Below, one piece after another: positions 1-64,000 of a stretch of DNA of 64,000 nt. Location: positions 5,518,001-5,582,000 of the forward strand of contig NZ_UGQM01000001.1 of assembly GCF_900454025.1 (NCBI RefSeq). The letters run 5' to 3'. The number at the start of each line of letters is the position of its first letter. Position 1 is the first letter of the stretch. Made by a program: the position numbers and the translations under genes. The notes under the pieces were generated by a model that was not told the DNA's origin, ran no database searches, and was given only the letters and a program-made list of their open reading frames with translations. The stretch comes from Mycolicibacterium gilvum. Its GTDB lineage: Bacteria > Actinomycetota > Actinomycetes > Mycobacteriales > Mycobacteriaceae.

Positions 1-382
1 GCTGGGCGCCGACGCTGTCGCGATCGGCACCGCCGCGCTGATCGCGCTCGGCGACAACCACCCGCGCTATGCCTCCGAGTACGAGAAGCTCGGCAGCGCA
101 GCGGGTTTCTACGACGACTACCAGGACGGGCGGGACCCCGCCGGGATCAGCACCCAGGATCCCGAACTCGCCGCCCGGTTCGACCCGATCGCCGGCGGGC
201 ACCGGTTGGCCAATTACCTGCGGGTGCTGACGATGGAAGCCCAGACCATCGCCCGCGCCTGTGGCAAGTCCCACGTCTGCCACCTCGAGCCCGACGATTT
301 GGTCGCGGTCAGCATCGAGGCGGCCGCGATGGCGCGTGTCCCGCTGGCCGGCACGGACTGGATCCCGGGACAGCGGACATGA
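1..382 (+). CDS. FMN-binding glutamate synthase-like protein, C-terminal part (GlxD/MgsC type)
   Basis: Partial gene entering from the left edge; about 126 C-terminal residues remain, ending in IPGQRT. The segment LGADAVAIGTAALIALG followed by a conserved HLEPDDLVAVS-type tail fits the end of the FMN/glutamate-synthase alpha-barrel domain. In the GlxBCD/MgsABC group such stand-alone subunits make glutamine- or methylamine-derived N-methylglutamate. Its stop overlaps the start of the next gene (ATGA), so the two are probably translated together. The neighbouring sarcosine-oxidase-like flavoprotein fits N-methyl amino acid metabolism. The family call is from motif reading; the exact substrate is not visible. 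Confidence 0.6.
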   Translation, partial: LGADAVAIGTAALIALGDNHPRYASEYEKLGSAAGFYDDYQDGRDPAGISTQDPELAARFDPIAGGHRLANYLRVLTMEAQTIARACGKSHVCHLEPDDLVAVSIEAAAMARVPLAGTDWIPGQRT

Positions 383-1584
383 CCGAGACCGCGGACGTCG
401 TCATCGTCGGCGGCGGCCTCGAAGGCGCGGCGGCAGCGTGGGCATTGAGCCGACGCGGTGTCACCGATGTCGTGGTGTGCGAACGCAGTACCGTCGGATC
501 GGGGATGACCGGTAAGTCCAGCGGGATCGTCCGCTGCCACTACGGTGTCAGCTCGCTGGCCGCGATGGCCGCCGACGGCCTCGAAGTCTTCGAACAAGCA
601 CAGGACATCTTCGGCACGGACATCGGCTTCCGGCAGACCGGCTACGTCGTCGGTGTCGGCGAGCAGAATGTCGACGCACTGCGTAAAAGCCTTGCCGCGC
701 AACGCTCTGTCGGCGTGGAGACCGAGGAGATCGACGAGTCCGAGGTCGCGCGGCTGTGGCCGTTTGCCGATCTGACACCGTTCGCCGCCTTCGGCTGGGA
801 GGCGCGCGGCGGGTACGGCGACGCGTACCAGACCGCGCAGGCGTTCTCGACGTCGGCGCGTGCTGCGGGCGTGCGGGTCCGGCAGGGCACCGCCGTCGCC
901 GGGCTGCTGGTCGACGCAGACCGTGTCACCGGGGTCCGCCTCGCCGACGGTACCGAGATCTCGGCGGGCACGACCGTCGTCGCCACCGGTGTGTGGACGC
1001 GCCCGTTACTTTCGGCCCACGGGATCGACATGCCGATCCGGGTGATCCGCGAGCAGATCGTGATGATCGACCCGGGCATCGACGAAGCGGCCGTGGGCCG
1101 ACTGCCCGTGTTCTCCGACCTGGTGTCGCTGCAGTACGTGCGGCCCGAGCTGGGCGGGGAGATCCTGTTCGGCAACAGCGACCTGCCCGGCTACGACGCA
1201 ATTGCCCCTGCCGACCCGGACGCCTACCTCAACCGCGCCACCGACGACTTCGTCGACCTCACCGTCGACAAGGTCGGCACCCGCTTCCCCGGCTTCGACG
1301 GCGCGTCGATCACCGGCAGCTACGCGGGCTGTTACGACGTGACCCCGGACTGGAACCCGGTGATCTCCCGCGGGCCACTCGACGGTCTGGTGATCGCCGC
1401 GGGGTTCAGCGGCCACGGGTTCAAGATCGCGCCCGCGGTCGGCCAGCTCGTCGCCGATCTCGTCGTCGACGGACACGGCAGCGACCCGCGCATCCCGGCG
1501 TCGGACTTCCGGTTCTCCCGCTTCGCGGAGAACGACCCGCTCAAGACTCCCTACCCGTACGTCGGGGCAGGACAGATGCGCTAG
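379..1584 (+). CDS. FAD-dependent oxidoreductase, DAO/sarcosine oxidase beta-like
   Basis: 401 residues with an N-terminal dinucleotide fold (VVIVGGGLEG, residues 7-16) and the C-terminal FAD-closing segment AAGFSGHGFKIAPAVG typical of the DAO family. Family members oxidise secondary or N-methyl amines such as sarcosine to imines, passing electrons to FAD. The start ATG overlaps the stop of the upstream glutamate-synthase-like gene and an XRE-cupin regulator follows 10 bp downstream, suggesting one amine-catabolic operon. The length matches monomeric or beta-subunit sarcosine oxidases (about 390-410). The substrate is inferred only; other N-methyl amino acids or D-amino acids are possible. 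Confidence 0.75.
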   Translation: MTETADVVIVGGGLEGAAAAWALSRRGVTDVVVCERSTVGSGMTGKSSGIVRCHYGVSSLAAMAADGLEVFEQAQDIFGTDIGFRQTGYVVGVGEQNVDALRKSLAAQRSVGVETEEIDESEVARLWPFADLTPFAAFGWEARGGYGDAYQTAQAFSTSARAAGVRVRQGTAVAGLLVDADRVTGVRLADGTEISAGTTVVATGVWTRPLLSAHGIDMPIRVIREQIVMIDPGIDEAAVGRLPVFSDLVSLQYVRPELGGEILFGNSDLPGYDAIAPADPDAYLNRATDDFVDLTVDKVGTRFPGFDGASITGSYAGCYDVTPDWNPVISRGPLDGLVIAAGFSGHGFKIAPAVGQLVADLVVDGHGSDPRIPASDFRFSRFAENDPLKTPYPYVGAGQMR

Positions 1585-1594
1585 ACAAGGACCT

Positions 1595-2263
1595 GTGGCC
1601 AACCAGAACGACCGTGACGATCACACCCCGCTGCTGCGCAACACCTCGGGCACCGCGCGGGACCGCGATCCGGGCGCGCCGGTCGAAGAACTCGAGATCG
1701 AGTCGGCGATCGGGCGCAACGTGCGGCTCCTGCGCCAGCATCAGGGCCTCACCGTCGCCGAGACGGCCGCCCGCGTCGGCATCTCCAAGGCGATGATGAG
1801 CAAGATCGAGAACGCCCAGACCTCCTGCAGCCTGTCGACGCTGGCACTGCTCGCCAAGGGCTTCGACGTACCGGTCACGAGCCTGTTCCGCGGCGCCGAC
1901 GTGGAACGCCCCGCGGCGTTCGTCAAAGCGGGCACCGGGGCCCGGATCGTGCGCGAGGGCACCAGGGAGGGCCACGAGTACCAGTTGCTGGGTTCGCTGC
2001 GCGGCGAGCACAAGCGGCTGGAGTGCCTCGAGGTCACGCTGTCGGAGAAGAGCCAGACCTACCCGCTGTTCCAGCATCCGGGTACCGAGTTCATCTACAT
2101 GCTCGAGGGCGTGATGGATTACAGCCACAGCCGCTCGGTCTATCGCCTGCAGCCCGGAGATTCGCTGCAGATCGACGGCGAGGGCGCGCACGGACCCGTC
2201 GATCTGGTGGAGGTCCCGATCCGGTTTCTGTCGGTTATCGCTTTCCCCGACTCACAGGTTTGA
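1595..2263 (+). CDS. XRE-family regulator with C-terminal cupin
   Basis: 222 residues from a GTG start. A Cro/CI-type helix-turn-helix lies at about residues 38-98 (VAETAARVGISKAMMSKIENAQ), followed by a cupin barrel around 135-210 (FQHPGTEFIYMLEG, YRLQPGDSLQIDG). HTH-cupin proteins are small-molecule-responsive regulators of adjacent amine or amino acid catabolic genes (PuuR-like architecture). It sits directly downstream of the DAO oxidoreductase in the same direction and probably controls that cluster. The first 35 residues are charged and poorly conserved-looking, so a shorter start cannot be excluded. Confidence 0.8.
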   Translation: MANQNDRDDHTPLLRNTSGTARDRDPGAPVEELEIESAIGRNVRLLRQHQGLTVAETAARVGISKAMMSKIENAQTSCSLSTLALLAKGFDVPVTSLFRGADVERPAAFVKAGTGARIVREGTREGHEYQLLGSLRGEHKRLECLEVTLSEKSQTYPLFQHPGTEFIYMLEGVMDYSHSRSVYRLQPGDSLQIDGEGAHGPVDLVEVPIRFLSVIAFPDSQV

Positions 2264-2282
2264 CGCAGGTAATAATAAGGTT

Positions 2283-3428
2283 GTGTCGAGCGTCGACCTG
2301 TCCCGCTTCCTTCTGCAGGAGACCACGCTCGGCGCCATCACGTCGTGGCTGCCGTGGGAATCCGAGCTCAGCGACCTGGCCGTCGGCGACCCGGCTTTCG
2401 CGGCCGCCAGTGCCGTCGTCCTCGACGGCGACCTCGACGCCGGCGATCTCGATCTCAACCTCGACAACCTGTACCCGCGCGACCACCAGCACCCGTTGCC
2501 GTTCCTGCTCCTGGTCCGCGGATCGGTGCGGGCCCGGGCCGTCGTCAACAGTGACTTCGACGGCGGCACCCATCTCGTCGTCCTCGGTGATCTGGACGCC
2601 GACTACCTGATCACGTTCGACCAGGAGACCTTCGTCGGCGGTGCGCTGCGGCTGCGCCGCGCCTGGTGGGGTATCGGCGAGGCCGGGAACCTGATGGTGC
2701 GCGGCCCCATCTCGGCGCCCGCGCTGATCGCCGACGGCTATCGCGTCGACGACGAACGCATCAGGGCCCGGCACGGCGTCACCAACACCGCGTTCCTGTT
2801 CCGCGACGGCACCGATTACCTGCCCCGGGCCCACGCCTGCTGTGTGATCGCCGACAAGTACGTCTGCGACGACGACTCCTTCGACGACGAGCAGACCCCG
2901 AACGGCGTCGTGGACTGGGTGGAGCCTTTCGACGTCCTCGACGCGGTGACCGGCGGGCAGGACCCGTTCGCCGAACCGATCTGCGATCCGACCGAAGACC
3001 TGTTCGTCCCCGAGCCCGATCTGTTCGGCTGCTCGGAGGCCGAATTGCGCGACAGGTTCAGCGCCGAGGTGTCAGCCGAGTCGGTGGTCGCGGTGATGGC
3101 GCACCCGCTGGTGATGGGCCGCTGCGAGACCTACGACCACGATCTGATCGACGAGGACCGCAGGTACAGCGTGCGCAGGGCGACCGGCGAGACCCCCGCA
3201 CGGCTGACGATCGTGCGCGTCATCAGCGACCCCCATCTGATGTACCGCTTCCACCATTTCGAGGCGCGCCGATCACCTTGCGGCACAACGAGTGTCGAAC
3301 TGCTCACGCAGAAGTCCGCCGGCGCCCGGTGCGAACCCGAGCCGGTGCCCGAGCACCACGTCGACCACTACATCGACGCGCTGAGCTGCTTCCGGCGGCT
3401 GCGCGAGTTCCTCGCCGAGTCGGTCTGA
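2283..3428 (+). CDS. Unknown protein with bactofilin-like beta-repeat segment
   Basis: 381 residues; not assigned to a named family. Residues about 45-165 hold repeating short hydrophobic strands separated by GD or GG turns (VVLDGDLDAGDLDLNL, LVVLGDLDADYLITF, GNLMVRGPISAPALIAD), the look of a polymer-forming or bactofilin-like beta-helix. The second half is acidic and contains a CCVIADKYVCDDD patch and a C-terminal HHVDHYIDALSCF helix. There is no signal peptide or membrane segment. The GTG start lies 7 nt downstream of TAATAA, so the mRNA may be leaderless; AAGG at 2277-2280 is the alternative ribosome site. It precedes the leuA leader in the same direction but is probably a separate unit. 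Confidence 0.5.
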   Translation: MSSVDLSRFLLQETTLGAITSWLPWESELSDLAVGDPAFAAASAVVLDGDLDAGDLDLNLDNLYPRDHQHPLPFLLLVRGSVRARAVVNSDFDGGTHLVVLGDLDADYLITFDQETFVGGALRLRRAWWGIGEAGNLMVRGPISAPALIADGYRVDDERIRARHGVTNTAFLFRDGTDYLPRAHACCVIADKYVCDDDSFDDEQTPNGVVDWVEPFDVLDAVTGGQDPFAEPICDPTEDLFVPEPDLFGCSEAELRDRFSAEVSAESVVAVMAHPLVMGRCETYDHDLIDEDRRYSVRRATGETPARLTIVRVISDPHLMYRFHHFEARRSPCGTTSVELLTQKSAGARCEPEPVPEHHVDHYIDALSCFRRLREFLAESV

Positions 3429-3441
3429 GCCGGTAGCCGTT

Positions 3442-3469
3442 TTGGCATCGAGCCCTCGCGGAGTACAGT
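3442..3469 (+). promoter_or_regulatory. Promoter of the leuA leader transcript
   Basis: TTGGCA at 3442-3447 and TACAGT at 3464-3469 are separated by 16 bp, a good sigma-A type promoter. The predicted transcription start, about 7 nt after the -10, falls on the GTG of the leader peptide at 3477, so the leader peptide would be translated from a leaderless mRNA. Confidence 0.6.
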
Positions 3470-3476
3470 GACTCGC

Positions 3477-3503
3477 GTGCAGCGTGTGCTCCTTCTCGGA
3501 CGC

Positions 3504-3518
<15 letters not shown>
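3477..3518 (+). CDS. leuL: leuA leader peptide (LeuL-like)
   Basis: A 13-codon reading frame, MQRVLLLGRRDGV, with three consecutive leucine codons (CTC CTT CTC, 3489-3497). It lies between the leuA promoter and leuA and ends inside a stem-loop (3512-3526). Leader peptides with Leu runs upstream of leuA are a known attenuation device in actinobacteria: ribosome position on the Leu codons reports leucyl-tRNA charging. Its GTG coincides with the predicted +1, so no Shine-Dalgarno is needed. Confidence 0.7.
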
Positions 3519-6412
<2,894 letters not shown>

Positions 6413-6490
6413 GATCCGAGGATGGCACGGGGCCCTGACATGCCTCACTCCATCACCCCGCGTGTCGGCCGCTCTTCTAAACTGCCGGGA

Positions 6491-7711
6491 ATGGTCACTG
6501 GACGTGGACGGCTCGCACTCGCCGCAGGAGCCGGCGCACGCTGGGCGTCGCGCGTCACCGGCAGAGGCGCCGGCGCCATGATCGGCGGCCTGGTCGCGAT
6601 GACGCTGGACAAGTCGATCCTCGGCCAGCTCGGTCACGGACGCCGAAGCGTCGTGATCACCGGCACGAACGGCAAGTCGACGACGACGCGGATGACCGCT
6701 GCCGCGCTGGCGACACTGGGACCGGTGGCCACGAACTCCGAGGGCGCCAACATGGACGCCGGGTTGGTCGCCGCGCTGGCCGCCGCCCCCGGGGCCACGC
6801 TCGCCGCGCTCGAGGTCGACGAGATGCACGTCCCGCATGTCAGCGATGCCGTCGACCCGTCGGTGGTGGTCCTGCTGAACCTGTCCCGCGACCAGCTCGA
6901 CCGTGTCGGCGAGATCAACCACATCGAGCGCACCCTGCGGGCCGGGCTGGCGCGGCATCCGTCGGCGGTGGTCGTCGCCAACTGTGACGACGTGCTGATG
7001 ACGTCGGCGGCCTACGACCACCCGAACGTGGTGTGGGTCGCGGCGGGCGGCGGCTGGGCCAGCGACTCGGTCAGCTGCCCGCGCTCCGGGGAGACGATCG
7101 TGCGCGACGGGACTCACTGGTACTCGACGGGCTGCGAGTTCAAGCGCCCGACGCCCGCCTGGTGGTTCGACGACACTCACCTCCACGGCCCCGACGGCCT
7201 GACGTTGCCGATGACGCTGAACCTTCCGGGCACCGTGAACCGCGGCAACGCGACACAGGCGGTGGCCGCGGCCGTGACGCTGGGCGCCGATCCGGCCGCC
7301 GCGGTGACGGCGGTGTCGGCGGTGGACGAGGTCGCGGGGCGGTACCGCACCGTGCGGATCGGGTCGCACACCGCGCGTCTGCTCCTGGCGAAGAACCCGG
7401 CGGGCTGGCAGGAGGCGCTGTCGATGGTCGATCGTGACGCCGCCGGTGTGGTGATCGCGGTCAACGGGCAGGTGCCCGACGGCGAGGACCTGTCGTGGCT
7501 GTGGGACGTGCGCTTCGAACACTTCGAGAAGGCGCAGGTGGTCGCTGCCGGTGAGCGGGGCACCGACCTGGCGGTGCGCCTGGGCTATGCCGGCGTCGAG
7601 CACACGCTGGTGCACGACACCGTCGCGGCGATCGCGTCGTGCCCACCGGGACACGTCGAGGTGCTGGCCAACTACACCGCGTTCCTGCAGCTGAACAGGC
7701 GTATCCCATGA
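6491..7711 (+). CDS. murT: Lipid II isoglutaminyl synthase, MurT subunit
   Basis: 406 residues. The Mur-ligase-like partner of GatD; together they amidate the alpha-carboxyl of D-Glu in lipid II, making isoglutamine in peptidoglycan. The ATP loop TGTNGKST is at residues 57-64, the Mur ligase central domain follows, and the C-terminal DUF1727 region ends in LANYTAFLQLNRR. A zinc-ribbon insert usually has two Cys pairs, but here only C196 and C215 are seen (CPRS and CEFK). Start: ATG 6491 lies exactly 7 nt after a TAAACT -10 (6478-6483), fitting a leaderless mRNA; a longer frame from 6422 is less likely. It overlaps gatD by ATGA. Confidence 0.9.
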   Translation: MVTGRGRLALAAGAGARWASRVTGRGAGAMIGGLVAMTLDKSILGQLGHGRRSVVITGTNGKSTTTRMTAAALATLGPVATNSEGANMDAGLVAALAAAPGATLAALEVDEMHVPHVSDAVDPSVVVLLNLSRDQLDRVGEINHIERTLRAGLARHPSAVVVANCDDVLMTSAAYDHPNVVWVAAGGGWASDSVSCPRSGETIVRDGTHWYSTGCEFKRPTPAWWFDDTHLHGPDGLTLPMTLNLPGTVNRGNATQAVAAAVTLGADPAAAVTAVSAVDEVAGRYRTVRIGSHTARLLLAKNPAGWQEALSMVDRDAAGVVIAVNGQVPDGEDLSWLWDVRFEHFEKAQVVAAGERGTDLAVRLGYAGVEHTLVHDTVAAIASCPPGHVEVLANYTAFLQLNRRIP

Positions 7712-8424
7712 GCGAGTCGACGGTGCGGATCGGGCTCGTCCTGCCCGACGTGATGGGTACCTACGGAGACGGCGGTAACTCGCTGGTGCTTCGGCAGCGG
7801 TTGCGCCTGCGCGGCATCGACGCCGAGATCGTCGAGATCACGTTGGACGATCCGGTGCCCGCGGAGTTGGACGTCTACGCGCTCGGCGGTGCCGAGGACT
7901 ACGCGCAGCGGTTGGCGACCAAGCACCTGATCCGTTATCCCGGCCTGCAGCAGGCGATTTCGCGTGGGGCACCCGTGCTGGCGATCTGCGCTGCCATCCA
8001 GGTGCTGGGCCACTGGTACGAGACCTCGGCAGGCGAGCGGGTCGACGGTGTCGGCGTGCTGGACGTGACGACGTCACCGCAGCCGCAGCGATCCATCGGC
8101 GAAGTGTCGGCGACACCGTTGGTCGACGGGCTCACCGAGCCGCTCACCGGTTTCGAGAACCACCGCGGCGGAACGGTTCTGGGGTCCGACGCGCGGCCGT
8201 TGGGCAGGGTCACCAAGGGCGACGGCAACCTGGCCGGCGGTGGTGTCGACGGTGCGGTGCAGGGCAGCGTCGTCGCCACCTATCTGCACGGGTGCTGCCT
8301 GGCCCGCAACCCGCAACTCGCCGACCATCTGTTGACGCGGGTGGTGGGACCGCTTGCGCCGCTGGACCTTCCCGAGGTCGACCGGCTCCGCAAGGAACGG
8401 TTGGCCGCGCCGCGCCGGGTCTGA
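7708..8424 (+). CDS. gatD: Lipid II isoglutaminyl synthase, glutaminase subunit GatD
   Basis: 238 residues. A class I glutamine amidotransferase (CobB/CobQ-like) supplying ammonia to MurT for peptidoglycan amidation. The nucleophile is C94 (LAICAAIQVLG) and the catalytic histidine H194 (ATYLHG), at the spacing expected for GatD. The ATG overlaps the murT stop, so the two subunits are translationally coupled. It corresponds to the gene called cobQ2 in M. tuberculosis, a misleading name since there is no cobalamin role. Confidence 0.92.
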   Translation: MSESTVRIGLVLPDVMGTYGDGGNSLVLRQRLRLRGIDAEIVEITLDDPVPAELDVYALGGAEDYAQRLATKHLIRYPGLQQAISRGAPVLAICAAIQVLGHWYETSAGERVDGVGVLDVTTSPQPQRSIGEVSATPLVDGLTEPLTGFENHRGGTVLGSDARPLGRVTKGDGNLAGGGVDGAVQGSVVATYLHGCCLARNPQLADHLLTRVVGPLAPLDLPEVDRLRKERLAAPRRV

Positions 8425-8425
8425 G

Positions 8426-9310
8426 CTACGCGGCGAGCGTCTTACCCGCCACCCATGCTAGCGGACAACCCTTGCGGCGCAGCGCATCTGCAACCCGCCG
8501 GATCCACGCTGCCGGCATGTCCTCGGCAATGACCCGGACGACACTCCATCCCCGTTCTTCGAGCATCCGCAGGCGCTTGATGTCCTTGACGTACTGACGG
8601 CGGTCCTTGCGGTGGTGATCCCCGTCGTACTCCACCGCCACGCCATACTCTTCCCACCCCATGTCGAGGAATGCGATCGGTCTCGTGCCTGCGAACACGG
8701 GGATCTGTGTCTCGGGTTTCGGGAATCCGCTGTCGATGAGCGCCAGCCGTAACGCGCTTTCGCGCGGCGACGCGGCCCCGCCGTCGACAAAGGGCAGGAG
8801 CTCGCGCAGCTGGGTCACGCCTCGGGCGCGCGGGTGTCGCTCGGCGAGCGCAAGCACGTCGTCGATCGCGTAGCGCTGATTCCACATCAAGGCGTCGAGC
8901 CGGGCCAGGGCCTCGGGGCGCTCGAGATGCCGGCCCAGGTCGAAGGCGGTTCTGACGCGTGTGGTGACGGGAAGGCCCGACCGGCGTGTGACCTCGTCCG
9001 GAGCGAGAGACTCGGTACGCAGAATCAGGCCTTCCTGCGATCTCCCCTTCGCTCCGGTCAGCTCGATCGGGATCGTCAGGTCCACCCAAGGCGCACCGTG
9101 CAACGCCGCCGCGGTACGGCCCGAGATCACCCCCTTGCGCCCCGTCGCCAACCACGCGCCGATGGCTCGGTCACGCAAGGTGACCTCGATCCCGTTGCGA
9201 ACGAACACCCCGCGGTAGAGCCGCGTGTAATCGCGAGCGAGTTCATGACGCGTCGCGACGCCGGCTCTGACAGCCTCCCCACCCAGAATCACTCGGTCCA
9301 TGGCAGTCAT
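8426..9310 (-). CDS. DUF559-domain protein with AbiEi-like N-terminus
   Basis: About 294 residues from ATG 9310 (another ATG at 9301 is possible). The N-terminal half looks like the winged-helix/AbiEi-like region common in actinobacteria (LARDYTRLYRGVFVRNG, GRTAAALHGAPW). The C-terminal half is a DUF559/Vsr-like nuclease fold (AFLDMGWEEYGVAVEYDGDHHRKDRRQYVKD) with acidic residues and a following helix. Such genes are abundant and multicopy in mycobacteria; their function is not established, and a nuclease or abortive-infection-like role is only inference. It converges with gatD (1 bp between stops) and lies downstream of a long inverted repeat after recR. Confidence 0.65.
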   Translation of the reverse strand: MTAMDRVILGGEAVRAGVATRHELARDYTRLYRGVFVRNGIEVTLRDRAIGAWLATGRKGVISGRTAAALHGAPWVDLTIPIELTGAKGRSQEGLILRTESLAPDEVTRRSGLPVTTRVRTAFDLGRHLERPEALARLDALMWNQRYAIDDVLALAERHPRARGVTQLRELLPFVDGGAASPRESALRLALIDSGFPKPETQIPVFAGTRPIAFLDMGWEEYGVAVEYDGDHHRKDRRQYVKDIKRLRMLEERGWSVVRVIAEDMPAAWIRRVADALRRKGCPLAWVAGKTLAA

Positions 9311-9332
9311 GGTGCCGACTGTCACCGACAAC

Positions 9333-9397
9333 TCTCGAAATCCACGTTTTGCAGCAGAAGTGCGAGTAAACCCCTGCAAAAGGTGGATTTCGCGAGA
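9333..9397. terminator. Long inverted repeat after recR
   Basis: The arms 9333-9354 and 9374-9397 are complementary over about 21 of 22 positions with a 2-nt bulge (core AAATCCAC and TTTTGCAG), with a 19-nt loop. It sits just beyond the recR stop and upstream of the DUF559 gene start, both on the minus strand. The size and position suggest a transcription terminator or an RNA processing stem without a U-tract. Confidence 0.55.
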
Positions 9398-9417
9398 ATC
9401 CCAAGCGGCCCAACCCG

Positions 9418-10029
9418 CTACGCCATCGCGCGGCGGCCCGCCAGCGCACGGCCCAGCGTGAGCTCGTCGGCGAACTCCAGGTCTCCGCCCATCGGCAGGC
9501 CCGACGCGATCCGCGTCACGGAAAGCCCCGGGATGTCTCGCAGCATCCGCACCAGGTACGTCGCCGTGGCCTCGCCCTCGGTGTTGGGGTCGGTGGCGAT
9601 GATGACCTCGGCCACGTCGACGCCGTCGACGCGCTCACCGATCCGGTTCAGCAGTTCGCGGATGCGCAGCTGGTCGGGCCCGATCCCGGACAACGGGTCG
9701 AGAGCGCCGCCGAGGACGTGGTAGCGCCCACGGAACTCACGCGTGCGCTCGACGGCCTGGACGTCCTTGGGTTCTTCGACCACACAGATCAACGACGCGT
9801 CCCGGCGCGCATCCCCGCAGATTCGGCACCGCTCCTCGTCGCTGACGTTGCCGCACACCGAGCAGAACGTGACACCGTCGCGGACGCGGTTGAGCACCGC
9901 GGTGAGCCGGTCGATGTCGGGAGGTTCGACCGACAGCAGATGGAACGCGATGCGCTGGGCACTCTTGGGCCCGATGCCCGGCAGCTTGCCGAGCTCGTCG
10001 ATCAGATCCTGGACAGGTCCCTCAAACAT
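9418..10029 (-). CDS. recR: Recombination mediator protein RecR
   Basis: 203 residues. Acts with RecO (and RecF) to load RecA on gapped DNA. It shows the N-terminal helix-hairpin-helix ([17 protein letters not shown]), a C4 zinc finger (CSVCGN and CRICGD), and the Toprim domain with the conserved [12 protein letters not shown] and [15 protein letters not shown] motifs. The length matches the family. It lies 15 bp downstream of ebfC in the usual ebfC-recR order. Confidence 0.95.
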
Positions 10030-10044
10030 TTAGGTACAAACCGG

Positions 10045-10386
10045 TCACATCCCCGGCAGTCCCGGCAGTCCCTGGCCGCCGAGCCCTCCGGCCAGCGGCC
10101 CCAGCTTGTCGTGGGCCAGGATGGTGACCTGCTTGGCGGCGTCGGCGATCGCGCCGACGATGAGGTCCTGCAGCGTCTCCGGGTCCGCGGGATCGATCAC
10201 CTTGGGGTCGATGGAGACGCCGACGACCTCGCCGCTGCCCTTCATCGTCACCTGGACGAGCCCACCACCGGCCTGACCGTGCACTTCGGCGTTGGCCAGC
10301 GCCTCCTGCGCCTCCATCAGCTGCTGCTGCACCTGCTGCGCCTGGGCGAGGAGGGCTGACATATCGGGTTGTCCACCGGGCTGCAT
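10045..10386 (-). CDS. ebfC: YbaB/EbfC nucleoid-associated protein
   Basis: 113 residues. A small dimeric DNA-binding protein almost always encoded before recR. It has a coiled-coil helix ([24 protein letters not shown]), the core [22 protein letters not shown], and a Gly/Pro/Leu-rich tail ending GLPGLPGM. The start MQPGG matches the form remembered for M. tuberculosis Rv3716c; an in-frame extension to 10455 looks spurious. Confidence 0.9.
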
Positions 10387-10498
10387 GGCTGATCCTCTGT
10401 ACGGGTTTGGTTGCGTCACGGTCTCGACTTGGTTGCGCTCACGGGGAAGCGACACTTTGGGGTTTCAGCCTAGTCGGCACGGAGGCTACGGTGGCGCC

Positions 10499-11242
10499 GT
10501 GCCCATGCCAGCCAGACTGCGTGTCGGGGCCGCACTGGCCGCCGGGATGCTCGCCGCGTCGTCGGGTCTCGCCGCCCCCGCCCAGGCGGCGCCCACCAAC
10601 CTCGCCGGGAAGATCGTGTTCCTCGACCCCGGCCATCAGGGCTCGATGGAGGGATCGAGCCGTCAGGTCCCGACCGGGCGCGGCGGCACCAAGGACTGCC
10701 AGGCCGGTGGCACCTCCACCGAGGACGGTCTCGCCGAGCACACCTTCGCGTGGGACACCACGCTGCGGGTCCGCCAGGCCCTCACCGCACTGGGCGTCCG
10801 CACCGCGATGTCGCGCGGCGACGACACAGGCCCGGGACCCTGCGTCGACGAACGCGCCGCGATGGCGAATTCGATCCGCCCGAACGCGGTGGTGTCGATC
10901 CACGGCGACGGCGGACCGGCCACCGGCCGCGGATTCCACGTGCTGTACTCGTCGCCGCCGCTCAACGCGGCGCAGGCGGGTCCGTCGGTGCAGTTCGCGA
11001 AGGTGATGCGGGATCAGCTCGCCGGGTCGGGCATCCCGCCGGCGACCTACATCGGACAGCAGGGCCTCAACCCGCGTTCGGACATCGCCGGTCTCAACCT
11101 GGCGCAGTACCCGTCGATCCTCGTCGAACTCGGGAACATGAAGAGCCCCGTCGACTCGGCGCTGATGAAGTCCCCGGAGGGACGCCAGAAATACGCCGAC
11201 GCGGTCGTACGCGGGATCGTGGCGTTCCTGAGCCAGGCCTAG
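10499..11242 (+). CDS. Secreted N-acetylmuramoyl-L-alanine amidase (Rv3717 type)
   Basis: 247 residues. A zinc amidase of the Amidase_3 family that cleaves the MurNAc-L-Ala bond of peptidoglycan. Zinc ligands are in DPGHQG, LAEHTF and SIHGDGG; the catalytic Glu is in LVELGN. The N-terminus is a Sec signal peptide (LRVGAALAAGMLAASSGLA) with a likely cut after PAQA. A Cys pair (KDCQAG and GPCVDE) should form the disulfide known in Rv3717. No SH3 or LysM wall-binding domain, so it is a minimal enzyme. GTG 10499 was chosen; ATG 10505 is equally possible. Confidence 0.9.
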   Translation: MPMPARLRVGAALAAGMLAASSGLAAPAQAAPTNLAGKIVFLDPGHQGSMEGSSRQVPTGRGGTKDCQAGGTSTEDGLAEHTFAWDTTLRVRQALTALGVRTAMSRGDDTGPGPCVDERAAMANSIRPNAVVSIHGDGGPATGRGFHVLYSSPPLNAAQAGPSVQFAKVMRDQLAGSGIPPATYIGQQGLNPRSDIAGLNLAQYPSILVELGNMKSPVDSALMKSPEGRQKYADAVVRGIVAFLSQA

Positions 11243-11257
11243 CCGTCTCGCGAAGTG

Positions 11258-11704
11258 TCAGGGCTTGCCGCCCTCGACCTCACGCTTGAGGTTCTCCAGC
11301 ACCTGCGCCTGAATTTTGCGCAGACCCAGCGGGGCGAAGGTCTTCTCGAAAAAGCCGCCGATACCGCCCGCGCCCTGCCACGACGTCTTGACCGTCACCG
11401 ACGATCCCGGACCGGCCGGGGCGACGGTCCAGTTCGTCACCATCGACGAGTTGGCGTCCTTCTCGATGACGGTGCGGCCGGCGATGTCGACGTTCGCCTT
11501 GACCTCACGCGACCGCGACTTCGTCGCCTGCAGCTTCCATTCGGCGACGGTGCCCGCACCCTGGCCGCCTTCGAGCACCCGGTAGCCGCTGTAGTGCTCG
11601 GAGAGAATCTTCGGGCGCATGGCCTCGTAGTCCGCGACGGCGTCGAGAACCGTGGCCGGATCCGAGTCGATCAGAACCGTGCTGGACGCGCTGACCTGTC
11701 CCAT
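11258..11704 (-). CDS. SRPBCC (START-like) family protein
   Basis: 148 residues with the polyketide cyclase/START-like pattern: an N-terminal strand SASSTVLIDSDPATVLDAVADYEAMR, central antiparallel strands (EWKLQATKSRSREVKANVDI) and a long C-terminal helix (KTFAPLGLRKIQAQVLENLKREVE). Family members bind hydrophobic ligands or act in lipid metabolism; the ligand here is unknown. Synteny matches Rv3718c of M. tuberculosis. It is convergent with the amidase gene and divergent from the FAD oxidase. Confidence 0.8.
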   Translation of the reverse strand: MGQVSASSTVLIDSDPATVLDAVADYEAMRPKILSEHYSGYRVLEGGQGAGTVAEWKLQATKSRSREVKANVDIAGRTVIEKDANSSMVTNWTVAPAGPGSSVTVKTSWQGAGGIGGFFEKTFAPLGLRKIQAQVLENLKREVEGGKP

Positions 11705-11807
11705 CAGTACTAACTCCTTGTCACGAGCGGGTAAGAGAACTTCTATGTGCCGGTGCGCCCACAGAACTGCGTTCGCATCCGATGTCCCTGAGGACTAGCG
11801 TATATGT

Positions 11808-13199
11808 GTGTCTGTTGCCGTAGCCGACGCACGATCCGCCTACGCCAACGGCGTGCAGCGGTTGGTGGCGAGTTATCGTGCCATTCCCACCGATGCCACC
11901 GTTCGGCTCGCCAAGCCCACCTCCAACCTGTTCCGCGCCAGGGCCAAGAACACCATCAAAGGTCTGGACACCTCAGGCCTGACCCACGTGATCGAAGTTG
12001 ACCCAGATGCCCGGACCGCCGACGTCGCCGGAATGTGCACCTACGAAGACCTCGTCGCAGCGACGTTGCCCTACGGACTTTCCCCGCTGGTGGTCCCCCA
12101 GCTCAAGACCATCACCCTCGGCGGCGCCGTCACCGGGCTCGGCATCGAGTCCGCGTCGTTCCGCAACGGCCTGCCGCACGAGTCGGTTCTGGAGATGGAC
12201 ATCCTCACCGGTACCGGCGATATCGTGCGCGCCTCCGCCGACGAGAACCCCGACCTCTTCCGCGCTTTTCCCAATTCCTATGGCACCCTCGGCTACTCGG
12301 TTCGACTGAAGATCGAACTGGAACCGGTGAAGCCGTTCGTGACGTTGCGTCACCTGCGGTTCCACTCGCTGCCGAACCTGATCGCGGCGATGGACCGCAT
12401 CGTCGAGACCGGCGGGTGGAACGGCGATCACGTCGACTACCTCGACGGCGTGGTGTTCAGCGCCGACGAGAGCTACCTGAGTATCGGAATCCAGTCCGCG
12501 ACACCGGGACCCGTCAGCGACTACACCGGTGACGACATCTTCTACCGGTCCATCCAGCACGACTCCCCGACCGACGGCGGCGAAAAGCACGACCGGCTGA
12601 CCGTGCACGACTACTTCTGGCGCTGGGACACCGACTGGTTCTGGTGCTCAAGGGCATTCGGCGCCCAGAACCCGAAGATCCGGCGGTGGTGGCCGCGGCG
12701 CTACCGGCGGAGCAGCTTCTACTGGAAGCTCATCGGTTACGACCAGCGATTCGGCATCGCCGACCGCATCGAGAAGCGCGCCGGCAGACCTCTGCGTGAA
12801 CGGGTCGTCCAGGACGTCGAGGTGCCGATCGAACGCACCGTCGAGTTCCTGCAGTGGTTCCTGGACACCATCCCGATCGAGCCGATCTGGTTGTGCCCGT
12901 TGCGACTTCGCGATGACAACAGCTGGTCGCTGTACCCGCTCCGGCCCCATCGCACGTATGTGAACGTGGGATTCTGGTCGTCGGTGCCCGTCGGGCCGGA
13001 GGAGGGTCACACCAACAAGCTGATCGAACGCCGGATCAGCGAGCTGGAGGGGCACAAGTCGCTGTACTCCGACGCCTTCTATTCGGCCGACGAGTTCGAT
13101 GCGCTCTACGGCGGGGAGGCCTACCGGACCGTGAAGAAGACCTACGACCCAGACTCTCGTTTCCTCGACCTCTATGCGAAGGCGGTGCGACGGCAATGA
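11808..13199 (+). CDS. FAD-binding oxidoreductase (DHCR24/BfaA-like)
   Basis: 463 residues. A PCMH-type FAD domain (LVVPQLKTITLGGAVTGLGIES) followed by an oxidase C-terminal domain, related to delta-24-sterol reductases and to the flavoenzyme that reduces the methylene intermediate in tuberculostearic acid synthesis. It overlaps (ATGA) a cyclopropane-synthase-like methyltransferase, the same pair as Rv3719/Rv3720. That pairing suggests it reduces or oxidises a methylene-modified lipid made by its partner. The GTG start lies close to a TATAT -10-like sequence. Sterol or fatty acyl substrate is not decided by sequence. Confidence 0.75.
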   Translation: MSVAVADARSAYANGVQRLVASYRAIPTDATVRLAKPTSNLFRARAKNTIKGLDTSGLTHVIEVDPDARTADVAGMCTYEDLVAATLPYGLSPLVVPQLKTITLGGAVTGLGIESASFRNGLPHESVLEMDILTGTGDIVRASADENPDLFRAFPNSYGTLGYSVRLKIELEPVKPFVTLRHLRFHSLPNLIAAMDRIVETGGWNGDHVDYLDGVVFSADESYLSIGIQSATPGPVSDYTGDDIFYRSIQHDSPTDGGEKHDRLTVHDYFWRWDTDWFWCSRAFGAQNPKIRRWWPRRYRRSSFYWKLIGYDQRFGIADRIEKRAGRPLRERVVQDVEVPIERTVEFLQWFLDTIPIEPIWLCPLRLRDDNSWSLYPLRPHRTYVNVGFWSSVPVGPEEGHTNKLIERRISELEGHKSLYSDAFYSADEFDALYGGEAYRTVKKTYDPDSRFLDLYAKAVRRQ

Positions 13200-14518
13200 C
13201 GACTTTCCGGGAACATACCGACAACTCGGCGTCCAACCCTGACCGTAAGCTCACGCTGGCAGAGGTGTTGGAGATCTTCGCCGCGGGTCGACGCCCGCTG
13301 AAGTTCACCGCCTATGACGGAAGTAGTTGCGGGCCTGAGGATGCGACACTGGGCCTCGATCTGCTGACCCCGCGGGGCACGACCTATTTGGCCACGGCTC
13401 CGGGCGACCTCGGCTTGGCGCGGGCCTACATCGCCGGTGATCTGCGCCTCAGCGGGGTGCATCCGGGCGATCCCTACGACCTTCTCACCGCGTTGACGGA
13501 ACGGCTCGAGTACAAGCGCCCGCCGGCACGGGTGCTGGCCAACGTCCTGCGCTCCATCGGGATAGAGCACCTCAAACCGATTGCGCCGCCGCCGCAGGAG
13601 CACCTGCCGCGGTGGCGGCGAATCGCAGAGGGGTTGCGGCACAGCAAGACCCGTGACGCCGAGGCCATCCAGCACCATTACGACGTCTCCAACAAGTTCT
13701 ACTCATGGGTCCTCGGTCCCTCGATGACCTACACCTGTGCCTGCTATCCACACCCGGACGCCACTCTGGAGGAGGCGCAGGAGAACAAGTACCGGCTGGT
13801 GTTCGAGAAACTCCGGCTCAAGCCGGGCGACCGACTGCTCGACGTCGGTTGCGGCTGGGGCGGAATGGTCCGCTACGCCGCCCGGCACGGGGTCAAGGTC
13901 CTGGGGGTGACGCTGTCGAAGGAGCAGGCGCAGTGGGCGGCCGACGCGGTCGAACGGGACGGCCTGGGTGAGCTGGCCGAGGTCCGGCACGGCGACTACC
14001 GCGACGTCCGTGAGTCCCGCTTCGACGCAGTGTCCTCGATCGGGCTCACCGAGCACATCGGCGTCGCGAATTACCCGTCGTACTTCCGATTCCTGCAGTC
14101 GAAACTACGGCCGGGTGGCCTGCTGCTCAATCATTGCATCACCCGCAACAACAACCGCAGTCACGCCACCGCAGGCGGATTCATCGACCGCTATGTCTTT
14201 CCCGACGGGGAGCTGACGGGGTCGGGCCGGATCATCACCGATATGCAGGATGTCGGCCTCGAGGTCGTGCACGAGGAGAACCTGCGTCACCACTACGCGA
14301 TGACGCTGCGCGACTGGAGCCGCAACCTGGTCGCGCACTGGGACGACGCCGTGGATGAAGTCGGTCTGCCGACCGCCAAGGTGTGGGGCCTCTACATCGC
14401 CGCGTCGCGAGTCGGCTTCGAGCAGAACGCCATTCAGCTGCACCAGGTGCTGTCGGTCAAGCTCGACGAGCGTGGCTCGGACGGCGGACTGCCGTTACGC
14501 CCCTGGTGGAACGCCTAG
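13196..14518 (+). CDS. Cyclopropane-fatty-acyl-phospholipid synthase-like methyltransferase
   Basis: 440 residues. A SAM-dependent methyltransferase of the CFA/mycolic-acid family: SAM motif LLDVGCGWGGM, acyl-chain pocket features (HHYDVSNKFYSWVLGPSMTYTCACY) and C-terminal HHYAMTLRDWSRN. Family members methylate or cyclopropanate cis double bonds of fatty acyl chains. The N-terminal 130-residue extension is typical of CFA synthase rather than the shorter MmaA enzymes. It is translationally coupled to the flavoenzyme upstream, pointing to a two-step lipid modification such as 10-methyl branching, a role shown for homologous pairs but not for this one. Confidence 0.82.
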   Translation: MTTFREHTDNSASNPDRKLTLAEVLEIFAAGRRPLKFTAYDGSSCGPEDATLGLDLLTPRGTTYLATAPGDLGLARAYIAGDLRLSGVHPGDPYDLLTALTERLEYKRPPARVLANVLRSIGIEHLKPIAPPPQEHLPRWRRIAEGLRHSKTRDAEAIQHHYDVSNKFYSWVLGPSMTYTCACYPHPDATLEEAQENKYRLVFEKLRLKPGDRLLDVGCGWGGMVRYAARHGVKVLGVTLSKEQAQWAADAVERDGLGELAEVRHGDYRDVRESRFDAVSSIGLTEHIGVANYPSYFRFLQSKLRPGGLLLNHCITRNNNRSHATAGGFIDRYVFPDGELTGSGRIITDMQDVGLEVVHEENLRHHYAMTLRDWSRNLVAHWDDAVDEVGLPTAKVWGLYIAASRVGFEQNAIQLHQVLSVKLDERGSDGGLPLRPWWNA

Positions 14519-14534
14519 CCACTATGCTCTGCCC

Positions 14535-14921
14535 ATGATCCGGTTCCTGCTGCGCATCGCGGTCTTTCTGGGCTCATCAGCGATCGGGCTCCTCGTCGCC
14601 GGATGGCTGGTGCCCGGGGTGTCGCTTTCGGTGTGGGGCTTTGTCGCGGCAGTGGTGATCTTCACCGTGGCGCAGGCGATCCTTTCCCCGTTCTTCCTCA
14701 AGATGGCCAGCCGCTACGCCTCGGCGTTCCTCGGCGGCATCGGTCTGGTGTCGACGTTTGCCGCGCTGCTACTCGCCTCGCTGCTGTCCAACGGTCTGAG
14801 CATCCGCGGCATCGGATCTTGGATCGCAGCAACCGTGGTGGTCTGGCTGGTGACCGCCCTGGCGACGCTGGTGCTGCCGATGTTGGTGCTGCGCGAGAAG
14901 AAGACCGCGTCGCGCGTCTGA
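14535..14921 (+). CDS. Small four-helix membrane protein (holin-like family)
   Basis: 128 residues, almost entirely four hydrophobic segments (about 5-27, 33-55, 63-85 and 94-118) ending in a basic tail LREKKTASRV. It resembles the phage-holin-family/DUF membrane proteins common in actinobacteria; no catalytic motif is seen and the function is unknown. The ATG follows TATGCT (14523-14528) by 6 nt, so a leaderless start is plausible. It converges with dnaX. Confidence 0.65.
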   Translation: MIRFLLRIAVFLGSSAIGLLVAGWLVPGVSLSVWGFVAAVVIFTVAQAILSPFFLKMASRYASAFLGGIGLVSTFAALLLASLLSNGLSIRGIGSWIAATVVVWLVTALATLVLPMLVLREKKTASRV

Positions 14922-14933
14922 CGGCCTGACCCG

Positions 14934-16886
14934 CTACCCGTCGATGCGACGGGCGCCCAACTCGCTCTGCAGCAGCTCCAGTGCGGCCTCTTCCGGATCT
15001 CGGCGCGGCGCAGCAGGATCGACCTTGCCGGCCTCGGCCAGCATGCTCTCCTCGTCGTCGCCGTCGGGTTGCGGCGGCGGTTCGGCCGGCCCGCCGCGGA
15101 CTGGTTCGGGAGTCGACGGCACGGGAGCGGCGGCAACCCCGGGCTCGCAGACGATCTTCCAGTTCACGCCGAGCGCATCCTTGAGCGCCTCGCGGATCAC
15201 ATCGGCGTTGCGCTGCTCGCACAAGCGCCTCGCCAGCGGAGCCGACTCGTGGGTGAGCAGCAGGGTGTCACCTTCGACGGCCCGCACGATCGCGCCGGCG
15301 AGCATCACCTCGGTGGTCCTGCTGCGCTCGCGGACCTTCTCCCGCACCGTGGTCCACATGCTGCGCACCGCGGCGGCGTTGGGTTCACCGGCGGCCACCG
15401 CCGCAGCCGGTGTCGCCGGCGGTGCCTCGACTGCGGGCGCCGCGGGGGCACGCATCGGAGGCGGCGGTTCCGGGTCGGGTTCGGGGGTAACAGGTTTAGC
15501 TTCGGGCGCGGGCGCGGGCACAGGTACCGGACGCGGTTCGGACTGACGGGGAGGTGCCGGCGGCGGTGCGGGGGCCGGCGGCGGCGTGGCAGGTGGCGGC
15601 GGTGGCGCAGCCTCGGCAGGCGGCGATGCAACGGGTGCGGCTTCGCTCCTGCGCACGAACTGCTTGCGCGGCACGGCGGGCGCCGCGGCGACGATCTCGT
15701 CGCTGGCGGGGATGGACAGGTCGAGCCGGGTCTCGATGCGCTCCACCCGCTGCAGCAGTGCGGCCTCGGTGTCGCTGGCCGAGGGCAGCAGCAGCCTCGC
15801 GCACACGACCTCGAGCAGCAGCCGCGGTGCCGTCGCCCCGCGCATCTCCCCGAGCCCGGCGTGCACCACCTCCGCATAGCGGGTCAGCGTCGCGGTGCCC
15901 AGCTGCGACGCCTGCTCGCGCATCCGTTCCAGCACATCCTCGGGCCCGTCGACCACACCACGGGCGACGGCGTCGGGAACCGCCTGCAGGACGATCAGGT
16001 CGCGGAAGCGTTCGAGCAGATCGGTGGCGAAGCGGCGCGGGTCGTGCCCGGCGTCGATCACACCCTCGACGGCCCCGAACAGGGCCGCGGAGTCGTTGGC
16101 GGCCAACGCGTCGATGGCCTCGTCGATCAGCGCGACGTCGGTGGCGCCCAGCAGGGACAGCGCCCGCTGGTAGGCGACGTGGCTGGTGCCGGACTCATCG
16201 GCATGCGCACCGGCGAGCAGCTGGTCGAGGACGCTGAGGGTGTCACGCGGCGAACCTCCGCCGGCACGGATCACCAACGGGTACACCGCGTCATCGACGG
16301 CGACGTGCTCGGAGGCGACGATCTTCTCGATCAGCGTGCGCATGGTCTTGGGCGCCAGCAGCCGGAACGGGTAGTGATGGGTCCGCGACCGGATGGTCGG
16401 CAGCACCTTCTCCGGCTCCGTCGTGGCGAACACGAAGATCAGGTGCTCCGGTGGTTCCTCGACGATCTTGAGCAGCGCGTTGAAGCCGGCCGTCGTGACC
16501 ATGTGCGCCTCGTCGACGATGAAGATGCGGTAGCGCGACTGGGCAGGTGCGTAGAACGCGCGGTCCCGCAGCTCTCTGGTGTCGTCGACGCCGCCGTGGC
16601 TGGCGGCGTCGAGCTCGGTGACGTCCATGTTGCCGGGCCCGTTGGGAGCGAGCGCCACACACGAGTCACACACCCCGCACGGGGTCGCGGTGGGTCCCTG
16701 CTCGCAGTTCAGGGAGCGGGCCAGGATCCGCGCCGAGGACGTCTTGCCGCAGCCGCGCGGACCGGAGAACAGATACGCGTGGTTGATTCGTCCCGAGTTC
16801 AGCGCCGTCGACAGCGGCTCGGTGACGTGTTCCTGGCCGACGACTTCTGCAAAGGACGCCGGTCGGTACTTGCGGTAGAGAGCCAC
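14934..16886 (-). CDS. dnaX: DNA polymerase III subunits gamma/tau
   Basis: 650 residues. The clamp-loader ATPase: Walker A SGPRGCGKTS (41-50), a four-Cys zinc site (C61, C70, C73, C76), DEAH-type IFIVDEAHMV, and sensor regions. Residues about 405-500 are a Pro/Ala-rich linker, followed by a C-terminal tau-like domain. No A-rich slippery site typical of E. coli dnaX frameshifting was noticed. GTG start at 16886. It lies 26 bp downstream of the aminotransferase gene in the same direction. Confidence 0.95.
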   Translation of the reverse strand: MALYRKYRPASFAEVVGQEHVTEPLSTALNSGRINHAYLFSGPRGCGKTSSARILARSLNCEQGPTATPCGVCDSCVALAPNGPGNMDVTELDAASHGGVDDTRELRDRAFYAPAQSRYRIFIVDEAHMVTTAGFNALLKIVEEPPEHLIFVFATTEPEKVLPTIRSRTHHYPFRLLAPKTMRTLIEKIVASEHVAVDDAVYPLVIRAGGGSPRDTLSVLDQLLAGAHADESGTSHVAYQRALSLLGATDVALIDEAIDALAANDSAALFGAVEGVIDAGHDPRRFATDLLERFRDLIVLQAVPDAVARGVVDGPEDVLERMREQASQLGTATLTRYAEVVHAGLGEMRGATAPRLLLEVVCARLLLPSASDTEAALLQRVERIETRLDLSIPASDEIVAAAPAVPRKQFVRRSEAAPVASPPAEAAPPPPPATPPPAPAPPPAPPRQSEPRPVPVPAPAPEAKPVTPEPDPEPPPPMRAPAAPAVEAPPATPAAAVAAGEPNAAAVRSMWTTVREKVRERSRTTEVMLAGAIVRAVEGDTLLLTHESAPLARRLCEQRNADVIREALKDALGVNWKIVCEPGVAAAPVPSTPEPVRGGPAEPPPQPDGDDEESMLAEAGKVDPAAPRRDPEEAALELLQSELGARRIDG

Positions 16887-16912
16887 GGAAGCAGGCTAAC
16901 CAGTCGGTCCGA

Positions 16913-18355
<1,443 letters not shown>

Positions 18356-18425
18356 TCACACCACCAGCGAGGAGCCGAGCCGCGGATTTGGGGGACCACC
18401 ACGGCCGTCGGCTACCATGACCGAC

Positions 18426-18511
18426 GGAGGATTCGCCTAGTGGCCTATGGCGCTCGCCTGGAACGCGGGTTGGGTTAATAGCCCTCAGGGGTTCAAATCC
18501 CCTATCCTCCG
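18426..18511 (+). tRNA. tRNA-Ser (GGA)
   Basis: Acceptor stem GGAGGAT (18426-18432) pairs with ATCCTCC (18504-18510), discriminator G18511. The anticodon stem CTCGC/GCGGG encloses loop CTGGAAC, giving anticodon GGA (decodes UCC/UCU). A long variable arm (TTGGGTTAATAGCCCTCA) is typical of tRNA-Ser, and the T-loop GGTTCAAATCC is intact. No CCA is encoded. TACCAT at 18413-18418 is a suitable -10. Confidence 0.95.
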
Positions 18512-18593
18512 CGCTCGTCTGAGGTGCGGCCGGTCAAAGACCGGCCGCACCCCGGACATCACGATCGAGCGGGCAACACGATCGAGGAGGAGT

Positions 18594-19364
18594 ATGGGCC
18601 GCACCGCCGCGGTGATCTGGCACGCATCGTTCTCGATCGCCGCCGGGGTGCTGTATTTCTTCTTCGTCCTCCCCCGGACGCCCGAACTGCTCGGCGACAC
18701 CTCCCACACACTCGGGACGGTGCTTCGCGTCGTCACCGGGGCCCTGATCGGGCTCGCCGCGCTGCCCGTCGTCTTCACCCTGCTGCGCACGCGCAGGCCC
18801 GAATTCGGCACCCCCAAGCTGGCCCTGAACCTGCGCACCGCGTCGATCGCGCTGCATGTGCTCGCCGGCGTGCTCATCCTCGGCACCGCGATCAGCGAGA
18901 TCTGGCTGTCCGTGGATTCCGCAGGTCAGTGGCTGTTCGGGATCTACGGGGCTGCTGCTGCGATCGGGCTGCTGGGCGTCTTCGCGTTCTATCTGGCGTT
19001 CGTCGCCGAGCTTCCCCCGCCGCCCCCGAAGCCGCTGAAGGCCACGAAGCGCACCGGCCGCGGGCGAAAAGGCGACGGGTCGGAGGACTCAGCGGACGTT
19101 GCGGACTCAGAGGGCTCAGAGGGCGAGGTTCTCGAGGCCGAGCCGACCGACGCCGCTACCGACGAGCCGACCGACGGTGGGACCGACGCCGACGTGGATA
19201 CCGGCGAGAACGGGGTAAAAGCCGAGGATGCACCCGCTGCGGTATCCGACGCCGATGACGCCGATGACGCGGACGGAAAACTGCGAAATCGCCGTCCGAC
19301 CGGCAAGGGAACCGGCCTCGGCCGGCGTAAGAGGACCCGCGGCGGCGTCGCCGTGGAGGACTGA
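18594..19364 (+). CDS. lucA: LucA-like membrane protein (lipid uptake coordinator)
   Basis: 256 residues. Four predicted membrane segments in the first 140 residues (about 7-26, 41-60, 79-102 and 114-140), then a long acidic, Asp/Glu/Ser/Thr-rich tail and a basic end (GRRKRTRGG). The position directly after ffs and tRNA-Ser corresponds to Rv3723/LucA, which in M. tuberculosis stabilises the Mce1 and Mce4 fatty acid and cholesterol transporters. The start ATG follows GAGGAGGA; an in-frame extension through the tRNA is rejected. Assignment is by synteny plus topology, since the tail is low complexity. Confidence 0.72.
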   Translation: MGRTAAVIWHASFSIAAGVLYFFFVLPRTPELLGDTSHTLGTVLRVVTGALIGLAALPVVFTLLRTRRPEFGTPKLALNLRTASIALHVLAGVLILGTAISEIWLSVDSAGQWLFGIYGAAAAIGLLGVFAFYLAFVAELPPPPPKPLKATKRTGRGRKGDGSEDSADVADSEGSEGEVLEAEPTDAATDEPTDGGTDADVDTGENGVKAEDAPAAVSDADDADDADGKLRNRRPTGKGTGLGRRKRTRGGVAVED

Positions 19365-19410
19365 CCTGCCGACGTCACGTCGACAGTTTCCCTCCTCACG
19401 GCCACTATTG

Positions 19411-20430
19411 ATGGGTATGGGCCCGATTCCCCGACTCCGAACACTGCTGATCGCGCTGGGCGCGATCCTCGCTCTGGTCGTCCCCGTGGCGCCTGCAGCA
19501 GCCGCCCCGGGGGATCCCCTGGCCGCGGCAGCCCAGGTGGAACCTGCCGTGGTGCGCATCGACACCGCTGTCGACTATCAGGGGGTCATCGGCCTGGGCA
19601 CCGGCATGGTGATCGATCCGGGCGGGCTGGTGCTGACCAACTTCCACGTCGTCCAGGGCGCCGACCGCATCACCGCGACGGTCGGCGGCCGGCCCTACCC
19701 CGCACAGCTTGTCGGGTATGACCGTGGCCGCGATGTCGCGGTGATCCAGCTGCTGGGTGCCGCGGGTCTGCCGGCGGCGCCGATCGGGGACGCGAACATC
19801 CTGGCGCCCGGCGAGCCGGTCGTCGCCCTCGGGAACGCGATGGGATCCGACGCGCCGCTCACCCGCGAGGTCGGGACGCTCACCGCGTTCGGGCGCACCG
19901 TCGAAGCCGAGGACACTCTGACCGGTTCGACCGACGAACTCACCGGCCTGTTCGAGTTCGCCGCTCCGGTCCGCGCCGGGGACTCGGGCGGCCCGGTGGT
20001 CAGCTCGACCGGTCAGGTCGTCGGTGTCACGACGGCGGCGTCGGTCAACTTCCGGATGGGCCCCGGCGGCAAGGGCTTCGCGATCCCGATCAACGACGCG
20101 ATGGGGGTGGTCGGCCAGATCCGCGCCGGCGTCCCGTCCGACACCGTCCACATCGGACCGCCCACGCTGCTCGGTGTCGGCGTGCGTGCCGCGCCGCGCG
20201 ATGCGCCCGGCGTGCTGATCCAGGAGGTCATGGTCGGCGGTCCCGCCGACCGGGCCGGATTGCTCGCCGGCGACATCATCGTGATGCTCGACGGCACCCC
20301 GCTCGATTCGACCAACACGCTGACGTCGGTCCTGGACCGGCACTACCCCGGTGACGTGCTGGACCTGACGTGGATCGACACCCTGGGGCAGACCCGCACG
20401 GGCAAGGCTGTGCTGACGCCCGTCGTCTGA
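19411..20430 (+). CDS. Secreted trypsin-like serine protease with PDZ (PepA/HtrA type)
   Basis: About 339 residues. Signal peptide (LLIALGAILALVVPVAPAAA), then a chymotrypsin-fold protease with catalytic H79 (TNFHVV), D108 (GRDVAVI) and S192 (AGDSGGPV), then a PDZ domain (about 250-335: VMVGGPADRAGLLAGDIIVMLDG). It is close to the mycobacterial PepA/Mtb32A group of exported proteases, which may act in cell-envelope protein quality control. ATG 19411 and ATG 19417 are both possible starts. No membrane anchor besides the signal peptide. Confidence 0.85.
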   Translation: MGMGPIPRLRTLLIALGAILALVVPVAPAAAAPGDPLAAAAQVEPAVVRIDTAVDYQGVIGLGTGMVIDPGGLVLTNFHVVQGADRITATVGGRPYPAQLVGYDRGRDVAVIQLLGAAGLPAAPIGDANILAPGEPVVALGNAMGSDAPLTREVGTLTAFGRTVEAEDTLTGSTDELTGLFEFAAPVRAGDSGGPVVSSTGQVVGVTTAASVNFRMGPGGKGFAIPINDAMGVVGQIRAGVPSDTVHIGPPTLLGVGVRAAPRDAPGVLIQEVMVGGPADRAGLLAGDIIVMLDGTPLDSTNTLTSVLDRHYPGDVLDLTWIDTLGQTRTGKAVLTPVV

Positions 20431-20480
20431 TTTGACGCAAACGCGCCGGACACCGGACGCCCGAACCCTATGCTGAGCGA

Positions 20481-21551
20481 GTGCCCAACAATGCGCCTCA
20501 CCGTGTCGTCCAGTGGACGACGGGAAACGTCGGAAAGTCCTCGGTCGCCGCGATAACCGCGAACCCGACCCTCGAGCTGGTCGGCTGTTACGCCTGGTCA
20601 GACGACAAGGTCGGCCGTGACGTCGGCGAGCTCGTCGGCATCGAGCCGCTCGGGGTGGCCGCCACCAACGATGTGGACGCGCTGCTGGCACTCAAGCCCG
20701 ACGCCGTGGTGTACAACCCGATGTGGATCGACGTCGACGAGCTGGTGCGCATCCTGGAGGCCGGCGTCAACGTGGTGGCGTCGGCGTCCTTCATCACCGG
20801 ACACAATCTGGGCGACGGCCGCGCCAAGCTCGCCGATGCCTGCGAGCGGGGCGGTTCGACACTGTTCGGATCCGGTGTCAGTCCCGGGTTCGCCGAACTG
20901 CTCGCGATCGTCGCGGGCACGGCGTGCGACCGCATCGACAAGGTCGTCATCTCCGAGTCGGCCGACACCACGTTGTACGACTCCCCTGACACCGAGCGTC
21001 CGGTCGGGTTCGACATGGCCATCGACGATCCGGCACTGCAGCCGATGGCGGCGCAGGGCACCGCGGTGTTCGCCGAGGCCGTGCAGCTGGTCGCCGACGC
21101 GCTCGGCATCGAGCTCGACGAGATCACGTGCGTGTCCGAGTACGCCCAGACCACCGAGGACCTCCCGATGGCGTCCTGGACGATCAAAGCCGGCCACGTC
21201 GCCGGCGTCTTCGCCAGCTGGCAGGGGATCTACCAGGGCCGGACCGTCATCGACATCAACGTCCGGTGGAAGAAGGGCCAGACCCTGGAGCCGGACTGGC
21301 AGCTCGACGGCGACGGCTGGAAGATCACGATCGAGGGGCGGCCCACCGTCAACATGTCCGTGGGATTCCTTCCTCCGCAGGACATGATCGAGAACGCGAA
21401 GACGCTCGAGGACTTCTTCGTGCTCGGGCACATCATGACCGCGTTGCCGCCGATCCACGCGATTCCGGCCGTCGTCGCGGCGGCTCCGGGCATCGCGACC
21501 TACAACGATCTGCCGCTGCCGCTGCCGCGGGGTGTCGTCCCGACGCGTTAG
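20481..21551 (+). CDS. NAD(P)-binding dihydrodipicolinate reductase-like protein
   Basis: 356 residues. A Rossmann N-terminus (RVVQWTTGNVGKSSVAAI) and a C-terminal domain as in the mycobacterial family annotated as dihydrodipicolinate reductase N-terminus-like proteins. It is too long and lacks the classical DapB motif, so it is not the lysine-pathway enzyme. Homologues (including the 2,4-diaminopentanoate dehydrogenase group) are NAD(P)-dependent oxidoreductases whose substrate is mostly unknown. The GTG start follows TATGCT (20469-20474) by 6 nt, which fits leaderless translation. Confidence 0.65.
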   Translation: MPNNAPHRVVQWTTGNVGKSSVAAITANPTLELVGCYAWSDDKVGRDVGELVGIEPLGVAATNDVDALLALKPDAVVYNPMWIDVDELVRILEAGVNVVASASFITGHNLGDGRAKLADACERGGSTLFGSGVSPGFAELLAIVAGTACDRIDKVVISESADTTLYDSPDTERPVGFDMAIDDPALQPMAAQGTAVFAEAVQLVADALGIELDEITCVSEYAQTTEDLPMASWTIKAGHVAGVFASWQGIYQGRTVIDINVRWKKGQTLEPDWQLDGDGWKITIEGRPTVNMSVGFLPPQDMIENAKTLEDFFVLGHIMTALPPIHAIPAVVAAAPGIATYNDLPLPLPRGVVPTR

Positions 21552-22297
21552 CCGACGTCGCGCAGCGTCTGGGTCACCACGTCGATGACCTTCTGCGGCT
21601 GCTTCTCCAGGTAGAAGTGGCCGCCGGTGAACGTGCGCACCTCGCCGCCGCCGGTGGTGTGCGCGAGCCAGGCGCGCGCGCCGTCCTCACTGGTCTTCGG
21701 ATCGTCGGTCGCGGTCATCACCACGATGGGCGCGCTGATCACGACCTCGGTGCCGCGATGGTAGGCCTGCAGCGCCCGGTAATCGTTGCGGAACGCCGGC
21801 AGGAACGTCGACAGCAGGTCGGGGTCGTTGAAGATGCGCGGATCGGTGCCGCCGAGATCCCGCATCACGCCGATCAGATCGTTGTCGCTCTTGTACTCGC
21901 GCTCGTCGCCGTAGTGGCTCGGGGCGCGGGACCCGGACGCGAACACGACCACCGGCCGCCGACCCGCCAGGGACTCGAACCGCCTGGCCACCTCGAACGC
22001 CAGCACCGCGCCCATGCTGTGTCCGAAGAAGGCGGTCGGCGCCTCGGGCAGTGCCGCGACCTCGGCGTAGATCTGGTCGGCGAGGTCGTCGACGGACTCG
22101 ACGAACGGTTCGCTGTGCCGGTCCTGCCGGCCCGGGTACTGCACGCCGTAGACGTTGAACTCGGGCGACAGCGCCGCCGACATCGGGAAGTAGTAGCTGG
22201 CCGACCCTCCGGCATGCGGCAGGCACACGAGCCGGATGCGGGCGCTCGGGGCCGGATGGAAGTTGCGGAGCCAGCGACTGCGCGGCGGCTGTGTCAC
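21548..22297 (-). CDS. Type II thioesterase (TesA/GrsT-like)
   Basis: 249 residues. Alpha/beta hydrolase with nucleophile S94 in FGHSMGAVLA, acidic residue in TATDDPKTSEDG and His in FTGGHFYLE; the N-terminal IRLVCLPHAGGSASYY is diagnostic for type II thioesterases that proofread NRPS and PKS carrier proteins. No NRPS or PKS gene lies in the window, so the partner must be elsewhere. Its GTG start overlaps the stop of the upstream small envelope protein gene (GTGA). It converges with the preceding oxidoreductase, overlapping by 4 bp. Confidence 0.85.
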   Translation of the reverse strand: MTQPPRSRWLRNFHPAPSARIRLVCLPHAGGSASYYFPMSAALSPEFNVYGVQYPGRQDRHSEPFVESVDDLADQIYAEVAALPEAPTAFFGHSMGAVLAFEVARRFESLAGRRPVVVFASGSRAPSHYGDEREYKSDNDLIGVMRDLGGTDPRIFNDPDLLSTFLPAFRNDYRALQAYHRGTEVVISAPIVVMTATDDPKTSEDGARAWLAHTTGGGEVRTFTGGHFYLEKQPQKVIDVVTQTLRDVG

Positions 22298-22803
22298 GGC
22301 GCCGGGACCTGCTCTGCCGGGGGTGCCGGCGGGGGCGGCGGCGCGGGGGCGGGCGGTTCCTCGAAGACGCGCACCACATTGGCCGTCAGCGCGGCGCCCG
22401 GCGGCCCCTCGATCTGTACGTCCTTGAAGATCTGGGCCTGATCCCCGGTGACGGTGAACTTACCGGGCTGCGGGGCGTGACCGCCGAGCACCTCGTACTC
22501 GACGGTGAACGGCGCCTCCGGAAATGGGTGCAGGCCAATGTATTTGGGGTCGATGGTGTAGGTGTACACGCAGGCGCCGGCCGGATCGCAGTTCTGCGCG
22601 GTGACCACGACGCCGATCCGGAACTCCTCGACCGTCGGTACCGACGGCGGCGGTGGCTTGGGTGGCGTGCGGACCGGCGCGGTGACGGCGTCCTGCGCTC
22701 CCCTGCCGCCGAAGATCATGAACGACGCGATGCCGATACCACTGGCGAGCATTCCCACGATGGCCACGGCAGCGAGAAGCTTCCGCAGCAGGTTGATCGG
22801 CAT
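22294..22803 (-). CDS. Small membrane-anchored envelope protein, Pro-rich
   Basis: 169 residues. One N-terminal hydrophobic anchor (LLAAVAIVGMLASGIGIASFMIF), a Pro-rich spacer (TPPKPPPPSVP), an extracytoplasmic beta-type domain with one Cys pair (NCDPAGACVYTY) and a Pro/Ala-rich tail. This layout recalls MmpS-like accessory proteins, but there is no MmpL neighbour and the call is only structural. It is translationally coupled to the downstream thioesterase, which suggests a shared process. Confidence 0.5.
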   Translation of the reverse strand: MPINLLRKLLAAVAIVGMLASGIGIASFMIFGGRGAQDAVTAPVRTPPKPPPPSVPTVEEFRIGVVVTAQNCDPAGACVYTYTIDPKYIGLHPFPEAPFTVEYEVLGGHAPQPGKFTVTGDQAQIFKDVQIEGPPGAALTANVVRVFEEPPAPAPPPPPAPPAEQVPAP

Positions 22804-22826
22804 GCACAGCAGGGTAACCGGCACCC

Positions 22827-23876
22827 CTAGTCGGCGATGCGATTGCCGTGTTCATCCCAGTGCGCGGCGACCTTCTTGCTCGGTTGCACGCGCGGAGGTT
22901 CGCCCGGCATCTTCGGGTAACTCGGCGGGTACGGCAGGTCCCCTTCACCGCGCTCCTCGTCGGCGTGGACCATCTCCAGCAGCGTGTCGATCGACTGGGC
23001 GTTGTCGTCGATCCCGGCCCACGGATCGGGGCGGCCGGCGATGAAGTCCGGCACGGTCTGGATCGTGTAGTCGTCGGGTTCGGCGTCGCGCATTTCCTCC
23101 CACGTCAGCGGCGTCGACACCGTCGCGATCGGGGTCTTGCGCGCCGAGTAGGGCGAGGCAAACGTGCGATCACGCGCGTTCTGGTTGTAGTCGATGAAGA
23201 GCCGTTTGCCCCGCTCTTCCTTCCACCACGATGTCGTCACCGCATCGGGTGCCCGCCGCTCGACTTCGCGGGCCAGTGCGATACCGGCGCGGCGCACCGC
23301 GATGAAGTCCCAGTCGGTCTTGATGCGCAGGAAGACGTGTACGCCGCGGCCGCCGGAGGTCTTCGGGTAGCCGACCAGGCCGAGTTCGTCGAGGAGTGGC
23401 TTCAGTACGCCCACAGCAACGTCCGCGGCCTCTTTGAATCCGGTTCCCGGTTGCGGATCGAGGTCGATACGGAGTTCGTCGGGATGTTCGGTGTCCGGAC
23501 AGCGCACCTGCCAGGGGTGCAGGGTGACGGTGCCCATCTGCGCGGCCCACGCGATCGCCGACGGGTGGGTGATCTTCAGCGCGTCGGCGGTGCGACCGGA
23601 CGGGAAAGTGACGGTGCAGGTTTCGAGATAGTCGGGGTGCTTCTGCGGCACCCGCTTCTGGTAGATCTCCTCGCCGTCGATGCCGTCGGGGAAACGCTGC
23701 AGGTGCACGGGCCTGTCGCGCAGCAGCGTGACCATCGGATGGGCGACCGCCAGGTAGTACTCGACGAGCTTGCCCTTCGTGCCGTTCTTGCCGAGCTTCG
23801 GGAAGTAGGGCTTGTCCGGGTTGGTGAACCGGACCTTGACGCCGTCGACGTCGAGTTCTGTTGCCGGGCTTGGCAT
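22827..23876 (-). CDS. LigD-type polymerase domain protein (AEP/PrimPol, PolD-like)
   Basis: 349 residues. A stand-alone archaeo-eukaryotic primase-type polymerase like the polymerase module of LigD: LRIDLDPQPG with the catalytic Asp pair, the SGGRGVHVFLRI motif, and RTFASPYSAR. It lies 1 bp downstream of a LigC-type ATP-dependent DNA ligase; the same pairing (Rv3730c/Rv3731) is known in M. tuberculosis. These proteins fill short gaps, adding ribonucleotides or deoxyribonucleotides in base-excision or alternative end-joining repair. The usual LigD nuclease and ligase domains are absent. Confidence 0.9.
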   Translation of the reverse strand: MPSPATELDVDGVKVRFTNPDKPYFPKLGKNGTKGKLVEYYLAVAHPMVTLLRDRPVHLQRFPDGIDGEEIYQKRVPQKHPDYLETCTVTFPSGRTADALKITHPSAIAWAAQMGTVTLHPWQVRCPDTEHPDELRIDLDPQPGTGFKEAADVAVGVLKPLLDELGLVGYPKTSGGRGVHVFLRIKTDWDFIAVRRAGIALAREVERRAPDAVTTSWWKEERGKRLFIDYNQNARDRTFASPYSARKTPIATVSTPLTWEEMRDAEPDDYTIQTVPDFIAGRPDPWAGIDDNAQSIDTLLEMVHADEERGEGDLPYPPSYPKMPGEPPRVQPSKKVAAHWDEHGNRIAD

Positions 23877-23877
23877 G

Positions 23878-24939
23878 TCAGGACCTTTCCAGCACGTCGT
23901 AGAGGTCGAAGTGCAGGGGGACGTCGAGCTGGTCGAACGTGCAGCTCTGCGGGTCCCGGTCGGGGCGCCAGCGCAGGAACTTCACGGCGTGGCGGAACCG
24001 TCGTCCGTGCTCGGTGTTGCCTTCCATCTGGTCGTAGGCCACCTCGCACACCCGCTCGGGGCGCACCGGGATCCAACGCTTGTCGGCCGCGGAGTTCCAC
24101 CGGCTGGGTTCACCGTCGCGTAGATCGCCACCGATGCGCAGCGGTTCCAGGTCGTCGAGCAGCTTCAGCCGCGCCTTGGCGGTGAACGAGGCCGCGCCGC
24201 CGACCATCTGCAGCTCCCCGTCGTCGCGGTACAGGCCGAGCAGAATCGAGCCGATGCCCTCGCCGCTCTTGTGGATCCGGTAGCCCATCGCCACGCAGTC
24301 GGCGTCACGGTGGTGCTTGACCTTCACCATCTCCCGTTTCCCGGGCAGGTAGGGCCCGTCGAGACGCTTGGCGATCACCCCGTCGAGGCCGGCGCCCTCG
24401 AACTCGTCGAGCCACTGTGTGCCCAGCTGGGGATCCTCGGTCGTGCGGGTCACATGGCACCACTGTTTGGGCGTCACGGCGTCGATGAGCGCTTCGCGGC
24501 GGGTCCGGAACGGCTCTTTCATCAGCGGGGTGTCTCCGAGCGCCAGGGCATCGAAGCCGATGAAGTGTGCGGGTGTCTGCTCCGACAGCAGCGTGATGCG
24601 GGACTCGGCGGGATGGATCCGCTGGCTCAGCGACTCCCAGTCCAGTCGCATCCGTCCCCCTATCTCGCGGGGGACGACGATCTCGCCGTCGAGGACGCAG
24701 CGCGGCGCGAGTTCGTCGCGGACCGAGTCGAGCACCTCGGGGAAGTACCGTCCGAGGTCCTTGCCGCTGCGCGACAGCAGGACGACGTCATCCCCGTCGC
24801 GGAACACCAGCGCGCGGAAGCCGTCCCACTTCGGTTCGTAGGACCACACGCCAGGATCGTCGGGCACCATTGTCTGCGCCTTGGCCAGCATCGGCTCCAG
24901 TGGCGGTCGAACGGGTAGGTCCACGGCTTCCATACTCAC
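23878..24939 (-). CDS. ligC: ATP-dependent DNA ligase LigC (copy 1)
   Basis: 353 residues. Nucleotidyltransferase motif I YEPKWDGFRA with adenylated K37; motif III and IIIa (LDGEIV, HFIGFDALALG), motif IV (GLDGVIAKRLDG) and motif V (MVKVKHHRDADC); then the OB fold ending in RRFRHAVKFLRWRPDR. The small LigC type lacks an N-terminal DNA-binding domain. It forms an operon with the polymerase-domain gene. A paralogue lies at 40468-41568. ATG 24939 or 24933 may be the start. Confidence 0.93.
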   Translation of the reverse strand: MSMEAVDLPVRPPLEPMLAKAQTMVPDDPGVWSYEPKWDGFRALVFRDGDDVVLLSRSGKDLGRYFPEVLDSVRDELAPRCVLDGEIVVPREIGGRMRLDWESLSQRIHPAESRITLLSEQTPAHFIGFDALALGDTPLMKEPFRTRREALIDAVTPKQWCHVTRTTEDPQLGTQWLDEFEGAGLDGVIAKRLDGPYLPGKREMVKVKHHRDADCVAMGYRIHKSGEGIGSILLGLYRDDGELQMVGGAASFTAKARLKLLDDLEPLRIGGDLRDGEPSRWNSAADKRWIPVRPERVCEVAYDQMEGNTEHGRRFRHAVKFLRWRPDRDPQSCTFDQLDVPLHFDLYDVLERS

Positions 24940-24984
24940 GTAGACCCGGGTACCCCGACAATGTCATCGGAGTTCGAGTTTCTT

Positions 24985-26580
24985 TCAGAAGGGTGGCGGG
25001 TCGTCGCCGTAGTCCGGTGGCGCCGGGGGCGGTAGGCCGGATCGTCTGGCTGCCGCGCGTTCGGTTTCGAGGGCGCGTTGGTGGGCGTTGTCCTCGCGTT
25101 CGGCTTTGATGCGGGCGGCGTGGTCGGCGGCGCGGGTGCGTCGTCGTTTCGGCATCTTCGCCAGGCGGTCGGGGTCCGGTGGCGGTTGGGCCATCGGCGG
25201 AAGTTCGGCGGTGGTGGTGTCCCAGCCGGGGAAGAACAACCGACTGCCCGGCACCGTGGTGTAGCGCTGCCCGGCCGGGGTCGTCCAGATCACCGTCCCA
25301 TCGGGCAACTGTTCCTCGTGCCAGCCTTCGGCAAATGTCTTGCCCACGTGATGGGTTCGGCACTTGCAGTTGAGGTTCGACGGGTGGGTGGGCCCGTAGG
25401 GCCACGGCACGACGTGGTCGAGATCGCACTGTTCGGCGGGCACGTTGCAGCCGGGGTAGCGGCAGAACAGATCTCGGGCTCGTACGAACGCCGCCAGCTT
25501 GGCCGAGGGGCGGTAGTGCGGTTCGGGGTCAGGGCCGGGCAGCCACAGTTGCTTGATCGCCGCCCCGGCCCGGATCGCCTCGGCGAGCGCCACAATCGGC
25601 AAGATCTTCACCCCGGGCAGCAGCGCGGTCCCCGAATCCCGCACACACCGGCCACGATTCGACGGCGCCGGTGCGGCAGGCTCGCCCTGCTCCTTCGCCT
25701 TGGCGTGCGGCTGCTTCTCGGCGAATGCGTCTTGTTGGTGGCGGTCTTCGTCGGCGATCAGGTGGCGGACGGCTTCGAGCGCAGCGGGATCGGCCAGCAC
25801 CGAGATCACCACATTCGACGACCCCGGCACCACCGGGGCGGCGGTGCAGTCCGGGGATCCGCACCGGCACGGAAGATAATCCTGGCCGCGGACGATGGCC
25901 CCGACCGCGCACGAGCGCCGCTCACCGATACCGCGGGGGTCGTCATCGCAGAGCCCTTTGAGCAGTTCGGCGACCCGGGCCGCCAACACCGCAGCGTCGC
26001 AGCCCAGGATTCTGCCCCAGATCGTGACCAGCGCGTCAGGGTCGTCACTGGCCCCGATCCGGAAATCCACCCCCTTGAGCTGCTCACGGGTCCTGATCAC
26101 GGCGTCCGGGTCGAAGCGCTCGATCACCGCGTCGAGGGCGGCGGTCAGGTTGTCCTCCGACAGTGGTTCCCACCGCGTCGCCTTCTCCGCGATCGCAGCA
26201 TCGATCAGTGCCAGCGCCTGCGGGTCCTGCACCAGTCGGGTGCGCCAGGTGATCTGCCCGATCAGCCGGGCGCTGAGCCGGCCCTGCGCATGAAGGGCGG
26301 CAACCCCGGGCAGCCGATCGCGCAGCGCGACGGCGATGCGCATCTGGGCCGAGGCGCGGCGGTGGCTGGTGTTCAATACCGCACCGAGTTCGCAGGCCGT
26401 CTCGATCCAGGAGTCCCACACCCACTCGTCGCGCACATCGTCATAGGTCACGTGGTCATGGACCAGCGCCGCGATCGCCGCCGTCTTGCGTGCCCCGGCC
26501 CGGACCTCCTCACAGGCGGCCTGTCCGATCGCCGAGATCAACGCCGGCTTGTCCAGCCCCGCCAACCCCGAATCGAACAT
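24985..26580 (-). CDS. DUF222/HNH endonuclease protein (13E12 family)
   Basis: 531 residues from ATG 26580 (MFDSGLAGLDK). The N-terminal DUF222 helical region is followed by a C-terminal HNH motif (CRYPGCNVPAEQCDLDHVVPW and NLNCKCRTHH), the arrangement of the multicopy mycobacterial REP13E12-type proteins. These are thought to be HNH nucleases linked to mobile sequences, but activity is mostly untested. No flanking target duplications or integrase were noticed, so mobility of this copy is unsupported. The C-terminus is Pro and charged-residue rich. Confidence 0.85.
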   Translation of the reverse strand: MFDSGLAGLDKPALISAIGQAACEEVRAGARKTAAIAALVHDHVTYDDVRDEWVWDSWIETACELGAVLNTSHRRASAQMRIAVALRDRLPGVAALHAQGRLSARLIGQITWRTRLVQDPQALALIDAAIAEKATRWEPLSEDNLTAALDAVIERFDPDAVIRTREQLKGVDFRIGASDDPDALVTIWGRILGCDAAVLAARVAELLKGLCDDDPRGIGERRSCAVGAIVRGQDYLPCRCGSPDCTAAPVVPGSSNVVISVLADPAALEAVRHLIADEDRHQQDAFAEKQPHAKAKEQGEPAAPAPSNRGRCVRDSGTALLPGVKILPIVALAEAIRAGAAIKQLWLPGPDPEPHYRPSAKLAAFVRARDLFCRYPGCNVPAEQCDLDHVVPWPYGPTHPSNLNCKCRTHHVGKTFAEGWHEEQLPDGTVIWTTPAGQRYTTVPGSRLFFPGWDTTTAELPPMAQPPPDPDRLAKMPKRRRTRAADHAARIKAEREDNAHQRALETERAAARRSGLPPPAPPDYGDDPPPF

Positions 26581-26727
26581 GCTTGCGATACTACCGATCG
26601 CCGGCGACAAAACCGCCCTCAATCCCCACCCCCTCGTCGAGATTGCATCCACGGCCGTCGAACGGCCAAAAATGCCGCCATAGAAGCAATCTCGGCGATA
26701 GACAGCACCCGGTTCTCCGAGTGGTCA

Positions 26728-26748
26728 CACCACCATGACGCGGTGGTG
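26728..26748. promoter_or_regulatory. Palindrome upstream of TetR gene
   Basis: CACCACC (26728-26734) and GGTGGTG (26742-26748) form a perfect 7-bp inverted repeat with a 7-nt centre, ending 13 bp before the TetR start codon. This is the expected place and size for an autoregulatory operator. Confidence 0.5.
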
Positions 26749-26761
26749 ACAAGATACGAGG

Positions 26762-27388
26762 ATGGCGACCTCGTCGCGGCGCGTGGGCGCCGAAACCTCC
26801 AAGACTCGCGACACCCTGCTCGACTGCGTCGAGACGATGATGCTCGAAGAGGGCTACGCGAGTGTCACCTACCGGGCGCTGGCCGCCAAGGCCGGTGTCA
26901 CGCCGAGTCTGGTGCAGTACTACTTCCCCACGCTCGACGACGTGTTCATCGCCGCAATCCGGCGCTACTCCGAACGCAACCTCGCCCACCTGAACAAAGT
27001 GATGGAGAAGCGAGCCGAGGATCCGCTACGGGCACTGTGGGAGTACAGCTGGGACGAGGCCACCGGGACGCTGATGACGGAGTTCATGGCGCTGGGCAAC
27101 CACCGCAAGTCGATCCGCACGGAGATCGCGGCGGTGACCGAGAGCGTGCGGACACTGCAACTGGACGCGCTCACCGCGAAGTTCGGCGCCGACGCCCGCC
27201 CATGGGGCGACCTGTCGCTGCCGGCGCTGCAGTTGCTCATCTCCAGCCTGCCGAAGTTCCTGAACCTGGAGAAGGGTGTCGGTGTGGAGACTGCGCACGC
27301 CGAGCTGATCGAGGCGTTCGAGGGATATCTCGATTCAATCGAGCCAGCCGTGAAGCGGAAACCAGCCCCGCGCAAGCGGTCCCGGTAA
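26762..27388 (+). CDS. TetR-family regulator
   Basis: 208 residues. N-terminal helix-turn-helix LEEGYASVTYRALAAKAGVTPSLVQYYFPTLDDVF (about residues 29-64) and a larger helical ligand-binding region with a basic C-terminal tail (KRKPAPRKRSR). It stands at the left border of the catabolic island, about 90 bp before the first SnoaL/SDR operon, and is a candidate regulator of the island. Its own upstream palindrome differs in sequence from the shared island operator, so the link remains inference. Confidence 0.85.
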   Translation: MATSSRRVGAETSKTRDTLLDCVETMMLEEGYASVTYRALAAKAGVTPSLVQYYFPTLDDVFIAAIRRYSERNLAHLNKVMEKRAEDPLRALWEYSWDEATGTLMTEFMALGNHRKSIRTEIAAVTESVRTLQLDALTAKFGADARPWGDLSLPALQLLISSLPKFLNLEKGVGVETAHAELIEAFEGYLDSIEPAVKRKPAPRKRSR

Positions 27389-27435
27389 TCACTGAAGTCC
27401 GGCCCGACTCCGATGCGTCGTCGCGCCCTGGTGTG

Positions 27436-27451
27436 CTATACAAGTGTACAA
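27436..27451. promoter_or_regulatory. Island operator, site 1
   Basis: CTATACAAGTGTACAA, read on the minus strand as TTGTACACTTGTATAG, fits the island consensus YTGTACGANYGTAYAG except for the AC-to-GA positions near the centre. It contains a TATACA -10-like hexamer (27437-27442) and lies 26 bp upstream of the TTG start of the SnoaL-like gene. Confidence 0.6.
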
Positions 27452-27477
27452 ACACATCATCGCACCGGAGGACGACG

Positions 27478-28032
27478 TTGACCGATTCCACAGAGCTCGA
27501 GGACCTCCGCAAGCGCGTGCAGTACCTCGAGGACCGCACCGCGGTCCTCGACTGCGTGATGAAGCAGGCCCGCGGACACGATCGTCACGATGCCGAGCTG
27601 ATGGGCAGCGTGTACTTTGAGGACGGCATCGACGAACACGGACCGACCGTCAAAACCGGTCCTGAGTATGGCGATTGGGCCAATGAGGCACACACCGCGG
27701 TGTTCGAGGACCATCTGCACAACATCACTACCCACACCTGCGAGATCGACGGCGACGTCGCGCACGCCGAGAGCTACGTGATGGGCGCGATGCGGGTCAA
27801 GGGCGGCAAGATCGTGTCGCTGATGGGCGGACGCTACATCGACCGGCTGGAACGCCGCGACGGTGTCTGGAAGATCGCCCTGCGCCGCTGCACCATCGAG
27901 TGGATGATCAGCGGCGATTCCTCGATCCTGAGCAAGAGCGCGGTCAAGGGCTTCATCAAGGGCCAGTGGGACAAGACCGACGCCTCCTACCTCCGCCCAC
28001 TGAAGCTGGACGATCCCGTCGACCGGTGGTGA
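27478..28032 (+). CDS. SnoaL-like/NTF2-fold protein
   Basis: 184 residues from TTG 27478, supported by GGAGGA 5 nt upstream. An NTF2-like fold of the SnoaL/ring-hydroxylating-beta type (VLDCVMKQARGHDRHDAELMGSVYFED, EDHLHNITTHTCEIDGDVAHAES, RYIDRLERRDGVWKIALRRCTIEWM). Family members are isomerases, dehydratases or binding proteins in steroid, polyketide and aromatic pathways. It is followed 4 bp later by an SDR, suggesting consecutive steps. A very long frame running in from upstream is an artefact. Confidence 0.75.
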   Translation: MTDSTELEDLRKRVQYLEDRTAVLDCVMKQARGHDRHDAELMGSVYFEDGIDEHGPTVKTGPEYGDWANEAHTAVFEDHLHNITTHTCEIDGDVAHAESYVMGAMRVKGGKIVSLMGGRYIDRLERRDGVWKIALRRCTIEWMISGDSSILSKSAVKGFIKGQWDKTDASYLRPLKLDDPVDRW

Positions 28033-28036
28033 CGGC

Positions 28037-28822
28037 GTGAACCTCGCCGGACGTGTCGCGCTGGTGACCGGAGGTGCGTCCGGCATCGGGCGCGCGACCG
28101 CCGTGCGGTTGGCCGCCGAGGGCATGCAGGTGTGCGTGGTCGACATCGACGGTTCGGCGGCCGAGGAGGTCGCCGAATCTTTCGGAGGGATCGGATTGCG
28201 CTGCGACGTCACCGATCCCGACCAGGTCGACGCAACATTTGCCGCCTGCGTCGCCGGTTTGGGCAGGCTGGACCTCGCGTTTCTGAACGCCGGCGTCACC
28301 ATCGAGTGGTCGGGGGACATCGGTTCCCTCGACGTGGCCCAGTACCGGCGCTCGGTCGGGGTGAACGTCGACGGTGTGGTGTTCGGCGCCCGAGCGGCGG
28401 TGCGGACCATGCAATCGTTGGGGGCCAACACCGATCGGGCGATCCTGGCGACCGCGTCCCTGGCCGGCCTGATGCCCTGGCATGCCGACCCGGTCTACTC
28501 GCTGGGTAAGCACGGCGTCGTCGGGTTCATGCGTTCGATCGCCCCGAACCTGGCCGCCGAAGGTATTGCGGTACATACCATCTGCCCAGGGATTACCGAG
28601 ACAGGTGTGCTGGGCGACCGGCGCTCCCTCGTCGAACGCATCGGTGTCCCCGTGATGGAGCCCGACGCGATCGCCGATGCGGTCATGGTTGCGTTGGATG
28701 CGCCCGCGGACGCCACCGGGACGTGTTGGGTGGCGCAATACGGAAAACCAGCCTGGCCCATGGCATTCGCGCCGGTGGAGAGCCCTGACAGCCGACTGAA
28801 CGTGCCGGTCCGTCTGCGTTAA
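28037..28822 (+). CDS. Short-chain dehydrogenase/reductase
   Basis: 261 residues from GTG. Classical SDR: TGGASGIGRA cofactor loop, acidic residue after strand 2 (VVDIDGS, favouring NAD), NAG-type motif (FLNAGVT), active-site Ser region ATASLAG and YSLGK (Tyr and Lys). Probably NAD-dependent oxidation of a secondary alcohol in the island pathway. It is in an operon with the SnoaL-like gene and converges on a P450 gene with a 4-bp overlap. Confidence 0.85.
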   Translation: MNLAGRVALVTGGASGIGRATAVRLAAEGMQVCVVDIDGSAAEEVAESFGGIGLRCDVTDPDQVDATFAACVAGLGRLDLAFLNAGVTIEWSGDIGSLDVAQYRRSVGVNVDGVVFGARAAVRTMQSLGANTDRAILATASLAGLMPWHADPVYSLGKHGVVGFMRSIAPNLAAEGIAVHTICPGITETGVLGDRRSLVERIGVPVMEPDAIADAVMVALDAPADATGTCWVAQYGKPAWPMAFAPVESPDSRLNVPVRLR

Positions 28823-30000
28823 CCGACGATCGCGGGCATCGAATCCCAGCCCCGCACCGTGGCCGTGGGGGCACGGTGCGCGTTGTCCTCGTCGATCGTC
28901 CAGTCGGGCCAGCGCTTCAGGATCTCCTCCAGAGCGATACGCCCCTCGATACGGGCCAGGGATGTCCCGAGGCAGAAGTGCGCCCCACGCCCGAAGGTGA
29001 GGTGGTTGGGGTTGCGCCGGATGTCGAACACGTCAGGGTCGTCGAACCGGCGCTCGTCCCGGTTCGCCGCACCTGCCATCAGCAACAGCGCACTGCCGGC
29101 CGGCACCGTCTGGCCGTGGTACGTCACGTCTTTGGCCACGTACCGGGCGATGTTGTGCACCGGGGGCTCCACGCGCAGGATCTCCTCGATGGCCCCGGGA
29201 ATCAGGGACGGGTCGGCCGCGAGTTCCCGGCGTGCATCCGGATGGTCGGCGAGTACCTTGCCGAGCCAGCCGAACAACCGGCCCACGGTCTCGGTTCCCG
29301 CGTTGGCGATGACACCGAGAAAAACCAGCAGTTCCTCCTCCCGGAGCTTCCGCCTGCTTCCGTCGACATCCTCGAACTCGACATTGAGCAACTCGGTGAC
29401 GAGATCGTCGGATGGGTTATCCTTGCGCCACGCCACGTAGTCACGAAACATGTTGCCGTTGAAGTAGTTGTCCTTCTTCACCGGCAGCGGCTCACCCGGC
29501 TTGTTACGTAGGCGCGCACCGGCGGCCTTACGGACACTGCGCTGCAGCGAGTCTGGCATCCCGACCAGCATGCCGATCACCCGCATCGGCATCTCCGCGC
29601 CCAGATCGAGGGTGAAGTCGAAGCGGTCCCCACCCTGCAGCGGATCCAGGCAGGCCGTACAGAATGCCCTGACCTGCTCCTCGATCGCCTTCATCTTGCG
29701 CGGGGTGAACGCCCGCGACACCAGCGGTCGATGCACGGTGTGCACCGGCGGGTCCTCGTTGATGAACACCCCGTCCGGCATCACAGGTTCGGCTTTGACC
29801 ACCTCGAGGATGTCGCCTTTGGCATTGCTGAGGTTATCGACGTCCTTGAGCGCGGAATCGACGTCGGCGAACCGGCTCAGAGCCCAGAAGTCGAGCTTCT
29901 CGTTGTAGTACAACGGCGCTTCGTCACGTAGCCGCTTGTACACCGGGTACGGGTCGACATCGATCTCGACGTTGTAGGGGTCGTAATACAGGCCGCTCAC
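28819..30000 (-). CDS. Cytochrome P450 (island copy A)
   Basis: 393 residues from GTG 30000 (MSGLYYDPYNVEIDVDPYPVYKRL). Heme-binding FGRGAHFCLGTSLARIE with C343; I-helix oxygen motif NAGTETVGRL; ExxR-type motif in AIEEILRVEPP. Bacterial class I P450, needing a ferredoxin and reductase that are not in this window. It is clearly paralogous to the P450 at 36774. The start codon directly abuts the 16-bp operator; TACGAT inside the operator would place +1 on the GTG, so a leaderless mRNA is likely. Substrate unknown. Confidence 0.9.
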   Translation of the reverse strand: MSGLYYDPYNVEIDVDPYPVYKRLRDEAPLYYNEKLDFWALSRFADVDSALKDVDNLSNAKGDILEVVKAEPVMPDGVFINEDPPVHTVHRPLVSRAFTPRKMKAIEEQVRAFCTACLDPLQGGDRFDFTLDLGAEMPMRVIGMLVGMPDSLQRSVRKAAGARLRNKPGEPLPVKKDNYFNGNMFRDYVAWRKDNPSDDLVTELLNVEFEDVDGSRRKLREEELLVFLGVIANAGTETVGRLFGWLGKVLADHPDARRELAADPSLIPGAIEEILRVEPPVHNIARYVAKDVTYHGQTVPAGSALLLMAGAANRDERRFDDPDVFDIRRNPNHLTFGRGAHFCLGTSLARIEGRIALEEILKRWPDWTIDEDNAHRAPTATVRGWDSMPAIVG

Positions 30001-30016
30001 CTGTACGATCGTACAG
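30001..30016. promoter_or_regulatory. Island operator, site 2 (perfect palindrome)
   Basis: CTGTACGATCGTACAG is a perfect 16-bp palindrome between the divergent P450 and LLM genes, immediately before the P450 GTG. It is the best match to the consensus of the five island sites and probably covers the P450 -10 element. Confidence 0.75.
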
Positions 30017-30043
30017 CACAGCACCATGCCCGAGGGAGAGTCG

Positions 30044-30892
30044 ATGCACATCGGATTCGTCAGCATGAACACCCCGGACGACATCGCCCCCGACGTTCTG
30101 GCCCGTGAATTGGAACAGCGCGGGTTCGAGTCGCTGTGGGTCGGTGAGCATCCGCAGATCCCGGTGTCCGCCGCGGGCTCGATGCCGCCGGCGCTGTTGC
30201 ACGCCCAGCAGCGAATCTGGGACCCGCTGCTGTCCCTGCTCGCCGCCGCGCAGGCCACTTCGACGCTCCGGCTCGGCACCGCGGTTGCGCTCCCGCTGGA
30301 GCACGAGTTGTTCACGTTCGCAAAGCAAGTGGCGACGCTGGACCGGTTCAGCGCCGGCCGGCTTCTGTTGGGAGTCGGGGTCGGGGTGCGGGCCGAACTC
30401 GCGGTATCGAGCTCGATCGCGTGGGCCGACCGCTACCGGGCGCTGTCGGACATGGTCGCCGCGCTACGGGTGTTGTGGACCGACGACGAGGCCGAGCATC
30501 ACGGCGAGTTTTACGATTTCGAGCCGGTGTGGTGCCACCCCAAGCCGCAACAGCAGGCGGGCCCTCCGCTGCTCGCCGCGGCCACCGGACCCAGGGCGAT
30601 CGGAGACTGCCTACCGTGGGCCGACGGGTGGCTTCCCGGCGATGCCGCGTACCGTGACCTCCCTGCGGCGGTGGCGGATTTCAGGCGGCGAGCCGAGGAT
30701 GCCGGCCGGGACCCGGCCACGCTCGACCTGACGGTCATGGCGTGGGGAGACCCGTCGGAGAAGCGCCTCGCCCGATACCGGGACCTCGGTTTCACTCGCG
30801 TCGTGATCGGCGGGGGCCGGCGCGACGGCGACCCTTCGACCACGGTGCCATTCCTCGATCGTTACGCCGCGATGGTCACCGAACTCAAGTAA
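30044..30892 (+). CDS. LLM-class flavin/F420-dependent oxidoreductase
   Basis: 282 residues. A luciferase-like monooxygenase barrel: MHIGFVSMNTPDDIAP, GLPESLWVGEH-type FESLWVGEHPQIP, and RLLLGVGVGVRAE. Mycobacterial members commonly use F420. ATG 30044 is preferred over ATG 30026 because GGGAGAG sits just upstream. It is divergent from the P450 and shares the palindromic operator. Probably an oxidation or monooxygenation step in the island pathway; the substrate cannot be read. Confidence 0.8.
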   Translation: MHIGFVSMNTPDDIAPDVLARELEQRGFESLWVGEHPQIPVSAAGSMPPALLHAQQRIWDPLLSLLAAAQATSTLRLGTAVALPLEHELFTFAKQVATLDRFSAGRLLLGVGVGVRAELAVSSSIAWADRYRALSDMVAALRVLWTDDEAEHHGEFYDFEPVWCHPKPQQQAGPPLLAAATGPRAIGDCLPWADGWLPGDAAYRDLPAAVADFRRRAEDAGRDPATLDLTVMAWGDPSEKRLARYRDLGFTRVVIGGGRRDGDPSTTVPFLDRYAAMVTELK

Positions 30893-31313
30893 CCGGGCGG
30901 AACCGCTCGGCGACCAACTCGATCAGCTGGCCGTCGGGATCGCGGACCATGCAGGCGAATCCGCCACCGGGGTCGGCGACGACGGCTCCCCCGGCGGCCG
31001 TCACCGCGTCCCGGGCGGTGACGAGATCAGCGACGGCGAGAGACAGATGGGTCAGTCCCGCACCGACCATGCCGCGCTCGGGCTCGTCGCGCGCCGGGTA
31101 TCCGGCGAACGTCAACAGTTGTAGCACTACACCGCCGTTGCGCAGGTACACCGCCTCGAATCCGATCGGTGGCGCCAACCCCAGCAGGCCCTGAGCCATC
31201 TGATCCGGCACCGTCAGACGCTTCACCTCGGTGAAGCCGAGCGCGGTGTAGAACTTCAGAGACGCCTCCAGATCGCGCACCCGGAGCCCGACGTGACTGA
31301 CGTCCATGCTCAC
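30885..31313 (-). CDS. VOC-family (glyoxalase/dioxygenase-like) protein
   Basis: About 142 residues from GTG 31313, which overlaps the upstream SDR stop (GTGA); ATG 31307 is possible. Paired beta-alpha-beta-beta-beta units with the metal-site pattern H (VSHVGLRVRD), H (LTHLSLAVAD) and E (GQLIELVAERF). VOC proteins include glyoxalases, epimerases and extradiol dioxygenases; at this size a single two-module unit acts as a dimer. It is in an operon with the SDR; a role as epimerase or isomerase on a CoA ester or as ring-cleavage enzyme is open. Confidence 0.75.
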   Translation of the reverse strand: MSMDVSHVGLRVRDLEASLKFYTALGFTEVKRLTVPDQMAQGLLGLAPPIGFEAVYLRNGGVVLQLLTFAGYPARDEPERGMVGAGLTHLSLAVADLVTARDAVTAAGGAVVADPGGGFACMVRDPDGQLIELVAERFRPVT

Positions 31314-32080
31314 ACCCCTGCCGGGCCGGGGCCGCCGTGCATGTAGAGCGTCTGCCCGGAGCAGTAGCTCGACGCGTCGGAGGCGAAGAACAGCACGCCG
31401 TAACCGATCTCGTCGGGCTCGGCGATGCGGCCCGACCCATTGGTCTGCCCGATCATGTCGATGTCGAAGCCCTGACGTTTCGCATCGGCCTCCAGTCCCG
31501 GGGTACGGACCGCCCCGCAGGCGATGCAGTTGACGCGCACGCCTTTGCGCGTCCATGCCGCGGCCATCGATCCGGTGAGGTTCTGCAGACCGGCCTTGGC
31601 GGCCCCGTAGATCGGTGCCTGCGGCATGGCCAGCAGGCCGGCGCCGGAGGAAATGTTGACGATCGCGCCGCTGCCCTGGGCGATCATCGGCTTGGCCGCG
31701 GCCCGGGACAGGTACCACGCACTGGACAGGTTCAGGTCGAGCACATGATGCCACTCGTCGTCGGTCCACTTCATCAGCGACTTCGTCTCACCGCCGCCGG
31801 CGTTGTTGAGCAGTACGTCGAGGCGGCCGAACTCGGCGAGTGTGGTGTCGACCAGCGCCTGGCAGGCGTCCGCATCGGTGACGTCGGTCGGGACCGCGAG
31901 GGCGCGCCGTCCCAGCGCCTCCACCTCTGCGGCGGTCTCCTTCAACGGCTCCGCGCGCCGTCCGGCCAGCACCACGTCGGCGCCGTGCTCTGCCAGCACC
32001 AGTGCCGACGCGCGGCCGATGCCGGTGCCGCCGCCGGTGATGACCGCGACCCTGCCTTCCATCGAAAACCTGTCGCTCAC
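31310..32080 (-). CDS. Short-chain dehydrogenase/reductase
   Basis: 256 residues from GTG 32080, with GGAGTGAT upstream. Cofactor loop TGGGTGIGRA, basic residues GRRAEPLKE after strand 2 (suggests NADPH), NNAGG motif, Ser in NISSGAG and IYGAAK (Tyr, Lys). The C-terminal YCSGQTLYMHGGPGPAGV is typical of FabG-like SDRs. First gene of a two-gene minus-strand operon with the VOC protein, preceded by island operator site 3. Confidence 0.85.
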   Translation of the reverse strand: MSDRFSMEGRVAVITGGGTGIGRASALVLAEHGADVVLAGRRAEPLKETAAEVEALGRRALAVPTDVTDADACQALVDTTLAEFGRLDVLLNNAGGGETKSLMKWTDDEWHHVLDLNLSSAWYLSRAAAKPMIAQGSGAIVNISSGAGLLAMPQAPIYGAAKAGLQNLTGSMAAAWTRKGVRVNCIACGAVRTPGLEADAKRQGFDIDMIGQTNGSGRIAEPDEIGYGVLFFASDASSYCSGQTLYMHGGPGPAGV

Positions 32081-32109
32081 AGCATCACTCCCATCGATCG
32101 GCCATCGTG

Positions 32110-32125
32110 CAGTACGACTGTACAG
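32110..32125. promoter_or_regulatory. Island operator, site 3
   Basis: CAGTACGACTGTACAG lies between the divergent SDR (minus) and nitroreductase (plus) genes. It matches the island consensus YTGTACGANYGTAYAG at all but one position (second base). Confidence 0.65.
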
Positions 32126-32167
32126 CATCTGTGGTGCTGGACACCCCGGCTTGAGTCGAGTACACCA

Positions 32168-32845
32168 GTGGACATGCCGCATCCGACCGACAACGTCTGG
32201 GAAGTGCTGTCCACCGCCCGTTCGATCCGGCGCTTCACCGACGAACCCGTCGACTCCGCGACCCTGGACCGCTGCCTGCAGGCAGCCACCTGGGCGCCCA
32301 ACGGCGCCAACGCACAGCTCTGGCGGTTCATCGTGCTGGACGGTCCCGAGCAGCGCGCCGCCGTAGCCCAGGCCGCTCAGATCGCGCTGCAGTCAATAGA
32401 ATCCATCTACGGCATGACCCGGCCCGCTCCCGAGGACGACAGCCGATCCGCCCGCAACAATCGCGCCACCTACGAACTGCACGACCGGGCAGGCGAATTC
32501 ACCTCGGTGCTGTTCGTCGCCTACAAGAACGAATTCTCGTCGGAGTTCCTGCAGGGCGGCTCCATCTACCCTGCGCTGCAGAACTTCTACCTGGCGGCCC
32601 GAGCGCAAGGCCTCGGCGCGTGTATCACCAGCTGGGCCTCCTACGGCGGCGAACAGGCCCTGCGCGAGGCCGTCGGTATCCCCGACGAATGGTTTCTCGC
32701 CGGGCATGTCGTGGTGGGCTGGCCGCGGGGTAAGCATGGTCCGGTGCGGCGCCGCCCGCTGTCGGACGTGGTGTTCCGCAACCATTGGGATCCCGAACGC
32801 GCGGACATCACCTACGGGCGCGGCGCCAGACCTCGCGGCAAGTGA
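32168..32845 (+). CDS. Nitroreductase-family FMN oxidoreductase
   Basis: About 225 residues (GTG 32168; ATG 32174 also possible). Nitroreductase fold: VLSTARSIRRFTDEPV, ATWAPNGANAQLWRFIV (FMN phosphate and ring contacts), YPALQNFYLAARAQGLGACIT and HVVVGWPRGKHGPVRRRPLSDV. Family members use FMN and NAD(P)H to reduce nitro compounds, quinones or enones. Within this island an ene- or quinone-type reduction is more plausible than nitro reduction; this is inference. It is divergent from the SDR/VOC operon at operator site 3. Confidence 0.8.
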   Translation: MDMPHPTDNVWEVLSTARSIRRFTDEPVDSATLDRCLQAATWAPNGANAQLWRFIVLDGPEQRAAVAQAAQIALQSIESIYGMTRPAPEDDSRSARNNRATYELHDRAGEFTSVLFVAYKNEFSSEFLQGGSIYPALQNFYLAARAQGLGACITSWASYGGEQALREAVGIPDEWFLAGHVVVGWPRGKHGPVRRRPLSDVVFRNHWDPERADITYGRGARPRGK

Positions 32846-32846
32846 C

Positions 32847-33749
32847 CTAACCTTCGCGTGCGAGTGCCGCGAGAAGCGCGCGGGTGCGTTTCACCGAGGC
32901 CGACCTCTGCGCTCGATCCGCGCCCACCGCGACGGGTTGAGCCCACACGTCCGTCGCGCCGGCCTCGATCAACTCCACGAGCTGCCGGGTCACCGCCGCT
33001 TCGTCGCCGACGATCCCGACGTCTGCGGCGGATGCTCCTCCCCCGGCACGGATGATGTTCTGGTAGTTGCTCATTCGCTCGTATCCGCCCGCTGTCGCGG
33101 CGATCGCTTCCCGCGCCTCCCGGATGTCGTCGTGCACGGCGACCGGCAGGCCTGCGACGATTCGGCCGCCGGCGACGGCCGGTGCGATCCGCTCGGCGAT
33201 CGCGGTCGCGGTCGCCAGCCACAGCACCACGCCGTCGGTGAATTCGGCTGCCACACGCAGCATTCGGGGTGAGAGCGCCGACAGCAGTACCGGGACCGGG
33301 TGGTCGAGTGCGGTCATCCGACCGGCGCTGTGCGCGGTCCAGTCGGTGCCGTCGAGGTCGATGTCGGCACCGGCCAGCAGGCCGGTGACGATCTGCACGT
33401 ACTCGCGGGTGTTACGGACCGGATGGTCGTAGTTCAGCCCCAGCACATTCCGGACGATCGGCTCGTGCGACGGCCCGAGCCCCAGCGTCAGGCCGGGCCG
33501 CCCCATCGCGTTCGCCGCCGCCGCGACGCGGTTGGCCTGCAGCAGCGGGTGGCACGGATAGGTCTGCAGCACTGCGGTGCCCAACTCGATCGTCGAGGTG
33601 GCCCTACCGGCAAAGGCCATCGCGACCAGTGGATCACCCGCCACGGCACTGGCGTACCACAGCGCGGCGAAGCCGTCGGCCTCCGCCTGCTGCGCCTGCG
33701 CGACGATCTTGTCGACGCTCGACCCGCCGCCGGTCAGTCCGATCCGCAT
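32847..33749 (-). CDS. LLM-class F420-dependent oxidoreductase
   Basis: 300 residues. N-terminus MRIGLTGGGSSVDKIVAQAQQAEADGFAALWYASAVAGDPL and GRPGLTLGLGPSHEPIVRNVLG match a mycobacterial subfamily of F420-dependent luciferase-like enzymes. Last gene of a four-gene minus-strand operon (SDR, P450, SDR, LLM) that starts near 36700. F420H2-dependent reduction or oxidation of a pathway intermediate is expected. It converges with the nitroreductase gene, 1 bp between stops. Confidence 0.82.
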   Translation of the reverse strand: MRIGLTGGGSSVDKIVAQAQQAEADGFAALWYASAVAGDPLVAMAFAGRATSTIELGTAVLQTYPCHPLLQANRVAAAANAMGRPGLTLGLGPSHEPIVRNVLGLNYDHPVRNTREYVQIVTGLLAGADIDLDGTDWTAHSAGRMTALDHPVPVLLSALSPRMLRVAAEFTDGVVLWLATATAIAERIAPAVAGGRIVAGLPVAVHDDIREAREAIAATAGGYERMSNYQNIIRAGGGASAADVGIVGDEAAVTRQLVELIEAGATDVWAQPVAVGADRAQRSASVKRTRALLAALAREG

Positions 33750-33753
33750 GGTC

Positions 33754-34614
33754 TCATCGCATCACATGGGCGCACTGGGCGGGTGGGTGCACGTCGAACA
33801 TCTCGCGGTACGAGGGTGGTTGCCGATCCCCTTCGTCCCTGATCCCGTACTTGACCGCGAGTTCGGCACCGATCAGAGTCTGGCCGCTCAGCGCCATCAC
33901 CTCGGGATCCTGGTGCAACGCCCAGATCACGTGCCCGGTCAACTCCGGCGTCTCGGCGGTGTCGAGGATACGTCCGAACTTCTCCGGATTGCTCGCGATG
34001 ATGCCGCGCACCCGGTCGGTCAGCAGCGATCCCATCCAGATCGACACCGCGGCGATGCCGACATCGCGGAAGTCGTAGGCCATGTCGGCGGCCATCTTGT
34101 CGGTGGCGGCTTTCGGGACACCGTAGGCGGGTCCGAACGCGTAGTGCACGGCACCGGAGGAGGACGTGAACACCACCAGGCCCCTGCCGTTGGGCACCAT
34201 CAGCGGCGCGGCGTAGACGGTCGCGACGTAGCTGCTGCGCACCCCGACGTCGAGGGTGTCGATGACATTGATCGGTTCTTCCCAGAACTTGGTACGTCCC
34301 ATCATCTCGTCACGGATGATGGCCGCGTTGTTGACCAGGATGTCGATGCGTCCGTGCTCGCGGGCGATCTGATCGAAGAACGCCGCGACCTGCTGGTCGT
34401 CACTGTGATCGACGCGGACCGCGATGCCCTGCCCACCGGCGGCGGTGACCTCGTCGGCTGTCTCACCGATGGTGCCCGCGGCGGGACCGTCGGGGTCGAC
34501 GGTGCGGCCGGTCACGTAGACGGTGCAGCCGTGCATTCCCAGCGCGTGTGCGATCCCGGCCCCGGCGCCACGGCTGGCTCCGGTCACCACCGCGACCGGG
34601 CGGTCGGCGGTCAT
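33754..34614 (-). CDS. Short-chain dehydrogenase (DHRS1-like)
   Basis: 286 residues. TGASRGAGAGIA cofactor loop, TGRTVDPDG after strand 2, VNNAAI, Ser region TSSSGAV and YGVPK (Tyr, Lys). The long C-terminal part (PELTGHVIWALHQDPEVMALSGQTLIGAELAVKYGI) is as in DHRS1-type SDRs. Its ATG overlaps the stop of the upstream P450 (ATGA), pointing to coupled translation and probably oxidation of the P450-made alcohol. Confidence 0.83.
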   Translation of the reverse strand: MTADRPVAVVTGASRGAGAGIAHALGMHGCTVYVTGRTVDPDGPAAGTIGETADEVTAAGGQGIAVRVDHSDDQQVAAFFDQIAREHGRIDILVNNAAIIRDEMMGRTKFWEEPINVIDTLDVGVRSSYVATVYAAPLMVPNGRGLVVFTSSSGAVHYAFGPAYGVPKAATDKMAADMAYDFRDVGIAAVSIWMGSLLTDRVRGIIASNPEKFGRILDTAETPELTGHVIWALHQDPEVMALSGQTLIGAELAVKYGIRDEGDRQPPSYREMFDVHPPAQCAHVMR

Positions 34615-35957
34615 ACCGCCTCCTCGATGCGCGCGGCGTCCTTGAGCTCGGTGATCGGTCGCGCCAATCCCTGCTCATCGCAGATCTTCTGGAGTCTGGC
34701 GACGGTTTCGGCCACCCCGGCGCCCCGTCGCGGGCCGGGGGTGAACTCGGCGGGCAGGTGACGCATGCCCTGGATGACCCCGATGCTGTCGTAGTGCACG
34801 GTCTCCTTCGGCAGGCAGCGGTAGTCGGGCATCCGGTCGAGCACCGCGGTGAGCATCGATTTGAACACCGTACGCGCCACGTTGGATCCGATACAGCGGT
34901 GGACGCCGAGGCCGAAGCTGAAGTGCCGGTTGCCCTTTCGGTCCAGCACGATCTGATCCGGGTCGGTGAACACCGCGGGATCGCGGTTGGCCATCGCCCA
35001 GGACAGCCACAGCCGCTGCCCTTCCCGCAGCTCCACACCGTTCACGGCGACGTCTTCGGCGATCGTGCGGGCATCTCCCGGTGCCGGCGTGAAGTACCTC
35101 AGGAATTCCTCCGTCGCCGGATTGAGCAGCGTGTCACGGTCGGCGCTGAGCCGGGCGCGTTCGTCGGGATGCTCGGACAGCCATTCCAGCGCGTGGGCAG
35201 TCAGAGCGGTGGTGGTGTCGAAGCCGCCGCCGATCAGCAGGTTCAGCATGCCGATCAGCTCGATGTCCGGCGGTGCCTCACCGTCGATGCGCAACGTCGC
35301 CAGCGCGTTGATGATGCCGGGCCGGGGATTGTCGCGGATCTCCATCAGATTGGTGAACAGGTCGATGCCCATGGCCATGTACAGCTCGCGGACACGCTCG
35401 GCATCCGGCGAGTCCGGCGGTGTGTAGACCGACGCGTGCGCCGGTTCGTTGTACATCTCCCACTTCTGCAGGGGCACACCGAGCATCGCCAGGGTGAGCA
35501 CCGCGGGCACCACGTTGGCCAGGTCGTCGACGAAATCGATGCGGCCGGACTCGATCCGGTCGTCGAGGCAGGCGCAGACGATCTCGTCGACGAACGGCTC
35601 CCAGCGTTTCACCGCCGCCGGTGACAGGTACGGGTTGAGTGCGGTGCGGTAATGGCGGTGCTCCGGGTCGTCCATCTCGAGCATGCCGCCACGGAAGCCC
35701 TCGGCCTCCAACATCCGCGGGATCGAGATGCCCTTGTATCCGCGCCGTTCGTTGTTGACGTCGTGATCGTTGGACACGAACGGACAGCGCGCCAGTTCGA
35801 ACACCGCGTCGCTGCTCGCCGCCACCCAGTGTCCGTCGTAGGTGTCGGTCCACGCCAGCGGGCACTGCTGGTGCATCTCGTGGGTGATGTCGAGGAACCT
35901 GTCCCGGTAGTCGGGGCGGTGCCGGTCGAAGTCGTAGCGCAGCGTCTCGGGGTTCAC
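34611..35957 (-). CDS. Cytochrome P450 (island copy B)
   Basis: 448 residues from GTG 35957, overlapping the upstream SDR stop (GTGA). Heme motif FSFGLGVHRCIGSNVAR with C355; I-helix GGGFDTTTALTA. Its oxygen-binding helix lacks the usual acidic-Thr pair order (FDTTT), and the protein is about 50 residues longer than the other two P450s, with a C-terminal extension after 415. It belongs to a different P450 family from copies A and C. Middle of the SDR-P450-SDR-LLM operon. Confidence 0.9.
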   Translation of the reverse strand: MNPETLRYDFDRHRPDYRDRFLDITHEMHQQCPLAWTDTYDGHWVAASSDAVFELARCPFVSNDHDVNNERRGYKGISIPRMLEAEGFRGGMLEMDDPEHRHYRTALNPYLSPAAVKRWEPFVDEIVCACLDDRIESGRIDFVDDLANVVPAVLTLAMLGVPLQKWEMYNEPAHASVYTPPDSPDAERVRELYMAMGIDLFTNLMEIRDNPRPGIINALATLRIDGEAPPDIELIGMLNLLIGGGFDTTTALTAHALEWLSEHPDERARLSADRDTLLNPATEEFLRYFTPAPGDARTIAEDVAVNGVELREGQRLWLSWAMANRDPAVFTDPDQIVLDRKGNRHFSFGLGVHRCIGSNVARTVFKSMLTAVLDRMPDYRCLPKETVHYDSIGVIQGMRHLPAEFTPGPRRGAGVAETVARLQKICDEQGLARPITELKDAARIEEAV

Positions 35958-36700
35958 AGCACCGCACCGCCGTTCACACCGATGACCTGACCCGTCACGT
36001 ATCCGGCGGCGTCCGAGCACAGGAACGAGCACACTGCGGCGACATCGGACGGGGCGCCCACGCGGCCCGCCGGTATGGCCTGGGTCAGAAACTCGTCCGG
36101 CGGCAGTTTCCCCTCTGACTGCTGTCTGCGCAGCATCGGGGTCTCGATCGCGAAGGGCGGCAAGGAGTTCGCGGTGATGCCGTGGCGTGCATAGTCACGC
36201 GCCACGGTCTTGGTCATCGCGATCACGCCGCCCTTGGTCGCCGAGTAGTGGCCCTGGCGTGGTGCGCCCTGCTGGCCCGCTGCGGACGAGATCGTCACGA
36301 CGCGCCCCCATTGCGCGGCGACCATGTCCGACAGCGCGGCACGAATGCTCAGGAACGTCCCCGTCAGATTCACCGCGAGGTAGCGGTTCCACTCGTCGAG
36401 GGTGATCTTGTCGAAGCGGGTGAAACCGCCGATCGCCGCGCTGGTGACCAGGATCTCGACGGGGCCGAATTCGGTTCGTACGGCGTCGAAGGCGCGCACG
36501 ACGGCGTCCTCGTCGGACACGTCGACCGCGACACCGACCGCGCTCGCTCCGTTACCGCGCAGGCTTGCCGCGACCCTGTTCGCCGCGTCCGCGTCGAGGT
36601 CGAGCACGGCCACCCGGTGCCCGTCGGCGGCCAGGCCCGCACAGATCGCCTCGCCCAGCCCCGACGCCCCGCCGGTCACCACCGCTACACGGCTCACCAC
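35954..36700 (-). CDS. Short-chain dehydrogenase (FabG-like)
   Basis: 248 residues from GTG 36700 (GTG 36697 possible), with AGGAGA upstream. TGGASGLGEA cofactor loop, LDLDADAA acidic residue (NAD preference), Ser region TISSAAG and YSATK. The C-terminal SDAAGYVTGQVIGVNGGAVL is typical FabG-like. First gene of the four-gene minus-strand operon driven from operator site 4. One of five SDRs in the island, each likely acting on a different alcohol or keto intermediate. Confidence 0.85.
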   Translation of the reverse strand: MVSRVAVVTGGASGLGEAICAGLAADGHRVAVLDLDADAANRVAASLRGNGASAVGVAVDVSDEDAVVRAFDAVRTEFGPVEILVTSAAIGGFTRFDKITLDEWNRYLAVNLTGTFLSIRAALSDMVAAQWGRVVTISSAAGQQGAPRQGHYSATKGGVIAMTKTVARDYARHGITANSLPPFAIETPMLRRQQSEGKLPPDEFLTQAIPAGRVGAPSDVAAVCSFLCSDAAGYVTGQVIGVNGGAVL

Positions 36701-36713
36701 ATCTCCTCACACG

Positions 36714-36729
36714 CTGTACGAATGTATAG
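36714..36729. promoter_or_regulatory. Island operator, site 4
   Basis: CTGTACGAATGTATAG lies between the divergent SDR-P450-SDR-LLM operon (minus) and the P450-SDR operon (plus), and matches the consensus fully. TATAGC at its right end is a possible -10 for the plus-strand operon. Confidence 0.7.
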
Positions 36730-36773
36730 CACAGGCTATATGCTCGCACGAACCAGCCGGCAAGGAGAGCACG

Positions 36774-37961
36774 TTGAGCGATCTGTACTACGACCCGTGG
36801 CACGTCGACATCGACATCGACCCCTACCCGACCTACCGCAGGTTGCGCGACGAGGCGCCCGTGTACCGCAACGACGAGCACGGCTTCTGGGGCTTGAGCC
36901 GGTACGCCGATGTGGATGTGGCGCTGAAGGATACGACGCGGCTCAGTTCCGCCAAGGGGGACATCCTCGAGGTCGTCATGGCGGATCCGGTGATGCCCCC
37001 CGGCATCTTCATCAACGAGGACCCGCCACTGCACACCATCCACCGCGCGATCGTGGCCAGAGCGTTCACACCGAAGAAGATGCGGGCGATCGAGGACAAG
37101 ATCCGCGCGTTCTGCGTCGCGTGTCTCGATCCGCTCGTCGGTGGCGACCGGTTCGACTTCGTCGAGGACCTGGGCGCCGAACTTCCCATGCGTACGATCG
37201 GCATGCTCGCCGGCATCCCCAACTCCGAACAGCCGGCGGTGCGCGAACATGCCAACGAAGTGCTCCGCAATGAGGCCGGCAAGCCAATGGCGATCGACAA
37301 GGACCGCTACTTCACCGGCGAGATGTTCGGCGAGTACATCGAATGGCGGGAGAACAACCCGTCCGACGACCTGATCACCGAGCTGCTGAACGTCGAGTTC
37401 GAAGACGAGACCGGCACGGTCCGCAAGCTGACGAAGCAGGAGCTCACCGTGTTCCTCGCGGTCGTCGCCGGCGCCGGCGTCGAGACCACCGGCCGCCTGT
37501 TCGGCTGGATGGGCAAGGTGTTGGCAGAGCACCCGGATCAGCGCAAGGAGCTGACCAGCACCCCTGCATTGATCCCGTCCGCGATCGAGGAACTACTGCG
37601 CTTCGAACCACCGGGTCCCCACGTCGCACGCTACGTCGCCACCGACGACGTCACGTTCCATGGGGTCGTCATACCGGCGGGAAGTCCGCTGCTGTTGATG
37701 CTTGCCTCCGCCAACCGCGACGAGCGGCAGTTCGACGATCCCGACCGCTTCGACATCCACCGCAAGCAGGGCGGTCACCTCACCTTCGGTCGCGGGGCCC
37801 ACTTCTGCGTCGGCGCTCCGCTGGCCCGGCTCGAGGGCCGCGTGGCCCTCGAAGAGGTGCTCAAACGCTGGCCGGAGTGGGACATCGACATGAGCGGAGC
37901 CCGACGATCGCGGACCTCGACCGTGCGCGGTTGGGACTCGATGCCCGCGGTCATCCGATGA
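36774..37961 (+). CDS. Cytochrome P450 (island copy C)
   Basis: 395 residues from TTG 36774, supported by AAGGAGAG upstream and by alignment of its N-terminus (MSDLYYDPWHVDIDIDPYPTYRRL) with copy A. Heme motif FGRGAHFCVGAPLARLE with C345; I-helix AGAGVETTGRLFGWM; EELLRFEPP. Highly similar to the P450 at 28819 along the whole length, so a duplication. It overlaps a mycofactocin-type SDR by ATGA, consistent with hydroxylation followed by alcohol oxidation. Confidence 0.9.
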   Translation: MSDLYYDPWHVDIDIDPYPTYRRLRDEAPVYRNDEHGFWGLSRYADVDVALKDTTRLSSAKGDILEVVMADPVMPPGIFINEDPPLHTIHRAIVARAFTPKKMRAIEDKIRAFCVACLDPLVGGDRFDFVEDLGAELPMRTIGMLAGIPNSEQPAVREHANEVLRNEAGKPMAIDKDRYFTGEMFGEYIEWRENNPSDDLITELLNVEFEDETGTVRKLTKQELTVFLAVVAGAGVETTGRLFGWMGKVLAEHPDQRKELTSTPALIPSAIEELLRFEPPGPHVARYVATDDVTFHGVVIPAGSPLLLMLASANRDERQFDDPDRFDIHRKQGGHLTFGRGAHFCVGAPLARLEGRVALEEVLKRWPEWDIDMSGARRSRTSTVRGWDSMPAVIR

Positions 37962-38779
37962 CAGGCAGTACATCCCGCGTCGCGGTGATCACCGGCGCCG
38001 CGCGTGGACAGGGTCGAAGCCATGCCGTGGCACTGGCCGGACAGGGCATCGACATCATCGCCGTCGACCGCTGCGCCGACATCGACTCCATTCCCTATCC
38101 GCTGGCAACCGCGGCCGACCTCGAGGAGACCGCCGAGCAGGTGCGCGCGGCGGGCGGACGGATCCATACCACGGTGGCCGATGTCCGCGATCTCGCCGAA
38201 CTCCGCGCCGGAATCGACTCGGGCATCGAACGCTTCGGCGACGTCGACATCGTGGTGGCCAACGCCGGAGTCGTCGCGATCGGCTGTCCCGACCCCGACG
38301 ACGATCAGCTGTACCGCGACATCGTCGACGTCAATCTGATCGGCGTCTGGCACACCATCGCCGCGACGGCACCGTCGATGATCCGCCGCGGGACCGGTGG
38401 ATCGATGGTTCTGATCAGCTCGATGCAGGGTCTGGTCGGGCGCGGCGGCGACGGCAGCGCGGCGACCTTCGCCTACGCGGCGTCCAAACACGGCGTCGTC
38501 GGCCTGATGCGCTCCGCTGCCAACGCGTATGCCCCGCACAACATCCGGGTGAACTCGATCCGTCCGACCGGCGTCGCGACGCCGATGATCATCAACGAGC
38601 ACATGGCGCGGGTCTTCGAGGCCAACCCGGAGGGCAGTGCGATGTCGGGGAACCTGCTGCCGGTGCCGTTCGTGGAGCCGGTCGATGTGACTGCGGCCGT
38701 GATGTACCTGGTCAGCGACGGCGCCCGCTACATCACAGGCACTGCGCTGCCCGTGGACGCCGGATTCGCGGTGATGTGA
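37958..38779 (+). CDS. Mycofactocin-coupled SDR oxidoreductase
   Basis: 273 residues. SDR core TGAARGQGRSHA with the insertion typical of mycofactocin-dependent SDRs after strand 2 (AVDRCADIDSIPYPLATAAD), NAGVVAIG, SSMQGLVG and FAYAASK (Tyr, Lys). This subfamily holds NAD tightly and passes electrons to the redox peptide mycofactocin. It is translationally coupled to the P450 upstream, so it likely oxidises the alcohol that P450 forms. Mycofactocin biosynthesis genes are not in the window. Confidence 0.85.
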   Translation: MTGSTSRVAVITGAARGQGRSHAVALAGQGIDIIAVDRCADIDSIPYPLATAADLEETAEQVRAAGGRIHTTVADVRDLAELRAGIDSGIERFGDVDIVVANAGVVAIGCPDPDDDQLYRDIVDVNLIGVWHTIAATAPSMIRRGTGGSMVLISSMQGLVGRGGDGSAATFAYAASKHGVVGLMRSAANAYAPHNIRVNSIRPTGVATPMIINEHMARVFEANPEGSAMSGNLLPVPFVEPVDVTAAVMYLVSDGARYITGTALPVDAGFAVM

Positions 38780-38781
38780 GA

Positions 38782-40389
38782 TCAGCTGGCGTGCAGAATG
38801 AAATCCGCTGCGCGCCAAGCCATCGCCATGATCGGTCCGTTCAGGTTTCCGGCCACTATCGTGGGCATCACCGAGCAGTCCACCACCCGTAGGCCGTCCA
38901 CCCCGCGGACACGCAGGTGGCTGTCGACGACATCGTCGTCGTCCGGCCCCATCGCGCAGGTGCCCACGGCGTGGTATCCGCAGTAACCGCCTTCCAGCGC
39001 GGCGTCGACGAGTTCCGCGTCGCTGTCGACCCGCGGACCGGGGTAGGTCTCGTGGCTGATGCGCTCGGCGATCGGTGACTGTTCGAAGATCGAGCGCATC
39101 CGGCGCACCAGGGCGGCGGTCGCCGTCCGGTCGTGCTCGGTCGTCAGATAGTTCGGGGTGATCCGCAGCGCCGCACCCGGATCGGCCGACGTGATCTCGA
39201 CGTAGCCCTGCGACGTCGGCCGCAACACCATCCCCAGACACGAGATGCCGGGTTCACGTTCGATGACGACCGGCTCACCGGTGTTGTAGGGCGGCAGGGT
39301 CCACGGCCCCATCATCACCTGCCCGAACGGGCGCTCGGAGTCCGGCTGGCCCTTGACGAAGCCAACGACGTCGAACGACGGTGCCGCCAGCGGCCCCTTC
39401 CTGGTCGCCAGGTATTTCATCCCGGTCAGCGCCTGACCGGCATTCGTCGCGAGCAGCTTGTTGTATCCGAGGTCCTCTTTGAGCCGGTATCGCAACGTGG
39501 CGCAACGGTGTTCACGCATCCGGCGGCCCACGTTGTCCCGCTCGACGAACACCGGCACCCCGGCGGCGCTCAGCACATCACTCGGCCCGATTCCGGAGAG
39601 CTGCAACAGCTTCGGGGAGTTCAGGCTGCCCAGCGAGAGCACCACCTCGCGCGCCGCCCGGACCTGTTCGGTGCCGGCGCCCGTCGCGATCTCCACGCCG
39701 TCGGCGCGTTCACCGTCGAACAGCACGCGGCGCACGGTGGCTCCGGTGCGCACCGTCAGATTCGGGCGGTGCAACACCGGCTTGAGGAACGCCGTCGCGG
39801 CACTGACACGACGCCCGCCACGGATCGTCGACGTCGCGTATCCGATACGCTCACCGTCGGATTCGTTGATGTCGCGGACGCGCCACATACCCGCGCCGGT
39901 TGCCGCCTCGATCATGTCCTCGCACAGCGGATCCGGGTCACGCGGTACGGAGATGTGCAGCGGGCCGCCGGCGCCGCGGGTGTGCGACGGGCCGAACTCG
40001 TGGTTCTCGAATCCCTTGAAGATCGGCAGGATCTCGTCCCAGCCCCAGCCCGTGTTGCCCATCTGCACGAGCGCGTCGTAGTCCGCCCGGTGGCCGCGGT
40101 TGTAGATCATGCCGTTCACCGCACTCGATCCACCGATGACCTTCCCACGCATCCACTGCTCGACGTGGGCGTCCGGACCGAACGGCGTGGTCTCGTAATG
40201 CCACATGTACCGCTCGCTGTCGAAAAGCTTGCCCGCTCCCTTCGGGATGTGCAGCCACGGGTTGCGGTCACCGCGCCCGGCCTCGAGTAACAGCACCCGG
40301 ATCGCGGGATCGGCCGAGAGCCGGTTGGCCAGCACGCACCCGGCCGACCCGGCCCCGACGACGATGTAGTCGTAACCCGTCACTGCCAA
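38782..40389 (-). CDS. GMC-family FAD alcohol oxidoreductase
   Basis: 535 residues. FAD motif YIVVGAGSAGCVLANRL, GMC signature GGSSAVNGMIYNRGH, second signature LSLGSLNSPKLLQLSGIG, and C-terminal HAVGTCAMG with active-site His. Choline-dehydrogenase-like enzymes oxidise primary alcohols to aldehydes; some mycobacterial members are thought to use mycofactocin. TTG 40389 is preferred as start because AGGAG lies 5 nt upstream; GTG 40383 is the alternative. Single gene facing left from operator site 5, converging with the mycofactocin SDR. Confidence 0.88.
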   Translation of the reverse strand: MAVTGYDYIVVGAGSAGCVLANRLSADPAIRVLLLEAGRGDRNPWLHIPKGAGKLFDSERYMWHYETTPFGPDAHVEQWMRGKVIGGSSAVNGMIYNRGHRADYDALVQMGNTGWGWDEILPIFKGFENHEFGPSHTRGAGGPLHISVPRDPDPLCEDMIEAATGAGMWRVRDINESDGERIGYATSTIRGGRRVSAATAFLKPVLHRPNLTVRTGATVRRVLFDGERADGVEIATGAGTEQVRAAREVVLSLGSLNSPKLLQLSGIGPSDVLSAAGVPVFVERDNVGRRMREHRCATLRYRLKEDLGYNKLLATNAGQALTGMKYLATRKGPLAAPSFDVVGFVKGQPDSERPFGQVMMGPWTLPPYNTGEPVVIEREPGISCLGMVLRPTSQGYVEITSADPGAALRITPNYLTTEHDRTATAALVRRMRSIFEQSPIAERISHETYPGPRVDSDAELVDAALEGGYCGYHAVGTCAMGPDDDDVVDSHLRVRGVDGLRVVDCSVMPTIVAGNLNGPIMAMAWRAADFILHAS

Positions 40390-40412
40390 CTCTGCTCCTC
40401 GTCGCCCCGCTG

Positions 40413-40428
40413 CTGTACGAACGTATAG
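40413..40428. promoter_or_regulatory. Island operator, site 5
   Basis: CTGTACGAACGTATAG lies 23 bp upstream of the GMC oxidoreductase start (minus strand) and 39 bp upstream of ligC2. It matches the consensus fully. On the minus strand it supplies TATACG-like -10 bases for the GMC gene. Confidence 0.7.
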
Positions 40429-40467
40429 TACAAGCCGGCGATCCGTCCCACCCGGCCTTCGGCGACA

Positions 40468-41568
40468 ATGGCGGGGATGCGCCTTCCCGTGATGCCCCCG
40501 CTCTCACCGATGCTCTCGAAGTCGGTGCAGCAGATCCCGGACGGCGCCTCGTATGAACCGAAGTGGGACGGCTTCCGGTCGATCGTGTTCCGTGACGGCG
40601 ACGAGATCGAGTTCGGCAGCCGCAACGAACGCCCGATGACCCGTTACTTCCCGGAGCTTGTCGCGGCGGCCCGCTCCGAGCTTCCCCCGCGCTGCGTCGT
40701 CGACGGCGAGATCGTGATCGCGACCGCCGGCAGACTCGACTTCGAGGCGCTGCAGTTGCGTCTGCACCCGGCCGCATCGCGGGTCACCATGCTGGCGGAG
40801 AAGACCCCGGCGTCCTTCATCGCGTTCGACCTGCTGGCTCTCGGCGACACCGACCTGACCGGCCGCCCGTTCACCGAACGGCGCGCGGCACTGGTCGACG
40901 CGCTCGCCGATGCCGGGCCGACGTTCCACGTCACCCCGGCCACCCGGGACATCGCGCTGGCCACCCGATGGTTCGAGGAGTTCGAGGGCGCGGGCCTGGA
41001 CGGGGTGATCGCCAAACCTGTCGACGGCGTCTACCTGCCGGACAAGCGGACGATGTTCAAGATCAAGCACCGGCGCACCGCCGACTGTGTGGTCGCGGGG
41101 TACCGATTGCACAAATCCGGTGACGACGCCGTCGGCTCGCTGCTGCTCGGGCTCTACGACACCGACGGCGCGCTTGCGTCGGTCGGCGTGATCGGTGCGT
41201 TCCCGATGGCGCGGCGACGTGCGCTTCTCGCCGAATTGCAGCCGCTGGTGACGACCTTCGACGAGCATCCCTGGAACTGGGCTGCGCACGCCGACCCGGA
41301 CGTCGTCCGCCGGCACGGCGGTGGCTCACGGTGGAACGCCGGCAAGGACCTGTCCTTCGTGCCGCTGCGCCCCGAACGGGTTGTCGAAGTGCGCTACGAC
41401 CACATGGAGGGCAGGCGGTTCCGCCATATGGCGCAATTCAACCGGTGGAGACCGGACCGCACGCCGCGCTCGTGCACCTTCGATCAGCTCGAGCAGCCGG
41501 TGAGTTTCAGCCTCGACGACATCGTGCCGGGCCTCACGCCGCGTGCAGGGCGTCCATATAGGTCGTGA
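40468..41568 (+). CDS. ATP-dependent DNA ligase LigC (copy 2)
   Basis: 366 residues. Motif I YEPKWDGFRS with adenylated K32; VVDGEIV, FIAFDLLALG, GLDGVIAKPVDG, MFKIKHRRTADC; OB fold ending RRFRHMAQFNRWRPDR. It is a full-length paralogue of the ligase at 23878-24939 with all catalytic motifs intact but without a polymerase partner. M. smegmatis also carries two LigC genes close together; here about 15.5 kb of catabolic genes separates them. ATG 40468 and ATG 40477 are both possible. Its 3' end overlaps the TetR gene on the other strand by 35 bp. Confidence 0.92.
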   Translation: MAGMRLPVMPPLSPMLSKSVQQIPDGASYEPKWDGFRSIVFRDGDEIEFGSRNERPMTRYFPELVAAARSELPPRCVVDGEIVIATAGRLDFEALQLRLHPAASRVTMLAEKTPASFIAFDLLALGDTDLTGRPFTERRAALVDALADAGPTFHVTPATRDIALATRWFEEFEGAGLDGVIAKPVDGVYLPDKRTMFKIKHRRTADCVVAGYRLHKSGDDAVGSLLLGLYDTDGALASVGVIGAFPMARRRALLAELQPLVTTFDEHPWNWAAHADPDVVRRHGGGSRWNAGKDLSFVPLRPERVVEVRYDHMEGRRFRHMAQFNRWRPDRTPRSCTFDQLEQPVSFSLDDIVPGLTPRAGRPYRS

Positions 41569-42136
41569 CGTATTCGTCGATGACCGGTGCGCGAATTTCT
41601 CGGGACTCCGGCATCGTGATCAGCAGCGCGTACAGCCCCACCAGGAACGACACCCCGCGCAGCATCACGTCGACGTCGGCGGGGATCTCCCCCCGGTCGC
41701 GTGCCCGCTCCAGGTCCTCGACGACGGCGACGATCACCGGATGCGCCGACCACTCTTCGGAGGGTGGCCGCCTGGTCGAGAAGTGCAGCGCGAGGAAGTC
41801 TTTGAACAACCGGCTGCCCAGCCGCCGTTCGAGGGCCTCGAGAACCGTGACCGCTTTGGTCAGCGTCGCCCGGACATCGTGGGGACGCCGGTAGAACCGC
41901 GTCAATTCGGCGGCCATCCGCTCCTGCTCGCGGTTCTCCAACTCGACCAGCACGTGCTCTTTGGTCGGAAAGTGGAAGAAGAAGGTGCCGTGCGCGACTC
42001 CGGCTGCCGACACGATCGCACCGATGTCGGCCGCGGCCATACCGTCGCGCTTGAACTCCGCGATCGCCGCGCCCAGGAGGCGCTCGCGCGTCTGCTCCCC
42101 TTTACGTCCGCGCTCGGGTGTCCTCGACTTCAGCAC
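41534..42136 (-). CDS. TetR-family regulator
   Basis: 200 residues. HTH at about residues 15-65 (LLGAAIAEFKRDGMAAADIGAIVSAAGVAHGTFFFHFPTKEHV). The C-terminal helical domain (LLITMPESREIRAPVIDEYVTTYMDAL) is a ligand pocket of unknown specificity. It is divergent from the membrane/oxidase operon that begins at 42355, and TGACTYRARTCA-type repeats lie in the intergenic region, so it very likely controls that operon and itself. Confidence 0.88.
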   Translation of the reverse strand: MLKSRTPERGRKGEQTRERLLGAAIAEFKRDGMAAADIGAIVSAAGVAHGTFFFHFPTKEHVLVELENREQERMAAELTRFYRRPHDVRATLTKAVTVLEALERRLGSRLFKDFLALHFSTRRPPSEEWSAHPVIVAVVEDLERARDRGEIPADVDVMLRGVSFLVGLYALLITMPESREIRAPVIDEYVTTYMDALHAA

Positions 42137-42193
42137 CTGCGATCCGATCTGCTCGTCCCGGTCGCGCCCACCCTACCCCGCGAACCGCTAAAA

Positions 42194-42207
42194 CTGACTT
42201 GAATCAG
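42194..42207. promoter_or_regulatory. Candidate TetR operator, left copy
   Basis: CTGACTTGAATCAG, an imperfect palindrome, lies 57 bp upstream of the TetR start. It shares the TGACTYRARTCA core with the copy at 42329-42340. Confidence 0.55.
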
Positions 42208-42328
42208 CATTGGTCTTCCGTTCCGAGGTGTGAGCCGCTACCGTTCGAGGCGCGGGAGTTGAAGTGCTGCACTGCATAAATGCGAATCCGTGTGGCGCAG
42301 CACCACTGCGGACCTACGTCGACAGACC

Positions 42329-42340
42329 TGACTCAAGTCA
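42329..42340. promoter_or_regulatory. Candidate TetR operator, right copy
   Basis: TGACTCAAGTCA has perfect 5-bp arms and lies 14 bp upstream of the GTG of the membrane/oxidase operon, just before AGGAGG (42344-42349). Binding here would block the promoter or early transcript of the operon. Confidence 0.6.
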
Positions 42341-42354
42341 TATAGGAGGCACGT

Positions 42355-43098
42355 GTGCAGATCCTCGAGCAGGTGCAGGACACGCCCCGGGCCGGCAACA
42401 TCAAGGCTCAGTGGGTGAGTCTGTGGACCGGTCCCGTCGTCGGCGCCGTCCTGCTCGTCGCGATGCTCGCGTTCCCGGCATTCTGGCCGCCGATGTCCCC
42501 GACCCTCTCGGCCGACGAGGTGGCCGCCTTCTACTCAGAGCACACGTCGTGGATCCGGTTCAGCCAGGTCACCTTCAACCTGTGCGGAATCCTGATCCTG
42601 CCGTTCTTCATGGTGATCGTCGTGCAGATGAAGCGCATGCGCAATCAGAGTCACGTTTTCGCGTACTGCTACCTCACCGCAGTGGTCAGCGGCGCAACGA
42701 TTTTCGCGCTGTCCAACATCTTCTTCCTCGTCGCCGCGTTCCGCCCCGACCGCAATCCCGAACTGATCATGGTTCTCAACGACCTCGCATGGATCGTCTT
42801 CATCGCACCCGTGGGCATGGTCGTCGCCCAGTTCGTCCTGCTGGCACTCGCCGTCTACTTCGACGACGGACCCGAACCGGTCTTCCCGCGTTGGGTGGGG
42901 CACTACTCGCTGGCCACCGCTGCCGCAATGATTCCCGCGGCCGGCGCGGCGGTCTTCCAGACCGGGCCGCTGGCCTGGGACGGGCTGCTGTCGTTCTGGG
43001 TGCGAAACGGTGCGTACGCGCTGTTCGTCGTGGTGATGTTCTTCGTGGTGCGGCGCGCGGTCCTGCGCCAGGCGCTCGACGAGGGTGTCGTGCAGTGA
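42355..43098 (+). CDS. Polytopic membrane protein, unknown (copy 1 of paralogous pair)
   Basis: 247 residues from GTG with AGGAGG 5 nt upstream. About six to seven hydrophobic segments (first at 28-50). Features shared with the next gene include LSADEVAAFYSEH, a Q-rich second helix and FRPDRNPELIMVLNDLAWI. No cofactor ligands typical of oxidase subunit I or II are obvious. First gene of a four-gene operon with heme-copper oxidase subunits III and IV, so a role in an electron-transfer or gas-related membrane complex is possible but unproven. Confidence 0.6.
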   Translation: MQILEQVQDTPRAGNIKAQWVSLWTGPVVGAVLLVAMLAFPAFWPPMSPTLSADEVAAFYSEHTSWIRFSQVTFNLCGILILPFFMVIVVQMKRMRNQSHVFAYCYLTAVVSGATIFALSNIFFLVAAFRPDRNPELIMVLNDLAWIVFIAPVGMVVAQFVLLALAVYFDDGPEPVFPRWVGHYSLATAAAMIPAAGAAVFQTGPLAWDGLLSFWVRNGAYALFVVVMFFVVRRAVLRQALDEGVVQ

Positions 43099-43844
43099 GC
43101 CTGCTGTCGCCCGCCCGCCTTCGGGACGCCACCTCGCTGGCCCCAGGCGGCAAACGCGATGTGCGGCTGGTCACCTGGTTCTTCCCGGCCTGGTATGCGG
43201 TGTTCGGCGTCATCATCTGCATCCTGGCGCGGGTGACGCCGCCTCCCCGCCCCGACGTGACCGCGGCCGACAAGGTCGCGTTCTTCGCGTCCAACGGCCT
43301 GACCATCCAGATCGGATTTGCGGTTCTGCTGATCCTGCTCGGCGGCGCGGCGGTCACCAATGGCCTTGTCGCCTACCAGATCATGCGGATGTCGGTCGGC
43401 TCGGTGTTCGCATACGGATATCTCGGCGGGATGAGTGTCGGCGCGCTGCCCGGTTTTCTGCTCGTCGGCGTGTGCTTCCTGACCGCCACCTTCCGCGCCG
43501 ACCGCGACCCCGAGATGGTCAGCATGCTCTATGACCTCGGCATGCTGTCCTACAACGGATCGCTGGGTTGCTTCACCGCCGCCTACCTGGTGCTCGCCGT
43601 GGCGATCTTGTATGACAAGAACGAGGTCTTCCCGAAATGGTTTGCCTACGTCAGCATCTGGCAGATCATCACCGAGGTGATCGCGACCCAGATGTTCGTC
43701 TTCTACTCGGGACCGTTCGCCTGGAACGGATCCGTGTCCTTCTGGCTGGCGGTGGTGGTGTTCTCGATCTGGCTGGGCGCGTTGATCGTGCTGCTGCGAC
43801 ACGCGTGCGTCCGTGAACCCGCCGACGCGCCCGCGGTGGGCTGA
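43095..43844 (+). CDS. Polytopic membrane protein, unknown (copy 2 of paralogous pair)
   Basis: 249 residues from GTG 43095, overlapping the previous stop (GTGA). About seven hydrophobic segments. It resembles the preceding protein in layout and in motifs (VTAADKVAFFASN, FRADRDPEMVSMLYDLGML, VFPKWFAYVSIW versus VFPRWVGHYSLA), indicating tandem duplication. Function not recognised; context is the oxidase-like operon. Confidence 0.6.
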   Translation: MSLLSPARLRDATSLAPGGKRDVRLVTWFFPAWYAVFGVIICILARVTPPPRPDVTAADKVAFFASNGLTIQIGFAVLLILLGGAAVTNGLVAYQIMRMSVGSVFAYGYLGGMSVGALPGFLLVGVCFLTATFRADRDPEMVSMLYDLGMLSYNGSLGCFTAAYLVLAVAILYDKNEVFPKWFAYVSIWQIITEVIATQMFVFYSGPFAWNGSVSFWLAVVVFSIWLGALIVLLRHACVREPADAPAVG

Positions 43845-43865
43845 GCGATCAAGGAGCCCGCAGAC

Positions 43866-44459
43866 ATGACCCGATCACGATCACACGCCGACTCGCCGCC
43901 GCCACAACCCCCCACGGGGCATCTGCCCGGCGACATCCACATGTGGGTGATGGTGCTGGGTGACCTCGTCGTCTTCGGCGGCTACTTCGTCATCTTCATG
44001 ATCTACCGGAGCATGAACCCCGACGAGTTCCTTCGCGCGCAGCAGCATCTGGACATCAACATCGGTGTGCTCAACACCGTGATCCTGCTGACCAGTTCGT
44101 GGTTCGTCGCACGCAGCGTGCTGGCCACCCGCGCCGGACGGCACGACCAGGCGGTGCGGCTCATCTGGGCGGGCGGGCTGTGCGGGGTGCTGTTCATCGC
44201 GTTCAAGAGCTACGAGTGGGCCCAGAAGATCGCTGCGGGACACACCAACTCGGAGATGTTCTACTCGTTCTACTACGTGCTCACCGGCGTCCACCTGGTG
44301 CATGTGCTCCTCGGGCTCATCGTGCTCGGGGTGTTGGTCCGCGAGTTGCGCAACCCCGGCCGTCGTCGTACGTCGCTCGTCGAATCCGGGGCCGTCTACT
44401 GGCACATGGTCGACCTGCTCTGGGTCGTCATCTTCGCCCTGCTGTATGTGATGAGGTGA
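43866..44459 (+). CDS. Heme-copper oxidase subunit III-like protein
   Basis: 197 residues with five membrane segments, the short form of subunit III (NorE/CoxC-like): HLPGDIHMWVMVLGDLVVFGGYF, FIAFKSYEWAQKIAAGH, FYYVLTGVHLVHVLLGL and SGAVYWHMVDLLWVVIFALLYV. The conserved Glu and His positions of the family are present. No subunit I or II is in the window, so it may serve an oxidase or NO reductase encoded elsewhere, or a complex with the two upstream membrane proteins. Confidence 0.85.
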   Translation: MTRSRSHADSPPPQPPTGHLPGDIHMWVMVLGDLVVFGGYFVIFMIYRSMNPDEFLRAQQHLDINIGVLNTVILLTSSWFVARSVLATRAGRHDQAVRLIWAGGLCGVLFIAFKSYEWAQKIAAGHTNSEMFYSFYYVLTGVHLVHVLLGLIVLGVLVRELRNPGRRRTSLVESGAVYWHMVDLLWVVIFALLYVMR

Positions 44460-44761
44460 CCGTGTCCGACAGAGCCGCGACTGCACAGCCCGCCGCCACC
44501 GCCCGCTCGATGACGTGGGGGTGGATCGCGCTCACCGCGATCACCCTGGGCTCGTGGTGGCTCGCGCCGGCCCACTTCACCACCACCGTGGCGGCCAGCA
44601 CGCCGATCACCGCGCTGGTCCTGGTGCTCGCAATCGTGAAGGTACGCCTGATCTTCCGCTACTTCATGGAGGTCCACACGGCGCCGCGCTGGCTGCGCCA
44701 CGCCACCGACGCGTGGATCGCGGTGCTGTTCGGCGCGGTGTTCGTCGTCTACCTGCTCTGA
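44456..44761 (+). CDS. Cytochrome c oxidase subunit IV-like small membrane protein
   Basis: 101 residues from GTG 44456, overlapping the subunit III stop (GTGA). Three hydrophobic segments, with the family pattern VKVRLIFRYFMEVHTAPRWLRHATDAW of bacterial COX4/NorF-like proteins. Last gene of the operon; a nested stem-loop follows. Confidence 0.8.
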   Translation: MTVSDRAATAQPAATARSMTWGWIALTAITLGSWWLAPAHFTTTVAASTPITALVLVLAIVKVRLIFRYFMEVHTAPRWLRHATDAWIAVLFGAVFVVYLL

Positions 44762-44776
44762 GACACGTCACCATCC

Positions 44777-44842
44777 CTCGCGAGCAGACGCATAATCCGG
44801 CGTGTCGGCCGTGACACGCCCGAGTATGCGTCTGCTCGCGGG
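44777..44842 (+). terminator. Nested stem-loop after the oxidase-like operon
   Basis: The outer arms CTCGCGAGCAGACGCATA (44777-44794) and 44825-44842 pair with one mismatch; inside, GGCGTGTC (44799-44806) pairs with GACACGCC (44813-44820). It begins 16 bp after the operon stop, and a terminator function is likely. The GCGAGCAGACGCA arm resembles an intergenic palindrome I recall as recurrent in mycobacterial genomes. Confidence 0.6.
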
Positions 44843-44894
44843 AGAAGGTGACCCTCTTGACCTGAAGGTTGGTTGAGGTTGCAGGCTGAGGGGC

Positions 44895-45542
44895 ATGAGA
44901 CACGTACTGCCCGACCTCGCCGAAACCCGCACCGACTCACCGTTTCCGGGCCTGACCACCCACGCCTACCTGTGGACGCCCGCGAACATCCTGTTCTACT
45001 CGCCGGCCACCGATGCCGACTTCGACGACCTCGCCGCTCTCGGCGGTGTGAACGACCAGTACCTGTCCCATCGGGACGAGGCCGGTCCGATGCTCCGACA
45101 GATCGCCGAACGCTTCGGCACGACACTGCATGCACCACTGGGCGACCGGGCCGACATCGAGAAGCACGCCCACGTAGACGTCCCGCTCTCGGGCCACTAC
45201 GTCGACTACAACGGCGTCGAGGTGATCCCGACACCGGGCCACTCCCCGGGCGCCGTCTGCTACCTGGTGACCGGGGCCGCCGGGCGCTACCTGTTCACCG
45301 GCGACACCCTCTTCCGCAGCGCCGAAGGCCACTGGTATGCCGGATACATCGAGGGTTTCCACCACCTCGACGACGCCGACATGATCGCGGCAAGTCTGCG
45401 CACCCTCGCCGACCTCACCCCGGACTTCGTGATCTCCAGCGCCTTCCAGGGGGAGTCCGCGGTGCACCGCATCGACGCCGACGCCTGGCGTGGACACATC
45501 GCGCACGCGATCGCGGGGCTTCCTAACTCTGCGCGTACATAG
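44895..45542 (+). CDS. Metallo-beta-lactamase-fold hydrolase
   Basis: 215 residues. The MBL fold is shown by GVEVIPTPGHSPGAVCYLV, YLFTGDTLFRS and IEGFHHLDDADMI, but the usual HxHxDH metal motif is reduced to YLSHRDEAG, so the metal site is atypical. Homologues may be thioesterases or glyoxalase II-like. Its 3' end overlaps the diol dehydratase reactivase gene on the other strand by 20 bp. No functional link to either neighbour is evident. Confidence 0.7.
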   Translation: MRHVLPDLAETRTDSPFPGLTTHAYLWTPANILFYSPATDADFDDLAALGGVNDQYLSHRDEAGPMLRQIAERFGTTLHAPLGDRADIEKHAHVDVPLSGHYVDYNGVEVIPTPGHSPGAVCYLVTGAAGRYLFTGDTLFRSAEGHWYAGYIEGFHHLDDADMIAASLRTLADLTPDFVISSAFQGESAVHRIDADAWRGHIAHAIAGLPNSART

Positions 45543-47226
45543 CGACCAGGCCTCGCGCGACGGCGAACCGCGGTCCGTGCACACCGTCGACGTCGGCCCG
45601 TCCCACCACGACGGGCACGCTGCGCAGCGCCTCGCCCACCGTGCGCATCAACTCGTCGTCCAGCGCGCCGCCGCCGGCCAGCACCAGCGCTGCGGGCGAC
45701 TGTTCGAAAGCCCGCAGACAGCGAACGATGTTGGCCGCTACCGTCTCCTGTTTGACGGCCAGGCGCAGGCTTCGCCACTCCTCGGCCGCGAGGCGGTCCG
45801 AGAACGGCACCAGTCCAGCGGCGCCCCGCGTACACAACCGGCCGATGGCATCGGCGGACGCCGGTGAGTCCAGGAACACCCGGCGACCGTCCTCCTCGTG
45901 GGCGATGTGCGGACCCTCGACCCGGACGGCCGGCGTGCGCTTGACCTTCTCCGCCAGTGCCCGCGGGATACCCAGTACTCGCGCGACGGCGACGGTGATC
46001 GACTCCCCCGCGCCTGCCGCGATGACCGCGCGGTCACTTCCGATGAGATCGACTGTGCCGCCGCCGATATCGCAGATGACGGTATCGGCCGGGATGCCCG
46101 GTGTCGTGCGGGCACCCCAGGCGGCCGCCTCCGGTTCCGAACACAGCGTGCGTGCGCGACGACCCGTCAGCGTCCCCAGGGTGTCCGCCGCGTCGGCCGC
46201 CTCCTCGGCGGCCAGCAACGCCACGACGGTGCCCTGTGTGTCGGCGACGCCCCGGCGCAGCCAGGCGCCGTTGTCGATCCCGGACAGGTCGGTGAAGAAC
46301 GCGTCGTGCACGGCCAGCCCACCCGCAGCCGAGGGCACCGCCTTCAGCCGGACCTCGCGGACGCTGCCCGGAATGACCCGTCGCATCACCGGATTCGCTT
46401 CGGCCGGTGAGTACCTCACGACCGATCCGCCGTCGCGGAGGTCGACGTAGTCGTCGTCGGGGGGCGGTGAACGGTGCGTGTCGGTACGCGGCGTCACGGC
46501 GATGGCCGCGGTGTCAGCCAGTTCCCGGCAGAACTCGGCGACGTCGACGAGGCTGCCCGCCGGTAGTTCGAGGGCCGCGGACAGCGCGATCGGGTCGGCC
46601 ATCGCCCGGTAGGAGCGGCCCTGCTCGACCACCTCCAGCGCGACGCGCGCCCCCGGTGCCAGGCCTGTCAGGTCCACCTCGTCGACCACCGGGACGTCCA
46701 CCGGTATCCGGTTGCGGATCAGCACGGCGTCATCCTGGGCCGCGATCACACCGACCACCTGCCAGCCGCGGTCGACCGCCGCGCCGATCTGCTGCGCGGC
46801 CACCTCGAAGTCGGTCGTCTCGTCGACGGAGACCACGACCGGACCTCCGCTCACGCCGTGCTGCAGTGCTGTGAGCGGAACATGCAGTCCGACAGCATGT
46901 CCGGCGCCGGCCGGAGTGGACGCGTCCGGCCGCCGGAGACTGCGCACCGGCGCCGACGGTGAGTACGCCGGCGGTATCGGCGCGGTGGCGGTGTCCACCG
47001 GCCGAAGCGCCGCCAGCAGAAGTTCGTCCGCCCGCCGGCCCGCGCCGACCTCGACCCGGTGCAGCAACGCCGCGGCGCCCTCGACCGACTCACGGCTGCC
47101 TTTGCGACCCCGGGTGGGCGCCTGGCCGTGCGCGACGGTGGTGACGGTGCCGCCGTGTACCTGCGCGAGCAGGATCTCGGTGGTGTGATTGCCGATGTCC
47201 ACACCGGCGACCACGGTGGGAGTCAA
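45523..47226 (-). CDS. ddrA: Diol dehydratase reactivase, large subunit
   Basis: 567 residues. Hsp70/actin-like ATPase that releases inactivated cobalamin from B12-dependent diol or glycerol dehydratase. N-terminal VVAGVDIGNHTTEILLAQV, later DTVICDIGGGTVDLIG and VLAGGGALDDELM are the phosphate-binding elements; length is near the usual 600. The TTG start overlaps the small-subunit stop (TTGA). The small reactivase subunit (DdrB) normally paired with it is not found nearby, so reactivation may use a distant DdrB or work without it. Confidence 0.9.
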   Translation of the reverse strand: MTPTVVAGVDIGNHTTEILLAQVHGGTVTTVAHGQAPTRGRKGSRESVEGAAALLHRVEVGAGRRADELLLAALRPVDTATAPIPPAYSPSAPVRSLRRPDASTPAGAGHAVGLHVPLTALQHGVSGGPVVVSVDETTDFEVAAQQIGAAVDRGWQVVGVIAAQDDAVLIRNRIPVDVPVVDEVDLTGLAPGARVALEVVEQGRSYRAMADPIALSAALELPAGSLVDVAEFCRELADTAAIAVTPRTDTHRSPPPDDDYVDLRDGGSVVRYSPAEANPVMRRVIPGSVREVRLKAVPSAAGGLAVHDAFFTDLSGIDNGAWLRRGVADTQGTVVALLAAEEAADAADTLGTLTGRRARTLCSEPEAAAWGARTTPGIPADTVICDIGGGTVDLIGSDRAVIAAGAGESITVAVARVLGIPRALAEKVKRTPAVRVEGPHIAHEEDGRRVFLDSPASADAIGRLCTRGAAGLVPFSDRLAAEEWRSLRLAVKQETVAANIVRCLRAFEQSPAALVLAGGGALDDELMRTVGEALRSVPVVVGRADVDGVHGPRFAVARGLVAMYAQS

Positions 47227-47552
47227 CGCAGTAGGCCGCGACGGGCGTAGACGGCGGCAGCCTGCTCGACGAGCGCCGCACAGCGTGGGGCGCCCCGCGC
47301 GATCAGCGAGGAGTGCAGTTCATCGAGTTCGGCGGCGGTGGAGCGGTGCGGCCGCAGCGCCTCGTACAGCGCCATGACCGTGTCGTCGTCGATGGTCGCC
47401 AGTTCGGCTGCGCGCCGGAAGTTCTCGGCCAGCTGAGGGTTGCCGCCTTCCTCGGCGACGGCCGCCTGGTGCTCCAGTACCGCGGGGTCCATCCGCAGGT
47501 CGCCCAGACCGAGCTTCCCGTCGACCGCGTTCTGCGTGGTGATCTCACTCAT
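47223..47552 (-). CDS. pduE: Diol dehydratase small (gamma) subunit
   Basis: 109 residues from ATG 47552, which overlaps the stop of the large/medium gene (ATGA). The all-helical small subunit is recognisable by DGKLGLGDLRMDPAVLEHQAAVAEEGGNPQLAENFRRAAELATI and DDTVMALYEALRPHRS. It is shorter than enterobacterial PduE (about 170 residues) and lacks the N-terminal amphipathic helix used there for microcompartment targeting. Confidence 0.88.
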   Translation of the reverse strand: MSEITTQNAVDGKLGLGDLRMDPAVLEHQAAVAEEGGNPQLAENFRRAAELATIDDDTVMALYEALRPHRSTAAELDELHSSLIARGAPRCAALVEQAAAVYARRGLLR

Positions 47553-49789
47553 CGCGCCTCGACCTTCACGGTGACCGGCGCCCGGCCGGGTTCGCACGCG
47601 CCACGCTCCAGCGCGACGAGGGCGACGGCGCGGGCGTGATAGCGCGCCGAGATGGACTCGTCGGTGCCACCGGTGAAGATCGGCACCGGCGCCATCCCCT
47701 TGGCATGGCGGGCCGCGTTCTTGCCCAGCTCGCGGTACATCTTCGCGGTCAGCAGCGGCGCGACGCTGAACAGCTCCAGGTTGGCCAGCGGCGCCAGGTC
47801 ACGGCGATGGATCAACGCGGTGCCCTTGCCCTGCAACCCGATCCCGATACCGGATCCCGACAGCCGGGCCGCGGTCAACCCGATCAGGCCGGTGTCGATG
47901 GTCGAGCAGACCCGCACCGTGCGGGCGATGCAACCTTCCTCCTCCAGCCCGGCGGCGATCTGGCGCAACACTTCCCCGACCGTCAGTCCGCACAGGGTCA
48001 GCCACACGCTGCGGCCCCACGCCGGCGACAGTCCGATGCAGACCTCGCGGGGGTCGCTGCCCTGATGTGCGGGTTCGACGTCGGTGACGACGACGTGCCC
48101 GCGGTGCTGCTCCTGGTCGACGGTCAACTCCGCACCGCTGCGGGCCTGCCGGATCGCGTCGATCTCGGCGCGTCGCTGCTCGGTGAGCGCGTAACCCGTT
48201 GCCGGGCCGCGGTAATCGTTCGGGTCGGTCAGCTTGGAGAGCACGCGGAACTGCTCGTCGAAGATCGCCGAGGTCTGCAGCTGGTCCCCGCGCAGTCGTT
48301 CGCGCGTCAGCGTCGTGATCGCCTCAGCCTCCTCGGTGAACCCTGTCCGGTGCAGCGAGGCGATCACGTCGAACACCGTCAGCTGCCGGGCCTCGATGGA
48401 GGCGGCGGACTCGGCCACCATTTTCGGATGCCCGGCCGGCAGATCGCGGGAACCGTTGGCGGCCACCACGTCCTCGACGCGGGCGTCGTCGTAGTCGGCC
48501 AGCCCGAGGTCGCGGTACACGGCCTGCACCGCCTGAGCGGCGCGTCGGCGCACCGCCTCGAGGTGTTCCGGCGACACCGTGCGCAGCCCTCCGTCGGCAC
48601 CCCAGTCCCGCTGCAGCACCAGGAAATCGTCCATGTCGTCGGAGTTGAAGTTCGACAGCGCGAAGGCGTTGTCGTAGCGAGGGATCGAGCCGAAACCCGA
48701 GAAGATGAAGTCCGCTCCGGCGAGCAGCACCGGTAGCGTATGAGCGCTGCGGCGGATGTCGGACTCGGAGATCAGGTTGTCGTTTCCCGCACACGACTCG
48801 AGGTCGCGCATCATCACCATCAGGTTCTCGGCGAGCAGCTCCTTCATGCCCTCGGGCACCGAGGCCACCACACCGACGCCGTCGATGCCGCCGTTCTGCA
48901 CACCCTGGGATCCCAGCGCCCGCGCCAGCGACACGCACCGCGACTCCAGGTACAGGATCGAGCACTTCTGCGCCGCGCCCATCAGCACCTCGGCGCCCCC
49001 GCCGCTGGTCACCCGCATCTTCAGCCCCCGCGACGCGTACGCCGACGTCAGGATCGCCTTGCTGAACGGGGTGTCGTCGCCGTCGATGAACACCTGCTCG
49101 GTGCCGTAGATCGAAATCGTCTCGGCGTAGCTGGTCAGTCCGCGCAACCCGAGCCGCAGCTCCAGGGCCTCCTCGATCGAGCACTGCGCCATCGCGCCCG
49201 GCGTCCCGACCTGCGAACCGATCAGCAGCGCCACCGCGTTCGACGGCGCGTCGCCGAGCACCGGGACCGTCGTCTCCACCTCACGGAATCCGTAGGCGAC
49301 CGCGCTGGCGGCGTCGGCCGCGATCAGCAGCGGATCGTCGAGCTGGTTGGTGACGTGGGCCTGGTTGCTGGGCGTGCGGCGGGCCCGCATCTTGACCATG
49401 GCCATCTGCATCTCCACCGGCGAGAGCAGGGCGACGACGCGGGCGAGTTTGGCGGGGGTGGTGCCGCCGATCAGCCGCACCACCTCCGCCCGCGGCACGT
49501 TGATGTCGACCACCATGCGTGCCAGCGTCTCGTCGTCGAGAGCCATGGCCTCGTCGGCGACCGCGAGGTCGATGCCGTAGCGGGCGATGAACTCGTCGAT
49601 GACGTCGAACTCGGCGACGTCTTTGGCGTCGAGTTCGACTACTGCGCCGTCCCTGATGACCAGAGACGGGGCAGGGTCATGCGGGCTGCTCATCGCGACG
49701 AGCCCGAGTGCGGCGTCGGGGACGCTGAACCCGTCGAGGTTGACAGGTTTCGAGTTCAGGACCCGGAACCTGCCCAACTCGTCAGCCAC
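47549..49789 (-). CDS. pduCD: B12-dependent diol/glycerol dehydratase, fused large and medium subunits
   Basis: 746 residues. Residues 1 to about 555 are the alpha (PduC) subunit, with the TIM-barrel stretch LRLGLRGLTSYAETISIYGTEQVF split around active-site residues, NQAHVTNQLDD, and PRYDNAF-type FGSIPRYDNAF. About 560-746 is the beta (PduD) subunit (EVCIGLSPAWGRSVW, DTGLIGLTAARLSGSGIGIGLQGKG). Separate genes in enterobacteria are one protein here. Reaction: 1,2-propanediol to propionaldehyde or glycerol to 3-hydroxypropionaldehyde via adenosylcobalamin. No targeting helix is seen at either end. It lies 13 bp downstream of an APC permease gene. Confidence 0.93.
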   Translation of the reverse strand: MADELGRFRVLNSKPVNLDGFSVPDAALGLVAMSSPHDPAPSLVIRDGAVVELDAKDVAEFDVIDEFIARYGIDLAVADEAMALDDETLARMVVDINVPRAEVVRLIGGTTPAKLARVVALLSPVEMQMAMVKMRARRTPSNQAHVTNQLDDPLLIAADAASAVAYGFREVETTVPVLGDAPSNAVALLIGSQVGTPGAMAQCSIEEALELRLGLRGLTSYAETISIYGTEQVFIDGDDTPFSKAILTSAYASRGLKMRVTSGGGAEVLMGAAQKCSILYLESRCVSLARALGSQGVQNGGIDGVGVVASVPEGMKELLAENLMVMMRDLESCAGNDNLISESDIRRSAHTLPVLLAGADFIFSGFGSIPRYDNAFALSNFNSDDMDDFLVLQRDWGADGGLRTVSPEHLEAVRRRAAQAVQAVYRDLGLADYDDARVEDVVAANGSRDLPAGHPKMVAESAASIEARQLTVFDVIASLHRTGFTEEAEAITTLTRERLRGDQLQTSAIFDEQFRVLSKLTDPNDYRGPATGYALTEQRRAEIDAIRQARSGAELTVDQEQHRGHVVVTDVEPAHQGSDPREVCIGLSPAWGRSVWLTLCGLTVGEVLRQIAAGLEEEGCIARTVRVCSTIDTGLIGLTAARLSGSGIGIGLQGKGTALIHRRDLAPLANLELFSVAPLLTAKMYRELGKNAARHAKGMAPVPIFTGGTDESISARYHARAVALVALERGACEPGRAPVTVKVEAR

Positions 49790-49802
49790 TGGAGAACCCT
49801 TC

Positions 49803-51344
49803 CTAATCGCGAACTTCGCTGTCGTCGTACACGATCCGGCCGATCAGCTCGTAGCGGCGCTTGTCCTTGAACTTGAAGTACAGCGCCATCGCCGCGCCGA
49901 ACGCGAAGACTCCGATCACGATCCATGGTGTCAGCTTGAACAGCAAGGTGCCCGATGCCGCGCCCGCGGCGGATTCCTTGTGTTCCCACAGCAGGTAGAC
50001 GACGTAGAGCATGCCGATGCCGCCGGTGAGCGGCGCCAGGAACGTCTTGAACCAGTGCGCGCTCGACGGGTGGTTCTTGTGGAAGTGGAAGTAGGCCACC
50101 ACCGAGAACGCACACAGTGACTGCACGATCAGGATCGCCATCGTCCCGAGGATCGCCAGCAGGGTGTACATGTGGATGTACGGATCCATCCCCGCGAAGA
50201 AGAACGCCAGCACCAGGACCAGCGCGATCCCGCTCTGCACGAACGACGCGATGTAGGGCGAGCCGTGCGTCTTGTGGGTGGCGCCCAGGGTCTTCTGCAG
50301 ACCGGTGGACAGACCTTCGCGGCCGAGCGCGTAGAGGTAGCGCGACGCGCAGTTGTGGAACGCCATGCCGCACGCGAACGATCCCGTCACCAGCAGGATG
50401 TTGAACAGGGTGATGGCCCATTCGCCGTAGGTGTCACGGACCGGCGCGAAGAAGATCTCCGAGGAGGTGTCCGCGCTCTGCGCCAGCTCGACCGCCTGCT
50501 GCGGCCCGGTGCCCGCGATGGCCATCCAGGACACGAAGACGTAGAAGATTCCGACACCGAGAACGGCGATCATGGTGGCGCGCGGGATGATTCGCTTGGG
50601 GTCCTTGGACTCCTCGCCGTACATCGCGGTGGACTCGAAACCGACCCAGGACCAGAACGCGAAGAACAGGCCGAGGCCGGCGCTGGCGCCGGCGATCGCC
50701 GCGGGCTGGAACGCACCGACCGGATTCAGCGTCTCGGCGATCGCGAAGCCGTCGGGCCCGCCGCCCTTGACGGCCACCGCGACGGCACCGAGGGCCAGCA
50801 TGAAGATCTCGGTGATCAGGAAGACTCCGAGGACCTTCGCCGTCAGGTTCACGTCGAAGTAGGTCAGGATGGAGTTCAGGACCAGCATCAGCAGCGCCGG
50901 CACCAGCCAGTGGATGGTGATGCCGAGCTGCGAGGACAGGAAGTTCTGGAAGAAGAACGCGAAGATGCCGATCAGCGACGCCTCGAACACGATGTAGGCC
51001 AGCGTGATGATCAGGCCGCTGGCCATGCCCATCACGCGGCCCAGACCGTGTGAGATGTAGCCGTAGAACGCGCCGGTGGCGGTGATGTGCTTGGCCATCG
51101 TCGCGTAACCGATCGCGAACAGGCCCAGCACGATGGTGGCGACGAGATAGCCGGCGGGTGCGTGCGAACCATTTCCGAAGCCGACGGCGATCGGGACGTT
51201 GCCGACCATCGCGGTGATCGGCGCGGCGGTCGCGACCGCCATGAAGATCACGCCGAAGGTGCCGACGGCGTTGCGCTTGAGCCGTTGTACGGAATCGGTG
51301 GGTGTTGTCTGACCTGGGGCCGTTCTTTCGGCGGATTCAGTCAT
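49803..51344 (-). CDS. APC-family permease
   Basis: 513 residues with about 12 membrane segments. N-terminus LKRNAVGTFGVIFMAVATAAPITAMVGNVPIAVG and the FESTAMYGEESKDPKRIIPRAT loop are typical of amino acid/polyamine/organocation transporters. First gene of the diol dehydratase operon and divergent from the microcompartment operon; homologues accompany RMM microcompartments, so it may import an amino alcohol such as 1-amino-2-propanol or aminoacetone. This substrate is inferred from context only. The upstream mRNA contains a 6-bp hairpin (51381-51398). Confidence 0.88.
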   Translation of the reverse strand: MTESAERTAPGQTTPTDSVQRLKRNAVGTFGVIFMAVATAAPITAMVGNVPIAVGFGNGSHAPAGYLVATIVLGLFAIGYATMAKHITATGAFYGYISHGLGRVMGMASGLIITLAYIVFEASLIGIFAFFFQNFLSSQLGITIHWLVPALLMLVLNSILTYFDVNLTAKVLGVFLITEIFMLALGAVAVAVKGGGPDGFAIAETLNPVGAFQPAAIAGASAGLGLFFAFWSWVGFESTAMYGEESKDPKRIIPRATMIAVLGVGIFYVFVSWMAIAGTGPQQAVELAQSADTSSEIFFAPVRDTYGEWAITLFNILLVTGSFACGMAFHNCASRYLYALGREGLSTGLQKTLGATHKTHGSPYIASFVQSGIALVLVLAFFFAGMDPYIHMYTLLAILGTMAILIVQSLCAFSVVAYFHFHKNHPSSAHWFKTFLAPLTGGIGMLYVVYLLWEHKESAAGAASGTLLFKLTPWIVIGVFAFGAAMALYFKFKDKRRYELIGRIVYDDSEVRD

Positions 51345-51401
51345 CTGGAGAGGCCTTCCATGGCGAAGGAGGGAAACCCGGTTCAGCTCGTCCTGAACTC
51401 A

Positions 51402-51423
51402 CACTGTGGTCTAGACCACAGTG
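51402..51423. promoter_or_regulatory. Perfect 22-bp palindrome in the divergent control region
   Basis: The stretch is fully palindromic over 22 bp, with core TGTGGTCTAGACCACA. GGTCTAGACC is the operator core known for HutC-type GntR regulators (DasR and similar). It lies 58 bp upstream of the permease start and 127 bp upstream of the microcompartment operon. The GntR gene at 58541 is the likely partner, though the other two sites have a 3-nt rather than 4-nt centre. Confidence 0.65.
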
Positions 51424-51482
51424 GCGAACCTCGAACATATTGGCACTACCAAATGAGCTGTGCAACCCCTGTGAACGTCCGA

Positions 51483-51511
51483 TTGACATAAATGGTCATA
51501 CCGTTTAGTTT
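51483..51511 (+). promoter_or_regulatory. Microcompartment operon promoter with operator in its spacer
   Basis: TTGACA (51483-51488) and TAGTTT (51506-51511) are separated by 17 bp, a near-ideal sigma-A promoter. The spacer holds AATGGTCATACCGTT (51491-51505), a palindrome of the AAnGGTnnnACCnTT type like the site in front of the GntR gene (58506-58518). A repressor bound here would exclude RNA polymerase. Confidence 0.65.
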
Positions 51512-51549
51512 TTGGTTCACACCCGGCCGACCGCACGACAGGGAGTCCC

Positions 51550-52830
51550 GTGTACGACTACGGCACGTTCTCGTTCGATTCCAAAGCCCAGGTGCTGGAA
51601 CGTGCCAAAGAGTTCTGGAACCCCGACAAGACCCAGTTCTGGACCGACACCGGCGTCGACCTGGTGATCGACCGCCGGCAGGACTACTTCCTGTGGGACA
51701 TGACCGGCCGCCGCCTGATCGACATGCACCTCAACGGCGGCACCTACAACCTCGGCCACCGCAATCCCGAGGTGATGCAGGCGATCACCGACGGGATGGC
51801 GCACTTCGACGTCGGCAACCACCACTTCCCGTCGGTGGCACGAACCGCGTTGGCCCAGAAGCTGATCGAGTCCGCACCGCAATCGTTGAGCAAGGTCGCG
51901 TTCGGTTCCGGCGGCGGTGAGGCCATCGACATCGCGCTCAAGAGCGCCCGGCACGCCACCCAGCGCCGCAAGATCGTCTCGATCGTCAAGGCCTACCACG
52001 GGCACACGGGCCTGGCGGTCGCGACGGGTGACGACCGCTTCGCGAAACTGTTCCTCGCCGACCGGCCCGACGAGTTCGTCCAGGTGCCCTTCGGCGACAC
52101 CGATGCGATGGAGCAGGCGCTGCGCGGTCGCGACGTCGCCGCGGTGATCATGGAGACCATCCCGGCCACGTACGGATTTCCGTTGCCGCCCATCGGATAT
52201 CTGGAAGCGGTCAAGGACCTGTGCGTGCGCTACGACGCCCTCTACATCGCCGACGAGGTGCAGACCGGGCTGATGCGCACCGGGGAGATGTGGGGCATCA
52301 CCAAACACGGCATCGAACCCGACATCATGGTCACCGGCAAGGGGCTCTCGGGCGGCATGTACCCGATCACCGCGGCGCTGCTCAGCGACCGCGCCGCCCA
52401 GTGGCTCCACCAGGACGGGTTCGGCCACATCTCCACGTTCGGCGGCGCCGAGCTGGGCTGCGTGGCTGCCCTGAAAACCCTGGAGATCACCAGCCGTCCC
52501 GAGGTGCGCTCGTCGGTGCACTACATCGCCGACATCTTCGCCAAGGGTCTGGCCGCCATCCAGGCCGACCACCCGGGCTGGTTCGTCGGCATCCGGCAGA
52601 ACGGCGTGGTGATCGGGCTGGAGTTCGACCACCCCGAGGGCGCGAAGTTCGTGATGCGCGAGCTCTACCAGAACGGGGTGTGGGCGATCTTCTCGACGCT
52701 GGATCCCCGTGTGCTGCAATTCAAACCGGGCCTGCTGCTCAACCGTGACCTCTGCGAGGACGTCCTCGACCGTGTCGAGGTCGCCGTCGGACGGGCGAAG
52801 CTGGCCGCGACCGGACGGAGGAAGCCGTGA
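51550..52830 (+). CDS. Class III PLP enzyme, probable aminopropanol-phosphate phospho-lyase
   Basis: 426 residues from GTG (GGGAG 5 nt upstream). Class III aminotransferase fold: GGTYNLGHRNPEV, FGSGGGEAIDIALKSAR, DEVQTGLMRTGEMWG, PLP lysine K264 in MVTGKGLSGGMYPI. In RMM loci this enzyme is thought to act like ethanolamine-phosphate phospho-lyase, turning 1-amino-2-propanol O-phosphate into propionaldehyde, phosphate and ammonia. It could instead be a true transaminase. First gene of the microcompartment operon; overlaps the aldehyde dehydrogenase (GTGA). No obvious targeting helix. Confidence 0.8.
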   Translation: MYDYGTFSFDSKAQVLERAKEFWNPDKTQFWTDTGVDLVIDRRQDYFLWDMTGRRLIDMHLNGGTYNLGHRNPEVMQAITDGMAHFDVGNHHFPSVARTALAQKLIESAPQSLSKVAFGSGGGEAIDIALKSARHATQRRKIVSIVKAYHGHTGLAVATGDDRFAKLFLADRPDEFVQVPFGDTDAMEQALRGRDVAAVIMETIPATYGFPLPPIGYLEAVKDLCVRYDALYIADEVQTGLMRTGEMWGITKHGIEPDIMVTGKGLSGGMYPITAALLSDRAAQWLHQDGFGHISTFGGAELGCVAALKTLEITSRPEVRSSVHYIADIFAKGLAAIQADHPGWFVGIRQNGVVIGLEFDHPEGAKFVMRELYQNGVWAIFSTLDPRVLQFKPGLLLNRDLCEDVLDRVEVAVGRAKLAATGRRKP

Positions 52831-54383
52831 TTGCGGTACCCCACGCAGGTCAACTGCTCGAGCGCGCGCACTTCGCCGCCTCGGCCTACGCCGACTACGA
52901 CCAGGCCTCGGTCGCCAGGATCGTCGACGCCGTCGCCGAGGCCGGCCACCGCAACGCCGAACGCTTCGCCGCGGCGGCGGTCGCCGAGACACAGATGGGT
53001 GTCGTCGAGCACAAGGTGACGAAGAACCGCGCCTGCTCGCGCGGCATCGTCGAGTTCTACCGCGACCAGGACTACGTGACCCCGCGCATCGACACCGCGC
53101 GCAAGATCGTCGAGATCCCGCGCCCCGCCGGTGTGGTGCTGGCCCTGACGCCGACCACCAATCCCGTTGCCACGGTGTACTTCAAGGTCATCCTGGCGTT
53201 GATGACGCGCAACGCGGTGGTCGTCGCCCCCCATCCGCGGGCCAGACAGTGCTCGGCGGACGCCGCCCGGGTGCTGGCCGAGGCCGCCGAGGCCGCAGGT
53301 GCTCCCGACGGGATCGTGCAGGTCATCGACGAGCCGTCCCTGCCGCTGGTCGAAGCGCTGATGTCCGACGAGCGCACCGACGTCATCGTCGCGACCGGTG
53401 GTACCGGCGTGGTGCGCGCCGCGTACTCGTCGGGAAACCCGGCGCTGGGCGTCGGGCCCGGCAACGTGCCGGTCTTCGTCGACGCCACTGCCGACATCGA
53501 CACCGCCGCTCGGCGGATCGTCGACAGCAAGGCCTTCGACAACTCGGTGCTGTGCACCAACGAGTCGGTGCTGATCGCCGAGGAGTCCATCGCGGCGAAG
53601 CTGCGGACCTCGCTGACCCGCCACGGCGCCCACATCCTCGATGCCGACGCCGCAGACCGGTTGCGCGAGTACATGTTCCCCGACGGCGCCCTCAACACCG
53701 AGGTGGTGGGCCGCGACGCGGCCTGGATCGCCGAACGCATCGGGCTGCGCGTCACGCCGAAGACCAGGGTCCTGATCGCCCCGTTCACCGATGTCATCGG
53801 CGAGGAGGTGCTGACCCACGAGAAGCTCTGCCCGGTCCTCGGCATGACCACCGTCGCCGACGCACCCCGCGGTATCCGTGCCGCCCGCGCCGTGGTGCGG
53901 ATCGCCGGCGCCGGATACTCCGCCGCGATCCACAGCGAAGACGCCTCTGTCATCACCGAATTCGCGGCCAAGGTGCCGGTGCTGCGGGTGTCGGTCAACG
54001 TCGGCAACAGCACCGGCAGCTCGGGGCTCGATACCAACCTGGCACCGTCGATGACGATCGGCACCGGCTTCGTCGGGCGCAGCTCGATCGGTGAGAACCT
54101 GCAGCCGGAGAATCTGCTGAACTGGGCACGGATCGCCTACAACGCCGATACCGCGGTCACGATGCCGAACTTCGCCGGGCTGTCCCCCTGGCACGCGCCC
54201 ACCGGCCCGGTGCCTGCCTATCCGCGCGCGTCCAACGACCAATCGGCCACCCCCGCCCCCGCACCCGCGGCCTCCGTCAGCAGGCCGACCGCCCCGCGGT
54301 CCGCCGACCCCGGCATCGAGGCGCTGCGCGCCGAGTTGCGTGCGCTGGTGGCCGAAGAACTCGCCCAACTGATCAAGAGGTGA
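52827..54383 (+). CDS. CoA-acylating aldehyde dehydrogenase with C-terminal encapsulation peptide
   Basis: 518 residues. PduP/EutE-like fold: VLALTPTTNPVATVYFK, ATGGTGVVRAAYSSGNPALGVGPGNVPVF and catalytic C243 (FDNSVLCTNES). Converts propionaldehyde, CoA and NAD+ to propionyl-CoA inside the shell. After about residue 470 comes a Pro/Ala/Ser linker (ATPAPAPAASVSRPTAP) and a terminal amphipathic helix (GIEALRAELRALVAEELAQL, 496-515), a classical cargo-targeting peptide, placed at the C-terminus instead of the N-terminus of enterobacterial PduP. GTG start overlaps the PLP enzyme stop. Confidence 0.92.
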   Translation: MIAVPHAGQLLERAHFAASAYADYDQASVARIVDAVAEAGHRNAERFAAAAVAETQMGVVEHKVTKNRACSRGIVEFYRDQDYVTPRIDTARKIVEIPRPAGVVLALTPTTNPVATVYFKVILALMTRNAVVVAPHPRARQCSADAARVLAEAAEAAGAPDGIVQVIDEPSLPLVEALMSDERTDVIVATGGTGVVRAAYSSGNPALGVGPGNVPVFVDATADIDTAARRIVDSKAFDNSVLCTNESVLIAEESIAAKLRTSLTRHGAHILDADAADRLREYMFPDGALNTEVVGRDAAWIAERIGLRVTPKTRVLIAPFTDVIGEEVLTHEKLCPVLGMTTVADAPRGIRAARAVVRIAGAGYSAAIHSEDASVITEFAAKVPVLRVSVNVGNSTGSSGLDTNLAPSMTIGTGFVGRSSIGENLQPENLLNWARIAYNADTAVTMPNFAGLSPWHAPTGPVPAYPRASNDQSATPAPAPAASVSRPTAPRSADPGIEALRAELRALVAEELAQLIKR

Positions 54384-54386
54384 CCC

Positions 54387-54992
54387 GTGGCTGAACTGCG
54401 TTCGTTCATCTTCATCGATCGGCTTCAGCCGCAGACGATGTCGTACCTGGGCACCTGGATCAAGGGCGCCCTGCCCCGCGCCGGCGTCGCCGCGCAGATC
54501 ATCGAAGTGGCTCCCGGCCTCGACATCGAGGGCGTCACCGACGTCGCACTCAAGCACGCCGAGGTGCAGGCCGGCGTGCTGGTCGTCGAGCGTCAGTTCG
54601 GATATCTGGAGTTCCACGGCGACACCGCCAACGTCGAAGCCGCCGCCGACGCCGCCCTCGCCGAACTGGGCCGCGACGCCGGATCGGCCACTGCGCCGCA
54701 GATCCTGGCCTCCCGCATCATCTCCAGCATCGATCAGCAGCACGCATTCCTGATCAACCGCAACAAGATCGGGTCGATGGTGCTGGCCGGCGAGTCGCTG
54801 TACGTGCTCGAGGTGTCCCCTGCCTCCTACGCGATCCTGGCCACCAACGAGGCCGAGAAGGCCGCCGACGTGAAGGTCGTCGACTTCCGGATGATCGGCG
54901 CGACGGGCCGGGTGTACCTGTCCGGCAGCGAATCCGACATCCGCCAAGCCGCCGCGGCGGCCGAAGAGGCCCTCGCCCGGAGCGTGCGGTGA
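54387..54992 (+). CDS. BMC-T shell protein (tandem BMC domains), copy 1
   Basis: 201 residues with two BMC domains (about 5-95 and 105-198); each ends in the strand-helix pattern (ERQFGYLEFHGDTANVEAA; RMIGATGRVYLSGSESDIRQAA). Trimers of such proteins form pseudohexameric facets with a central pore. Position matches MSMEG_0275 in the M. smegmatis RMM locus as I recall it. GTG start 3 bp after the dehydrogenase stop; overlaps the next gene (GTGA). Confidence 0.92.
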   Translation: MAELRSFIFIDRLQPQTMSYLGTWIKGALPRAGVAAQIIEVAPGLDIEGVTDVALKHAEVQAGVLVVERQFGYLEFHGDTANVEAAADAALAELGRDAGSATAPQILASRIISSIDQQHAFLINRNKIGSMVLAGESLYVLEVSPASYAILATNEAEKAADVKVVDFRMIGATGRVYLSGSESDIRQAAAAAEEALARSVR

Positions 54993-55441
54993 GCGTCGAC
55001 CGGGAGGTGCTCCGACAACTCGTGCGCGACGTGGTGCGCGAAGCCGTTGCTGATCTGCCGACCCCGGCCCCCACGAGGACCAACGGCCCCGTCGCGACCG
55101 GACCGCTGGCCGCCGACGAACGCTCCCGCACCGACACCGTACGCCTCACCAACGACCGCGATCTGGATGTGTTCGTCCGGAACCTGCTGCACCTGTTCGA
55201 GAATCCGAAGACCCGCGCCGACCTGCGGCACGGCCGGCTGCGCTTCCGGCTGGCCGGAACCGACCGCGGCGGACCCGGCAGCAGCACCCGCGTCGAACGC
55301 GGCGCGGTCACCGAACGGCAGATCACCGACATCGCCGCCACCGGCGCATCCCTGGTCCTCGGCCCCCGCGCCGTGATGACCCCGCTGGCCCGCGAACGCG
55401 CCCGTGCGCTGGGCGTCACGATCCACAAGGAGCGAACATGA
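54989..55441 (+). CDS. Microcompartment-associated protein with N-terminal targeting-like helix
   Basis: 150 residues; function not recognised. The N-terminus ([20 protein letters not shown], residues 2-21) is a strongly amphipathic helix followed by a Pro/Thr linker, the look of an encapsulation peptide. A middle basic part ([16 protein letters not shown]) precedes a C-terminal [20 protein letters not shown] segment, a short motif also seen in some Eut and Pdu accessory proteins. It lies between BMC-T and BMC-P with start and stop overlaps on both sides, so stoichiometric co-production is likely. Probably lumenal cargo or an assembly factor. Confidence 0.6.
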
Positions 55442-55683
55442 TCCGTGGCACGGTCATCGGTCAGGTCTGGTCGACCCGACGCATCGACGGCATCCCGGCC
55501 GGCGCCTTCCTCGAAGTCGAGGTGGACGGCTCCGGCTCCCGGCTGATCGCCTTAGACGTCCTCGGCAGCGGCGTCGGCGAACACGTGCTCGTCACCCAGG
55601 GCTCGGTGGCGGCGAGTTGGTTCACCGGCACCCCGCCGCCGGTCGACGCACTGATCATCGGCTCCATCGATCCCACCGGTTGA
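55438..55683 (+). CDS. BMC-P vertex protein (EutN/CcmL type)
   Basis: 81 residues. The pentameric vertex protein that closes the corners of the shell: [50 protein letters not shown] and [13 protein letters not shown] overlaps the previous stop (ATGA). One copy only, which suits a single vertex type. Confidence 0.93.
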
Positions 55684-55739
55684 CCGTCCCGGCTACCGGC
55701 CCCGTCCGTTCCAATAATCCGACACAAAGGAGAAACACC

Positions 55740-56021
55740 ATGGCCAGCAACGCGATCGGAATGATCGAGACCAAGGGTTACGTCGCCGCGCTCGCAGCAG
55801 CCGACGCAATGGTCAAGGCCGCGAACGTGACCATCACCGACCGCAAAGAGGTGGGTGACGGTCTGGTGGCCGTCATCGTCACCGGCGAGGTCGGCGCCGT
55901 CAAGGCCGCCACCGAGGCGGGTGCCGAAACCGCTTCGCAGGTAGGCGAACTCGTCAGCGTGCACGTGATCCCGCGGCCGCACAACGAGCTCGGCGCACAC
56001 TTCTCCGTCGCCGCACAGTAG
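55740..56021 (+). CDS. BMC-H hexameric shell protein
   Basis: 93 residues, a single canonical BMC domain: [49 protein letters not shown] and [14 protein letters not shown]. It has the strongest ribosome site of the operon (AAAGGAG 7-9 nt upstream) and a 56-bp gap before it, fitting its role as the most abundant facet protein. Confidence 0.95.
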
Positions 56022-56030
56022 TCTCGGCCA

Positions 56031-56696
56031 GTGGCTCTTTCCGAGGCGCCGTCCTCTGCCCCGACACGGACCGACATCCGGGTCTACCTGTTGGTCGAGG
56101 ATCTGCAGCAGCAGTTCGCCGCCTACCTGGGCACCCCGACCCGGGCCCGCGGCTACCCGCCGTACGCCGGTGAGCACGCGCTGATCGTCGAGGTGTCACC
56201 GGCGCTGGCCATCGAACGGGTCATCGACCTCGCACTGCGCGAGGTGCCGGGCATTCAGCCGGGAATCCTGTACGTGGAGCGGCAGTTCGGCGTACTGGAG
56301 ATCCATTCGGGCGACCTGGCCGATGTGCGCCGCGCCGGCGAGGCGATCCTGACGGGCACGCGGAGCTCGGCGAGCGACCAGCTGCGGCCCAGGGTCCTCT
56401 ACCACGACGTGATCGAGGACATCACCGATCAGCACGCGGTCATCCTGAACCGCAACCGGCAGGCCTCGATGGTGCTGCCCGGGCAGTCGCTGCTGGTCTA
56501 CGAGATGACCCCCGCACTGTTCGCCGCCGTCGCGGCCAACGAGGCCGAACGCGCCGCACCCGGCCTCACCCTGGTCGACGTGCAGATGATCGGCGCGGCG
56601 GGCAGGCTCTACATCAGTGGCAGCACCGAAGACGTGGTGGTGGCGCGAGACCGCATCACCGAGGTCCTCGCAGCGATCGAAGGGCGGGAGCATTGA
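56031..56696 (+). CDS. BMC-T shell protein (tandem BMC domains), copy 2
   Basis: 221 residues from GTG. Two BMC domains (about 15-105 and 120-215): ERQFGVLEIHSGDLADVRRAGEAIL and MIGAAGRLYISGSTEDVVVARDR close them. It resembles copy 1 (RQHAVILNRNRQASMVLPGQSLLV versus QHAFLINRNKIGSMVLAGESLYV), so the two BMC-T genes are paralogues, probably with different pores. Overlaps the kinase gene (TTGA). Confidence 0.92.
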   Translation: MALSEAPSSAPTRTDIRVYLLVEDLQQQFAAYLGTPTRARGYPPYAGEHALIVEVSPALAIERVIDLALREVPGIQPGILYVERQFGVLEIHSGDLADVRRAGEAILTGTRSSASDQLRPRVLYHDVIEDITDQHAVILNRNRQASMVLPGQSLLVYEMTPALFAAVAANEAERAAPGLTLVDVQMIGAAGRLYISGSTEDVVVARDRITEVLAAIEGREH

Positions 56697-57685
56697 CGGC
56701 AGACTTCACCGACGACCAGGCCGTCGCCGAGAAGGCGCTGGCGGCGTTCGACCTGCCCCAGGGATCGGCTCTGCGGCTGCTCAACCTGTCGGAGAACGCG
56801 ACCTACGCGGTCGAGGAGCCCGGCTGCGGGCACCGGTCCATCCTGCGGGTGCACCGCAAGGACTATCACCGTGTCGACCAGATCGAATCCGAGCTGATGT
56901 GGCTCGACGCGCTGCGCCGGGACAGCGACGTGACGGTGCCGACCGTGATCCCCGCCCACGACGGGCGCCGCGTGGTCACGGTGCAACACGACGGAGACGA
57001 ACGGCACGTGGTCCACTTCGAGATGGTGCCCGGCGCCGAACCGGATGAGGACACGGTGACCTCCACCGCCTTCCACACGCTGGGCTGCATCACCGCCGCG
57101 CTGCACGACCACGCCCGCAGCTGGCAGCGACCGTCCGGGTTCAGCCGCTTCGCGTGGGACTGGGAGCACAGCCTCGGCGGAACCCCGCGGTGGGGCCGGT
57201 GGCGTGACGCCGTCGGCGTGGGCGAACACGAGGCCGACGTCCTCACCCGGGCCGAGGCACTGCTGCACCGGCGCCTCACCGACTACGGCACCGGCCCCGA
57301 CACCTTCGGACTGGTCCACGCCGATCTGCGGCTGGCCAACCTGCTCGTCGACGACGACACGATCACCGTGATCGACTTCGACGACTGCGGAATGGGCTGG
57401 TACTTCTACGATTTCGGCACCGCGGTGTCATTCTTCGAGGATCATCCGTCGGTCCCCGAATGGCAGGACGCCTGGGTGAGCGGGTACCGCAGCCGTCGCC
57501 CGATCAGCGCTGCCGACGAGGACATGCTGGCCTCGTTCATCCTGCTGCGCCGACTGTTGCTGCTGGCGTGGATGGGCACCCACAGTCATTCCAAGGAGTC
57601 CCAGGCGATCTCGGTGACCTACGCGGCAGGCAGCTGCACACTCGCCGAGCACTACCTGAGCTCCGACGGACACCGAATTTTCTGA
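56693..57685 (+). CDS. Aminoglycoside-phosphotransferase-fold kinase, probable 1-amino-2-propanol kinase
   Basis: 330 residues from TTG 56693, overlapping the BMC-T stop. Kinase motifs: N-lobe [14 protein letters not shown], catalytic [15 protein letters not shown] (H209, D211) and metal-binding [10 protein letters not shown]. In the M. smegmatis aminoacetone-utilisation microcompartment the corresponding kinase phosphorylates (S)-1-amino-2-propanol. It provides the substrate of the PLP phospho-lyase. No targeting helix is obvious, so it may act in the cytosol. Confidence 0.85.
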
Positions 57686-57710
57686 TCCTCGTTCGAAAGG
57701 ATTTGTCGCT

Positions 57711-58490
57711 ATGTTCAGTTCGTTGCAGGGCCGGTCGGCCGTCGTCACCGGAGGCAGCAAGGGCATCGGGCGGGGAATCGCCGAGACGTTCGCGCGCGCC
57801 GGCATCAACGTGGTCATCACCGCGCGCACGCAGGCCGACATCGACCGCACGGTCGCCGACCTGTCAGGGCTTGCCGGCTCCGTCACCGGTGTCACCGCCG
57901 ATGTGACGAGCCCCGAGGACTGCCGCCGCGTCGTCGAGACGGCGGTGGAGCGCAACGGCGGACTGGACATCGTGTGCCCCAACGCCGGGATCTTCCCGTC
58001 CGGGCGGCTGGCCGACCTGACCCCCGAGGACATCGAGGCGGTCCTCGGCGTGAACTTCAAGGGCACCGTCTACATCGTGCAGGCCGCGCTGGACGCGCTG
58101 ACCGCCAGTGGTCACGGCCGCGTGATCATCACCTCGTCCATCACCGGACCCGTCACCGGTTTCCCCGGCTGGTCGCACTACGGCGCGAGCAAGGCCGCCC
58201 AGCTCGGCTTCCTGCGCACCGCCGCGATCGAGTTGGCGCCGAAGAAGATCACCGTGAATGCCGTGCTGCCGGGCAACATCCTCACCGAGGGCCTGATCGA
58301 GATGGGCCAGACATACATCGACCAGATGGCCGCCGCGGTGCCCGCGGGCAAGCTCGGGGAGGTCGCCGACATCGGCAACGCCGCACTGTTCTTCGCCACC
58401 GACGAGGCGTCCTACATCACCGGGCAGTCCCTGGTGGTCGACGGAGGCCAGATCCTGCCCGAATCGCCGGAGGCGCTCGCCGACCTGTAG
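57711..58490 (+). CDS. SDR, probable (S)-1-amino-2-propanol dehydrogenase
   Basis: 259 residues. [10 protein letters not shown] cofactor loop, TARTQAD after strand 2, CPNAGIFP, Ser in TSSITGP and YGASK (Tyr, Lys); the C-terminal [20 protein letters not shown] is typical. The homologous gene in the M. smegmatis RMM locus encodes an S-1-amino-2-propanol dehydrogenase that interconverts aminoacetone and aminopropanol. Here it would feed aminoacetone into the pathway and may recycle NAD(H). Confidence 0.82.
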
Positions 58491-58505
58491 GGACGTACCC
58501 TAGAT

Positions 58506-58518
58506 TTGGTCGAACCAA
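58506..58518. promoter_or_regulatory. GntR autoregulatory operator
   Basis: TTGGTCGAACCAA is a perfect palindrome with 3-nt centre, adjoining a TAGATT -10-like hexamer (58501-58506) and 22 bp before the GntR GTG. The GGTnnnACC core is shared with the site in the microcompartment promoter spacer. Confidence 0.65.
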
Positions 58519-58540
58519 TTGGCGTAGGCGAGGAGGCCCG

Positions 58541-59323
58541 GTGCCCACTCAGACCGAAGATCTGCGGCGGCGCATCGTGGCCGACATCAACGCGGGCAAG
58601 CCCGGGACCAAACTGGGCAGCGAACGCGAGCTCGCCGAGCGTTACCGCACCAGCCGGTCGAGCCTGCGGCAGGTACTGGCCGCCCTCGAGGAGGCGGGGC
58701 TCGTCGACCGGGTCATCGGCCGCGCCGGCGGCATCTTCATCAGCCACGCACAGGTTCAGCGCAGCCTGACCGACGTCGTCGGGGTTCCGGCCTTCCTCGC
58801 CAGCCAGGGCTACGTCGCGGGGACCCGGGTGCTGTCGACCAAGATGACCGCACCCGACGCCACCACACAACAGGCCCTCGGGATCTCGGCCGACGACTTC
58901 GTCATCGAGATCCAGCGGTTGCGCCTGGCCGACGGTTCGCCGATCTCGTTGGAGCTGGCCCAGTTTCCGGCCGAGGTCTTCCCGGGGCTGCTCGAACAGC
59001 AGCTCGGCGGATCGCTCTACGAAATTCTGGAGAGCGAGTACGGACTGGTCACCGCGCGCGCCGACGAACGGATCGAGGCGGTCAACGCGACGCCCGAGGA
59101 GGCCAACCTGCTCGGCATCAAGTCCCGCTCGGCGCTGCTGCTCATCACTCGGATCGCCTACGACCAGCACGACAACCCGTGCGAGTTCTCCCGCGACCTG
59201 TTCCGCGGTGACCGGACCCGCCTGGCGGTGACCGCGCAGGGCCGTGGCGTCGGCGTCTCCCCATCGGTGGCCGCGGCGTCGGTCGCACTGCACGGCCCGC
59301 TCGCGAAAGCGCCGTCAGCGTAG
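58541..59323 (+). CDS. GntR-family regulator with UTRA domain (HutC-like)
   Basis: 260 residues from GTG, GAGGAGG upstream. Winged HTH (about 5-70: [31 protein letters not shown]) and a UTRA ligand domain (about 85-245: [46 protein letters not shown]). UTRA proteins sense small metabolites and usually repress their neighbours. Last gene of the microcompartment operon direction but with its own promoter and operator, so likely the repressor of the microcompartment and diol dehydratase operons. The inducer may be an aminopropanol-type compound. Confidence 0.9.
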
Positions 59324-59378
59324 CGGGTCGCGCGCGCCGACTACCGTGGTGGCGGTCTCGCGAGGCAGAGTGGGGCCC

Positions 59379-60263
59379 ATGACCCGCTCCCCCGGCGCCG
59401 GCAGGTTCGCGCCGAGCCCGTCGGCGGATCTGCATATCGGCAACCTGCGCACCGCCGTGCTGGCGTGGTTGTTCGCCCGGTCCACCGGCAGGCGGTTCCT
59501 GATGCGCGTCGAGGACCTCGACGACCGCACCCACACCGACATCGCCGACCACCAGCTCGCCGATCTGGCGGCACTGGGCGTCACCTGGGACGGCGACGCG
59601 ACCCGCCAGACCGAACATCCCGAACGCTACGACGCGGTCGTGGACACCCTCGCCGGCCGCGGACTCCTGTTCGAATGTTTCTGCACGAGAAGAGATATCG
59701 CCCAGGCACCGCGTGCCCCCCATGCCCCCGAGGGCGCCTACCCCGGCACCTGCCGGGACCTGAGCGACGCCGACCGGGAACGGCGGCGTCACGAGACCGG
59801 GCGCCCACCCGCCCTGCGGCTGCGTTCCGACACGACGTCGCACACCGTGCACGACGTTCTGCACGGCGACTACACCGGGCTGGTCGACGACTTCGTCGTG
59901 CGCCGCGGCGACGGCGTCCCCGCCTACAACCTCGCCGTCGTCGTCGACGACGCGGCATCCGGTGTCGACCAGGTGGTGCGTGGTGACGATCTGCTCTCGT
60001 CGTCGCCGAGGCAGGCCTATCTCGCGCGACTCCTGGGCCACCCCGAGCCGGTGTACGCGCACGTACCGCTGGTCCTCAACGCCGACGGCGCCCGACTGGC
60101 CAAACGCGACGGCGCCGTCACGCTCGCGGAGATCGGACTGTCGAAGGCGCTCGCCCAGATCGCCGACTCTCTCGGATACACCGCGCGGTCGGTCGGGGAC
60201 ATGCTCGACGAGTTCGATCCCCGACGGTTACCGCGCGAGCCGTGGGTATACCAGCCGGGGTGA
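59379..60263 (+). CDS. gluQ: Glutamyl-Q tRNA(Asp) synthetase (GluQRS)
   Basis: 294 residues. A truncated class I glutamyl-tRNA synthetase without the anticodon-binding domain: [19 protein letters not shown] (HIGH-type motif), zinc ligands in CFCTRRD and YPGTCRD, and LAKRDGA (KMSKS-type). It attaches glutamate to queuosine 34 of tRNA(Asp). A frame extension to 59244 is ignored because it overlaps the GntR end. Confidence 0.88.
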
Positions 60264-60307
60264 GCAGAACCCTTGGTCGGAGACGCCGAGATTGCTACCG
60301 TCCGCCG

Positions 60308-61771
60308 ATGGGCTACTCACGCAGAGTTCTGCTCGCGGTGCTCGCCGCGCTCGCAGTCCTGCTGACGGCGTGCGGCTCGTCGGGACCCGGTAACGCGGTG
60401 GAGTCCTCGGGCGTGCTGCGCGTCGGAACCGAGGGCGTCTACGCGCCGTTCAGCTTTCACGACCCCGCGACCGGTCAGCTCACCGGATACGACGTCGACG
60501 TGGCGCGCGCTGTCGGCGAGAAGCTCGGTGTGCAGGTCGAATTCGTCGAGACGCCGTGGGACTCGATGTTCGCCGCGTTGGAGGCCAACCGCTTCGACGT
60601 CGTCGCGAACCAGGTGACCATCACCGGTGAGCGGCAGCAGAAGTACGACCTGTCGGAGCCGTATTCGATCGGCGAGGGCGTGATCGTGACCCGGGCCGGC
60701 GACTCCTCGATCACGTCGCTGGACGACCTCGAAGGCAAGCTCGCCGCCCAGAACACCACCAGCAACTGGGCGACCGTCGCCCGCGACGCCGGCGCACGCA
60801 TCGAATCGGTGGAGGGGCTCACCCAGGCGATGGCCCTGCTCAGCCAGGGCCGCGTCGATGTCGTGGTCAACGACAGCCTGTCGATCTACGCCTACCTCGC
60901 CGAAACCGGCGACGCCGGTGTCACGATCGCCGGCACCACTGGGGAGAAGAGCGAACAGGGATTCGCGGCGCGGAAGAACTCCGGGCTGCTGCCCGACCTC
61001 GACGCGGCCGTCGAGGAGCTGCGGTCCGACGGCACGCTGGCCGAGATCTCGCAGAAGTACCTCAAGACCAACGCCTCCGGCGGGCAGGACGCACCGCAGG
61101 TCCAGCCGCGCTCGGCGCTGCAGCTCGTGCTCGACAACCTGTGGCCGCTGGCGAAGGCCGCGCTGACGATGACGATCCCGCTGACGGTCATCAGCTTCGT
61201 TATCGGGCTGGTGATCGCGCTCGGGGTGGCGTTGGCACGCCTGTCGTCGAATGTGGTCCTGACCAATCTGGCGCGGTTCTACATCTCGGTCATTCGCGGC
61301 ACCCCGCTGCTGGTGCAGTTGTTCATCGTGTTCTTCGCGCTGCCCGAGTTCGGCGTCAGGATCGATCCGTTCCCCGCGGCGGTGATCGCGTTCAGCCTCA
61401 ACGTCGGTGGCTACGCCGCCGAGATCATCCGGTCGGCGATCCAGAGCATCCCGAAGGGTCAGTGGGAGGCTGCGGAGACGATCGGGCTGAACTACGTCGG
61501 CGCGCTGCGCCGGATCATCCTGCCGCAGGCCACCCGGGTCGCGGTGCCGCCGCTGTCGAACACGTTGATCTCACTGGTCAAAGATACTTCCCTCGCGTCA
61601 ACGATTTTGGTCACCGAACTGCTGCGGCAGGCCCAGATCATCGCGGCCCCGACGTTCGAGTTCTTCGCGCTCTACGGCACCGCCGCGGTGTACTACTGGG
61701 TGATCTGCCTGGTGCTGTCGTTCGGGCAGGCGAGATTCGAACGCCGACTGGAAAGGTATGTGGCGAAATGA
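60308..61771 (+). CDS. Amino-acid ABC transporter, fused binding lipoprotein and permease
   Basis: 487 residues. Lipobox AVLLTAC with modified C22, then a type 3 periplasmic binding domain (about 35-255: [34 protein letters not shown]) and a HisM/GlnP-type permease (about 275-480) with the EAA-type loop [22 protein letters not shown]. Uptake of polar amino acids, glutamine- or cystine-like; specificity unknown. Fusion means one binding domain is tethered per permease subunit. Overlaps the ATPase gene by ATGA. Confidence 0.9.
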
Positions 61772-62526
61772 CGAGCGAGACCTGCGTCGCCGCACGGGAG
61801 GTGCACAAATCGTTCGGGCCGCTGGACGTTCTCAAAGGCGTGTCGTTCACCGTGCCGCGCGGGTCGGCGACGGCGATCATCGGTCCGTCCGGCTCCGGCA
61901 AGACCACGTTGTTGCGCACCCTCAACGCCCTCGACGTCGCCGACTCTGGCGTGATCACCGTCGGTGACGTCGAGATCGACTTCGCCCGACCGGTGCCGAA
62001 GGACCAGCTGCGCCGCTACCAGGCGCAGAGCGGCTTCGTCTTCCAGTCGCACAACCTCTTTCCGCACAAGACGGTGCTGCAGAACCTCACCGAGGGGCCG
62101 ATCGTCGGGCAGCGCCGACCCCGCGACGAGGTCGAGGCGGAGGCGGTCGAACTGCTCGAGCAGGTCGGGCTCAAGGACAAGCGCGACAGCTACCCGTTCC
62201 AGCTGTCGGGCGGCCAGCAGCAGCGGGTCGGGATCGCCCGCGCGTTGGCGCTCAAGCCCAAGGTGGTGCTGTTCGACGAGCCGACGTCGGCACTTGATCC
62301 CGAACTCGTCGGCGAGGTGCTCGGGGTGATCAGGGACCTCGCGGTGCAGGGCTGGACGCTGGTGGTGGTCACCCATGAGATCCAGTTCGCCCGAGGGGTT
62401 TCCGATCAGGTGCTGTTCACCGATCAGGGCGTGATCCTCGAACAGGGCTCCCCCGCCGAGGTCATCGGCGATCCGAAGGAGGAGCGGACGCGGCAGTTCC
62501 TGCAGCGGATCCTCAACCCGCTGTAG
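61768..62526 (+). CDS. Amino-acid ABC transporter ATP-binding protein
   Basis: 252 residues. Walker [11 protein letters not shown] (38-47), Q-loop [11 protein letters not shown], signature [15 protein letters not shown], Walker [15 protein letters not shown] and H-loop VVVTHE. A GlnQ/HisP-type ATPase for polar amino acid uptake, energising the fused binding protein/permease encoded just before it. A long upstream frame extension is spurious. Confidence 0.95.
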
Positions 62527-62551
62527 TGCTCGCCGTGAGATTCTGTCCGGC

Positions 62552-63919
62552 ATGGCCAGTGATGAAGCGGACGTACTGATCGTCGGCGCCGGGATCTCCG
62601 GGTTGATCGCCGCCCGCACGGTGTTGGCCGCCGGGCTGACGCCGCTCGTCGTCGAGGCCGACACCCGCGTCGGCGGCCGGGTGCTGACCGAGGAACTCGC
62701 CGGATTGCCGATGGAGCTCGGCGCGCAGTGGATCGGTGACACCCACCACCGGATGTTCGCGCTCGCCGCCGAACTCGGCGTCGACACCTACCCACAGTAC
62801 GACGACGGCGAGACCTCCTATGAGCTTGCCGGCACAGGCGTGTTGCGCGGCAACGACTTCCACGAACGCTTCGCCGACGAGCTGGCCGAACTGGAGAAGG
62901 TGCTGCGGCGTCTCGACGAACTCGCCGCGGAGGTCTCCCCGGCGACGCCGTGGACCGCCCCGCACGCCGCCGAGTGGGACGCCGTCACCGCCGGAGCGTG
63001 GTACGACGAGCAGGGCCTCTCGCCGGTCGCGCGCACGCTGCTGGAGATCTGCACGGTCGGGATCCTCGCTGTCCCGACCGTCGAGGTGTCGTTCCTGCAC
63101 CTGCTGTTCACCATTCAGACCTGCGGGGTGACCGCCGAACTGTTCGCCGAGTCCGAAGGCGGTGCGCAGACGACCCGATTCGTCGGTGGCACCGCGGAGA
63201 TCCCGAAGCGGCTTGCGGCGTTGATCTCCGACCACATCGTGCTCGACTCCCCGGTGCAGCTCATCGAGCACGCCGCCGACAGCGTCACGCTGCACTGCCG
63301 CGGCGGCCGCATCGCACGGGGCCGGCGGGTCATCGTCGCGGTGTCCCCGACGCTGGCCGGGCGCATCATGTACGACCCGCCGCTGTCGGGGTACCGCGAT
63401 CAGCTCACGCAGCGGATGCCGAACTCGGCCGCGATGAAGGCGTTCTTCGTCTACGACGAACCGTTCTGGCGCGCCGACGGACTCAACGGCCAACTCATCT
63501 CCGACATCGGGCCGGCGCGGATGAGCAATGACACCTGCATCCAGGGCGACGATCACGGAGTGATCCTGCTGTTCCTCGAAGGCGAGCAGGCCCGCACGCA
63601 CAGTCGCTGGTCCGAGGAGGAACGTCGCGAGGCGTTGACCGCCGAGCTCGTGCGCCATTTCGGCGACCGCGCGGCCCGTCCGTCGCACTACGTCGACGGC
63701 GAGTGGGGCAGCCGCCAGTGGACGCGCGGGTGCTACAACGCCAACTGCGGGCCGCTGGTGTGGACCACCTACGGGGCCGCGCTCGCCGAACCGATCGGCG
63801 TGATCCACTGGGCGTCCACCGACACGGCCGTGGAATGGAGCGCCTACATGGAGGGCGCGGTGGAGGCCGGTGAGCGTGCAGCCCGTGAGGTCATCGGGTC
63901 GCTGGCACGCCGGCGCTGA
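62552..63919 (+). CDS. Flavin monoamine oxidase family protein
   Basis: 455 residues. FAD fold VLIVGAGISGLIAARTV (GxGxxG at 12-17), GGRVLTEE, and the C-terminal monoamine-oxidase segment IHWASTDTAVEWSAYMEGAVEAGERAA. Oxidises primary or polyamine substrates to aldehydes with H2O2. It follows the ABC transporter by 25 bp in the same direction, so it may act on the imported compound. Its 3' end overlaps the next gene on the other strand by 29 bp. Confidence 0.9.
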   Translation: MASDEADVLIVGAGISGLIAARTVLAAGLTPLVVEADTRVGGRVLTEELAGLPMELGAQWIGDTHHRMFALAAELGVDTYPQYDDGETSYELAGTGVLRGNDFHERFADELAELEKVLRRLDELAAEVSPATPWTAPHAAEWDAVTAGAWYDEQGLSPVARTLLEICTVGILAVPTVEVSFLHLLFTIQTCGVTAELFAESEGGAQTTRFVGGTAEIPKRLAALISDHIVLDSPVQLIEHAADSVTLHCRGGRIARGRRVIVAVSPTLAGRIMYDPPLSGYRDQLTQRMPNSAAMKAFFVYDEPFWRADGLNGQLISDIGPARMSNDTCIQGDDHGVILLFLEGEQARTHSRWSEEERREALTAELVRHFGDRAARPSHYVDGEWGSRQWTRGCYNANCGPLVWTTYGAALAEPIGVIHWASTDTAVEWSAYMEGAVEAGERAAREVIGSLARRR

Positions 63920-64000
63920 CGTAGAACCGTGCCGCTCGGCGGATCGCCTCAGACGTCGGAGACGGATGCCAGCCCAGTTCACGTTCTGCCTTCGTGTGAT
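63891..64000 (-). CDS. NAD-dependent epimerase/dehydratase, C-terminal fragment
   Basis: Only the last about 36 codons are inside the window, entering from the right edge and ending at TGA 63893-63891. The peptide HTKAERELGWHPSPTSEAIRRAARFYVSAG-like end (key KAERELGW followed by a helix) is typical of the C-terminus of NAD-dependent sugar epimerases/dehydratases such as the HpnA group. The rest lies outside, so the call is tentative. Confidence 0.5.
   Translation of the reverse strand, partial: HTKAERELGWHPSPTSEAIRRAARFYVSAGVPATR

Follow-up and report, generated by a model that had tools for sequence, protein, structure and literature searches.

We identified a common short palindrome in the promoters of a ~13-kb cluster of oxidation enzymes, hereafter the island, in the soil-type mycobacterium Mycolicibacterium gilvum. 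The five copies are very likely operators through which the neighboring TetR-family protein TetR1 controls a single local regulon; a TetR1 dimer would block the promoters until released by a ligand. A single local regulon with the TetR protein at 26762 as its regulator is strongly supported by the co-occurrence of motif and gene, by their proximity, and by the fact that the operator turns up again in the reshuffled islands of related genera; the repressor-plus-palindrome pair extends through related bacteria out to Frankia. A first-pass annotation of this DNA had pointed to five 16-bp sequences and a single regulon of about 13 kb. Its observation is real and confirmed: all five sequences were found at their coordinates and strands in the window, by which we mean the whole 64-kb stretch analyzed, taken from a genome of 6.43 Mb, and the three lines of evidence above bear out the single regulon. 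What is new is a TetR regulon in a family of well-known type, and that it is real is well supported.

The five operators are CTATACAAGTGTACAA (27436..27451), upstream of SnoaL-SDRa; the perfect palindrome CTGTACGATCGTACAG (30001..30016), between P450a and LLM1; CAGTACGACTGTACAG (32110..32125), between SDRb and the nitroreductase gene; CTGTACGAATGTATAG (36714..36729), between SDRd and P450c; and CTGTACGAACGTATAG (40413..40428), upstream of the GMC gene. The 27436 site is kept in aligned relatives, and the next three are likewise backed by the relatives’ alignment. Under their own matrix the sites scored 22.5, 26.5, 21.0, 25.5, and 25.0 bits, respectively (range 21.0–26.5), and the runner-up in the window reached 9.3. 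A matrix derived from 116 distinct sites in 49 distant loci of relatives ranked the same five at the top (20.7–26.3 bits; runner-up 8.7; best score in 60 Markov-shuffled 64-kb sequences, 18.3), which is a consistency test and not an independent one, since the window matrix had served to select its training sites. As the first-pass annotation had it, the sites lie only in gaps between genes: none of them shares a base with a coding sequence, though only 392 of the island’s 14,807 bases are intergenic. The -10-like elements that it saw in the sites come down to a degenerate TANNNT, which can be read by eye within every palindrome on one strand or both (it is missing on the SnoaL-facing strand of the 27436 palindrome); an E. 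coli-type promoter scan found no promoter.

The consensus first proposed, YTGTACGANYGTAYAG, proved too strict, as two of the five sites break it, 32110 by an A at position 2 and 27436 by AC in place of GA. Relatives instead yielded a 20-bp palindrome, YG-CTRTACRNNYGTAYAG-CR (151 distinct sites, 49 loci), whose strongest conserved part is TAC..GTA. Across these 151 sites, both flanks add two informative bases (0.55 and 0.70 bits), beyond which the content falls below 0.1 bits, suggesting an operator length closer to 20 bp than to 16 bp.

Plausibly, the five sites control about eight transcription units with 14 genes in all. The genes comprise three P450s, five SDRs, two F420-type LLM oxidoreductases, a nitroreductase, and VOC, SnoaL, and GMC proteins. 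Where five promoters had been described, we thus retain five operators but predict about eight units, because 30001, 32110, and 36714 each lie between divergent genes; operon limits were taken from gene spacing alone. Following tetR1 (26762..27388, forward strand), the first unit encodes a SnoaL-like protein (27478..28032, forward; PF13577, 69 bits) and SDRa (28037..28822, forward; NCBIfam SDR models). P450a (28819..30000, reverse; PF00067, 86 bits, scanned from the second codon) and LLM1 (30044..30892, forward; TIGR03619, 199.6 bits against a cut-off of 166.9) would each form a unit of their own. Next come SDRb-VOC, both on the reverse strand (SDRb, 31310..32080, from a profile search; the VOC/glyoxalase-like protein, 30885..31307, PF00903, 53.7 bits), and the nitroreductase-family protein (32174..32845, forward; PF00881, 101 bits). 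The longest predicted unit, SDRd-P450b-SDRc-LLM2, is read from the reverse strand and contains SDRd (35954..36700) and SDRc (33754..34614), both from profile searches, P450b (34611..35957; P450 models), and LLM2 (32847..33749; TIGR03564, 280.8 bits against 234.25). P450c, with a TTG start (36774..37961, forward; P450 models), is predicted to be joined to SDRe, of the mycofactocin-coupled SDR family (37958..38779, forward; TIGR03971, 348.2 bits against 300), and the GMC oxidoreductase stands alone (38782..40389, reverse; PF00732/PF05199, under the cut-off of the MftG model). The GTG start of P450a directly abuts the 30001 operator in the window and in five of 12 other loci shown, which suggests that its transcript may be leaderless.

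At the far end, the 40413 site probably belongs to the GMC gene and not to ligC (40468), which probably lies outside the regulon. Membership of ligC is unlikely given that relatives have a site before GMC with no ligC beside it (L094, L095, L167, L169, and L173); in L171, ligC is ~1.2 kb away from the site preceding GMC. Beyond the island, the window also holds a diol dehydratase reactivase-like gene (45523-47226; PF08841).

In genome-wide pattern scans, a check of the kind that the first-pass annotation had suggested, most one-mismatch sites were clustered in the island. Allowing at most one mismatch, CTRTACNNNNGTAYAG occurred at eight genome sites, five of them in the 13-kb stretch (binomial 2e-12, a post-hoc figure for a stretch chosen for its sites); the other three lay well inside an open frame (978063), at the extreme 5' end of a called frame (241474), and within no called gene (5923941). 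At up to two mismatches the pattern sank into background, with 150 sites versus 219 for the reversed control. With one mismatch, YTGTACGANYGTAYAG recovered four island sites and one elsewhere (811474), missing 27436. Exact matches to TRTACNNNNGTAYA numbered four in 6.43 Mb, all four inside the island, versus two for the reversed control pattern; as a zero-order estimate puts the chance expectation at ~3 per genome, it is the clustering that counts and not the number. That expectation is the point in favor of explaining the sites as chance or a dispersed repeat, but given five of eight one-mismatch sites within 13 kb and a cross-genus conservation that beats shuffles, we reject this explanation as scarcely credible. 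A genome-wide regulator is likewise disfavored, the best sites being confined to one island.

The conservation across genera was measured in related loci, of which a search returned 59; two distant, site-less ones were dropped, leaving 57 tetR1 loci that range from Mycobacterium to Frankia. A site of at least 18 bits was present in 53 of the 57, amounting to 183 sites in 1.04 Mb versus one in 285 shuffled loci; 39 kb of other stretches of the M. gilvum genome contained none at that threshold. At 14 bits or more, a threshold run with no shuffle control, 56 of the 57 loci had a site, the exception (L123) having tetR1 and no site at this level. According to a crude gene caller, 148 of the 183 sites fell outside genes and 35 in longest-start frames, mostly near 5' ends, and 164 of 206 genes neighboring sites were homologues of window genes. 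The island genes recur in altered order and orientation with sites lying between them, and the sites are kept while the flanking sequence diverges. In 33 of the 57 loci a site lies within 200 bp upstream of tetR1, which fits autoregulation; the window’s own tetR1 has no site upstream. Neighboring sites formed 55 pairs less than 120 bp apart, and 35 of these were spaced by 16–24 bp, as would suit two dimers per promoter.

We then compared motif and regulator in a sample of 297 same-genus genomes, searched separately for each. Orthologues of tetR1, scoring at least 281 bits, were present in 60 genomes, and the next proteins fell to 186 bits or below. The strict motif occurred in 54 of these 60 genomes, compared with 14 of the 237 lacking an orthologue (p = 5e-39, a figure that ignores genome relatedness), and the six tetR1 genomes without it had matrix-level sites close to tetR1 (L167-L170, L174, and L091, the last presumed to be G008). 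In 52 of the 54 genomes with both, the distance from tetR1 to a site was at most 15 kb, and 108 of 114 sites lay within 25 kb; strict sites far from tetR1 were seen in G165 (on another contig) and G279 (3.5 Mb away). Through this co-occurrence and proximity, tetR1 (26762-27388), already singled out in the first-pass annotation, is very probably the regulator of the island palindromes, to which its product would bind. The protein has an N-terminal TetR helix-turn-helix domain (PF00440, 28.6 bits against a cut-off of 24) and a palindromic operator near its gene and targets, both as expected for the TetR family; its structural model is all-helical (pLDDT 87.6), and its Foldseek matches are TetR proteins. 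All 58 aligned tetR1 sequences have VQYYF at the recognition helix. Among 15 readable paralogues, 11 have VHYYF and four VQYYF, so that the helix is compatible with the regulon but not peculiar to it. A tetR1 relative in L125 (991-1563) has an in-frame stop in the helix-turn-helix region.

Nine of the 14 genomes that have the motif without tetR1 were examined. In six, two palindromes of the TGTACGNNTGTACA type overlapped in tandem, at ~1480-1535 in L011, L014, L025, L028, L030, and L039, and in L030, the one tandem tested, the next gene encodes an SMR efflux pump. We presume that such tandems belong to regulators of the Rv3066/mmr kind. Two single sites adjoin other TetR-like frames, recognized by eye, in genomes with no tetR1 (L026, 911-1468; L031, 834-1481), and L023 showed no clear gene beside its site.

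These loci raise the question of whether another TetR protein with a similar operator, encoded elsewhere and AcnR-like or of the SMR-efflux type, controls the island sites, which we consider very unlikely. The operator consensus of AcnR from Corynebacterium glutamicum, a TetR-family regulator, is the 16-bp inverted repeat CAGNACnnncGTACTG (PMC2723105), and it has the same TAC-N4-GTA core as the island sites. However, the outer bases are CAG..CTG in AcnR and CTR..YAG in the island, not one of the five sites fits the AcnR consensus over its whole length, and the motif follows tetR1 in presence and position. The SMR-efflux palindromes resemble the island sites and stand upstream of the SMR gene in L030, but there they overlap as a tandem pair next to an efflux gene, and the genomes concerned lack tetR1. 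AcnR and the SMR-efflux locus are other systems with similar operator cores. The island contains no aconitase gene; PF00330 matched at 2107468 and 2728852 of G000:C1. On the same contig, CAGTACGGGCGTACTG (L175, 803465-803480) fits the AcnR consensus ~100 bp upstream of a frame in which a start resembles isocitrate lyase and not aconitase.

Two further candidates for the regulator fared worse still. TetR2 (41534-42136), at the opposite end of the island, is no more than 1.2 kb from the 40413 site, but its homologue occurred in only one of the 57 site-carrying loci (L111) and in none of eight further loci; we reject it, leaving it a negligible chance. In the gap between TetR2 and the gene at 42355, TGACTTGAATCA (42195-42206) and, on the opposite strand, TGACTTGAGTCA (42329-42340) might form TetR2’s own operator, but a pair of matches at two mismatches is what chance would give (mean 1.5). 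A lux box has the spacing CTG-N10-CAG, and this spacing is the only feature that suggests a LuxR-type reader of the sites, together with one listed paper that contains TCGTACAG and deals with a LuxR-repressible promoter. Against this, the scan of the island genes named no regulators other than TetR proteins, the strongest conserved part of the site is TAC..GTA, and the motif follows tetR1, so a LuxR-type regulator is exceedingly improbable.

With TetR1 as the regulator, the best reading of its action is the ordinary TetR-family mechanism, in which dimers sit on promoter palindromes and are released by a ligand. A TetR1 dimer would bind each ~20-bp palindrome, and the palindromes would overlap or abut the promoters of the approximately eight units, so that a bound dimer may block transcription. 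Entry of a small molecule into the C-terminal pocket would then free the DNA; the likeliest candidates are the substrate and an early product of its oxidation. TetR1 could instead act as a ligand-dependent activator, since the sign of regulation is not readable from sequence and the scan found no E. coli-type promoter against which the sites could be placed. We regard this as improbable: the sites adjoin start codons, and in the window as in five relatives one runs right up to the P450a GTG, an arrangement that suits occlusion; moreover, most studied TetR proteins are repressors (PMC3511530).

Repression by TetR1 would have parallels near P450 genes. TetR repressors of P450 operons, CamR among them, lie beside P450 genes and are thought to be released by a substrate. 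The island is likened to them by description, in that a TetR repressor adjoins P450 genes (on such repressors, see PMC3814354); it differs in having five dispersed operators over about eight units. MftR is also a TetR-family protein, and the island has one mycofactocin-coupled SDR, but TetR1 does not fit MftR: TIGR03968 was not among the 11 NCBIfam matches of TetR1, and the MftR palindrome, T-N2-GGCA-N5-TGCC-N2-A (PMC8728441), is unlike that of the island. KstR was set aside on its model, NF033703, which was also not among these 11 matches.

The enzyme families suggest that a hydrophobic, probably cyclic compound is oxidized step by step. The closest solved sequence to P450b is P450cin (172 bits), and the best for P450c reached ~200 bits, neither of which fixes the substrate. 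The Foldseek matches of TetR1 are generic TetR proteins, from which no ligand could be inferred, and the names of its relatives are equally generic (best 120 of 1,383). No publication on this regulon was found by motif strings or by system among the matches listed, in a search that left most subscription literature outside its scope; GTACGATCGTAC was in none of the matches listed, whose titles were unrelated. We lean towards the view that the pair of TetR1 and 20-bp palindrome is the signature of an actinobacterial oxidative pathway, widely shared and undescribed, whose genes changed order from Mycobacterium to Frankia under an unchanged operator code. Its parts would be P450s, F420-type and, in 15 loci, NtaA/DmoA-type flavin monooxygenases, a mycofactocin-type SDR, and GMC, which would place P450, F420-type, and mycofactocin-type redox enzymes together under one switch. 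If this is true, the operator lists the parts of the pathway and the ligand of TetR1 would name its substrate, making an operator scan a way to find pathway members and, through the regulator’s ligand, the substrate. For an oxidative pathway whose function these searches did not reveal, there is now an operator, a regulator, and a set of genes that can be put to the test.

The islands of relatives add a sulfotransferase, CoA-transferase, amidohydrolase, CMD, TauD, and aldehyde dehydrogenase (nine of 10 proteins matched), again without fixing the substrate. The NtaA/DmoA-type monooxygenase (TIGR03860, 471 bits) adjoins a site in the 15 loci and is absent from the window. A 455-aa protein of this type lies between tetR1 and the operator in the close relatives L070 (10628-11995) and L073 (10635-12002), and its absence from 27389-27477 of the window suggests a loss or gain. 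In L172 (6661-13738), ~7 kb of other sequence separates P450a from SDRa, compared with the window.
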